38,899 bases of DNA. Source: Candidatus Bathyarchaeota archaeon. Its GTDB lineage: Archaea > Thermoproteota > Bathyarchaeia > Bathyarchaeales > Bathyarchaeaceae. Location: the NCBI GenBank assembly GCA_030608565.1, contig JAUWDY010000017.1, forward strand, positions 1 through 38,899, in the 5' to 3' direction. The stretch's first letter is position 1. The number at the start of each line of letters is the position of its first letter. A program made the translations under genes and the position numbers. Below are positions 1 through 38,899 of this stretch, piece after piece. Below the pieces are notes generated by a model. That model had not been told where the DNA came from. It searched no databases and worked only from the letters and a program-made list of their open reading frames with translations.

Positions 1-104
1 ATATCTGCAGGTAGATAGGTTGAGGTGACCCCTCCCAAATGGATTTCGCCATTTGCGTAAGGCAAACCTGCCGTTATAACGATTTTTCCGAATCTAAACG
101 CCTC
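1..104 (-). CDS. metG: Methionyl-tRNA synthetase, N-terminal fragment (runs off the left edge)
   Basis: Translating the minus strand from about position 92 gives FGKIVITAGLPYANGEIHLG followed by GVTSTYLPAD. This matches the start of archaeal MetRS: the A-LPYANG-IHLG segment carries the class I HIGH-like motif (here HLGG). The enzyme charges tRNA-Met with methionine in the cytoplasm. Only about 30 residues lie inside the window. A GGAGG ribosome-binding site is present at 100-104, but the reading frame from the in-frame stop at 105-107 to the conserved motif contains no ATG, GTG or TTG. The start is therefore either unconventional or hidden by a sequence error. Identity is fairly secure from the motif; the start is not. 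Confidence 0.75.
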
Positions 105-343
105 CTAATCAATAGCGTTAAATGATAACCTTAGCAAGAGAGAATTGAGCTTATAATGTTGTTTGTGTGAGGCAAGTAGTTGACTGAAACCTTAGCGAGT
201 TCAGTACACCTCCAAGCTTTACTCCATATCTTGTAATGCTGTTTTAAACTCAAATACTTAAGCACAACGGAGTCTAAAACCGTGAAACGTCAGTTCAAAT
301 TAATAAGTACAATTCGTCTTTACTACTATTGGTGAATTAACGA

Positions 344-802
344 ATGTTCCAGAAGATTTTAGTTCCTCTGGATGGTTCGGAGCCCTCATCAAAAGCGCTA
401 GAATATGGCATTAATGTAGCCAAGAAATTTAGTTCAGAGATTATATTGCTTCACATATACTCTAAGGCTGTACCATTTGTTGCCCCAGAAACAGGTGCAC
501 TCCCCACTCCATCCATAGCATCCGCAGAAATTACAGTTGAAATCATTGAAGCTGCAAAGAGAATAGGAAACAAAATCTTAGCTGAGGCTAAACACACAGT
601 CGAGAAACAGAAGATTCCCGTGAAGGCGGTCCTGAAAGATGGAGACGCGGTTCATGAGATAGTTCGCACGACGAAGGAGGAGAAGATTGATTTGATTGTT
701 ATGGGCGCGAGGGGAGTGAGTAGAATAAAAGAACTGCTACTAGGCAGCGTAAGTCATGGGGTTTGCAGAAAGACTCATTGCTCGGTAATGATCGTAAAAT
801 GA
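344..802 (+). CDS. Universal stress protein (UspA family)
   Basis: A 152-residue single-domain protein with the UspA signature. The N-terminal strand KILVPLDGSEPSSKAL is followed by a central region ending in LIVMGARGVSRIKELLLGSVSHGV, which contains the G-x2-G-x9-GS ATP-binding pattern (GARG then LLGSVS), and the final strand CSVMIVK. Members are cytoplasmic ATP- or AMP-binding proteins linked to stress survival; the exact ligand and partner here cannot be told. A GGTGA ribosome-binding site at about 331-335 lies 8 nt before the ATG. Its length is normal for the family. It is monocistronic, divergent from metG and convergent with the small winged-helix gene downstream. Confidence 0.92.
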   Translation: MFQKILVPLDGSEPSSKALEYGINVAKKFSSEIILLHIYSKAVPFVAPETGALPTPSIASAEITVEIIEAAKRIGNKILAEAKHTVEKQKIPVKAVLKDGDAVHEIVRTTKEEKIDLIVMGARGVSRIKELLLGSVSHGVCRKTHCSVMIVK

Positions 803-860
803 GCTGTTCTCTTTCGAATGGACGTTCACACTTACTCATTCAAACTCTCTACGCCTTGGC

Positions 861-1070
861 TTACGTGTCACTGGAATTCGAACTGGAAAGTTTATATCGC
901 CTACCTTCTACGGTGTAAATTTTTTCTTTTTCGAACAAATGTCGTAAAGCTTTGTAAACATTTTTTGTAGGCTCTCCGAGACGTTGCGAGGTTTCAGCTA
1001 GAGTTAAAGGCTTATCAACTTGACTGAACAACGATAGAATTGCCTTTTCAAGCTTCTTTCTCTTACTCAT
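861..1070 (-). CDS. Small winged helix-turn-helix DNA-binding protein
   Basis: A 69-residue basic protein made almost entirely of a winged-helix domain. A first helix (KLEKAILSLFSQ) is followed by the helix-turn-helix LTLAETSQRLGEPTKNVYKALRHLFEKEKI, then a short hairpin wing (YTVEGRRYKL). The LTLAETSQRLG-ptknVykALrhL pattern is that of archaeal regulators that sense nothing themselves, or of orphan DNA-binding modules. A GGTGATGG ribosome-binding site sits just upstream of the ATG. There is no obvious operon partner, and its target is unknown. The fold is clear; the function beyond DNA binding is inference. Confidence 0.7.
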   Translation of the reverse strand: MSKRKKLEKAILSLFSQVDKPLTLAETSQRLGEPTKNVYKALRHLFEKEKIYTVEGRRYKLSSSNSSDT

Positions 1071-1189
1071 TCCATCACCTTTCGAAAGAGGAAATCAAAT
1101 ATTGTATAAAAAGATTAGACTTAAAAAATGTGTGCTGAGCCTTTAGATGACTGGAGACAAAGCAACTTCCAAATCTGCCCACCCAACGA

Positions 1190-1240
1190 GTTGTTGGATG
1201 GTGCTCGCACACACACTTTTTGCGTGCAATGCATGCATGC
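1190..1240. repeat. Copy 1 of the TTGGATGGTGCTC repeat plus ATGCATGCAT palindrome
   Basis: Positions 1192-1203 hold TTGGATGGTGCTC-like sequence followed by GCACACACAC, and 1229-1238 hold the palindrome ATGCATGCAT. The first element recurs near 1663-1678 and at the 3' end of tRNA-Glu (17262-17276). The palindrome recurs in other gaps. Both sit between the winged-helix gene and the membrane-protein gene. Confidence 0.55.
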
Positions 1241-1246
1241 CTGCGC

Positions 1247-1561
1247 TTAAATCGTGGAAACAACCAGGTTAATTAGAACTACAAAAACGTAAAAAGCTAC
1301 AAGAACCTTCAGAAGTCCCAGAAAGAGTTTCTTGGCGAATTTCCAGTCATTCGGGCTAGCGACCTTCCGAGCGACTACACATAGTAGCCCAAAAAACAAA
1401 ACCAACCCGATCTTGAACCAAGCCGCCAGAAAGAAGCCTAGCCGCTCCCAAGCGTGCAACGTTACAGGATTGACTTCATAAGCTGGCACAGTCGTAAATA
1501 TGTCGAAAACATTTAATGAAAGCAACAATAGAAACCAGATCCCAAGAGATGGTGGCTTCAT
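1247..1561 (-). CDS. Small multi-spanning membrane protein, DUF5658-like
   Basis: A 104-residue protein starting MKPPSLGIWFLLLLSLNVFDIFTT with about three hydrophobic segments (residues 7-25, 45-62 and 80-103). The LNVFDIFTT...E-NP-t stretch early in the protein resembles the DUF5658 family of small archaeal membrane proteins; this is a resemblance seen by eye. The start at 1561 is preferred over an upstream in-frame start because an AAGGAGA ribosome-binding site lies directly before it and the added upstream residues are low-complexity sequence encoded by the GT/AC repeat region. Function unknown. Confidence 0.6.
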   Translation of the reverse strand: MKPPSLGIWFLLLLSLNVFDIFTTVPAYEVNPVTLHAWERLGFFLAAWFKIGLVLFFGLLCVVARKVASPNDWKFAKKLFLGLLKVLVAFYVFVVLINLVVSTI

Positions 1562-1872
1562 TCGGATTCTCCTTTCCCAACGATGAAAAGGCGCGAACAC
1601 TTTCAAAAACATATCGGTGTTTCCTTTGTGCGCATGTGCATGCAGCGAATTATTGTGTGTGTAGGTTGGATGGTGCTCACACACACACACTTTTAATTGG
1701 TGGGGGCTCCGCCCCCAAACCCCCATTCAGGTGTTTTCCCAAATCTATCGGTAGACTAAATGTTTCCTAGTTCCATTAGTGAACTGCAAACAAAATAGAA
1801 TACAGAAAAAAGACTAGTAGAAAACAGAACAGACCATAGTTTTCAGCTATATTCTGTAAACTATATGCGTAC
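1562..1872. repeat. Gene-free stretch with GT/AC inverted repeat and a GC-rich hairpin
   Basis: This 311-bp gap contains a copy of GGTTGGATGGTGCTC at about 1663-1678, flanked by GTGTGTGT on the left and a run of AC dinucleotides on the right, so the flanks can pair and present the core in a loop. At about 1708-1721 there is a perfect hairpin GGGGGC-TCC-GCCCCC followed by a second C-rich run. AT-rich DNA after 1790, with TATA-like stretches near 1843-1866, is the probable promoter of the methyltransferase operon. Confidence 0.5.
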
Positions 1873-2883
1873 ATGCAAACTGTATGCATAATAAAAAGAA
1901 AGACAAACAAATTATTAGGAAGTTCCTACAAATTAACCTACGATTTGCCAATGCGCCCATTATACAGCACTAAGAGGGGTACCTTATATAATGGTGATTC
2001 AGCAAACATTTTGAAAGAGAAATGCTTCTATGGTTTTAGGCATAAGATCAACTTGATATTTACCTCACCTCCTTTTCCGTTGATTAGAAGTAAAGCTTAT
2101 GGCAACCTCAATGGTCAAGATTACATTGAGTGGTTGTCTGGTTTTGGCCCTATTTTTAAAGAATTGCTTGCTCCGGATGGTTCTCTAGTCATTGAGCTCG
2201 GAAATGCCTGGCAGACAGGTAGCCCAACAATGTCACTAACATCAATACAGAGTCTAATCGAACTAAAGAAAAAAGGAAACTTCCATTTATGTCAAGAATT
2301 TATTTGGAACAATACTTCAAAACTTCCATCTCCTGCACAATGGGTTAATGTTGAAAGAATACGAGTAAAAGATGCGTTTACACGTCTTTGGTGGCTATCC
2401 TCCAAACCACGGCCAAAAGCAGACAACCGGCGAGTACTGAATGAATACAGTTCCTCAATGAAACGACTATTGAAGAGAAAGCTGTACAATTCAGGTAATA
2501 GACCGTCTGAACATAAAATCGGTGAACAAAGTTTTCTGAACGACAATAGAGGCGCAATTCCCTCAAATGTGCTGTCAATCCCAAATACAGTTTCAAAAGA
2601 CCCATATCTCACATACTGCAAGGAAAAAGGAATCAAGCCTAATCCTTCAAGAATGCCCTTGGAGTTAGCGAAGTTCTTCATCCTTTTTTTGACCGATGAA
2701 AGTGACACCGTTCTCGATCCGTTCGCTGGGAGCAATGTTACCGGGTATGTTGCTGAAATATGTGGTCGAAGATGGATAAGCGTCGAAATTGATGAAATCT
2801 ATGCCAATTCATCAAGGTCTAGATTCAACAACTCTTGGATAATCACCCAGAAATGCATGGAACAACATCTCTGCAAGGAGTAG
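1873..2883 (+). CDS. DNA methyltransferase (N4-cytosine/N6-adenine type), first gene of a defence operon
   Basis: The 336-residue protein carries catalytic motif IV as TSPPFP (about residue 64) early and the AdoMet-binding motif I as DPFAGSNVTGYVAE (about 281) late. This permuted order is that of beta-class amino-methyltransferases; SPPF leans towards N4-cytosine. It would transfer a methyl group from AdoMet to an exocyclic amino group in a specific DNA sequence. The region between the motifs probably holds the target-recognition part. The stop is separated by a single base from the GTG start of the helicase, and the downstream genes read as one operon. An in-frame ATG at 1951 (MRPLYSTKRG) is an equally reasonable start, because conserved sequence begins there. 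In this context it probably marks self DNA for the rest of the system. Confidence 0.88.
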   Translation: MQTVCIIKRKTNKLLGSSYKLTYDLPMRPLYSTKRGTLYNGDSANILKEKCFYGFRHKINLIFTSPPFPLIRSKAYGNLNGQDYIEWLSGFGPIFKELLAPDGSLVIELGNAWQTGSPTMSLTSIQSLIELKKKGNFHLCQEFIWNNTSKLPSPAQWVNVERIRVKDAFTRLWWLSSKPRPKADNRRVLNEYSSSMKRLLKRKLYNSGNRPSEHKIGEQSFLNDNRGAIPSNVLSIPNTVSKDPYLTYCKEKGIKPNPSRMPLELAKFFILFLTDESDTVLDPFAGSNVTGYVAEICGRRWISVEIDEIYANSSRSRFNNSWIITQKCMEQHLCKE

Positions 2884-2884
2884 A

Positions 2885-5065
2885 GTGTCTATCTTGAATC
2901 CAGTAACTTCAGGCGATGTTGGTCTCCGCAAATTAAGGCTGAAATCAGAATACAATTCAGATGACGATAACGTTATCAAAGACCTTTACGGCCCCTGTCT
3001 GAAAGAATCGATTAAATATGATAGGGCTGTGGGGTATTTTCGAGCCAACATTTACCGGGAATTAGGTGAACACTTGTTAGATTTTGTAATAAGGGGCGGA
3101 ATGGTTAGAATTGTTACCTCGCCTGATATTCCCGAACCTGACGAAACTGCAGCCAGGGAAGGTTATGCACTTCGAGGCAAAAGATCGGTTGAGGAAAAAG
3201 AAACGAACCTAATTAGAGTAATGGAAACCATGTCTAAAAATCCAAAAGAATCTGATTGTCTTGATATGTTACGGCTTCTTATCGAGAAAGGTTCACTTGA
3301 CCTATTTGTAGCAATTAGAAAAGGAGGAATCTACCACCGAAAAATCGGCATATTTGCTGATGCACTCAACAATAGAGTTGTATTCTCTGGTTCTGGAAAT
3401 GAGACAAGCAGAGCAGTCTGCCCATTGGAAGACTGGGGTAATGATGAAGATTTCGATGTTTTTCGTAGTTGGGGAGATAAAATTGAAGTAAAAAAAGCTG
3501 AGAAGAAAGAACAACACTTGGAAACTCTGTTTGCAGGAGGAAGTAAAAGGACAAAGGTAAGACTGCTCAATCAAGTTGAGCGAGATTATTTGAATCGATT
3601 TCGTTCGCATAATTCTTTTGAAGATTGCCGAAGAGGGGCAAGAGAAAGATCCCGTTATTTCGAAACCTCACAAAAACCTCAGAAGGGAATTTCTCTCTAT
3701 ACTTATCAACGTGACGCGATAAAGGCATGGAAAGCAGCAGGCAATGTTGGCATGCTTTCAATGGCAACTGCAACAGGGAAAACATATACTGCATTATTTG
3801 CAGTAGAGAATCTACTCCTACAAGGCAATCCTATTTTGATATTGGTTCCAAGTAAGATTCTCATCGATCACTGGTCAAAGGCGGTTTCGAAAATCTACCC
3901 TAATGTACCAGTCCTTTTAGCGGGCGGGGGGCATTCCTGGAAGGCAGAGACAAATAAGCGCATGTTCATATCCAAAATAAGTCGTCCTCGTATTATCTTG
4001 GCAACTATGGACACAGCGGTTTCAGATGATTTCATAGAATTCTTCAAACAGTCTCAGAATCCAGTGTTAATTGCCGATGAGGCTCATAGATTAGGCAGCG
4101 AAGTTCGTAGAAAGATACTAGATTTAGATTTCATAGCCAGATTAGGGTTATCAGCAACGCCAGAAAGGTTGTTTGATGAAGAAGGATCCGCAATCTTAGT
4201 TAATACATTTGGTGAAACTCCTGTGTATTTTTTAGATATTGGTGCTTCTGTAAGGCTTTCAGATGATGATACAAAAGAAGTGGCAATTCTTGGGCATTTC
4301 CTAAGCAAGTATGAATACTATTATTACACTGTAAATCTGACTGAAAGGGAACAAAAACGATGGAATTCACTAACCAAACAGATAAAGCAGTTAGTTGCCA
4401 TACATCAATCCAAAAAAAAGAAGGAAGATACAAAATCAAACATTAGATTAAATCTGCTATTGATTGCGAGAGCAAGAATCATAAAGAAAGCTGAGAACAA
4501 AGTTAGGATTGTAAAGCAAATTATCAAAGAGAAGTATCCTTCAAATGGAAAATGGATAATTTATTGTGAAGATGAAAATCAATTAAACTTAGTTACCGAT
4601 TCAATTACATCTGATCATAGTCATTTAGTAGCATTGAAATATCATTCAAAAATGGCATTGGAGAAACGAGACAGAGCGCTTGAGTATTTTGAGCAGAATC
4701 CGAGTGTCATAGTAAGCATTAGATGTCTTGATGAAGGTGTCGATGTACCTTCAGCTGATGGCGCAATAATATTAGCCTCTTCTAGCAATCCACGCCAATT
4801 TATACAAAGACGAGGTCGAGTACTAAGAACGGCGAGAGGTAAGAAGGGTGCAACCATAATAGATGTAATCGTCTTGCCAAATTCTAGCGAGACGGATGTG
4901 CCATTCTCGATAGTCAAAGGCGAATTGGCCAGAGCTTGGAATTTCGCGAGGAACGCGCAGAATCGAGACATAACACACAGACTGTGGAGAAAATGTAAGG
5001 AATATGGCGTAGACTTGGAACTAGACGCACGATTAGGTTTTGAAGAAGAGAAAATGGAGGATTAA
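2885..5065 (+). CDS. SF2 (DEAH) helicase with N-terminal phospholipase D-like nuclease domain
   Basis: A 726-residue protein. The N-terminal third holds one HKD-type phosphodiesterase motif, HRKIGIFAD (about 151) followed by SGSGNET (about 168), the H-x-K...D...GS-x-N pattern of PLD-family nucleases. The rest is a superfamily 2 helicase: Walker A ATATGKT (about 295-301), motif II ADEAH (about 397), motif III LSATP (about 420) and motif VI QRRGRVLR (about 640). It starts with GTG, and AGGAG at 2876-2880 is the ribosome-binding site inside the end of the methyltransferase gene. PLD-helicase fusions are known from Dnd-like and helicase-methylase-ATPase defence loci, where the protein is thought to translocate on and cut foreign DNA. 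Domain calls are secure; the role is inferred from context. Confidence 0.9.
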   Translation: MSILNPVTSGDVGLRKLRLKSEYNSDDDNVIKDLYGPCLKESIKYDRAVGYFRANIYRELGEHLLDFVIRGGMVRIVTSPDIPEPDETAAREGYALRGKRSVEEKETNLIRVMETMSKNPKESDCLDMLRLLIEKGSLDLFVAIRKGGIYHRKIGIFADALNNRVVFSGSGNETSRAVCPLEDWGNDEDFDVFRSWGDKIEVKKAEKKEQHLETLFAGGSKRTKVRLLNQVERDYLNRFRSHNSFEDCRRGARERSRYFETSQKPQKGISLYTYQRDAIKAWKAAGNVGMLSMATATGKTYTALFAVENLLLQGNPILILVPSKILIDHWSKAVSKIYPNVPVLLAGGGHSWKAETNKRMFISKISRPRIILATMDTAVSDDFIEFFKQSQNPVLIADEAHRLGSEVRRKILDLDFIARLGLSATPERLFDEEGSAILVNTFGETPVYFLDIGASVRLSDDDTKEVAILGHFLSKYEYYYYTVNLTEREQKRWNSLTKQIKQLVAIHQSKKKKEDTKSNIRLNLLLIARARIIKKAENKVRIVKQIIKEKYPSNGKWIIYCEDENQLNLVTDSITSDHSHLVALKYHSKMALEKRDRALEYFEQNPSVIVSIRCLDEGVDVPSADGAIILASSSNPRQFIQRRGRVLRTARGKKGATIIDVIVLPNSSETDVPFSIVKGELARAWNFARNAQNRDITHRLWRKCKEYGVDLELDARLGFEEEKMED

Positions 5066-5066
5066 G

Positions 5067-5243
5067 ATGAAAGATGAGAAATTGTTGAAAGTACTGATTG
5101 AAACAAATGAAAAAAGAGAGAACCCAGTAAATCCAGACATTCTTAGACAGATTCTTTCAATAATCATGTTAAACCCCTTAGAAGAAGACAGAGGCCGAAG
5201 CCAAGATCAAATCAAGCACATCATAACAAAGACTAGAGAGTGA
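5067..5243 (+). CDS. 58-residue charged protein inside the defence operon
   Basis: ATG at 5067 lies one base after the helicase stop, with GGAGG at 5056-5060 as a well-placed ribosome-binding site. The product (MKDEKLLKVLIETNEKRENP...) is helical and highly charged with no membrane segment or known motif. The next gene begins 6 nt after its stop. Its conserved-looking spacing and strong ribosome-binding site argue that it is translated. It could be a small adaptor between helicase and ATPase, comparable in place to the small Dnd-type subunits, but this is only inference. I do not recognise a family. Confidence 0.6.
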   Translation: MKDEKLLKVLIETNEKRENPVNPDILRQILSIIMLNPLEEDRGRSQDQIKHIITKTRE

Positions 5244-5249
5244 AAGAAA

Positions 5250-7259
5250 ATGAAAATAACAAAGATTAAACTTCAAAATTTTGGCCCATTCTATGATGTG
5301 CATGAAATTATATTTCCTAGCGGTAGTGGTGTAAACATTATACACGGTAATACAGGACAAGGAAAGACATCGATACAGAGAGCTATTTTGTGGTGCCTGT
5401 ATGGAAAAGTATTAGATAGGAACGGCAAAGAGATCCCGCCAACTTCGCTGTTGAATAGATCCGCGTTCAGAGACGGTAATTTTGCATTTGCAGTTAGCAT
5501 ATCTTTTGGTCACGAAGGGAAAAATTGTGTGTTGACTCGCAAGACGGCAGCTCTTGTCCATCAAGACAGGAGGTACTTGCATGGAATGAAATCGTCTTTA
5601 GTGGAAAACGGAGACCCCGTGGCAACTACTTTAAGCGAAACCCGACTGAAAATTGAGAGAATTTTGCCATTTAATGTCAGCAGATTTTTCTTTTTTGATG
5701 GAGAAATGCTCGTAAAATATGAGGAATTGTTAGATCAAGATAGCCGATCAATGAGAATATTGAGAGATTCAATAGAACACATTTTGGGAATTCCTTATTT
5801 AAGAACTGCTAGAGACGACCTTTACGAAGTGGAAAGGAAACTGGAGAAAGAACTTGCAAGGCTCCTAAGAAGAATTGGTGGAAAAGATTATGATGAGTTG
5901 GCTGAACTCTATCAGTATTGTTGTGAAGAAATTGAAAGAAAAAAGGACCTAATAAAAAAGCTTCAGGGTCAGATAGATTCTTTAGAAGAAGAGATTGCAA
6001 CGAAAAAGAGAAGATTAACGGAAATACGATCAGTCCAGGAAGATGCCATAAGAAGGAGAGAGATCGACAGTCAAATTGAAATGCTAGAAACGAGAGGCGA
6101 GTCCGAAAAAATAAGGCTGAAAAACTTGAATTCCGGGCTTTACAAAACGATTCTTTCATCGACAGCTAAAAGCATAATAGATCAACTGAAATTGAAACAT
6201 GAAAAGGTTATGGGCAAATATAATGAAAAACAACAATTACTAGGCAAATTGAAGAGTCTAAAACATGCTATTGATGCCGCGAGGTGCAGATTCTGCGGGA
6301 GTATACTTAATCCTACGAAACTCAAAGAATTCGAAAATGAATATAAAGAAACAGAGGTTAAGATTGAATCTCTGACGGAAATTCCAGAACCTAATCTTGT
6401 ATATGAAACTTCAGCAAGATACTTGGAAAAAATGAGATCCCAATTAGTGAAATCCAACGAGTATGGACAAATTGATGAAAAACTTGCTGAAATTGCACAC
6501 AAAATAGCAAGTCAAAAGGCAATCCTTAAGCAGGTAGAACAGAAACTAATTGATGTTGATGAAGAGGAGCCTTTTAGATTGGAGACTCGAATTAGAGATG
6601 AAAAGGAAGAAGTGGGTCGCTTGAAGGGAGAAAAATCTTCTGTAGAGGATCAACTTGGAGAAGATTTTCAGACTCAGTCTGAGTTAAATCAGAAATTGGC
6701 TAGGATAAATCGAGAGGAGATAAACACATTAGGAGAAATGATTGACTATACTAAAAGAATCTCAGATGTATTTGAAGAATCAATCGCAGTTTATCGAAAC
6801 AAACGAAGGAAAGAAGTAGAATCAAAGGCAACTGAAATATTCCGAGAGATAAGGTCAAAGGAGGATTTTTCAAGACTCGATATAAATGAAAACTTTGGTC
6901 TTAGCATTGTTACAAAAAGCGGCACACTGTTGAATAGAGCAGAATGGCGTTCTGCTGGGGAAGAACAGATTGTTGCCCTCGCATTGATTGGTGCGCTAAA
7001 CAAGTGCGCCAAGATAGAAGCGCCAGTCTTCATGGATACACCATTTGCCCGATTGGATATAGCACACGGACAAAGGGTCTTAACATATCTTCCGAAAATG
7101 TCAGATCAAGTAGTAGTTTTCGTTACAGATAGAGAATTCAGAAAAGAAGACGAAGTATATCTTGAAGGAAAAATCATTAGCGATTACAGCTTAGAATATA
7201 GAGGCGAAGATGAAGGATCTTACATAATTATGACATCCCATATCGGAGGTTCTGCATGA
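5250..7259 (+). CDS. DndD/Rad50-like SMC-family ATPase
   Basis: A 669-residue ABC-type ATPase with the layout of DndD and Rad50. The N-terminal head IKLQNFGPFYDVHEI carries Walker A GNTGQGKTS (residues 33-41). Two long coiled coils (about 190-340 and 365-500) flank a central C-R-F-C (about 346-349) that looks like a zinc hook. The C-terminal head has the ABC signature SAGEEQ (about 567), Walker B APVFMDTPF with ARLD (about 590-600) and a switch region VVVFVTDREF. Such proteins bind DNA and dimerise with ATP; in phosphorothioate and helicase-methylase-ATPase systems they act with the helicase in restriction. The stop overlaps the start of the next gene in an ATGA. The family assignment is firm; the nature of the DNA substrate is unknown. 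Confidence 0.9.
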   Translation: MKITKIKLQNFGPFYDVHEIIFPSGSGVNIIHGNTGQGKTSIQRAILWCLYGKVLDRNGKEIPPTSLLNRSAFRDGNFAFAVSISFGHEGKNCVLTRKTAALVHQDRRYLHGMKSSLVENGDPVATTLSETRLKIERILPFNVSRFFFFDGEMLVKYEELLDQDSRSMRILRDSIEHILGIPYLRTARDDLYEVERKLEKELARLLRRIGGKDYDELAELYQYCCEEIERKKDLIKKLQGQIDSLEEEIATKKRRLTEIRSVQEDAIRRREIDSQIEMLETRGESEKIRLKNLNSGLYKTILSSTAKSIIDQLKLKHEKVMGKYNEKQQLLGKLKSLKHAIDAARCRFCGSILNPTKLKEFENEYKETEVKIESLTEIPEPNLVYETSARYLEKMRSQLVKSNEYGQIDEKLAEIAHKIASQKAILKQVEQKLIDVDEEEPFRLETRIRDEKEEVGRLKGEKSSVEDQLGEDFQTQSELNQKLARINREEINTLGEMIDYTKRISDVFEESIAVYRNKRRKEVESKATEIFREIRSKEDFSRLDINENFGLSIVTKSGTLLNRAEWRSAGEEQIVALALIGALNKCAKIEAPVFMDTPFARLDIAHGQRVLTYLPKMSDQVVVFVTDREFRKEDEVYLEGKIISDYSLEYRGEDEGSYIIMTSHIGGSA

Positions 7260-8176
7260 GTTCAGCCTTTGGAGACATCAGAACACTTCCCGCTAGCAAA
7301 ATGGCTAAGAAACAAATGAAGCAATTAGTTTCAAAAGATCTCTTCAATGAACAGAGAGATGTTTGGACTCTGGGCGCCGCCCTTGGCATAGTTTCTGGGA
7401 ATACGTATGAACGCGGCAATAGAGGAACATTCCAGAATGTCAACAGCCTGGACCCAGAAGGAATATTCTCGGCTATTATGTTTGGTCTCCACCCTAATGC
7501 CACTCCAAAGGAACGAGCGAAAAAATTGGTGGATCATGCAGAGTGGGGTATAAGAGAAATCTTTCGCAGAGAGCAAAGCGGAACACTTGATTTCGCGAAA
7601 CTATGTGAATATGGTTCTCTACCTGAAAAACTTAGATTTAGATTAGAGAAAGAAATTGAAGAAAAGAAGAAACGCCTAGTTGATGTAAGAGAGTTGATGA
7701 AAGATGGTGAAACTGAGAAGATTGAGTTCAAGTCTTCCATGTGTTGGGATTATGACGAAGGAAGAAGAAGCAAAATCATGGAATTTGCGGTGGCAAAGAC
7801 GGTTTCTGCCTTCATGAATTCAGACGGTGGACATTTACTAATAGGTGTTAGAGACGACAAGCAGATACTTGGACTAGATAAGGACTTTGAAGCGATAAAG
7901 AAGCCTGGTACAGATGCATTTGAACTACATTTCACCAACATGATCAACAAATATCTTGGAAAAGAAAACAGACCCTATGTCAAAATACGATTTGAAGACT
8001 TAGATTGCAAAAAAATCGGTGTTGTTATTGTTCCAAATAGAGCCCCAGAGCCCGTCTATGTAGGATCTGAAAGAGGAGAAGAGGAATTCTACGTACGCCT
8101 AGGCAATTCATCTCATCCTTTGAGTGTCAGACAAGCAGCAACATACATTAAAAATCACTTTTTGAAAAAGACCTAA
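7256..8176 (+). CDS. AlbA_2 (Schlafen-like) domain protein with an N-terminal Dnd-associated-like region
   Basis: A 306-residue protein. The C-terminal half has the AlbA_2/divergent-AAA_4 pattern: EKIEFKSSMCWD (about 153), the helix KTVSAFMNSDGGHLLIGVRDD with the hallmark N-s-dGG-l-iGV, and VPNRAPEPVY plus a final FYVRLGNSSHPL strand. Schlafen-like AlbA_2 domains are nucleic-acid binders, often nucleases, in defence loci. The N-terminal half (KDLFNEQRDVWTLGAALGI...) resembles small proteins associated with Dnd systems, a resemblance judged by eye. It overlaps the ATPase gene by 4 nt (ATGA) behind a GGAGG, so the two products are probably made in fixed ratio. It is the last gene of the operon; a run of seven T follows at about 8250. 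Confidence 0.8.
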   Translation: MSSAFGDIRTLPASKMAKKQMKQLVSKDLFNEQRDVWTLGAALGIVSGNTYERGNRGTFQNVNSLDPEGIFSAIMFGLHPNATPKERAKKLVDHAEWGIREIFRREQSGTLDFAKLCEYGSLPEKLRFRLEKEIEEKKKRLVDVRELMKDGETEKIEFKSSMCWDYDEGRRSKIMEFAVAKTVSAFMNSDGGHLLIGVRDDKQILGLDKDFEAIKKPGTDAFELHFTNMINKYLGKENRPYVKIRFEDLDCKKIGVVIVPNRAPEPVYVGSERGEEEFYVRLGNSSHPLSVRQAATYIKNHFLKKT

Positions 8177-8247
8177 AGTCGTGCGAGGAAAGAACCCTCT
8201 AATTACGAGAATCTAACTCATGCAAGAAGCATGAAGAGTCACAGACC

Positions 8248-8258
8248 CTTTTTTTATC
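8248..8258 (+). terminator. T-rich transcription terminator after the defence operon
   Basis: A run of T residues at about 8249-8256, some 70 nt after the stop of the last operon gene, fits archaeal intrinsic termination, which needs only a T-tract on the non-template strand. No strong hairpin precedes it. Confidence 0.4.
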
Positions 8259-8319
8259 TTCTGTACGAACCTGCATTGCATGCATGGGGCGCCTCGCAAG
8301 AAGAAGCGCACATAGTCTT

Positions 8320-9033
8320 CTATGATTTGAAATATTCGCTTGGCAATTCATCCTGTAGCCTTTTCCCGTCTTTCGCAAGTTCCTTGGCTTTTAGTTTGAA
8401 AGCAAGAAAACCCATATCGTAACCCTGTTTGGCGACTTTCCAGAAGCCCAAAAGAAGTGCTAGGATCAACAAAAGAGAAAAAAGCAAGACCATGAAGTCA
8501 ATAGTCTGCCAATTTACCAGGTCATCTAAAACGCGTGGTGTGTGCAGCACACAATTCCTCAGGATCCACCCGGATACCCCGCCAAATACAATAGCTACAA
8601 TCGTAGAGCCAAATGTGTTCATCAGATCCCATCTCCTGCCAATATATGAAGAGATCCGCTTTTCCTCGAATGAGTTCACAATGTAGTTGTAAACCAGAAT
8701 GCAGGCATCATTGTCTTTAAATCTGAATTCTTTCAGCTTCCTTTTCAAGAAAATCGCCAAAAATGGGTAGAGTATGAACCAATAGACCAAGAACCAAGCC
8801 TGCGAAACTAGGAAGCCAATGGCTCCACCACTCAGTAACGTCAGGAACCCTAGGACAATTCCAAACAGTGCTGTGTAGTTGCCAGACGGATCAGCTTCGG
8901 GCATTAGATCTAGAAAGAAAAATGCCACAGGCTCTAAATTGAGAAGCAAATTCCAGAAGATGAATGTGTATCCCGGAACTGTATATCTAAGGCTGAAAAA
9001 AGACCTTTCAGATATGATGTCGCCCTTGGACAT
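8320..9033 (-). CDS. Four-helix integral membrane protein of unknown function
   Basis: A 237-residue protein with about four hydrophobic segments: residues 20-45, 55-95 (a long double segment rich in G and F), 140-158 and 172-195. A charged cytoplasmic-type stretch (RKLKEFRFKDNDACI...EEKRISSYIGRRWD) lies between the second and third. The C-terminus is helical and charged. No enzyme motif is visible and I do not recognise the family. It converges on the defence operon, and an ATGCATGCAT-type palindrome lies right after its stop (8277-8284). It may belong to the accessory island or be unrelated. Confidence 0.6.
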   Translation of the reverse strand: MSKGDIISERSFFSLRYTVPGYTFIFWNLLLNLEPVAFFFLDLMPEADPSGNYTALFGIVLGFLTLLSGGAIGFLVSQAWFLVYWFILYPFLAIFLKRKLKEFRFKDNDACILVYNYIVNSFEEKRISSYIGRRWDLMNTFGSTIVAIVFGGVSGWILRNCVLHTPRVLDDLVNWQTIDFMVLLFSLLLILALLLGFWKVAKQGYDMGFLAFKLKAKELAKDGKRLQDELPSEYFKS

Positions 9034-9131
9034 AATCTAAGTTAAATCCCGGGAATAGATTAAGCTTCCTCTAAGGCTGAATGAGCAGCCGCGCTGCTTT
9101 CGCTTCAAGCGCATTATCCAATGCATGCATG

Positions 9132-10046
9132 TCAAATCTCTTTGAAGTCATAGTTTATCCATTTAGAAAGTCGCGCAATAGTGTCAATATCCTCCTGTAT
9201 AATCTCCCAGCGACCCCTCAGAATAGCTAAGGACTCTGTTATCGCGTTCAGCTGAATCTGATGCCTGTAAGGCAAAGAACCAGTATATCTTGAAAGCAAC
9301 TCCTCATAAACCCGTAACTGACGAAGAAGAAGTTCCGGAGACGAAACTTTTTTGGGACGTTTCTTAACCGTGAACTTCACCTTGGTTATAGGATCTGGTC
9401 GTTTTGCCTCAATGTCATCCATAATCCTTCCTGTTGTATTAACAGAATGGTTGAAAGAGAATGGTAAGAGCCTTGATAGAAAACCAGTGTTTTTCCAGGC
9501 ACGTTTAAACTCTCCGTAAGAAGCGTTTGTGGTGGCCGTGATGAGACCTGCCCTTACAGGCTTATCTGCCTTGAACTCAAGGTGATAGTCAGAAAGGTCA
9601 AGAACACCTTCTTTGGTCATGCTCCGTAGAACCGCAACCAAGGTCGTCCGAGTGCTCTTTCCATGGCTCATACAGTTGGTGAAATCTGGGATTGCTAGAA
9701 ACTTTTTCTCTCTCGTCTTGATCTTCCCCAAGAACGCAACCAGATACTTTGGCGTAATGTCATTCACGTAGCTGACAAAACCCATACGCTGCAGAGGCGA
9801 GAGCAAACGTGATTTCCCGATGCCCGGTTTACCCAAGAGCAAAAGCGAAATCGGCTTCTCACAAGACTTCAAGAACGCCGTCTGCAACACTAGATTGATC
9901 ATAAGCAATATAGGCTCGTCAGATGGACCCACTTCCCCAAAAAAGGAACCCTGACATACAGAGTTACTTTTTGACCTAAGTGGGTTCACCTGAGCCTCCT
10001 GCAACGACAGCGAAACTTCCGCATGAGATGCATGTCTCTTCTTCAA
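9132..10046 (-). CDS. P-loop ATPase (AAA+-like), probably replication or mobilisation of an integrated element
   Basis: A 304-residue protein with a clear Walker A, GKPGIGKSRLL (about residues 67-77), a Walker-B-like strand KKFLAIPDF, and a sensor-like strand RAGLITATTNASYG followed by an R-rich FLSRLLPFSF segment that could hold an arginine finger. The C-terminal third is helical and winged-helix-like (EDIDTIARLSKWINYDF). The layout recalls single-domain helicase-like ATPases of plasmids and viruses. The start codon is TTG and overlaps the stop of the upstream gene, so the two are co-translated. Its neighbours (a short conserved replication-type protein, a very basic protein and Cas1) support a mobile-element role. 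Exact subfamily not recognised. Confidence 0.7.
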   Translation of the reverse strand: MKKRHASHAEVSLSLQEAQVNPLRSKSNSVCQGSFFGEVGPSDEPILLMINLVLQTAFLKSCEKPISLLLLGKPGIGKSRLLSPLQRMGFVSYVNDITPKYLVAFLGKIKTREKKFLAIPDFTNCMSHGKSTRTTLVAVLRSMTKEGVLDLSDYHLEFKADKPVRAGLITATTNASYGEFKRAWKNTGFLSRLLPFSFNHSVNTTGRIMDDIEAKRPDPITKVKFTVKKRPKKVSSPELLLRQLRVYEELLSRYTGSLPYRHQIQLNAITESLAILRGRWEIIQEDIDTIARLSKWINYDFKEI

Positions 10047-10420
10047 TGTTCAGGAACCTCGGTTCTGTAGATGACCCTCAACCGCCTACCGGGAACCTCA
10101 AAGAGCTTATTCCATTCAGTAAGACCTGATTCTATGCGCGCTCGGTTAAAATCCACGCGCAACGTGTCATCTCCAAGCAACCACTGAAGCTTGTTTGCAA
10201 GAGATGCTTCAACCGGAGGAGTTATTGAAATGTAGAAGTGCAAGCCCTTACGCCTGCTGGGACACATCTTAATCGAGTTCACTGACGTTCCGAAAGCTCT
10301 GCAGGTTGGAACCACAATTCTGTGTACATATTCGTCTATCCAGTCTTCATCGACGAAACAGTCCTTGTCGATCTTCAATTCAGCGACTTTTACGCTTTCG
10401 TTTACGCTTCTTCTTGACAT
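10043..10420 (-). CDS. Small conserved protein with a replication-protein-like motif
   Basis: A 125-residue protein. Its core has the blocks SRRKGLHFYISI and LQWLLGDDTLRVDFNRARI, followed by SGLTEWNKLFE. I associate these blocks with small proteins on archaeal plasmids and integrated elements. KGLHFYI is reminiscent of the His motif of archaeo-eukaryotic primases, but the acidic DxD motif I would expect before it is not present, so I do not call it a primase. It overlaps the downstream ATPase start by 4 nt and the upstream basic-protein gene by 41 nt. A TTG in frame closer to the conserved part (LKIDKDCF) is an alternative start that would shorten that overlap. Confidence 0.6.
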   Translation of the reverse strand: MSRRSVNESVKVAELKIDKDCFVDEDWIDEYVHRIVVPTCRAFGTSVNSIKMCPSRRKGLHFYISITPPVEASLANKLQWLLGDDTLRVDFNRARIESGLTEWNKLFEVPGRRLRVIYRTEVPEH

Positions 10421-10763
10421 AAGTCAACACTCGACTGGGCAGGGGGTAGGCTTTCCACCGTTTGCCTTTTCCCTCCATCCGTCTAACTTCAATATGGATC
10501 ATCCGCTCAGATTTCGTCAGCAAAATTGGCTGCTCCCTTTCAAAAGCACCTCTGACCTTGCGCTTTCGTGGCCACCGTTTATAAAGGCGGTAAACATTCT
10601 GCTGGAAGTGCGGTACACATCTCTTCGCTAGGTATCTACGTGTGCTCCTAATAGTGCCGCGGCGAGCAACCTTGTAGTGCATTTCATACTCTTGCACCTT
10701 CTGGGCTTCATGGTCGTACCATGTGCTAGAAATGGTCATGCGATAAATTCTAACAACAGTCAT
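10380..10763 (-). CDS. Very basic small protein, probably nucleic-acid binding
   Basis: A 127-residue protein with extreme positive charge (many R and K, ending in KKKRKRKRKSR) and few acidic residues. This suggests binding to DNA or RNA. A hydrophobic-polar strand pattern early (VVRIYRMTISSTWYDHEAQKVQEYEMHYKV) may form a small beta domain. A purine-rich ribosome-binding site (AAGGGGGATGA) sits upstream of its ATG. It heads the three-gene minus-strand set basic protein, small conserved protein and ATPase, transcribed away from the divergent gene at 10930. Family not recognised. Confidence 0.55.
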   Translation of the reverse strand: MTVVRIYRMTISSTWYDHEAQKVQEYEMHYKVARRGTIRSTRRYLAKRCVPHFQQNVYRLYKRWPRKRKVRGAFEREQPILLTKSERMIHIEVRRMEGKGKRWKAYPLPSRVLTYVKKKRKRKRKSR

Positions 10764-10887
10764 CTAGACTTCATCCCCCTTGGAAATCATGACAATACCC
10801 ATCCGTATGATGCCCATCGAAACTCCAAGCTCGGTTGAGGTTATACGGTGGGTATTTCCAACGCTTTGTGAGTTGTTTCATACAAGA

Positions 10888-10897
10888 CTATATATTT
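10888..10897 (+). promoter_or_regulatory. TATA box of the gene at 10930
   Basis: CTATATATTT ends about 32 nt before the ATG at 10930, the spacing expected for an archaeal TATA box and a transcript with a very short leader. It decides the choice of the 10930 start over the ATG at 10780, which would lie upstream of the promoter. Confidence 0.6.
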
Positions 10898-10929
10898 CGG
10901 GGAGGGCACCCATTTTTCGGTTAGTACAA

Positions 10930-11916
10930 ATGAGTTTTCAGGCCACTTACTCGGTTTACGGTTTAGATTTCGAGAATACCTACGGCAAGTTGAGGGAGTC
11001 TGAGCACGTTACAGGCGGTTTAGAAGTTACCAAGGGCACTGTCCCGTTTTGGCTGAACATCAACAACGAGAAGGTTAAAGTTCAAATCACAAACAAAGGC
11101 TGTGTAAACATATGGCATCGTGAGCGGACCTACATAGATAGAGCCGTGGAGGAGCTGAAGCCTCTCACTGTTAACAGAAAAGGGGAGCAATGTGAAGACT
11201 GGGTGCTCGTGAACATGCAGATAATAGGTTCAACAAGGATAGCAACACCTCTAACTGAAGAAATCGTGAGATCAGGAACAGTCTATCCACCAGTACCAAA
11301 AGTCACAGAAGCCAAGCCACAAGCTGACAAAAACACAATTCTTGAACACATCCAAAAGATTGAAGGTGCAATTAGCTTGAAGAATTGGAATAAAAGTCTA
11401 TCATCTATTGTTGAACTACGACAATTATGCATTCACAATAGAACAGGCCACGTACCAGAACTTTTGAGTGCGATCAGAAGATTCGTAGACACACAGGGAC
11501 TGTTTGAAAATGAAGAAACACGTGAAGAGTTGGCGATGGTGATGGCTTATATTCTTGAAAACGAGAAAAAATCTGGAAACACTGAAAATGCCAATGAGGT
11601 AACTAAGCAGCTGTTGGACTCTATTAGAAAGATTGCCTTGTATGATAGAAAAAACGGTTTGGTTTATTCACTTCGGTTTCTAGGAGAGACTGAAGTGAAG
11701 GAGTCAGTTGACGTCATAATGGTTTTGATAAGCCAGCGCTCCTCCGAGATCACTGGCAATCTTGAGGGTGAGATTCATTATGTCCTGTATGGTTCTGAAC
11801 TTGCCAAAGCGCAAAGAGAATATGTTCGAGAAAAACTGGTTGAACTTTCAGGTTCTGAGGACGAGCCCGCTGGGCTTGTTGCTATGCGCCTGCAGAAGAA
11901 GCCTCGTCTCGTTTAG
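10930..11916 (+). CDS. Hypothetical protein of the Cas1 island
   Basis: A 328-residue soluble protein starting MSFQATYSVYGLDFENTYGK. Residues 1-110 look mixed alpha/beta (strands TVPFWLNINNEKVKVQITNKGCVNIWH) and are followed by a proline-rich linker (about 125-140). From about 145 on it is helical, with paired amphipathic helices resembling a helical-repeat scaffold. No catalytic motif, signal peptide or membrane segment is visible. It is divergent from the basic-protein operon and convergent with the ribbon-helix-helix gene. A strand-rich head with a helical tail would suit a DNA- or protein-binding partner of the island, but I cannot assign a function. Confidence 0.6.
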   Translation: MSFQATYSVYGLDFENTYGKLRESEHVTGGLEVTKGTVPFWLNINNEKVKVQITNKGCVNIWHRERTYIDRAVEELKPLTVNRKGEQCEDWVLVNMQIIGSTRIATPLTEEIVRSGTVYPPVPKVTEAKPQADKNTILEHIQKIEGAISLKNWNKSLSSIVELRQLCIHNRTGHVPELLSAIRRFVDTQGLFENEETREELAMVMAYILENEKKSGNTENANEVTKQLLDSIRKIALYDRKNGLVYSLRFLGETEVKESVDVIMVLISQRSSEITGNLEGEIHYVLYGSELAKAQREYVREKLVELSGSEDEPAGLVAMRLQKKPRLV

Positions 11917-11949
11917 GACCTGAAAGACCAGCGCTCATCTTTTCACTTA

Positions 11950-12102
11950 TTAAACCGAGTTTCTGTTTCTCAGGTAATCCGCTATGATTTGCCTGGTCAC
12001 TTCTTGGATTGTTTCCAGTCTGCGGGCTTTTCTCTCCCTTTCTAATTCTTCCATCATCTCGTCTGAAACTGACATCATAAACCGTTTCATACACTTCGCC
12101 AT
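11950..12102 (-). CDS. 50-residue ribbon-helix-helix (CopG-like) regulator
   Basis: Reading the minus strand from ATG at 12102 gives a 50-residue protein. A short beta strand KRFMMSVSDEMMEELE is followed by two helices (ELERERKARRLETIQEVTRQIIADYLRNR). This is the classic ribbon-helix-helix layout: a strand that inserts into the DNA major groove, then two helices for dimerisation. A TATA box (GTATTTAAGTA, 12124-12134) lies about 22-32 nt upstream. It is divergent from cas1 with a 108-bp shared promoter region, so it is well placed to repress both itself and cas1. CopG-type proteins often control copy number or excision of mobile elements. Confidence 0.72.
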   Translation of the reverse strand: MAKCMKRFMMSVSDEMMEELERERKARRLETIQEVTRQIIADYLRNRNSV

Positions 12103-12210
12103 ATCTACATGCACCTATGGGAATACTTAAATACTTATCTATACTAAGATGCTGGTAGATGTACACAAGTATCAAGAGATATAACAGCAAAAACATTTGG
12201 GTGACAAATA
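12103..12210. promoter_or_regulatory. Divergent promoter between the ribbon-helix-helix gene and cas1
   Basis: The 108-bp gap holds two opposed TATA boxes: GTATTTAAGTA on the minus strand (12124-12134) and AGATATAAC on the plus strand (12177-12185). The latter lies about 26 nt before the TTG start of cas1. Short A/T-rich repeats (ACTTAAATACTTATCTATAC) near 12125-12143 are candidate operator half-sites for the ribbon-helix-helix protein. Confidence 0.5.
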
Positions 12211-13425
12211 TTGAATATCCTTCATTTAACCGGGTATGGAGTGAAAGTCAAAGTTAAGAATCTTACGAGACGTTCAGAACTGGCAATAACTGATGGACGA
12301 GAAAACTATAGAAGCAAACCGGCAACATACACGTTTCGTCCCAGAAGAATGCCCTACGACTCGATAATCATTGACGGTCACAGCGGTTACATTTCGCTTC
12401 AAGCTTTCCACTGGCTTTCAAGAAACAACATTCCAGTTTTCATCCTGAACTTTGATGGAAATCTCATCACAAGCATTCTTCCACCAACACCTGTGAAAGC
12501 GGATATAAGAATGGCTCAGATACAGGCGGCATCTAATGATGCCAAACGGTTTCAAATCGCGTATGCACTGGTCCAAGCTAAGATCAAGAGAAGTTTGGAT
12601 GTTCTTCAGTGGATAGGAGATAGATATGATATAGAGGATGAGATCCGCCGGGTGAAAGGAGAAGTTCCAGCACTTTTTAACGCTAAGACTGTTAGTGGCG
12701 TTCGCATGGTTGAAGGCCGGGTTGCCCGTGGATATTGGCAGGCCTACAAGTCTGTTATACCTGAATGCTTCGATTTTCAAACCCGAAAGACTAGGAGTCA
12801 TAACAATAATGCGGTGGATCCGGTTAATTTGGCTTTGAACTATGCGTATGGAGTGCTTGAAGGTGAATGCCGCAAAGCCATCAACACTGTAGGCCTTGAA
12901 CCTTCAATAGGTTTTCTACACAAGTTCAGCGACTACCAGACTAAACAGTCGTTGGTGTATGATTTGCAGGAACCTTTCCGATGGATAGCGGACGTAGTTG
13001 TGCTGGAAGCTTTTGAATCGGGGGTTCTTGATCTTAAAGACTTTTACTTCCTAGGAGACGATTACAGATACCGTTTGGAGGCGGATGCAAAGAGACGGTT
13101 TCTGGCTTTGCTTAAAGAGCGCTTCAACATTGGAGTTCGATACCGCGGATGTACACGCAAATGGGATACAGTTATACTGCGTAAGACTCAGGAGTTAGCC
13201 AGATATCTTTTGGGTAAATCGAAAACCTTGAGTTTCAATGAGCCTCATCCTGGTCTAGTAAGGATTGATAATAGAGAACTTCGCAACCGAATTTTGCAGT
13301 TAAGCCAGAGTGAGGCTAAAGCGTTGGGTATTGGAAAGAGCACGTTGCATTATCTTCGTAAATATGCTCGAAGCGATAGGTCGTTTAAAACCTACAGTAA
13401 AGTTGCTGAAAAACTAGGCGCGTGA
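12211..13425 (+). CDS. cas1: Stand-alone Cas1 integrase with a C-terminal helix-turn-helix
   Basis: The 404-residue protein has the full Cas1 layout. An N-terminal beta domain (LHLTGYGVKVKVKN... DSIIIDGHSGYISLQAFHWL...NIPVFILNFDG) is followed by the all-helical catalytic domain. The metal-binding residues are all present: E168 in VEGRVARGYW, H237 in GFLHKF, and D251/E254 in LVYDLQEPFR. LNYAYGVLEGECR is also typical. Cas1 inserts DNA by transesterification. The last 45 residues (SQSEAKALGIGKSTLHYLRKYA) form a helix-turn-helix, a feature of casposases and some archaeal Cas1 proteins. It starts with TTG, with GGGTGA just before it and a TATA box at 12177. No cas2, effector or CRISPR array is visible in the window. 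Confidence 0.93.
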   Translation: MNILHLTGYGVKVKVKNLTRRSELAITDGRENYRSKPATYTFRPRRMPYDSIIIDGHSGYISLQAFHWLSRNNIPVFILNFDGNLITSILPPTPVKADIRMAQIQAASNDAKRFQIAYALVQAKIKRSLDVLQWIGDRYDIEDEIRRVKGEVPALFNAKTVSGVRMVEGRVARGYWQAYKSVIPECFDFQTRKTRSHNNNAVDPVNLALNYAYGVLEGECRKAINTVGLEPSIGFLHKFSDYQTKQSLVYDLQEPFRWIADVVVLEAFESGVLDLKDFYFLGDDYRYRLEADAKRRFLALLKERFNIGVRYRGCTRKWDTVILRKTQELARYLLGKSKTLSFNEPHPGLVRIDNRELRNRILQLSQSEAKALGIGKSTLHYLRKYARSDRSFKTYSKVAEKLGA

Positions 13426-13500
13426 GATTTCTCTGACTCACGAAGCCTAAACAAATTCTTAAATTGCGTGGCCACATGTTTGGACGACTATCTATTACAG

Positions 13501-13522
13501 AAAAACTCTAGTTTTTACTAGA
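13501..13522 (-). terminator. Hairpin plus T-run terminator for the HD-domain gene
   Basis: On the minus strand TCTAGT-AAAA-ACTAGA forms a 6-bp hairpin (13507-13522) followed directly by GTTTTT (13501-13506), 10 nt beyond the stop codon of the HD gene. The hairpin is symmetrical, so it could also affect readthrough from cas1 on the other strand. Confidence 0.55.
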
Positions 13523-13531
13523 TGCGCACAT

Positions 13532-15445
13532 TTACTTTTTCTTTCTGAGAGTCATAGACGAATCTTTCAATTCTATGAAGATACTCGTTCCAGGAGCAAG
13601 CATTTCATTGATCCTTATAGTTGTTGCTTGTCCGACATCGTGTTGAGTGACAATTTGTGTAATTCCATCAGTATACATTTCCTGAGCTTTCAGCAATGTT
13701 GCTAGAGTTGAAAATCGATAACTTTTTGGAAACTCATCACAAGTAACAACAAGTCCCTTTGTATACTGGGTAAGAATCAAAGCCACAGAATCCCATGGTA
13801 GCATATGAGAGTGCCAACTGTACTTAAATCCAACAACATCACCAGGAGGAATAGGATTAAGATAAACGAAGGATACTTGAAGATGGGTTTTTCTGCTGTC
13901 AACAAGTTTAGTGAGACTATACCGAGCGATGACGCTATCATCAACATGAATTTTGTGCTTGCGCATTAGCTTGTTTCTAAGTTCCTCGGGAGGTATCTCC
14001 GAGTGTTCCGATTGCCATGGAGAGTATATTATTGCAGGCTTCATTAATTCTTGGCCTCTGGAAAAAGACATGTTGAAGTTCAAAAAGTCTTGCATTGATT
14101 TGGGATCAAGAGGCTTGCCTTCTGGAAACCCAGCTGTCAAGCGCAGAAAAGTGCCATTTCCAGATAACCATTGCTTGTGATCAGAATTATTGAAAACATC
14201 ATAAGATACTTCATTTCTCACTCTTATTACGTTGGATTCGGAAGTGCGATCGCTCAGTGTGTCCGGCTCAAGATATTTGTAGATCCGTCTATAGTTATAC
14301 TGCAACAAATTTCGCAAGCTATCGCCATGCACAACCCGTTGTCGGAATTCTGAAAAAGCATCCTCTGGAATTCGATCCACACTAGGAGCAAGCGTGTAGG
14401 TGCTTCCAACTGAAGTATCAACTATCAGTCTTTCTTTTAAAAAAGCATGAAAAGTATCAATAACAGCCCTCTGAATGGGGCGGACAATCCATGGTTCAAC
14501 AAAGTACTCGCTGTATTCTTTTGATGGAATGATTGAATGAATGTGGATTTTAATGTCTACATTATCCTTACGAATTTCTGAATCCAAGCTAACTCCAGTC
14601 GTATAGTAGTGTCTCATCAATTGTAAGGGAATATACCCTAGCTTTTCTTTGAGCGTTCTCAGTCGTGAATCACTTGGTTGAAGTCGAATACGACTTGAAA
14701 ATGAAAGGTTGTCAGCCAACTTAAGAAGAGCAGACAAAAATTGGATTCTAACTCTATCACTTTCTACTGCATTATCCTCATATTCATCTTCTTTCAATGG
14801 GACATCTCTGTGTGCCTTTGTCACAAGTGCGATCAGAGGAGCAAACGGAAACCCACCACAAATGTCAATGTTGTTCATTATGTGAGAGTATGACTTCAAG
14901 TGATGTGTGTGCCGTATAACTCCAAAATCTTCCGATTCACCGACTTCAAAATACCCTATGTCATGTAGCCAAGCAGCGCTCAACAAAACCAGTATTTCAC
15001 TTTGATTGAGTCTGTTGTTGGACTTCATATACTTACGGAGTAGTCGATCTAGTATCTGAACGACCGATTCTGTATGTTCATAGCCATAAGCAACCGGATG
15101 GAACAATAGCGATGTATCTCGCTTCCACAATTCTCTGCAATGAGCTTTGATCTTAGCCAAGAGTGCTCTTTTGCGATCGTCAATAATGCTATCTTCAAGC
15201 CTACCTGCACTAATAACTCTTCTTGCCTGGACTGACTCAGTCGCTTCTACGTAAGTCTCTCTAGGCGAGATTTTTCGAATACTGATTAATCCTGCACTTG
15301 CCAATTTCCGCAACGTTCTGTATCCTGTTGCCTTTTTGATCCCTGCACTTTTCCAAAGGTTGGCGTCTACTCGGATTCGGTCACTGCTTCTAATTATCTC
15401 CAGCAATCTACGTTTTTCAGGGGACAACAACAGCTCATTTTCCAT
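13532..15445 (-). CDS. Winged-helix/HD-domain phosphohydrolase-like protein
   Basis: A 637-residue protein. Residues 1-70 form a winged helix (KRRLLEIIRSSDRIRV...GIKKATGYRTLRKLASAGLISIRKI). An HD domain follows with all key residues: H124 in GYEHTESV, H161-D162 in AAWLHDIGYF, histidines at RHTHH (178-182), and D245 in LADNLSFSS. Such domains bind metals and hydrolyse phosphoesters, often nucleotides or cyclic nucleotides. The C-terminal half (about 330-637) is a separate alpha/beta region I do not recognise. The ATG overlaps the stop of the upstream membrane-protein gene by one base (TAATG), so the pair is co-expressed. A receptor or effector pair acting at the membrane is a reasonable inference. 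HD domains of similar layout occur in prokaryotic conflict systems. Confidence 0.8.
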   Translation of the reverse strand: MENELLLSPEKRRLLEIIRSSDRIRVDANLWKSAGIKKATGYRTLRKLASAGLISIRKISPRETYVEATESVQARRVISAGRLEDSIIDDRKRALLAKIKAHCRELWKRDTSLLFHPVAYGYEHTESVVQILDRLLRKYMKSNNRLNQSEILVLLSAAWLHDIGYFEVGESEDFGVIRHTHHLKSYSHIMNNIDICGGFPFAPLIALVTKAHRDVPLKEDEYEDNAVESDRVRIQFLSALLKLADNLSFSSRIRLQPSDSRLRTLKEKLGYIPLQLMRHYYTTGVSLDSEIRKDNVDIKIHIHSIIPSKEYSEYFVEPWIVRPIQRAVIDTFHAFLKERLIVDTSVGSTYTLAPSVDRIPEDAFSEFRQRVVHGDSLRNLLQYNYRRIYKYLEPDTLSDRTSESNVIRVRNEVSYDVFNNSDHKQWLSGNGTFLRLTAGFPEGKPLDPKSMQDFLNFNMSFSRGQELMKPAIIYSPWQSEHSEIPPEELRNKLMRKHKIHVDDSVIARYSLTKLVDSRKTHLQVSFVYLNPIPPGDVVGFKYSWHSHMLPWDSVALILTQYTKGLVVTCDEFPKSYRFSTLATLLKAQEMYTDGITQIVTQHDVGQATTIRINEMLAPGTSIFIELKDSSMTLRKKK

Positions 15446-15798
15446 TATCCATCACCCTCCGGAGGGTCAATCCTCACTATAATTCTGAAGACCCCTTTCC
15501 CAGCAACGACTAGACTTATCGCTACTAATGCACAGCCTGTTGCAAATAGAAAGTAGGTCGCGTAAATAACTATTTGTTTCAAGGGGTCGCCCATAAAAAT
15601 CGCTAATCCTAACAGGGCAACAGCGTTTACCATGAATACTAGAGCTGCCAGTAACCCCATAACAAACGTCATTCTTCCCTTCTTCCTTGCTCTTTGAGAA
15701 TTGCTTCCGCTCAATCTCAGCCCTATTGCCATCACAGCTACACTAACACCAATCATTCCAACTGAAAGCTTGAACAACACAAGCGTGGTTTGATCCAC
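15445..15798 (-). CDS. Three-span membrane protein coupled to the HD-domain gene
   Basis: A 117-residue protein with hydrophobic segments at about residues 5-25, 43-68 and 74-108 separated by a basic loop (SNSQRARKKGR). It ends in IIVRIDPPEGDG. It has no signal peptidase site and no recognised family. Its stop codon shares a base with the start of the HD-domain gene (TAATG at 15445), a strong sign of translational coupling. It may anchor or regulate the HD protein at the membrane. Confidence 0.65.
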   Translation of the reverse strand: MDQTTLVLFKLSVGMIGVSVAVMAIGLRLSGSNSQRARKKGRMTFVMGLLAALVFMVNAVALLGLAIFMGDPLKQIVIYATYFLFATGCALVAISLVVAGKGVFRIIVRIDPPEGDG

Positions 15799-16139
15799 CA
15801 GAGAGCAACTCCAAATTTAAGTCCATTAAGCCCGTTATGATACTTAATGAACTAGTTGAATATATCGGTTCTGGTTTTTTATGTAGGTAGATGGAAGCCA
15901 AAATTGTAGATAGTCGTAGCGTGCGCAAACCAATGGTTTCCATAACAGTGGCATGGAATGAAGACTAGGTCTGTCTGCCCGAAAAATACTATTCCAACTT
16001 CCAGCTCTCAAGGAGCCATTGTCAATCTTTTATATTTGATTTCACTTACGCTGTTGAGACTCAGTTTTCTAGGACATGCACGCGCGCACTGTCGTTGCAT
16101 GTATGCAGTAAAGATAGAAGAACTGAACGCACACGGAAT
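15799..16139. other. 341-bp gap without a convincing gene
   Basis: The left part carries the promoter of the membrane/HD pair (AT-rich DNA around 15815-15865 on the minus strand). The middle has only a 25-codon ORF at 15891-15968 and a longer, codon-poor frame at 15958-16239 that runs into the Ntn-hydrolase gene from the opposite side. Around 16070-16110 lies CATGCACGCGCGC and TGCATGTATGCA, a degenerate form of the ATGCAT palindromes found in other gaps. Confidence 0.4.
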
Positions 16140-16925
16140 TCAAGCTGTCAAACCGCACGTATCAACACCGTTGGGAGTTATTAGCAAAGTGTCGATTTTA
16201 CCCCCTATAGTAGGCAGATGCAAATTGCTAAGTTTATAGAGTTGAGACATTGTAGTTATTTGAAACCGTAGCCACTCAGCTCTTTCCCTTAAATTTCTTG
16301 AGTGTGGGATTGTCAAGTTACGGTATCGAGATAAAGCCTGCAAAAACCTATTGAGATGCTGGAAAAGAGCTGCGTATATTGTGAAATCGCCGTTTCGAGT
16401 TATATATGTAACTCCTGCGGATATTACCGGTTGAACTAGGTTTGGTGGCAGGTCGTGATTTGCGTTGATCATTGCGGGGTTTATAGTTACCCCTCTGATG
16501 CTTAATGCCGTGCTTGGTCCGTTGTGTATATGATGAAAAGATGGAGTTGGATTTCCTCTATAGTTGACAAACCCCGCGAGGTGGAAACCTAAAGTTCCGT
16601 GGGGATTTGTTCGGACATTTATCAGAGGGATGTGGCGCCTTAACTCGTTTTGCAGGAGAACGGCAAAGCCGGATAACGAATTATAGTTTGTCCTTTGATT
16701 ATTTATGAAATCTTGTAGCCAGATGTCAGTGGGGGTGTTATTTATGCTACCTTGTCCCCAAACAGATATACCCGCATCCAATTTGTCTATGACCTGTAAT
16801 TTGCGAACGCCAGTGAGGACTCGATATATAATATTCCCATTTGGTCTGACTATTTTCTCTGTGACAGCAGAATCAGCAGCCATGGCTACACCAAATGTAG
16901 AGATTTCGGTCAAAATTAGCGTCAT
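16140..16925 (-). CDS. Proteasome-like Ntn hydrolase with N-terminal threonine
   Basis: A 261-residue protein. If translation starts at 16925, Met removal exposes Thr-1 of TLILTEISTFGVAMAADSAVT. Then Asp falls at position 17 (MAADS), exactly as in proteasome beta subunits, and Lys-41 in VRKLQVI fits the catalytic Lys-33 after a short insertion. GISVWGQG resembles the GxxaD/G oxyanion region. The start is supported by a TATA box (minus strand CTTTTATAA, 16949-16957) 25-30 nt upstream, giving a leaderless message. Alternatives at 16934 or 16994 would bury the Thr. It is longer than a beta subunit (about 200) and is not in a proteasome operon, so it is probably an independent self-processing hydrolase or transpeptidase. 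The family match is by pattern only. Confidence 0.68.
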   Translation of the reverse strand: MTLILTEISTFGVAMAADSAVTEKIVRPNGNIIYRVLTGVRKLQVIDKLDAGISVWGQGSINNTPTDIWLQDFINNQRTNYNSLSGFAVLLQNELRRHIPLINVRTNPHGTLGFHLAGFVNYRGNPTPSFHHIHNGPSTALSIRGVTINPAMINANHDLPPNLVQPVISAGVTYITRNGDFTIYAALFQHLNRFLQALSRYRNLTIPHSRNLRERAEWLRFQITTMSQLYKLSNLHLPTIGGKIDTLLITPNGVDTCGLTA

Positions 16926-17271
16926 GGGATACATTTGACTTTTTATAGTTATAAAAGCTTTGAGTAGCATGTATAGATGCATGCATTTCCACATTTTCTT
17001 TGTTGGTTTGCTGCAAAATATCCTTGTTTGGTTTGTTTTCTGTCTTTTCTGTCTTCTTGTGTTGGTGACGTTGAATTAACATTGTTTTTGCGTTCTTGTT
17101 GTCGCTTTCTATGGAAAACAACGTTGAAAACTATGGTCTTTCTGTCTTGTAAGGTTGTTTGTTTTGTTGTTTGTATGTTTGGTTCTGCAAAGAATACATG
17201 AAGACAAAACGACAAGTTAAAACCTACAGACTCGTTGAAAAGTTACAAAAGTGTGTGTGTGGGTTGGATGG
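16926..17271. other. A/C-rich, G-poor upstream region of the Ntn-hydrolase gene
   Basis: Read on the minus strand, about 16990-17200 is a long A/C-rich tract with very few G residues (repeated AACAAAACAAACAACC-like units). It would be unstructured RNA if transcribed. Position 16978-16985 carries TGCATGCA. The promoter TATA box lies at 16949-16957, so most of the tract is upstream of the likely transcription start. GTGTGTGTGTG at 17251-17261 abuts the end of tRNA-Glu. No gene with good coding character is seen. Confidence 0.45.
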
Positions 17272-17397
17272 TGCTCCGGCCGGGATTCGAACCCGGGTCT
17301 CCGGCTCGAAAGGCCGGAATACTTGGCCCATGCATATGCATGTTTAACCTGGCTATATTTGGCAGAAGAGGAAGATTCTCCTTTCTTCTACCGGAGC
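17272..17397 (-). tRNA. tRNA-Glu (anticodon UUC) interrupted by two putative non-canonical introns
   Basis: The 3' half is standard: anticodon stem CCGGC-CTTTCGA-GCCGG (anticodon TTC), T arm CCGGG-TTCGAAT-CCCGG and acceptor strand CCGGAGC, with discriminator A. The matching 5' acceptor GCTCCGG is found 126 nt away, at 17391-17397. D-arm parts ATAT-AGCC and GGCCAA-GTAT lie between, interrupted by about 30 nt after GCTCCGGTA and by about 22 nt in the D loop. Removing both leaves a 74-nt tRNA. The first insert folds as GAAGA...TCTTC, and GGTA/TGCC can pair as the short helix of a bulge-helix-bulge. The second contains the palindrome CATGCATATGCATG. The exact splice sites cannot be fixed by eye. 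No CCA is encoded. Confidence 0.75.
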
Positions 17398-17500
17398 CGC
17401 ATTCCAGAGCATCATGCAATAATTCTTTCTGTCGTTTTAAGCTTTCTCCGTCGCGTCATGACACAAAACGAAAAATGCGGTTCCTCTCACAAGGATAGCA

Positions 17501-17776
17501 TTATGCTCCACGTTTTAATAATTTCTCAACTTCTTTCACTTCAGCATCTCTAACTAGAACCCTCTTTTGCTTCGAAGTAAAACCAGAAATGATTTCAACT
17601 TTTTTCTTGAACAGCCTTGAAAGCTGTTTCACCAGCTCCTTGTTCACTCTTCCCTTGACCGGAGTCTCTCGACAAAATATCACAAGTTCATCGTTTAGCT
17701 TCATCCTAAACAGCCTTGACTTGGGTTTTACCCTGATTTCTACGATCGTTCCTTGCGGAACCTGCGTTAATTTCAT
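17501..17776 (-). CDS. DUF167/YggU family protein
   Basis: A 91-residue protein with the DUF167 pattern. IVEIRVKPKSRLFRMKLNDELVIFCRETPVKGRVNKELVKQLSRLFKK is followed by VEIISGFTSKQKRVLV. The P-v-gr-N-e-L block and the iisG-tS-kKrv-v block are the signature of the family, a compact alpha/beta fold of unknown biochemical role found in all domains. Length is normal. The ATG at 17776 is the natural start. It stands alone between tRNA-Glu and the nucleotidyltransferase-domain gene. Confidence 0.88.
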   Translation of the reverse strand: MKLTQVPQGTIVEIRVKPKSRLFRMKLNDELVIFCRETPVKGRVNKELVKQLSRLFKKKVEIISGFTSKQKRVLVRDAEVKEVEKLLKRGA

Positions 17777-17869
17777 GTTGACTGTTTGTGTCGAGTTTCA
17801 TATATAAGAATCATATGTTGGCCTTTATTCACAAAAATTTCATCTATTCAGCATCCAGACGTTGGGTGG

Positions 17870-18886
17870 CTAGACTAAAATCATATGGTCCGAAACGTTG
17901 CCTCCGATAAGCAATCTGTAGTATTCCTCGGTTCCCTCCTTCTGCACGCGCTCAACCTTACCCTGCGCAATCACAGCCTCACCGTTTCTGGCTTGTTCAC
18001 AAAATCTTGCTCGGAAAGACACAATTTCCTTAATTGGCCCAAGACGGATTCCCTCAAGAAGCTCTACATGGCCGATCTTGTAATGGCATGGAGTGAAAAT
18101 CGATTCAGAATCGTCTATCACGCTGGCCTTGACTCGGACATAACCTTCATTAACATAACGAGTTGTGCCATACTGCTCCGCAATCTCATCCCAGTCCTTC
18201 ACAAAGCGCATGGAATAGTCACGTTGCAGAAACTTGCCCTGCACAACCTTCCCAGATTCTGTTCGAACAAAATCTTCGAACACCATGGCGGTGTCCCTCG
18301 AACGGAAATCGAATAATTTCCTCAATTCCTCCAAGTTATAGGGGTCAACAGGGCTTTTCTCGTCTTTTAACAAGCCTTTCAAAGCCGAGTACACTTTACG
18401 ACAGTTTTCGGATCCATAAACGATAGGATCGATGTCTGAGTCAGGCTTGTGAAACTTGACTAGAACTGAGCCTGAAACACCAATTTTATCCCATTCAATA
18501 TTCGCTGATTCTTTCAGAAGCTTAGCAAACTGTAACGTTTGACTTTCAACCTTGTCTAGTTCATTACCGTGCCGAAGTTCAATCAAACGATCAACCGGCT
18601 TGTAATGATGCTTAATCGCTTTAACTGGTACCTCGCAAAGCTGTTCATCAAAAACTGAATCGTATACCAGATAGTTTGGAAAAGCCTTCTTAAGCAAAGC
18701 ATAACGTCTGGAAAGAGCGTAAACCTTCTGATACCTCACTTTGCCTCGTACACGATCACCATTTGGGTCGGGAACAAAACGAATGAAAGCCACAACTCTT
18801 TCAGGAGGATGAACCATTCCCTTGACGTCAAAAAAGGTGTCGTTAATTGTTTCGATAACGTCGCCTTCCCGGGCTTTCACTTTCAT
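17870..18886 (-). CDS. Nucleotidyltransferase-domain protein, paralogue A
   Basis: A 338-residue protein with a polymerase-beta-type nucleotidyltransferase core: VSGSVLVKFHKPDSDIDPIVYGS gives the G-S (139-140) and D-x-D (151, 153) that bind metal and nucleotide. The N-terminal domain (EGDVIETINDTFFDVKGMVHPPERVVAFIRFVP) and the C-terminal domain (DDSESIFTPCHYKIGHVELLEG...QARNGEAVIAQGKVERV) are shared with the two genes at 21448 and 22455, so the three are paralogues. Substrate unknown; candidates are an RNA or protein that receives a nucleotide. It lies 49 nt downstream of the ECF transporter gene on the same strand and is probably co-transcribed with it. Confidence 0.8.
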   Translation of the reverse strand: MKVKAREGDVIETINDTFFDVKGMVHPPERVVAFIRFVPDPNGDRVRGKVRYQKVYALSRRYALLKKAFPNYLVYDSVFDEQLCEVPVKAIKHHYKPVDRLIELRHGNELDKVESQTLQFAKLLKESANIEWDKIGVSGSVLVKFHKPDSDIDPIVYGSENCRKVYSALKGLLKDEKSPVDPYNLEELRKLFDFRSRDTAMVFEDFVRTESGKVVQGKFLQRDYSMRFVKDWDEIAEQYGTTRYVNEGYVRVKASVIDDSESIFTPCHYKIGHVELLEGIRLGPIKEIVSFRARFCEQARNGEAVIAQGKVERVQKEGTEEYYRLLIGGNVSDHMILV

Positions 18887-18935
18887 TCTCTAATTCCTTC
18901 AATTCTGAAAGTTCCAGAGGATTAGTGTGAAGATT

Positions 18936-19841
18936 TTACGGTCTTTGAGGAAACAAACCTGCGCTACGAAGAGCAAAGATCAAACCGACTCCAAACAACG
19001 TAGCGATGGCGGTGAATAGAAATCTTTCAACAATTGACACTGGCAAAACCTCCATGAATAAGGAGGGCGGTAAACCAAATATTCCAATGTAGATGAGGTT
19101 TCCAAGCATGTGATCAGCGACTATCCCGCAGTAGCTCGCCACTGCAACTGCGGCGACTAGTCCTTCTTTAATCCAGTGACCAATCAACCCATACAAGATT
19201 ATAACGCCTCCAATGAAGTAGGAAGGAAGAGAGAGATAGGGAAAAAACCACCAAATCGAGCCTAAATACGTCTTAGAAAAGATATAGGCCAGAACTATTG
19301 TTAAGATGCCGCAGAATATGTAATTTGGTTTCACTTTCCAATCGTATCTTACTTTCGCATCGCTCTTTTCAAAGGCACTGGCAATTCGCTCCCTAGCCAC
19401 TAGTATCGCTATCAATCCAGTGAACTGGAGCACAGGATAAAAGACGGCTTGTTGACCTACCCATGTTGCATACCATCCTGAGATTAATAAACCAACTACT
19501 GATGCCGCTATCATCCAGCCTTTGAAACCATGCCGTTGAGAACTATGACTTTTTTGTGTTAGGAAACCCGCCACCATCGCTGAAATTGCAGTACAAAAGG
19601 AAGTGTAGATGCTCAACGGGCTATCTGCAACCAAAACGCCTCCAATTAAACCAGCCAAAAAACCTAGATATGGTCCGATAATGAGACCGTATATTGGTGC
19701 TAATACAGCATCGAACTTTATGTTAGAGCCTGAAACACCGATTACGGGCATGCCTGGAATGACGCGACATACTATCGCAGAAAGGGCGGCAAAAACAGCC
19801 ATGAATGCCACATCACGCGAAGATAACTTGAATCCGTACAT
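18936..19841 (-). CDS. ECF-type transporter substrate-binding (S) component-like membrane protein
   Basis: A 301-residue, strongly hydrophobic protein with about eight to nine membrane segments. The start SSRDVAFMAVFAALSAIVCRVIPGMP and the following SNIKFDAVLAPIYGLIIGPYLGFLAGLIGGVLVA match the pattern of ECF S components, where the first helix carries small residues and a G-x-x-lG loop contacts the T component. S components give vitamin or metal specificity to a shared energising module. No ATPase or T subunit is visible in the window, so it would have to use one encoded elsewhere. The substrate is not readable. It is divergent from the CitG-like gene, and co-regulation with it is possible. 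Confidence 0.72.
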   Translation of the reverse strand: MYGFKLSSRDVAFMAVFAALSAIVCRVIPGMPVIGVSGSNIKFDAVLAPIYGLIIGPYLGFLAGLIGGVLVADSPLSIYTSFCTAISAMVAGFLTQKSHSSQRHGFKGWMIAASVVGLLISGWYATWVGQQAVFYPVLQFTGLIAILVARERIASAFEKSDAKVRYDWKVKPNYIFCGILTIVLAYIFSKTYLGSIWWFFPYLSLPSYFIGGVIILYGLIGHWIKEGLVAAVAVASYCGIVADHMLGNLIYIGIFGLPPSLFMEVLPVSIVERFLFTAIATLFGVGLIFALRSAGLFPQRP

Positions 19842-19937
19842 GACAAATCCTCATGTTGTGTATAATAGTAAATCGGTGTGTAATTGTTTACATAACATTA
19901 ATAAAAGCTTTGTTCAAAATAACTTGAGGACCCATTT

Positions 19938-20894
19938 ATGTCTTTAACATCACCTCTCAAAATATCTGAACACGTTTCTCAATGCTTACAACTCGCTATC
20001 CTCCTTGAAGTCAGCGCCTATCCAAAGCCTGGAAACGTTCATAGAACGGCTGATTTTAAAGAAACTCGATATGAACATTTTTTAGCTTCTGCGGTCGCTG
20101 TGGCTCCTCACTTTTGTTACGGGGCCAAGCGAGGGATTCTTGTTTCTGCTGGGAAAATTGGTCCTGATAAGGTGGGGGTCGGCGAAGTGATTAAAAATGC
20201 TGTTACGAGTATGAATGAGTGGCAGCAGGGCGGAAATACTCTCTTAGGGGCGATAATGTTACTTTCTCCCATTTCAGTTGCGGCTGGGATGACATATACT
20301 GAGGGGTTGTTTTCTGTTACTAAGCTCAGAGAAAACATGAAAATGATCGTTGAATCTACCACTCCTAGGGATGCAGCAGCTGTTTACGATGCGATATCTA
20401 TCGCCAAACCGAAGGGACTAGGCAACGTATCCAAACTCGACGTAACAGATCCAACTTCAAAACAGAAAATCCTATACGAAAAGGTAACTCTCTTTGATGT
20501 ATTCAAGATGTCTTCGGGTTATGACTCGATTGCTTCTGAGTGGGTAAACAACTATTCGATCACCTTCGACTTAGGCTACCCCTATTTTTCTCGACAGCTT
20601 AAAGAGACAAATGACATAAACACCGCAACGGTACATACCTTCCTCAAGATTCTATCCCAGATTCCAGACAGCTTTATCGCTAGAAAGGTAGATTTAGCCA
20701 AAGCGAGGGAGGTCTCGAACCAAGCCAAACTAGTACTGGAGAAGGGTGGCTTAGCAACTCCCGCAGGTAGGAGTCAACTCAGAAGGTTCGACAAAGAGGT
20801 TAGAGATCCAGCCCACAAATTGAGTCCAGGAACGACAGCAGACATTGTCACAGCAGTGTTAGCCGTCAGCATCTTAAGCGGTTATAGACCATAA
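19938..20894 (+). CDS. Triphosphoribosyl-dephospho-CoA synthase-like protein (CitG/MdcB family)
   Basis: A 318-residue protein. The family motif appears at SAYPKPGNVHR (residues about 30-40). WQQGGNTLLGAIMLLSPISVAA follows, and then the C-terminal TPAGRSQLRRFDKEVRDPAHKLSPGTTADIVTAVLA, where the s-GTtADi-tA pattern closes the family fold. Bacterial CitG makes the prosthetic-group precursor of citrate lyase from ATP and dephospho-CoA. No lyase subunits are nearby, and in archaea this family is probably used for a different triphosphoribosyl transfer. A TTGAGGA ribosome-binding site and a TTAATAAAAG TATA-like element precede the ATG. The winged-helix gene follows within a few bases. Confidence 0.85.
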   Translation: MSLTSPLKISEHVSQCLQLAILLEVSAYPKPGNVHRTADFKETRYEHFLASAVAVAPHFCYGAKRGILVSAGKIGPDKVGVGEVIKNAVTSMNEWQQGGNTLLGAIMLLSPISVAAGMTYTEGLFSVTKLRENMKMIVESTTPRDAAAVYDAISIAKPKGLGNVSKLDVTDPTSKQKILYEKVTLFDVFKMSSGYDSIASEWVNNYSITFDLGYPYFSRQLKETNDINTATVHTFLKILSQIPDSFIARKVDLAKAREVSNQAKLVLEKGGLATPAGRSQLRRFDKEVRDPAHKLSPGTTADIVTAVLAVSILSGYRP

Positions 20895-20896
20895 AT

Positions 20897-21388
20897 ATGA
20901 TGCATGCTGGGTTACCTATGAGTGAAACGCTCCATCCTTATATCGTCTTCTTGCCCGCGAAAAGAAAGCAGAAAGTGTTACGGGCCATTTTCGGGTCAAA
21001 AGTCCCCATTGACATCCTAAAGTTTTCCATTGACCAAGGGATTTCTGAAAAAATCTACCAAAAGAATCTAATTGAAAGTATTAGTTATTCCAACAAAACT
21101 GTGATAAGCCACCTCAAAACAATGACCGATCTTGGAATTCTAAAGGAAAACATGGAAAAGACTGAAAGCGACAGTCGCATTGTGTGGATGAAGTATTATA
21201 TTCTGTCAGACTTGGGAAAGTGGTTCGCCCTTCTCCTCGCCAGAGAGAACGCTTTGTCTCGAGATGAAAAAGCTGAGATAGTCCGCAGCGTATTTCGATC
21301 ATATGTTAAATGGGTGAAAGAACTTTCAGAAAAGCTTCACGTAAACAAAGAAATTCTTCGAGAGATCTTCTTGAAGGAGATGAAGTAG
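20897..21388 (+). CDS. Winged helix-turn-helix transcriptional regulator
   Basis: A 163-residue protein beginning two bases after the CitG-like stop. Residues 25-120 form a winged helix: PAKRKQKVLRAIFGSKVPIDILKFSIDQG, the recognition helix SISYSNKTVISHLKTMTDLGILKENM and a wing with YYILSDLGKWF. The tail is a charged helix. This is the ArsR-like archaeal layout with an added C-terminal helix. An internal Met (MSETLHPY) is an alternative start. It overlaps a long upstream extension of the next gene's frame, which is one reason to start that gene later. It probably regulates the CitG-like/nucleotidyltransferase cluster, but no operator is obvious. Confidence 0.75.
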   Translation: MMHAGLPMSETLHPYIVFLPAKRKQKVLRAIFGSKVPIDILKFSIDQGISEKIYQKNLIESISYSNKTVISHLKTMTDLGILKENMEKTESDSRIVWMKYYILSDLGKWFALLLARENALSRDEKAEIVRSVFRSYVKWVKELSEKLHVNKEILREIFLKEMK

Positions 21389-21447
21389 TTGGCCTTTTTC
21401 ATCAAGGAAGGCTGATTGTATATTTATCCAATCTACAGATGGTTCCC

Positions 21448-22467
21448 ATGAAAGCGTGGACTTCTAGGGACGGCGACATCTTTGTCACAAGAGAGGTTTT
21501 CATCTTCTACGTGTTTGGATATGAACATCCGAAAAATCTGGTCTTCTCTTTTTTAAAATACATTCCATCCAAGTTGAAGCCCCACTTCCCAATACGCTTT
21601 CTCAGACAGACATGGAAACTCGGGAACGTAGAGCTTGCTCGACCAGAAAAACTCTATACCGCGCAAAACTATCAAAAGCTCCTAGAAACCTTTCGAAATA
21701 GATTTCCTCAATACGTCTATCTCTGTCCCTACCGTGGAAAAGAAGTTATAAGCGTTCCATCGGAACACGCAGAAAAAGTTTACGTGCCAAAAGAATGTCT
21801 GCAGAGGCTGTTTGAAAAGAAAAGGAAGGATCGTTTACAGAAACTAGCCTTGGAGCTAATCACCCTTCTCTCCACAGAATCCAAAGTACCTCTAGAAGAT
21901 TTTGGAATCCACGGATCCATCGCATTGAACATGCACACCGCAAAGTCTGACATCGACCTCGTAGTTTATGGGTCAAAAAACTTCAGGAGCCTCGAAAACA
22001 CAATTGATAAACTTGCCGAGGAAGGCACGCTAAAATATATTTTCACCAAGAAGCTTGACACAGCGAGGAAGTATCGAGGGCGGTACAAGAACAAACTTTT
22101 CATGTACAACGCGGTGCGAAAGAGTGGTGAAATAAATGTTCAGTATGGGAATCACAAATACGTCGCAATGAGGAACGTTACTTTCCGCTGCGAGGTCGTT
22201 GATGATAGCGAAGCCATGTTCAGACCAGCCATTTATCAAATCAAAAATTATCAACCCCTGGATTCAACCTCAAAACTCAGCGAAGATGAAATCCCTACAA
22301 AGATCGTGTCTATGATAGGCTATTACAGAAACGTGGCTAGACATGGAGAAAAAATCAAGGTTTCGGGAACGCTGGAACGAGTAGAAAATGTTGAAACAGG
22401 CGAAACTACCTATCAAGTCGTGGTAGGCACAGGAACACGTGGGGACGAATACATTTGGCAACTATAA
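21448..22467 (+). CDS. Nucleotidyltransferase-domain protein, paralogue B
   Basis: A protein of about 339 residues starting MKAWTSRDGDIFVTREVFIFYVFGYEHP, in register with the beginnings of paralogues A and C. An upstream in-frame ATG at 21310 overlaps the regulator gene and adds unrelated residues, so 21448 (or 21439) is preferred; TATATTTAT at 21419-21427 supports a start here. The core is FGIHGSIALNMHTAKSDIDLVVYGS, with the G-S and D-x-D of nucleotidyltransferases. The C-terminal domain (DDSEAMFRPAIYQIKNYQPL...VSGTLERVENVETGETTYQVVVG) is closest to paralogue A. The stop overlaps the start of paralogue C by 13 nt. It is an active-looking enzyme; substrate unknown. Confidence 0.78.
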   Translation: MKAWTSRDGDIFVTREVFIFYVFGYEHPKNLVFSFLKYIPSKLKPHFPIRFLRQTWKLGNVELARPEKLYTAQNYQKLLETFRNRFPQYVYLCPYRGKEVISVPSEHAEKVYVPKECLQRLFEKKRKDRLQKLALELITLLSTESKVPLEDFGIHGSIALNMHTAKSDIDLVVYGSKNFRSLENTIDKLAEEGTLKYIFTKKLDTARKYRGRYKNKLFMYNAVRKSGEINVQYGNHKYVAMRNVTFRCEVVDDSEAMFRPAIYQIKNYQPLDSTSKLSEDEIPTKIVSMIGYYRNVARHGEKIKVSGTLERVENVETGETTYQVVVGTGTRGDEYIWQL

Positions 22468-23522
22468 AGCTTAGGGACCGCGACGCCATAATTACTGCTG
22501 ACAACATCATTTTCCGAGTTTACGGCTATTTCCACCCCTATGACGCATACGTTTGCGACCCAGAATATGCATCAGCTGCAATTTACAAGTCCATGGATCC
22601 TAAGGCTCCTCGCGGGAAAAGAAAACCCAATTACTACAAATTCTACGCAGACGAAGGCTTACAGTTCGTTCGAGAAAAATACCCGCGCTACACGATTTTC
22701 TATGAACCTCTGCAAAAGCGCCTCGTAGGCGTGCCGCGAGCGTACATCACGGAAACACGTGAACCAGACAAAGGATTTCGGCGGTTGATTGAGAGGCAAC
22801 CTAGAGATGGTCTTCTTAAGGCCTTGCACAAGGTGTATAGTTTGGTTGCTTCTAGGTCAGGGCTGTCAGAAAAGGATTTTGGGGTTTTCGGTTCGCTTCT
22901 TCATGGCTTCTATCATCCCAAATTTTCAGATATCGACCTCATCGTGTATAGCAGAGAAAAATTAAGGAGACTTGGCGAAACGTTAGAAGACTTCTATCGG
23001 GAAGAAGGCCCTCTACGAAACGAGTTTGAAAGCGAGAAGGCTGTTGAAGGAAAACTTTGGAAATTCGTGAACTACAGCCCAAAGGAGTATCTTTGGCATC
23101 AACAAAGGAAGATGATTTACGCCTTGTTCAAGGATACAGCGTGGAAGAGAACCATTAAGATAGAGTTCGAGCCTGTGAAAGACTGGAAGGAAATCTGCAA
23201 CGAATATAACCCAAATACCCGAGTCATAAAGAAGGGTTGGATTAAGGCCGTTGCCCGCATAGCCGACGCCCAAGATGCACCCTTTATCCCGTCAATTTAC
23301 AAGATTGAACCCATCGAAATTCTGGAGGGACCGAAAGTTGAGAACGTTCAGCGAATTCTGTCCTACGTTGAAGAATTTAGGATGCAGGCAGAGAAGGATG
23401 AGCTGATTTACGTGGAAGGACCCTTTGAAGAGGTGATTACTCCAACAAGAACGTTTCATCAGATCACTCTAACCTACTGTCCTCGATATTATGAGCAAGC
23501 ATTAAAAGTCTTACAGATGTAG
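22455..23522 (+). CDS. Nucleotidyltransferase-domain protein, paralogue C
   Basis: A 355-residue protein with a TTG start (MATIKLRDRDAIITADNIIFRVYGYFHP) preceded by GGGGA and overlapping the end of paralogue B. The catalytic block is FGVFGSLLHGFYHPKFSDIDLIVYS, with G-S and D-x-D intact. The C-terminal region (IADAQDAPFIPSIYKIEPIEILEG) aligns with the other two copies but diverges after YVEGPFEEV. Compared with A and B it has a larger insert before the C-terminal domain (KDTAWKRTIKIEFEPVKDWKEI), so it may recognise a different partner. Translational overlap with B suggests a complex of the two. Confidence 0.78.
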   Translation: MATIKLRDRDAIITADNIIFRVYGYFHPYDAYVCDPEYASAAIYKSMDPKAPRGKRKPNYYKFYADEGLQFVREKYPRYTIFYEPLQKRLVGVPRAYITETREPDKGFRRLIERQPRDGLLKALHKVYSLVASRSGLSEKDFGVFGSLLHGFYHPKFSDIDLIVYSREKLRRLGETLEDFYREEGPLRNEFESEKAVEGKLWKFVNYSPKEYLWHQQRKMIYALFKDTAWKRTIKIEFEPVKDWKEICNEYNPNTRVIKKGWIKAVARIADAQDAPFIPSIYKIEPIEILEGPKVENVQRILSYVEEFRMQAEKDELIYVEGPFEEVITPTRTFHQITLTYCPRYYEQALKVLQM

Positions 23523-23655
23523 CTTGTGCTTTCCCCAGTAAACGTTACGCCTTTTCCATGAAATGCCTTCTTTTCAATTACCTCTCATGCATACATGCAT
23601 AAAAAATAACAAAAAGTAACTAAAACCCACCAACTTCATCCAGCAACTCTAAAAA

Positions 23656-23766
23656 GTGCGGGGGGGTTTGAACCCGCGCCAAATGGAGACACGAGATTTC
23701 TCAGGAAATAACCGAGAATGGATATTCAAGTTTCCTTTGAGGTTTTCTCAGCTTTCTCACGCGCAC
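23656..23766 (-). pseudogene. Degenerate tRNA-like sequence (class II, Ser/Leu-like)
   Basis: On the minus strand the end GCGGG-TTCAAAC-CCCCCCGCAC looks like a T arm plus acceptor, and GTGCGCG at 23760-23766 pairs with it in six of seven positions. Between them GGAAA-CTTGAAT...TTTCC could be an anticodon arm (TGA) with a small insert, and GAGA-AA-TCTC a variable arm. However, the T stem does not close, two bases are missing at its 3' side, and the D loop lacks GG. It may be a decayed tRNA, an attachment-site remnant, or a real gene hit by a homopolymer error in the C run. Confidence 0.3.
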
Positions 23767-23767
23767 A

Positions 23768-24118
23768 CTAAATAAATTGGATTAGAGCGAATCCAATCAG
23801 TCCTAATATTATGGCAATTGCAGCAAAGATGATAATCGCTAAGATGGAGATGACAAGTGCTTTCAGCCATCCGCAATCGAAGAAGTGTTTCACCAGTACG
23901 AGCCAAAGTATCAGTTGGATGAAGGAAGCGATGATGCCTATGAAGAAAGCTCCAAAGAGTGCGCCAACCACGGTTCCAATGATAACTGTAAATATGGCGT
24001 CTGTGAATTTTGCTTTGTCTTTACCAACAATTGCTCTTCCCGACAGCCAAAGAACTGGCGACAGTATGATGGTGTTTACAATAATGGTTACTGCAAGTGC
24101 GTCTAAATTAACAGCCAA
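23768..24118 (-). CDS. Small four-span membrane protein
   Basis: A 116-residue protein that is almost entirely hydrophobic, with four membrane segments (about residues 8-28, 40-58, 60-78 and 88-115) and a single charged loop (GKDKAKFTDA). Glycines are frequent in the second and third segments (IIGTVVGALFGAFFIGII). No motif or family is recognised. It ends just before the degenerate tRNA-like sequence and begins about 110 nt from tRNA-Leu on the same strand. It is probably monocistronic. Confidence 0.6.
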   Translation of the reverse strand: MAVNLDALAVTIIVNTIILSPVLWLSGRAIVGKDKAKFTDAIFTVIIGTVVGALFGAFFIGIIASFIQLILWLVLVKHFFDCGWLKALVISILAIIIFAAIAIILGLIGFALIQFI

Positions 24119-24227
24119 GTCAACTCCATCCCTTTGGAAATAGGGTTATCATTCTTGACTCTAACTGCTTTTAAGCTTATCTTGCATATTTTCATACCAA
24201 TGCGAGTGCAGGGGGTTTGTTAAAAGG

Positions 24228-24312
24228 TGCGGGGGGTGGGATTCGAACCCACGAACCCCTACGGGACAGCCGCCTCAGGGCTGCGCCTTTAACCTGGCTT
24301 GGCAACCCCCGC
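24228..24312 (-). tRNA. tRNA-Leu (anticodon GAG)
   Basis: A complete class II tRNA on the minus strand: acceptor GCGGGGG/CCCCCGC, D arm GCC-AAGCCAGGTTAAA-GGC, anticodon arm CAGCC-CTGAGGC-GGCTG (anticodon GAG, reads CUC/CUU), long variable arm TCCCGTAGGGG, and T arm GTGGG-TTCGAAT-CCCAC, with discriminator A. All stems pair without mismatch and there is no intron. CCA is not encoded. It is 85 nt long, normal for tRNA-Leu. Confidence 0.93.
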
Positions 24313-24909
24313 TTGAGCTAAAATATCTACCTGCTCGCTTTCAATTAAATCTTATCTGTATCTGTAAGCCCCTTTAAATCACTCCGAAATTTAATTTATT
24401 ATTGTTAAAAAACAGTAGAGATAACCATCCAACGCCGAGGTATGTGCACACAAAAACGGCATTTCGCCATTGTAAGAATCGACCTGAACGCGTGTGGAAA
24501 AACGGCTCTTCAAAGCCGACTACCCCTTAGGTAGAGAAAATTGCGGTTAAGGAGCACGCACGCTTGCAACATAACATGAAAACCTGCATTCTCCAATAGG
24601 GCTATCGTCGATTACAACCTTTTCCAGCCTTTTCCCATCTTTCTGCATCTTTTCCCATCGATTCCTATCGTGGGATAAACCGTTTTCAAGCTTATTTTCA
24701 AAAAACCAACACGAAACAAGCTTTGTGAAAAACTAAAAAAATTATAGGGGGGGTCTAAAGAGAGACACACACAAACAACATAACAAAAACCTCAACCAAA
24801 CCAGCATCCGACAACTTACCCAATTGAATACTGAATCAGAACGAAAAAAGCAACGTTAATAAGAACATGGACAGCCTAGTAACTAAGAAATGCGGCCTGG
24901 TGAAAGAAC
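24313..24909. other. 597-bp gene-free region with several hairpins; possible structured RNA
   Basis: No frame with coding character was found. A partial CCATCCAAC repeat lies at about 24425-24433. Two adjacent hairpins follow: CGGCT/AGCCG (24503-24518) and CTACC/GGTAG (24520-24534). Around 24620-24680 CTTTTCCCATC occurs twice in T/C-rich DNA, ending in CCCATCGAT-TCCT-ATCG-TGGG. From 24765 to 24830 the plus strand is A/C-rich, just before the membrane-protein gene at 24910. The paired hairpins could be a small non-coding RNA, but the sequence does not match a class I know. Confidence 0.35.
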
Positions 24910-25740
24910 ATGTCATCTGAGAAACATTGGAAACGCCTACTCTTCAAATGGACCGCACGGAAAGGACTCACAGCAACACTGTTATTCCTTGCATTAACAC
25001 TCTTCATCGAATACCTCGTAGTCTACCTTTTCACATCTTTCGGTTTAACTGATACATTTCTATTCACCGGCTTGCCTATCAGCCCACTATTCCATCTCCT
25101 ACCACTAGGCGTAACCGTCGTCCTCGTCTCAAGCTGGATGTACCTCACAAAACACATAGCCGCAGTACCCCAAAAAAAATCGCCAACCAAACCCAAAAGA
25201 CAACGCCCGAGAACGCGAAAAATACGGTTCAAATCAATTAAACGCTTTTTCAAAAAGATAAACAGAAAATTCGAATGGATAAATCGAGCAATCGAATCTT
25301 TCTATCAACTCCATTTCGCAAAAGCAACCGTCAAAAGCACAACAACCATTATCGGAGTATTTCTAGTCTCTATTCTCACGTTACATACTGTAGGATCCCC
25401 AAACTTCATCTACGAAGTCGTCACGGGATTTTACAAGACAAACCCCTCATTCCATGGATTTGTGCTAAAAACATTCGAGACAACCCAAGGAATAGGACAA
25501 ACCTTGACTCCATTAGGATGGATCGGATCAACCATAAACAACGCGTTACTAGCGATGGCCCCAAGTTTCAGAAACGCTCTCGAAGGCTTCGGAACATCCA
25601 TAACAGGACCAATGGTCACACTTGACCTCGTGTGGAAGTACGCCATTTGCCAAAACATTGCAGCATGGGCTTCCGCGTTGACAGCATTAGCGTATGGACA
25701 GTATACATCCCACCCGTATCGGCGCTACAAGAGACGATAA
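24910..25740 (+). CDS. Membrane protein with a basic central loop, function unknown
   Basis: A 276-residue protein with two N-terminal membrane helices (about residues 18-45 and 55-82) and a strongly basic loop of about 50 residues (KKSPTKPKRQRPRTRKIRFKSIKRFFKK) that should face the cytoplasm. A helix at about 140-165 and a weaker C-terminal region follow. The C-terminus is basic and Tyr/Arg-rich. No enzyme motif is visible. GGTGA sits 8 nt before the ATG. An alternative frame of 116 codons inside it has poor coding character and is taken as a shadow. Family not recognised. Confidence 0.6.
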   Translation: MSSEKHWKRLLFKWTARKGLTATLLFLALTLFIEYLVVYLFTSFGLTDTFLFTGLPISPLFHLLPLGVTVVLVSSWMYLTKHIAAVPQKKSPTKPKRQRPRTRKIRFKSIKRFFKKINRKFEWINRAIESFYQLHFAKATVKSTTTIIGVFLVSILTLHTVGSPNFIYEVVTGFYKTNPSFHGFVLKTFETTQGIGQTLTPLGWIGSTINNALLAMAPSFRNALEGFGTSITGPMVTLDLVWKYAICQNIAAWASALTALAYGQYTSHPYRRYKRR

Positions 25741-25809
25741 ACACTTTCTTAACCGAGCAGTTATCAACGTGTGTGCTGTGCAAAGGTCAATAGGATCGTC
25801 GGTGATTGA

Positions 25810-25965
25810 ATGGCTGATCGACCCAGATTTGGCCCAGCAGGAACCCCATTAGCGCTCAAGAAACTCAAAAGCTCAATCGAGGATGTATGTATGCTTGAGA
25901 GACCAGTTTTGACTTTCAGCCTTGCAGACAGAAAATTTTCCAAACGACAGAAAATCTCTATTTAA
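25810..25965 (+). pseudogene. Truncated remnant of a TIM-barrel (endonuclease IV/sugar isomerase-like) gene
   Basis: A 51-codon ORF encodes MADRPRFGPAGTPLALKKLK followed by SSIEDVCML and then unrelated residues. The PRFGPAGtPl start is the beginning of archaeal xylose-isomerase-like TIM-barrel proteins related to endonuclease IV, which run to about 280 residues. Only the first 25-30 residues are recognisable, so this is a 5' fragment left by a deletion. GGTGATTG precedes the ATG. The recognition rests on a short motif and needs a search. Confidence 0.4.
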
Positions 25966-25967
25966 AT
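25959..25967 (+). promoter_or_regulatory. TATA box of the moeA pair
   Basis: TATTTAAAT lies 26-34 nt before the ATG at 25993, the normal archaeal spacing. The transcript would have almost no leader. It overlaps the end of the truncated TIM-barrel frame. Confidence 0.6.
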
Positions 25968-25992
25968 CTGAGAGTGATTAACATCTTGTCAT

Positions 25993-27255
25993 ATGTTTGG
26001 TGAACTAAACTTGGCTCGGCTCAAAGGATTTGAAAAACTCACAAGCATCGACAACGCGCGTTCTACCTTTCTAAAGAAACTAAAGTTGGAAAAGCTGCAG
26101 TCTGTACAGATTCCCACTAGTATGGCTCTGGGACGCGTCACGGCTGAAAACGTTGTGGCTGAGAATGACCTACCTCCATTCGACCGCTCCGCCGTAGACG
26201 GCTACGCTGTGAAAGCTAAAAGCACTTTCGAAGCATCCCAATTTAACCCAAGGACCCTCAAACTTACCAAAAACAATAAACTCGGTGAAAATGAAGCAAG
26301 GGAGATATGGACAGGAAACCCACTTCCAAAAGGCGCCGATGCAGTAGTTATGTTGGAGTACACGAAGACAAGGCAGAATAAAATCGAAGTGTGGACACCG
26401 GTTACTCCAAGCAAAAACGTTTCCAAAAAAGGAGAAGACGTAAAAAAAGGAGACATTGCAATTAGATCAGGAACACGATTAAAACCTCACCACGTAGGTT
26501 TGCTAGCAGCTCTAGGAAAAATGCATGTCCGTGTTGTAAAAAAACCTAAAGTTGCCCTTCTCTCCACGGGAAACGAACTCGTGGAGCTAGGCCGCAAACC
26601 TGAGCTGAGCCAAGTAGTAGATGCAAACCGCTTAATCCTTTCATGCATGTGCCAAGAACTCGGCGCAGAACCCCTAGACCTCGGCATAGCAAAAGATAAC
26701 CTAAACGAAATCGACGCAAAAATTCATGAAGGAATAGGAAAAGCAGACATACTTCTTACCACCGGAGGAACAAGCATCGGATATACAGATGTCGTTCCCG
26801 CCGCTGTAAATCAGATAGAAACCCCTGGAGTGATCGTGCATGGGATAGCCATGCGCCCGGGTATGCCAACGGCCTTGGCTGTTCTTTGCGGCAAGCCTGT
26901 TATCCTCTTGTCTGGAAACCCGGTGGCGGCTATGATCGGCTTTGAAGTATTCGCCCGACCGCTCATCCTCAAATTGTTAGGAATCAAATATGAACCCAGA
27001 CCCATGCTTGAAGCAGAGTTAACCCAAAAAGTTCCCTCAGCACTGGGAAGACGAGTCTTCCTGAGAGTTCAAGTTTTTAAAAGAGAGGACAAGTTTTTCG
27101 CAGAGCCTGTACGAATAAAAGGTGCAGGCATCATTTCAACCATGACAAAGGCAAATGGATACGTGATAGTTCCTGAGGACCGTGAGGGGCTCGACGAGGG
27201 CGAATCCGTTACCGTGCATCTCTTTGACAAAATTGGAGAAGCTCAACATGTTTAG
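25993..27255 (+). CDS. moeA: Molybdopterin molybdenumtransferase, copy 1
   Basis: A 420-residue protein with all MoeA blocks: NDLPPFDRSAVDGYAVKA (about 57-74), GADAVVMLEYT, the central LLSTGNELVELG and LTTGGTSIGYTDVVP, the catalytic GIAMRPGMPTALAV, and LLSGNPVAAMIGFEVF, then the C-terminal beta-barrel domain IV. MoeA inserts molybdate or tungstate into adenylylated molybdopterin. The motif-III-like LSGNP reads GNP here, whereas the next gene has GHP, so the two copies are not identical in the metal-site region. Archaea often carry two MoeA proteins; one may prefer tungsten. It overlaps the second copy by 8 nt, so the pair is a translationally coupled operon. Confidence 0.93.
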   Translation: MFGELNLARLKGFEKLTSIDNARSTFLKKLKLEKLQSVQIPTSMALGRVTAENVVAENDLPPFDRSAVDGYAVKAKSTFEASQFNPRTLKLTKNNKLGENEAREIWTGNPLPKGADAVVMLEYTKTRQNKIEVWTPVTPSKNVSKKGEDVKKGDIAIRSGTRLKPHHVGLLAALGKMHVRVVKKPKVALLSTGNELVELGRKPELSQVVDANRLILSCMCQELGAEPLDLGIAKDNLNEIDAKIHEGIGKADILLTTGGTSIGYTDVVPAAVNQIETPGVIVHGIAMRPGMPTALAVLCGKPVILLSGNPVAAMIGFEVFARPLILKLLGIKYEPRPMLEAELTQKVPSALGRRVFLRVQVFKREDKFFAEPVRIKGAGIISTMTKANGYVIVPEDREGLDEGESVTVHLFDKIGEAQHV

Positions 27256-28504
27256 AAAATTAGTCTCTTTCCATGAAGCAAAACAGATTCTCAAGCGAAA
27301 TTTTTCACCCAAACCAGTTGGGTTGGAGAAGGTCTTTCTGTCTAAGGCGCACAACCGTATTTTAGCTAAAGACATTCTGTCGCCAATAGATGTTCCACCT
27401 TTCGACCGATCGACGGTTGATGGCTATGCCGTGAAAGCCGCAGACACGTTTGGCGCAGACGAGGACCACCCTATAACACTGAAGCTTTGCGGACATGTAA
27501 CCATAGGTGTGCCTCCCAGTGTTGTGGTGGAAAAGGAAACAACAGTTGAAACTGTTACTGGGGCACCTTTGCCGAAGGGCGCTGACGCAGTTGTCATGTT
27601 GGAGTATGTGATTCGAAGAGGAAACAGCGTTTCTATGCATCGCCCGGTTTCGAAGGGGGAAAACGTGATGAAAGCGGGCTCCGACATTGAGAAGGAAAAA
27701 ACCGTTTTAAAGAAAGGTCAAACATTGTCTTCTCGTGAAATAGGTGTTTTAGCAGCACTTGGTTTGACTCAGGTTGAAGTATATAAACGGCCGAAAGTCG
27801 CGATTCTCTCTACCGGTGAAGAAATCGTTGAGCCAGGGAAGCCTCTTCCTCCCGTAAAAATTTACGACATTAACGCTCATACACTGAGTGCCGCGGTTCT
27901 AGAGTGCGGTGGGGAGCCCATCAACCTGGGAATCATCCTAGATAATATAAACCAGCTTAAAGCGGCGCTTAAGAAAGCGTTGGATTTGGCTGATATTGTG
28001 GTCACTTCTGGAGGAGTTTCAGTGGGACCAAAGGATATTGTTCCTGAAGTGCTGGATACGTTGGGGGCGCCCGGCATCATCGTTTGCGGAATAGCCGTGA
28101 AGCCTGGAAAACCCACAACCATCGCAATGATTAACGAAAAACTGGTTTTCTCTCTGCCCGGGCACCCCACATCTTCTCTCTTAATGTTCTACCTGATTGT
28201 CCGTCCCATCCTATTCCAGATGACTGGAATACACGAAAAAGCTCCGCTTACGCTCAAAGCTACAGCAGCAACGAAAATGTTTCCTGCAAGAGGCCGTAGA
28301 ACATTTGTTATGGTAATCCTCACCTACAACAAATCAGGTAAGCTGCTTGCTTCGCCGGTTTCTTTAGGACTATCTGGTGCAATAACAACATTGGCAAAGG
28401 CTGATGGATTCGTTGAAATCGAAGAGAAAAAACAGTTCATCGACGCTGGAGAAGAAGTTATGGTATATTTGTTCAAGCCCAAAAATTGGTTAGAAAGTGT
28501 ATAG
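27248..28504 (+). CDS. moeA: Molybdopterin molybdenumtransferase, copy 2
   Basis: A 418-residue protein starting MFRKLVSFHEAKQIL at 27248, inside the end of copy 1, with GGAG about 8 nt upstream. An earlier in-frame start at 27182 would lie deep in copy 1 and is rejected. The same MoeA blocks are present: IDVPPFDRSTVDGYAVKA, GADAVVMLEYV, ILSTGEEIVEPG, VTSGGVSVGPKDIVPEVL, GIAVKPGKPTTIAM and FSLPGHPTSSLLMFYLI. It differs from copy 1 by GEE, GGVSVG and GHP, which is the more common bacterial-type form. Together they would mature Mo or W cofactors for oxidoreductases encoded elsewhere. Confidence 0.93.
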   Translation: MFRKLVSFHEAKQILKRNFSPKPVGLEKVFLSKAHNRILAKDILSPIDVPPFDRSTVDGYAVKAADTFGADEDHPITLKLCGHVTIGVPPSVVVEKETTVETVTGAPLPKGADAVVMLEYVIRRGNSVSMHRPVSKGENVMKAGSDIEKEKTVLKKGQTLSSREIGVLAALGLTQVEVYKRPKVAILSTGEEIVEPGKPLPPVKIYDINAHTLSAAVLECGGEPINLGIILDNINQLKAALKKALDLADIVVTSGGVSVGPKDIVPEVLDTLGAPGIIVCGIAVKPGKPTTIAMINEKLVFSLPGHPTSSLLMFYLIVRPILFQMTGIHEKAPLTLKATAATKMFPARGRRTFVMVILTYNKSGKLLASPVSLGLSGAITTLAKADGFVEIEEKKQFIDAGEEVMVYLFKPKNWLESV

Positions 28505-28517
28505 TCAGACTATTTGC

Positions 28518-28898
28518 CTATTGAAAATTTTCCCTCTTAGCCGCCACGTATAATAAAGCGGCAAACAATCCGATCATGTACCCGATCAATGTTAGGTTTA
28601 CTAGAGATGTTTCTAAACTTGAAAAAAACGGTTCTACCATAATCGAGTGATAGAGCAGAGGTGCACTGAAGGCTGTTCCCAGAAAGAAAAGAATAATCGT
28701 AAGCAGAACTGCCCATTTTTTCATTCTAAACAGACCATAGGCTGTTATCAAGCTTAGAAATGCCAGAACCACCATGTGTGGTATTGTAAAGTTAGAGAGC
28801 ACTAAAATGGAAATGATCGCTACTCCTACAATTGCATAAAAAATGGAAAACACTGCTACTCCTAGGCTTTCCACCTTAAGCTTCGATTTCAACGCCAT
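28518..28898 (-). CDS. Small four-span membrane protein
   Basis: A 126-residue protein with four hydrophobic helices (about residues 14-34, 40-57, 62-82 and 98-118). Helix 3 starts with the FRMKKWAVLLTIILFFLG pattern common in small archaeal membrane proteins of unknown role. GAGGTC lies upstream of the ATG. It converges on the second moeA gene with a gap of 13 bases and is not part of that operon. Confidence 0.6.
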   Translation of the reverse strand: MALKSKLKVESLGVAVFSIFYAIVGVAIISILVLSNFTIPHMVVLAFLSLITAYGLFRMKKWAVLLTIILFFLGTAFSAPLLYHSIMVEPFFSSLETSLVNLTLIGYMIGLFAALLYVAAKRENFQ

Positions 28899-29047
28899 TC
28901 TGCAGACCTCTTTAAACTATCGTTGCGACTTATTAGAGCGATAAATCAACTGCCATTGTGTAGCTGACAAATATATGTCTATCGAATGTTAATCAGGATT
29001 TGGACATTATAGAGCGCCCCAGAAGAAGATTCCTCCTAATGGTGTGC

Positions 29048-30385
29048 TTATGATTTTTGCTTCGTTCTTCTCTTTGACCTTGCTTTTGTTTCGGGTTTCC
29101 TTAATGCGAAGTAAACTGTTGTTGCCCCAAGAATTACTGTTGTTGTTATAAAAACGTACATTAAATTCCTGACATTGTTCAATTCATTTATGATAGGTTC
29201 TTGTCCCAATTGCAGTTCATCATAGTCCGCTTGTAAGCTGTTGTAAGACGTTAACAGATCGTTATACGTGGAGTTCAGACTAGTATATTGCCCCTGTAAT
29301 TCATTGTAGCTTGTCGTAAGAGAGTCAAAACTGTTTTGAAGTAAAGTGTGATTCTGGGCAAGTTCATAGTAAGTCAGGTTGAGCAAATTGTAGTTGGATT
29401 GAAGTTCCAAATAATCGCTTAATAATTCATGATAATTTAAGTTCAAGTCTTGGTAATCTGCTAAAAGAGCGTTATACGCTTCCAGCAACTCATAATACAA
29501 AGGAGTAATCGGAGTCATCAACGGGTAATCGTCCTCATTGTGAGCATCAATAAAGTAAGGATTATCGCCAATTCCATCACTTCCAGTCTCATTCTGAGAT
29601 GCGCCACTATAGAGATCTACACCAGCATAATCACTCCAATAATTACCTCCAGAAGGATAACCATCATCCCAAACATTAGCATACACGGACATGGAGATAT
29701 GCACCTGCTGCGTGTTCTCTATGAAGCTGTTGTGGTAGAATCTATTGTCCGATGCACTGATAACCCAGATCCCACGGGCGTTGTTCATTATCTCGTTTCC
29801 AGAGAGAGTGTTGTCAGAAGAGTCAGCATCTATTACGATCCCAGAAATACTGCTATTTGCGATGATATTTTCGGAGAGAGTATTATTGGAAGCCCAGATC
29901 CACACGCCATACGTATTGCTTTCAACTGTGTCCTCAGATATGATGTTGTTTAAAGAATTTTGTATCCAGATGCCACACCAATTATCTTTTATGTTACTTC
30001 CGAAGACATTGTTGTTGGAAGATTGCTCGAGCCGTATGCCATATTGGAATCCTTCGATTTCCATGTTCTTGATTGTTACATTGCTTACGCTTGTTAAATT
30101 CATTCCAACTCCAGTGCCAATCCACGAAAGCGTGTGGCCTGATCCATCAACTATGATGTTATCTCTCTGAATAACAACCCGCCCAGCAATATTGCCGGCA
30201 AATGTGTAGGTAACATTGTCTATCGTGGAGATTGCTGGGCTTGGAGGATCAACACTACCATCAGCCCTAATATAAACAATATCGATCACCGCCTCAACTA
30301 TCTGAATGTTCATGACTAATTCCATTAGAAACACTGTGGATAACAAACACAAAATCGTGAAAGAGGTTAAAACATGTTTATTCAT
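29048..30385 (-). CDS. Secreted, membrane-anchored beta-helix/coiled-coil surface protein (NosD-like)
   Basis: A 445-residue protein with an N-terminal signal segment (HVLTSFTILCLLSTVFLMELV), then right-handed beta-helix repeats. N-containing rungs such as NNVFGSNIKDN, NTYGVWIWASNNTLSENII and DNTLSGNEIMNN end in the cap GGNYWSDYAGVDLY...DGIGDNPYFID...DYPLM, a NosD/PbH1 hallmark. About 100 residues of coiled coil follow, with Y and L in heptads (YNELQGQYTSLNSTYNDL), and then a C-terminal membrane helix and a basic tail. It would stand out from the cell on a stalk. The start at 30385 is chosen because AAGGATGAT fits as its ribosome-binding site; 30394 is the alternative. Confidence 0.85.
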   Translation of the reverse strand: MNKHVLTSFTILCLLSTVFLMELVMNIQIVEAVIDIVYIRADGSVDPPSPAISTIDNVTYTFAGNIAGRVVIQRDNIIVDGSGHTLSWIGTGVGMNLTSVSNVTIKNMEIEGFQYGIRLEQSSNNNVFGSNIKDNWCGIWIQNSLNNIISEDTVESNTYGVWIWASNNTLSENIIANSSISGIVIDADSSDNTLSGNEIMNNARGIWVISASDNRFYHNSFIENTQQVHISMSVYANVWDDGYPSGGNYWSDYAGVDLYSGASQNETGSDGIGDNPYFIDAHNEDDYPLMTPITPLYYELLEAYNALLADYQDLNLNYHELLSDYLELQSNYNLLNLTYYELAQNHTLLQNSFDSLTTSYNELQGQYTSLNSTYNDLLTSYNSLQADYDELQLGQEPIINELNNVRNLMYVFITTTVILGATTVYFALRKPETKARSKRRTKQKS

Positions 30386-30694
30386 TTCAATCATCCTTTA
30401 CATCATTAGTCACTTCGCTTTTAGAATTTACGGAAAAATTTCTGATAATTGTATTCCAAAACATTGCACACAATTATTGGTTCTCTAAATCATGATTACA
30501 CGCTTTTTGTGTTCATTCGCTTCCCGAGTAGTTCCTACTAATCACATTCAACCAGACTTCTATGGGAGTTAGTTCAGGTAGTCTTCGTAGATTTTGTAGA
30601 TGAATCCATATAGTAAATTAATTTCGCAACAAACAAGCAAAAACATTTACAGCCAACGGTTCACATAACAAAATTTCAGGAGGATAACATAACT
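30386..30694. other. Divergent promoter region between the surface protein and agmatinase
   Basis: This 309-bp gap holds both promoters. ATAATTGT at 30445-30452 and ACAATTAT at 30470-30477 form an 8-bp inverted repeat with a 17-bp spacer, upstream of the surface-protein gene, and could be an operator. The agmatinase side has an AT-rich TAAATTAAT near 30612-30620 and an AGGAGG at 30677-30682. The RNA leader between them is A/C-rich. No further gene is seen. Confidence 0.4.
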
Positions 30695-31585
30695 ATGAGC
30701 TATCGTGAGCTTTTCGCTTCGCCATCTCCTGTTTTCGGCGGCAGCCTGAAAGCATTTGAGGAAGCTGACTACGCCGTTCTGGGGGTTCCATTTGACGCAA
30801 CCAGCACGTATCGCTCTGGAGCTAGATTTGCACCATTAGCCATCAGAGAAGCCTCACTCAACATCGAGACCTACAGCTTCAGAACAGACGTGGACATTGA
30901 AGACGTAAAGATCCATGACATGGGAGACCTTAACATCGTCGGGAGGGTTGACGAAACTCTAAAACGATTAGAAATGGTCGCAAAAGAGCTTCTGAACGCC
31001 AAGAAAACACCTGTCGTCATTGGTGGCGAACATACCATCGCCTTAGGTGTGATGCAAGGTGTTGGCAAGAACACTGCCATAGTGAGTTTCGATGCTCATT
31101 TAGACCTGCGCAACGAATACATGGGGCGAACCGTGTCGCATACTACATTTATGCGGAGGCTCAACGAGCAGGTCAGACCACTGAAAATTCTGGAAATTGG
31201 CACTCGGGCGGTGTGTAAGGAAGAACTCGAATACGCCGAGAAATCTAACATCGAATTTTTCACTGTTCAACAAATTAGGAAAGATGGCATCGAAAAGACA
31301 GCCCATGCTGCCAAGAAGCTTCTTGCTGACTGTGAAAAAATCTATCTAACAATCGACATGGACGTTCTGGACCCTGCTTTCGCACCGGCGGTTCAAAACC
31401 CTGAGCCTGATGGGCTGGACATGCACACACTTCTGGATATGTTGTGTAAGGTGTGCGACCATAGGGTAGTCGCCTTTGATTTGGTTGAAGTCGCACCTCA
31501 CTATGATAATGGCGTAACTGCTATTCAGGCTGCAAAAACCATGTTTGAAGTGTTATGTTGCATAGAAAAGACACGAAAAAGCTAG
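30695..31585 (+). CDS. speB: Agmatinase (ureohydrolase family)
   Basis: A 296-residue ureohydrolase with all six manganese ligands: H113 in GGEHT, D133, H135 and D137 in SFDAHLD, and D221 and D223 in IDMDVLDPAFAP. Agmatinase converts agmatine to putrescine and urea; in archaea it serves polyamine synthesis. The family also contains arginase and guanidinobutyrase, and by sequence inspection alone the substrate is likely but not certain. An AGGAGG lies 11 nt before the ATG. It is monocistronic, convergent with the RNA methyltransferase gene with a gap of 28 bases. Length is normal. Confidence 0.88.
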   Translation: MSYRELFASPSPVFGGSLKAFEEADYAVLGVPFDATSTYRSGARFAPLAIREASLNIETYSFRTDVDIEDVKIHDMGDLNIVGRVDETLKRLEMVAKELLNAKKTPVVIGGEHTIALGVMQGVGKNTAIVSFDAHLDLRNEYMGRTVSHTTFMRRLNEQVRPLKILEIGTRAVCKEELEYAEKSNIEFFTVQQIRKDGIEKTAHAAKKLLADCEKIYLTIDMDVLDPAFAPAVQNPEPDGLDMHTLLDMLCKVCDHRVVAFDLVEVAPHYDNGVTAIQAAKTMFEVLCCIEKTRKS

Positions 31586-31613
31586 TTTTCGAAATTTGCG
31601 TCTCCAAGGCACA

Positions 31614-32954
31614 TTATGTAGTTTCTTTCAAAAGTTTTGCTACGAAAAACCCATTACACTTGTGAAGGTGGGGGTAAAGCCTTTGGCACGCAGTTTGTCC
31701 TCTCAATCCTGGCAGACCAATCCTCGGCGACGCCTTTACGAGTGTAAACTCTGGGTGCCACTTCAGAAATCTTTCAATCAACATTTCATTCTCCTCAACC
31801 GTAATGCTGCACGTTGAGTAGACGAGATAACCGCCCTCACCTACGTAGTTGCCACATATATTCAACATCTCCCACTGAATCCTCGCCATACTCACTATAG
31901 AACGTCTTGTAAGCCTCCATTTAGCGGAGGGCATCTTGCTAAAAGTGCCAGTGCTAGTACATGGTGGATCCAAAATCACTAGGTCAGCGAGAAGTTTCGT
32001 CGATAGAGGTTTGCGCATGTCAGCAAGCAGTGGAACAGCTATTTTGACGCCCATACGCTTTGTTTCTCGTTTCCAAACTTTCATTCTCCGCTTTGAATAG
32101 TCAAGAGAATAGATTGTGCCCTCATTTTCCATTAGCTGCGCTAAGTAGGTTGTTTTCGCCCCGGGTGCAGCACAAACATCAAGCACTGTCATGCCACGTT
32201 GAGGGTCTGCAACTTCTGGAACGAGGCAACTGGCTTTGTCTTGGATGTAAAAAAATCCGTCATGAAAACTTTGCGTTCTTATGAGTGGCTGTTTGTTTTT
32301 TATCACCTTATAGGTGTGCTTTAGTCTCGGCACTTTTTCTAGAGTAATGCCGTCTTTCTCTATCTTGCTAAGTAAGGTTTCTTCCGTCGCTTTCAGCGTG
32401 TTTATTCTAATATACGTGGGCGTAATTTCCATGGAGTCCTCTAAATATTTCAACGCCTCCATTCTTCCAAGCAGTCGAAAGCAGTATTTTACAAACCATG
32501 TAGGATGACAGGTTAACAATCCCACTTTCTCTTCATCACTTATTCCTTTCACAACATCATCAATACCAATACTGAGTATCTCACCAAGCGTTTCTTCGAC
32601 CCTTTGTAGTTCACGCCAGCCTAAAATTGAACGCCCAATTCGCGCTATCCTCACTGCCTTCTCAAAACCGGTATGCACTATCTTTGTCTCATACGTGTAC
32701 AAACGAAGAAAAGCTCGTAGGCCAAGCTTAAAATCATTAAGCGACTGTGGTGGCAAAACCGAGTTTATAAGAAAATCAATGAGATTTTTCCTTCGGCCTG
32801 TCTCACACACCAGTTTATGCGCCAACCTGACAGCACTGGAGTCATCTGTTCCCAGCTGTTTTGCTGCTTTGGCCAAAGCTGTACGCTCGCTTATCCTTTG
32901 CAGTTCAACCCAACTCAGTGTTTCGATAGCGAGCGCCCAAGCGTCCAGTAACAC
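31614..32954 (-). CDS. RNA m5C methyltransferase (Nop2/RsmB/NSUN family) with NusB-like N-terminus
   Basis: A 446-residue protein. Residues 1-150 are helical and NusB-like (RTALAKAAKQLG...LKLGLRAFLRLYTYETK). The catalytic part has the AdoMet motif VLDVCAAPGAKTTYLA, then motif IV LVILDPPCTSTGTF with one cysteine, and motif VI LVYSTCSITVEENE with the second cysteine, the two-cysteine chemistry of m5C RNA methyltransferases. It would methylate C5 of a cytosine in rRNA or tRNA; the precise site is not readable. The NusB-like domain is typical of RsmB-type enzymes. It is divergent from polB. Confidence 0.92.
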   Translation of the reverse strand: MLLDAWALAIETLSWVELQRISERTALAKAAKQLGTDDSSAVRLAHKLVCETGRRKNLIDFLINSVLPPQSLNDFKLGLRAFLRLYTYETKIVHTGFEKAVRIARIGRSILGWRELQRVEETLGEILSIGIDDVVKGISDEEKVGLLTCHPTWFVKYCFRLLGRMEALKYLEDSMEITPTYIRINTLKATEETLLSKIEKDGITLEKVPRLKHTYKVIKNKQPLIRTQSFHDGFFYIQDKASCLVPEVADPQRGMTVLDVCAAPGAKTTYLAQLMENEGTIYSLDYSKRRMKVWKRETKRMGVKIAVPLLADMRKPLSTKLLADLVILDPPCTSTGTFSKMPSAKWRLTRRSIVSMARIQWEMLNICGNYVGEGGYLVYSTCSITVEENEMLIERFLKWHPEFTLVKASPRIGLPGLRGQTACQRLYPHLHKCNGFFVAKLLKETT

Positions 32955-33080
32955 TTCAATACCCAGTTAGCAGTGAGGAAATCTTCATAAAAACCTGCTC
33001 CATCATATGTTACCTTTTCCCTATTTTTATTTACAGAATTCAAAAACGAAAGAGATAATCTATGATCAGAGAGTTTTTTA

Positions 33081-33090
33081 GCATATAGAG
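33081..33090 (+). promoter_or_regulatory. TATA box of the DNA polymerase gene
   Basis: GCATATAGAG lies 18-27 nt before the ATG at 33108, so transcription would start at or next to the start codon. The nearby ATG at 33101 is in a different frame. Confidence 0.5.
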
Positions 33091-33107
33091 CGTACACATA
33101 ATGGGTT

Positions 33108-35789
33108 ATGGATACGACGATGAAAAAACATTTAGATGACTTCTTTACCGTAGCTGAAACCGTGAAAGAAAAACAGACAGAATCTTCTTCACCTGAAGAA
33201 GGTTTGTCCAAAGAGAAGGAAACAGTTGTCGTTACAACCGTAGCTCCTCGAAATCTATCCGCTTCATATTTCGTCTCCGCCACCTACGATGGAAACAAGA
33301 GACGCGCTTGCATCAAACTGTACGAACCAGAATCTAGAAAAATTTACTTTTGGTATGACACAACCGGGCACAAACCATATTGCCTCACGAATCTTGCGCC
33401 AAGTGAACTTGAAAAAATCGCTGGTTTAACGTCACACACTGGGTTTGACCACTTCGAAACTCTAAAGAAATATAATTCTTTGCTCGACCGACAGGCAACC
33501 GTAACAAAAGTAGTAGCTAAAGACCCTTTGGCAATTGGAGGACGCCCCAGAGGATGCATAAGAGACATCATACCTGAAGAATATCCTAAAATCGCTGGCG
33601 AGCAACAACAGGCAAAAGTTTGGGAAGCCGCCATCAGATATTATCAAAGCTACATTTATGACAGAAACTTAGCTCCAGGTATGATTTACAAAATCGAGAA
33701 TGACAAACTCATTCAAGTTAGACACGAACCTTCAGAAAAAACGATTAAACAAATTTGCAGACTCGTCGAGGACGAGACCGAGGAATCACTGCGAAACATA
33801 GAATTATGGGCAAGACTTCTTGAATACCCAGTTCCTAATTTCCGAAGAGTAGCCCTCGACATCGAGGTTTTTTCACCGATACCTACACGTGTTCCAGACC
33901 CCCAAGAAGCGGCATATCGCGTTATTTGCGCGACGCTTCTAGGATCTGATGGAAAAAATAAGGTTCTGCTTCTGAGACGTGAGGGACTAGAGAAAGGTTC
34001 CGAGAGGTTGCCCCCTGACATGACGGTGGAGTATTATGATTCTGAACAGAAGCTTATTCTGGAAATTTTCAAGGCGCTTTGGGACTACCCCTTCGTTATA
34101 ACGTTCAACGGAGACGACTTCGATTTCCGATACCTTTACCAAAGAGCTCTGAACATGGGTTTGAAGAAAAGCCAAATTCCCATAGAGGTTAGAAGAAGAG
34201 TATGTTTGCTCAAATATGGCATCCACATCGATCTCTACAAATTCTTCTATAACAGATCCATCCAAATTTACGCGTTCAGCCAGAAATACCGACGCGTAAC
34301 CCTAGATGAGGTTGGCAAAGCGTTAGTAGGACGCGCCAAGCTTGAACGCGCTAAGCCTATATCTGAGTTAACCTACACGGAACTAGCTCGATACTGCGCG
34401 AGAGACGCTGAAATCACACTTGAACTTTGCACCTTTGATGACGACCTAGTCATGAAACTTATTCTGGCGCTTACGAGGATCGCTCGTATGCCCATGGAAG
34501 ACGTCAGTCGACAGGGAGTTTCTCGATGGATCCGAAACTTTCTTCATCATGAACACCGCCGACGAAACATGCTGATTCCCAACGCTGAAGACATACTTGC
34601 TGTGAAAGGAACAACCGCCACCAAAGCCATGATAAAAGGTAAAAAATATAAAGGCGCCATCGTGGTCAAGCCGGTGCCTGGTGTACATTTCAACGTGAAG
34701 GTTATGGATTTCGCCAGCCTGTACCCGTCCATAATCAAGGTTCACAACTTGGGTTATCAGTCTGTTCGTTGTCCTCACAGCGAATGCAAGGATAATAAAG
34801 TTCCCGGCACTCCTCACTGGGTTTGTAAGAAGGATAGGGCAATTGAAAGTTTGCTGATAGGCTCGCTCAGAGACCTCCGAGTTAAATGGTATAAACCGAA
34901 ATCCAGAGACAAAACATTATCCCACGAATTGCGAAGCTGGTATTACGTTATACAAAGCGCTTTGAAGGTTATACTTAACGCAAGCTACGGAGTGTTCGGC
35001 GCAGAAAAGTTTGCTTTGTATTGTCCACCCGTGGCCGAAGCCACAGCCGCCATCGGAAGGCATGTCATAACGCAGACGATAAATAAAGCTCGAGAGTTGG
35101 GAATTGAGGTTATTTACGGAGACACGGACAGCATCTTTTTGAGAGGCCCGTCTGAGGAGCAAATAAACGCTTTAATGAAATGGTCAGAACATGAGTTAGA
35201 AATGGAATTGGACGTAGACAAAATCTACCGCTACTCGGTCTTTAGTTCAAGAAAGAAGAATTATCTCGGGATTTTTCCCGATGGAAGTGTAGATGTTAAG
35301 GGAATGACGGGAAAGAAGAGGCACATCCCAGTCTTCATCAAGAAAGCCTTTAACCAAATGGAGGAGCGGTTAGGTCGAGTAAAATCTCCCACAGAATTCG
35401 AAGAGGCAAAAAAAGATATTCAGCAAATTATTCGAGAACGTTATTCTAGACTGAAGCGACGTGAATGGGGAGAAAGCCCTGAGGAACTAGCGTTCCACGT
35501 CGTACTAGGAAAGGTTCCAGAAGGATACACCAAGACTATACCACAGCACGTAAAGGCGGCGTTAGTCCTTCGGAAAAAAGGATATGAGTTGAAAGCAGGA
35601 GATTTGATAAGTTTTGTGAAAGTGACGAAGGAACCTCATGTAAAACCTGTTCAACTAGCTTCCAACAGTGAAGTAGACGTAGACAAATATGTGGGACATA
35701 TGCATTCAACTTTTGCTCAAGTTCTTGACGCAATGGGATTGGACTTCGACGAAATCATTGGGTTAACGAAACTTGAACGATTTATGTAA
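33108..35789 (+). CDS. polB: Family-B DNA polymerase
   Basis: An 893-residue replicative-type polymerase. The exonuclease motifs are present: Exo I ALDIEVF (about 249), Exo II FNGDDFDFRYL, and Exo III YCARDAEIT. The polymerase motifs follow: A DFASLYPSI (about 533), B LKVILNASYGVFG, C YGDTDSIF (about 669), and TGKKRHIPVF after it. All catalytic aspartates are in place, so both proofreading and synthesis should work. The N-terminus MDTTMKKHLDDFFTV contains KKHLDDFF, which resembles a PCNA-binding box (Q-x-x-L-x-x-FF) with K in place of Q. An acidic, low-complexity linker (about 20-45) separates it from the body. It is divergent from the RNA methyltransferase. No replication partners are adjacent. 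Confidence 0.95.
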   Translation: MDTTMKKHLDDFFTVAETVKEKQTESSSPEEGLSKEKETVVVTTVAPRNLSASYFVSATYDGNKRRACIKLYEPESRKIYFWYDTTGHKPYCLTNLAPSELEKIAGLTSHTGFDHFETLKKYNSLLDRQATVTKVVAKDPLAIGGRPRGCIRDIIPEEYPKIAGEQQQAKVWEAAIRYYQSYIYDRNLAPGMIYKIENDKLIQVRHEPSEKTIKQICRLVEDETEESLRNIELWARLLEYPVPNFRRVALDIEVFSPIPTRVPDPQEAAYRVICATLLGSDGKNKVLLLRREGLEKGSERLPPDMTVEYYDSEQKLILEIFKALWDYPFVITFNGDDFDFRYLYQRALNMGLKKSQIPIEVRRRVCLLKYGIHIDLYKFFYNRSIQIYAFSQKYRRVTLDEVGKALVGRAKLERAKPISELTYTELARYCARDAEITLELCTFDDDLVMKLILALTRIARMPMEDVSRQGVSRWIRNFLHHEHRRRNMLIPNAEDILAVKGTTATKAMIKGKKYKGAIVVKPVPGVHFNVKVMDFASLYPSIIKVHNLGYQSVRCPHSECKDNKVPGTPHWVCKKDRAIESLLIGSLRDLRVKWYKPKSRDKTLSHELRSWYYVIQSALKVILNASYGVFGAEKFALYCPPVAEATAAIGRHVITQTINKARELGIEVIYGDTDSIFLRGPSEEQINALMKWSEHELEMELDVDKIYRYSVFSSRKKNYLGIFPDGSVDVKGMTGKKRHIPVFIKKAFNQMEERLGRVKSPTEFEEAKKDIQQIIRERYSRLKRREWGESPEELAFHVVLGKVPEGYTKTIPQHVKAALVLRKKGYELKAGDLISFVKVTKEPHVKPVQLASNSEVDVDKYVGHMHSTFAQVLDAMGLDFDEIIGLTKLERFM

Positions 35790-35958
35790 GACATTAATTT
35801 TCTGCTATTTGTTTATAACGAAAAATTATTGTGACCAACTGACTGAGTAGCAGAGAGACCACAAGACAAAGCTTAGAGGATAAGCAATCCTCGGATCAAA
35901 CCAGACAGAGAAACCAAACAACTCATTGCGGGCGCGCATGCAAGGAAACCTAAGTTCT

Positions 35959-36252
35959 CTATCGGTTGCGAAGCACACGCCCGTAAGCATAAATACCTAC
36001 TGACACGGTAATGACAACGAGCCCACCCACAAAGAATGATGTAGCGAGCCCCAAAAGCTGCATTCCCAACGGCTCACCAATCATTCCGAAAGCATGTATG
36101 CCATTGGCAAAATATTTGGAAATGTATCTGACGTAGAAAAAGGAGGCAAGTTCAACATAGCCAGAAGAGGCGACAAAGAATATTGAGACAACAAAACAAC
36201 CCAACGAAATAATCGCCAAAGCCGTTTCCACCTTCAACAGAGAGCCCCGCAT
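35959..36252 (-). CDS. Small membrane protein with three to four spans
   Basis: A 97-residue protein with hydrophobic segments at about residues 8-28, 50-68 and 70-90. The start at 36252 (MRGSLLKVETALAII) is preferred over 36351 because the upstream residues (cysteine- and histidine-rich) do not look membrane-like. GCATGCATGC overlaps this start, and TGCATGCA occurs further upstream at 36332 and 36408. Family unknown. Confidence 0.5.
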   Translation of the reverse strand: MRGSLLKVETALAIISLGCFVVSIFFVASSGYVELASFFYVRYISKYFANGIHAFGMIGEPLGMQLLGLATSFFVGGLVVITVSVGIYAYGRVLRNR

Positions 36253-36505
36253 GCATGCTTCCTCTTGACAGTTGAAAAGCAATGTTTCAAGATGCAGAAT
36301 GAGTGTGTTCAAAGCACAATTCGGAAAGTGATGCATGCATAACTTCTTCATTTAGTTTCTCTTTCATCTCTCCTTTGTCTAAGGAATTTGTAAGCAACTG
36401 TTCCACATGCATGCAACAAACTTGAACGCTTCATGTAGACGTTAATTCCATGTAAAGATTTAAGTGTCTTAAAAATTATTAACCAAAGTTCTGAAAGCAA
36501 GTGTG

Positions 36506-36640
36506 GTGAAAATTTTGCCAGAATGGATATGTTTGAAGTGTGGACACAAATGGGTTCATGAAGAGAAGATAGAGCCTAGGTATTGTCCCGTATGCGGTAG
36601 CCCAACAATTTATGTCCCAAAAATCGCAAAACCGAAATAA
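36506..36640 (+). CDS. 44-residue zinc-ribbon miniprotein
   Basis: A GTG-started ORF encodes a 44-residue protein with two C-x2-C pairs: WICLKCGHKWVHEE and RYCPVCGSPTIYVP. This is the rubredoxin-like zinc ribbon used by many tiny archaeal proteins to bind zinc, RNA polymerase or RNA. Length and layout (CxxC near residue 9, CxxC near 27) are convincing and codon use is normal. An upstream GAAAGCAAGTGTG gives only a weak ribosome-binding site. It is too short for most gene callers. Role unknown. Confidence 0.65.
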   Translation: MKILPEWICLKCGHKWVHEEKIEPRYCPVCGSPTIYVPKIAKPK

Positions 36641-36706
36641 TCACGAAAATAGTCTTAAACACATTCTCTGTCAATCTTGTAATAGTTGCTTCAATTCATT
36701 TAGATA

Positions 36707-37018
36707 CTAGCCTCTGTCCAACCTGTATTTAACACTCAAGATGCCTCCAGATATCGCTGATATCAACCAAACTAACGTAAAGAACAGCCCCAAAAGGTGG
36801 TATGGACTAGGCGTAATGCAATATGGAATGAGCAGAAACCAATTTGGACTGCCTGTTGCCATAATTGTTTCAAGAGTTCCTACCGAAAACAACACAACAC
36901 CGACAATGATCAACAAATATGCTTGAGTTTCGTTGTGTCTAGACTCCGCAGCCTTCTCGTGCAAGTAATCTCCGAGAGCCAATCTTTCTTCACATCTGTT
37001 GATTCCAAAACATAACAA
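36707..37018 (-). CDS. Small membrane protein, paralogue of the gene at 38101
   Basis: A 103-residue protein with the segment GDYLHEKAAESRHNETQAYLLIIVGVVLFSVGTLETIM and then SPNWFLLIPYCITPSPYHLLGLFFTLVWLISAISGGILSVKYRL. The same layout (YLHEKA-ESRHNE, helix, WFLIIPY-IT-PY-L-GL, helix) occurs at 38101-38436, so the two are paralogues flanking the SAM methyltransferase gene. Two membrane helices, and a charged N-terminal amphipathic part. No known function. The true start may be slightly downstream, because the first 15 residues are not shared with the paralogue. Confidence 0.7.
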   Translation of the reverse strand: MLCFGINRCEERLALGDYLHEKAAESRHNETQAYLLIIVGVVLFSVGTLETIMATGSPNWFLLIPYCITPSPYHLLGLFFTLVWLISAISGGILSVKYRLDRG

Positions 37019-37223
37019 TTAAGGTTTATGACTTGAAGAGCCGTCAGCATAATATAGATTCTCAAGGCAAATCAAAGCTCTTGAGAAGGCATATGCACGC
37101 ATTCGATCGATCGAAAAGGTATCCTATATCCACAGGATCACAAGTGCTAACTGTATTCCAGAGCAAATCTAAAAGGGGATGGAGGAACACATGCGCCCAA
37201 GACACACGAAACGGGCTTAAATC

Positions 37224-37931
37224 TTGGATTTTTCCTTTAATGGTCCTATGCACAAAGGTACTTATTACAAGGACAAGCTTTCAGCCAACAGACTCATTAG
37301 ATGTTATGAAATAGCCCCTCCAAGGATCAAACAATATCTTAACGCAGAAATTCAATTCGTCATTTCTAATTTTCATGGCACAAATTTGGTTCTCGAACTT
37401 GGATGTGGATATGGTAGAGTTATGAAAGAAGTATCACAGTTTGTTCCATGGATTATTGGAAATGACATTTCAAAGGGAAGCTTAGAACTTGCGGGGGCAT
37501 ACATGGAAAGTTGTCAAAACTATGCTGTATTTCTGATGGATGCATCCCAGATGTCATTTCGTTCATGCATTTTTGATGCTGTGTTTTGCATTCAAAACGG
37601 CATATCCGCATTTGGGGTCAACAAAAAACGTCTCATCGCCGAATCCATAAGGGTGACAAAAGATAATGGAATCATTCTCTTTTCCAGCTATTCTCCGAAA
37701 ATATGGAAAGCTCGTCTAGAATGGTTTAGAAAACAATCACAGTTTGGTCTTATAGGAGAAATCGATGAGGAGAAGACACGTGATGAAACAATTGTGTGCA
37801 AGGACGGTTTTAGAGCCACCACTGTCAGCAGTGACCAATTCGTTGAGTTGTTCGATGAATTCAGATTGAATGCGTCTATCATTGAAGTAGACGAATCCAG
37901 CATTTTATGTAAAGTCATCAAAGAGAAATAG
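37224..37931 (+). CDS. Class I SAM-dependent methyltransferase
   Basis: A 235-residue protein with AdoMet motif I LVLELGCGYGRVMKEV (about 55-70), motif II IIGNDISKGSLELA, an acidic motif FLMDASQMSFRSCIFDAVFCIQNGISAF, and a post-motif strand IRVTKDNGIILFSSYSP. This is the generic Rossmann-fold methyltransferase layout; the substrate is not readable. It sits between two paralogous membrane proteins, which may hint at a role at the membrane or on lipids, but this is inference. An alternative start at the second Met (MHKGTYYKD) is possible. Confidence 0.85.
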   Translation: MDFSFNGPMHKGTYYKDKLSANRLIRCYEIAPPRIKQYLNAEIQFVISNFHGTNLVLELGCGYGRVMKEVSQFVPWIIGNDISKGSLELAGAYMESCQNYAVFLMDASQMSFRSCIFDAVFCIQNGISAFGVNKKRLIAESIRVTKDNGIILFSSYSPKIWKARLEWFRKQSQFGLIGEIDEEKTRDETIVCKDGFRATTVSSDQFVELFDEFRLNASIIEVDESSILCKVIKEK

Positions 37932-38100
37932 TTCATCACCAAGGTTGCACAAGTAGCCTGCTATGCCATTATACTGAAATCCTCAAGTTAATTTGTAATC
38001 TGTATTCAAAATAAACAAGCTTTAAGTAACAAAACCCAGAGAAAAAGAACGTCAGAAAGAGCGTTGGAAAAATACTTGTAGGTGAAGTCAACTGTCTGTA

Positions 38101-38436
38101 ATGGAATATCTGCATGAAAAGGCTGAGGAGTCTAGACACAACGAAAACGTTGGATACATGATAATCCTTGCAGGGGTAGTGTTATTGGTTGGGGGAACAC
38201 TCCTAACGGTTGTCACTGTATCGGACCCTGAGTGGTTCTTGATTATTCCTTATCACATTACGTCTCATCCGTACAGCCTCTTCGGACTAACTTTCACTAT
38301 TCTTGCATACGTATTACTTGCCTGTGGAATTGCATTAAGCGTTTATTACACTACCCAAAGATCATGGTACATGAAAAGATTAAAGGAAACACATACGATA
38401 GAGAAGCTGAGAAGATTTAAAATCAAAAAAAGCTGA
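38101..38436 (+). CDS. Small membrane protein, paralogue of the gene at 36707
   Basis: A 111-residue protein. MEYLHEKAEESRHNENVGYMIILAGVVLLVGGTLL is followed by a short loop and EWFLIIPYHITSHPYSLFGLTFTILAYVLLACGIALSVYY, and a basic C-terminal helix (RLKETHTIEKLRRFKIKK). The shared YLHEKA-ESRHNE block makes it a paralogue of the gene at 36707; this copy has an added basic tail of about 18 residues that could bind nucleic acid or membrane surface. Two membrane helices. It converges on cofE. Function unknown. Confidence 0.75.
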   Translation: MEYLHEKAEESRHNENVGYMIILAGVVLLVGGTLLTVVTVSDPEWFLIIPYHITSHPYSLFGLTFTILAYVLLACGIALSVYYTTQRSWYMKRLKETHTIEKLRRFKIKKS

Positions 38437-38440
38437 ACAC

Positions 38441-38899
38441 CTATTCGTAAACGTCAGCAAGAAACACCCGATTTTGCGTGATGCAGCTCATAAACAGACA
38501 TTCCTTCGCCGAAATTATTGCAGAGTCAAGATCAAATTTTCCGCTGAAATTCACAGGAACATTTTTGACAAGAACCGCGGGTATCCGCTCATTTGCTTCT
38601 CCCATAATCAAATGCGCTGCACTTGCAAGATCATCAGCCAAAGCTTGCCTTGTAATAAGCAAGGGGTTACCGTAAAGGTCTTTGTCAGCTCTACAGTCCC
38701 TGACAGGATCAAATCCAGCAATTCCTATGGCAACACCTGTTGTTCCCATTCGAAGCGGAGTAACTCGGCTGTCGATGATCAAAACTCCAACATGCTTACC
38801 CGTCTTTTCTAAGATTTCATTCCGAATTTTCTCAGCGCTTTCATGGGGCTTCTCGGGCCATAAAACAACGTATCCTCTAGGTGCATTCTTGTGGTCAAC
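38441..38899 (-). CDS. cofE: Coenzyme F420-0:L-glutamate ligase, partial (runs off the right edge)
   Basis: The frame is open to the window end; only about 150 residues are seen, and the start lies outside. GKHVGVLIIDSRVTPLRMGTTGVAIGIAGFDPVRDCRADKDLYGNPLLITRQALADDLASAAHLIMGEANERIPAVLV is the CofE signature: iiDSrt-P-r-G-tgvAIG, and then ADdlAsaA-LvMGEa-E-iP. CofE adds glutamates to F420-0 using GTP, giving the polyglutamylated electron carrier used in archaeal and actinobacterial redox metabolism. Its presence indicates F420-dependent enzymes in this organism. Its family assignment is secure despite truncation. Confidence 0.92.
   Translation of the reverse strand, partial: VDHKNAPRGYVVLWPEKPHESAEKIRNEILEKTGKHVGVLIIDSRVTPLRMGTTGVAIGIAGFDPVRDCRADKDLYGNPLLITRQALADDLASAAHLIMGEANERIPAVLVKNVPVNFSGKFDLDSAIISAKECLFMSCITQNRVFLADVYE

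What the first reader, a model, noticed from the sequence alone, without database searches (positions are those of the whole stretch)
1873..8176. Five-gene defence operon: methyltransferase, PLD-helicase, small ORF, DndD-like ATPase, AlbA_2 protein
All five genes are spaced by -4 to +6 bases and have strong ribosome-binding sites. The helicase-methylase-ATPase core is the set described as the Hma type of antiviral system, and the ATPase and helicase also resemble the restriction half of phosphorothioate (Dnd) systems. The added AlbA_2 protein and the 58-residue ORF are not part of that core as I know it, so this may be an extended archaeal variant.
Basis: partly seen in the sequence, partly recalled or inferred. 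Interest (0 to 1): 0.75.

Follow-up and report, generated by a model that had tools for sequence, protein, structure and literature searches.

The report
Methylase-linked PbeABCD with a Schlafen arm
An archaeal five-gene antiviral operon turns out to be a known defence core (PbeABCD) that carries its own DNA methylase in place of sulfur-tagging genes, and whose last protein has gained a domain resembling the RNA-cutting part of the animal Schlafen proteins, a combination I found in no earlier description.

Summary
The five genes are there, spaced 1, 1, 6 and -4 bases. They are an M.PvuII-like N4-cytosine methylase plus PbeA, PbeB, PbeC and PbeD. They are not Hma, whose ATPase is DUF499. The "small ORF" is PbeB, a core gene. 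The same five genes in the same order occur in five other genomes with an intact upstream end; two truncated copies also match, one from a bacterial MAG. The window's genome (98.5% complete) has no dndC, so methylation, not phosphorothioation, is the likely self mark. Methylase-paired Pbe systems were foreseen in print.

The unusual part is the last gene. In all seven relatives PbeD is a separate protein of 122-127 aa. Here it runs on into a Schlafen AlbA_2 domain with all three SLFN13 catalytic acids. A divergent PbeABCD in the same order has the same fusion: PbeA 34% and PbeC 26% identical, PbeD unrecognisable, yet AlbA_2 50%. A third, phosphorothioate-linked relative also ends in an AlbA_2 gene. 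None of 13 Pbe operons in the relatives' phylum (345 genomes) has it. AlbA_2 is thus a portable module. I propose that it adds RNA cleavage to a modification-sensing DNA system. RNase activity is inferred.

The parts
1873..2883 (+). M.PvuII-like beta-class N4-cytosine DNA methylase (336 aa as called; likelier start 1951, Met27)
   Evidence: Pfam N6_N4_Mtase 1e-30; PDB 1boo M.PvuII E 8.6e-76 over aa 27-327; SPPF at aa 65 precedes DPFAGSN at aa 282
2885..5065 (+). PbeA: HKD/PLD nuclease-like N-terminus plus SF2 helicase (726 aa, GTG start)
   Evidence: PADLOC PbeA 8e-185; ResIII and Helicase_C; NCBIfam dnd_restrict_1 2e-98
3335..3400 (+). HKD motif HRKIGIFADALNNRVVFSGSGN (PbeA aa 151-172)
   Evidence: motif search
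5067..5243 (+). PbeB: 58-aa small protein, conserved at this place in all clade members
   Evidence: 36-43% identity to the corresponding ORF in L021-L025, L107, L108
5250..7259 (+). PbeC: DndD-like ABC ATPase with CRFC Zn-hook (669 aa)
   Evidence: PADLOC PbeC 1.1e-110, DndD 2e-53; Walker A aa 33, CxxC aa 346
7256..7621 (+). PbeD domain (aa 1-122) of gene 5, stand-alone in relatives
   Evidence: 61-66% identical over aa 1-117 to 122-127-aa proteins that follow PbeC in L021-L025
7673..8176 (+). AlbA_2 (Schlafen-like) domain, aa 140-306 of gene 5, predicted RNase
   Evidence: Pfam SLFN_AlbA_2 1.5e-18, aa 152-289; E152, E157, D200 align with SLFN13 E205, E210, D248

Best explanation
A five-gene methylase-PbeABCD antiviral operon of the CxC-ABC/PbeABCD kind. 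The PvuII-like methylase marks the host's own DNA with N4-methylcytosine, possibly at CAGCTG. PbeC (ABC ATPase) with PbeD (DndE-like, DNA-binding by published inference) scans DNA for unmarked sites. PbeA (HKD domain plus helicase) translocates on and disables or cuts that DNA. PbeB is a small essential partner or regulator. In this variant PbeD is fused to a Schlafen AlbA_2 domain whose three catalytic acids are intact. My proposal is that the scanning complex, once it has found unmarked DNA, also switches on cleavage of tRNA or other RNA through PbeD, so that a blocked infection becomes translational shutdown. Shown by sequence: gene content, order, homology, conserved motifs, recurrence of the five-gene unit, absence of dndC, and the movement of AlbA_2 between Pbe systems. 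Inferred: target site, DNA scanning, RNase activity and abortive outcome.
For: PADLOC PbeA and PbeC matches. M.PvuII match. Same five genes in L022, L024, L025, L107 and L108 with the methylase at 59-67% identity. No dndC in the window's genome. PbeD stand-alone in seven relatives and fused here. A second fusion in divergent L026 with AlbA_2 50% identical, while PbeD is not recognisably similar and PbeC only 26%. AlbA_2 domains of the two are nearest each other in the tree, 85/93 support. Catalytic triad present. Related AlbA_2 domains sit at the C-terminus of GmrSD restriction proteins. Literature: PbeABCD antiviral, all four genes needed (PMC6459918); methylase-linked CxC systems noted (PMC10853773); Schlafen RNases described as backup suicide effectors in BREX-type systems (PMC12839542).
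Against: No experiment. The window is the only fused member among eight in its own clade, so the domain is dispensable for the core. In L026 the residue matching D248 is Asn. PbeD's DndE fold is by position and a weak profile match only (P 0.0015); direct comparison with DndE gave nothing and both structure models were too poor to use. CAGCTG is not depleted in the window (7 against 7.7 expected), which neither supports nor refutes that target.
Confidence: 0.6

Rival explanations
1. Same methylase-PbeABCD system, but the AlbA_2 part is a non-catalytic nucleic-acid-binding or dimerising extension of PbeD that tunes DNA recognition.
For: D248 position is Asn in L026 and L078; the core does without the domain in seven relatives; in PbeABCD the studied effect was a replication block, not cleavage (PMC6459918).
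Against: All three acids are kept in the window and in most other C-terminal copies compared, including the GmrSD fusions; the domain moved as a unit between unrelated defence proteins, as effectors do.
Confidence: 0.3
2. Hma-type helicase-methylase-ATPase system, as first proposed.
For: It does combine a helicase, a methylase and an ATPase; Hma-related helicases can also bear an HKD domain (PMC12839542).
Against: ATPase is DndD/PbeC-like, not DUF499; methylase is m4C PvuII-like, not m5C; PbeB and PbeD are present; no Hma model among the listed hits.
Confidence: 0.02
3. A PT-dependent PbeABCD whose phosphorothioation genes lie elsewhere in the genome.
For: Characterised PbeABCD depends on DndCDEA (PMC6459918).
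Against: No dndC in the 98.5% complete genome, nor in five of the seven related genomes (one further genome has only a weak sub-cutoff match), although the search finds true dndC in G500 and G426; the methylase is in the operon in all six copies with an intact upstream end.
Confidence: 0.05
4. Assembly or binning artefact: the PbeD-AlbA_2 fusion or the contig does not belong to this archaeon.
For: Draft assembly of 45 contigs; the fusion is unique in its clade.
Against: Uninterrupted 306-codon ORF inside a 38.9-kb contig; an independent fusion of the same design in another genome of the same order (L026); housekeeping genes on the same contig.
Confidence: 0.03

Closest known systems
PbeABCD (Haloterrigena jeotgali A29; Xiong et al. 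2019, PMC6459918)
   Same: PbeA helicase, PbeB small protein (66 aa there, 58 here), PbeC ATPase and PbeD (152 aa there) in the same order
   Different: There paired with DndCDEA phosphorothioation and PbeD is stand-alone; here a methylase heads the operon, there is no dndC, and PbeD carries AlbA_2
CxC ABC-ATPase-DndE systems with methylases (Rakesh et al. 2024, PMC10853773)
   Same: HKD-helicase, small protein, CxC ATPase, DndE cognate, and in some cases a permuted cytosine-N4 methylase
   Different: Nucleases listed there are HKD, HNH, REase, URI, HEPN and PIN; no Schlafen or AlbA_2 domain is mentioned in the main text
PvuII restriction-modification (M.PvuII, PDB 1boo)
   Same: Methylase homologous over its whole length (E 8.6e-76)
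   Different: The partner is PbeABCD, not the R.PvuII endonuclease
Schlafen RNases (SLFN13, PMC5862951; Schlafen backup effectors of BREX, PMC12839542)
   Same: AlbA_2 domain by Pfam and the E-E-D catalytic acids
   Different: One AlbA_2 domain fused to PbeD instead of the two-lobed SLFN core or the histidine-kinase/wHTH fusions described for BREX
Hma / DUF499-centred BREX-related systems (PMC8565338, PMC12839542)
   Same: Helicase, methylase and ATPase
   Different: Different ATPase family, different methylase class, different gene set

Membership tests
PbeABCD / CxC-ABC system | PbeA: HKD domain plus SF2 helicase | tested here: met
   PADLOC PbeA 8e-185 full length; HKD motif at aa 151
PbeABCD / CxC-ABC system | PbeB: small protein between PbeA and PbeC | tested here: met
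   58 aa, homologous in seven relatives
PbeABCD / CxC-ABC system | PbeC: DndD-related ABC ATPase with cysteine Zn-hook | tested here: met
   PADLOC PbeC 1e-110; CRFC hook
PbeABCD / CxC-ABC system | PbeD: DndE cognate after PbeC | tested here: inconclusive
   A 122-aa domain is conserved at that place, but profile similarity to other PbeD is weak (P 0.0015), none to DndE, and the structure models failed
PbeABCD in the strict sense (PT-dependent) | Partner phosphorothioation genes (dndC) | tested here: not met
   No dndC in the genome
Hma | DUF499 ATPase (HmaC) | tested here: not met
   Pfam and PADLOC give AAA_23 and PbeC/DndD, no DUF499
Hma | m5C methylase (HmaB) | tested here: not met
   Methylase is M.PvuII-like m4C with beta-class motif order
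Schlafen RNase | AlbA_2 domain and E-E-D catalytic acids | tested here: met
   Pfam above cut-off; E152, E157, D200
Schlafen RNase | RNA cleavage | not testable with these tools
   Needs biochemistry

The most novel reading that the evidence does not exclude
PbeD-AlbA_2 is a working switch that couples detection of unmethylated invader DNA to Schlafen-type RNA cleavage, so that a modification-sensing DNA system becomes abortive-infection immunity; the AlbA_2 module is passed between Pbe, Dnd-linked and GmrSD systems as an interchangeable effector.
Probability: 0.35. Interest if true: 0.7.

Novelty: new variant of a known kind. Interest (0 to 1): 0.5.

Why it matters
Xiong et al. suggested that many PbeABCD cassettes without phosphorothioation genes might pair with methylation. 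This operon family, with a methylase of known class in every copy whose upstream end is intact and no dndC in the window's genome, makes that directly testable. The PbeD-Schlafen fusion physically ties the presumed DNA-recognition subunit of a modification-based system to a predicted RNase, which bears on the open dispute over whether PbeABCD cleaves nucleic acid or acts by cell suicide.

Tried and rejected
Hma membership: ATPase and methylase families do not fit. PT dependence: no dndC. AlphaFold of gene 5 and of the PbeD domain alone: mean pLDDT 36 and 40 with six-sequence alignments, so no fold search was run. PbeD against DndE by hhalign: no signal; against the haloarchaeal PbeD group: weak. 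Viral contigs: no relative of gene 5 or of PbeA. Plasmids and phages: only the AlbA_2 half of gene 5 matched. CAGCTG avoidance: no power, no depletion. Same-genus comparison of the flanking gene 8320-9033: absent from the three other genomes, so no empty site could be read. The DndDE loci among the PbeC-family hits (L097, L100, L102, L103, L106) were set aside from the Pbe count.

Full report
Observation. Five co-directional ORFs fill 1873-8176 with gaps of 1, 1, 6 and -4 bases. Genes 2, 3 and 5 have good Shine-Dalgarno sequences, gene 4 a weak one, gene 1 none. Gene 1's homologues begin near its Met27 (base 1951).

Identity of the core. Gene 2 is PbeA (PADLOC 8e-185; HKD motif plus SF2 helicase), gene 4 is PbeC (1e-110; Walker A and CRFC hook). 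Gene 3 sits where PbeB sits and matches the corresponding ORF of seven relatives at 36-43%. Gene 5, residues 1-117, is 61-66% identical to 122-127-aa proteins that follow PbeC in five loci from Methanoperedenaceae, Methanophagales, Methanocellaceae and a record titled Epsilonproteobacteria; that is the PbeD position. [quoted passage not shown]

The methylase. Gene 1 matches M.PvuII (1boo) over residues 27-327 at E 8.6e-76, with SPPF before DPFAGSN, the beta-class order of N4-cytosine methylases (class assignment from general knowledge of these families). All five relatives with an intact upstream end (L022, L024, L025, L107, L108) have the same methylase, 59-67% identical, just upstream of PbeA. 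L021 and L023 are cut by contig ends. The window's genome lacks dndC, while the same search finds true dndC in G500 and G426. Xiong et al. proposed that PbeABCD without dnd genes may pair with methylation, and Rakesh et al. mention permuted cytosine-N4 methylases in CxC systems, so this pairing is anticipated; the fixed five-gene unit with a PvuII-like methylase is a concrete instance.

The AlbA_2 domain. Gene 5 runs on into an SLFN_AlbA_2 domain (E 1.5e-18, aa 152-289). The alignment with 5yd0, the Schlafen chain it matches, places E152, E157 and D200 on the catalytic E205, E210 and D248 of rat SLFN13 (PMC5862951); one search shows them in the family alignment. None of the seven relatives has the domain, fused or elsewhere in the DNA fetched around it. 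In a sample of 345 genomes of the relatives' phylum, 18 PbeC-family loci were found; 5 are canonical DndD-DndE and 13 are Pbe-type, all 13 with a stand-alone gene in the PbeD position. In 398 genomes of the window's own phylum, six loci have a full-length PbeA; two have the fusion, the window and G336.

Module transfer. The G336 locus (L026) is a PbeABCD without a methylase. Against the window, PbeA is 34% and PbeC 26% identical, the PbeD halves are not alignable (Z 0.4), yet the AlbA_2 halves are 50% identical over 158 aa (Z 77). L026's own unfused relative, L069, shares 54-59% in PbeA, PbeC and PbeD and has no AlbA_2. The two AlbA_2 domains group together in a tree of 18 (85/93; below the tree tool's own threshold for a firm branch). 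A third lineage (L029, L138) has HKD-helicase, small ORF, ATPase and a 375-380-aa protein ending in AlbA_2; in L138 it follows a dndCDEA-like set with a further gene upstream that resembles dndB by eye. Further AlbA_2 domains end GmrSD restriction proteins, one with an EVE domain. The domain behaves as a portable C-terminal module of restriction-type defence proteins.

Mechanism. Methylase marks self; PbeC-PbeD scans; PbeA acts on unmarked DNA; PbeB regulates; AlbA_2 adds RNA cleavage on activation. The first part follows from published work on the families, the last is inference from the intact catalytic acids and from Schlafen RNases acting as backup suicide effectors in BREX-type systems (PMC12839542). 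The main rival is a non-catalytic role for AlbA_2.

Known or new. Hma is excluded: its ATPase is DUF499 (PMC12839542) and its methylase m5C (PMC8565338). Rakesh et al. list HKD, HNH, REase, URI, HEPN and PIN nucleases with the ATPase-DndE core and the words Schlafen and AlbA do not occur in their main text; of the papers searched, none joins Schlafen with DndE or Pbe (one whole-word search of the open-licence library, so not exhaustive, and the 2020 ABC-ATPase classification paper is not held). I rate it a new variant of a known kind.

Limits. PbeD's relation to DndE rests on position and a weak profile match. Both structure predictions failed. The genomes are drafts without names. No functional step was tested.

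Noticed in passing
window 12211-13425 (+): Solo Cas1-family protein, 404 aa, with about 100 residues beyond the Cas1 domain; no Cas2 recognised beside it. A second cas1 lies elsewhere in the genome (C42). No clear terminal inverted repeats in 8000-19900, so a casposon is not shown.
   Followed up: partly
window 13532-15445 (-): 637-aa protein with an HD-CE domain and weak MarR/TrmB-type HTH matches, next to the solo Cas1.
   Followed up: no
window 9132-10763 (-): Three overlapping ORFs without Pfam matches, one with a P-loop (LLLGKPGIGKSRLL), looking like a replication module of an integrated element.
   Followed up: no
L138 1863-11992 (G426) and L029/L068 (G201): A dnd-type PT set followed by HKD-helicase, a 64-aa ORF, an ATPase between PbeC and Lamassu LmuB in score, and an AlbA_2 protein; in G201 near-identical cysteine desulfurase genes precede both this unit and an ordinary PbeABCD, as if the downstream module had been exchanged.
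   Followed up: partly
L027 6772-9501, L028 5948-8071: GmrSD_N (DUF262) proteins ending in the same AlbA_2 subfamily, L027 with an additional EVE domain.
   Followed up: partly
L076 8844-9524 (G124): A 226-aa PbeA fragment 63% identical to the L026 PbeA N-terminus, with stops in the reading frame: apparently a decaying Pbe locus in the window's own family.
   Followed up: no
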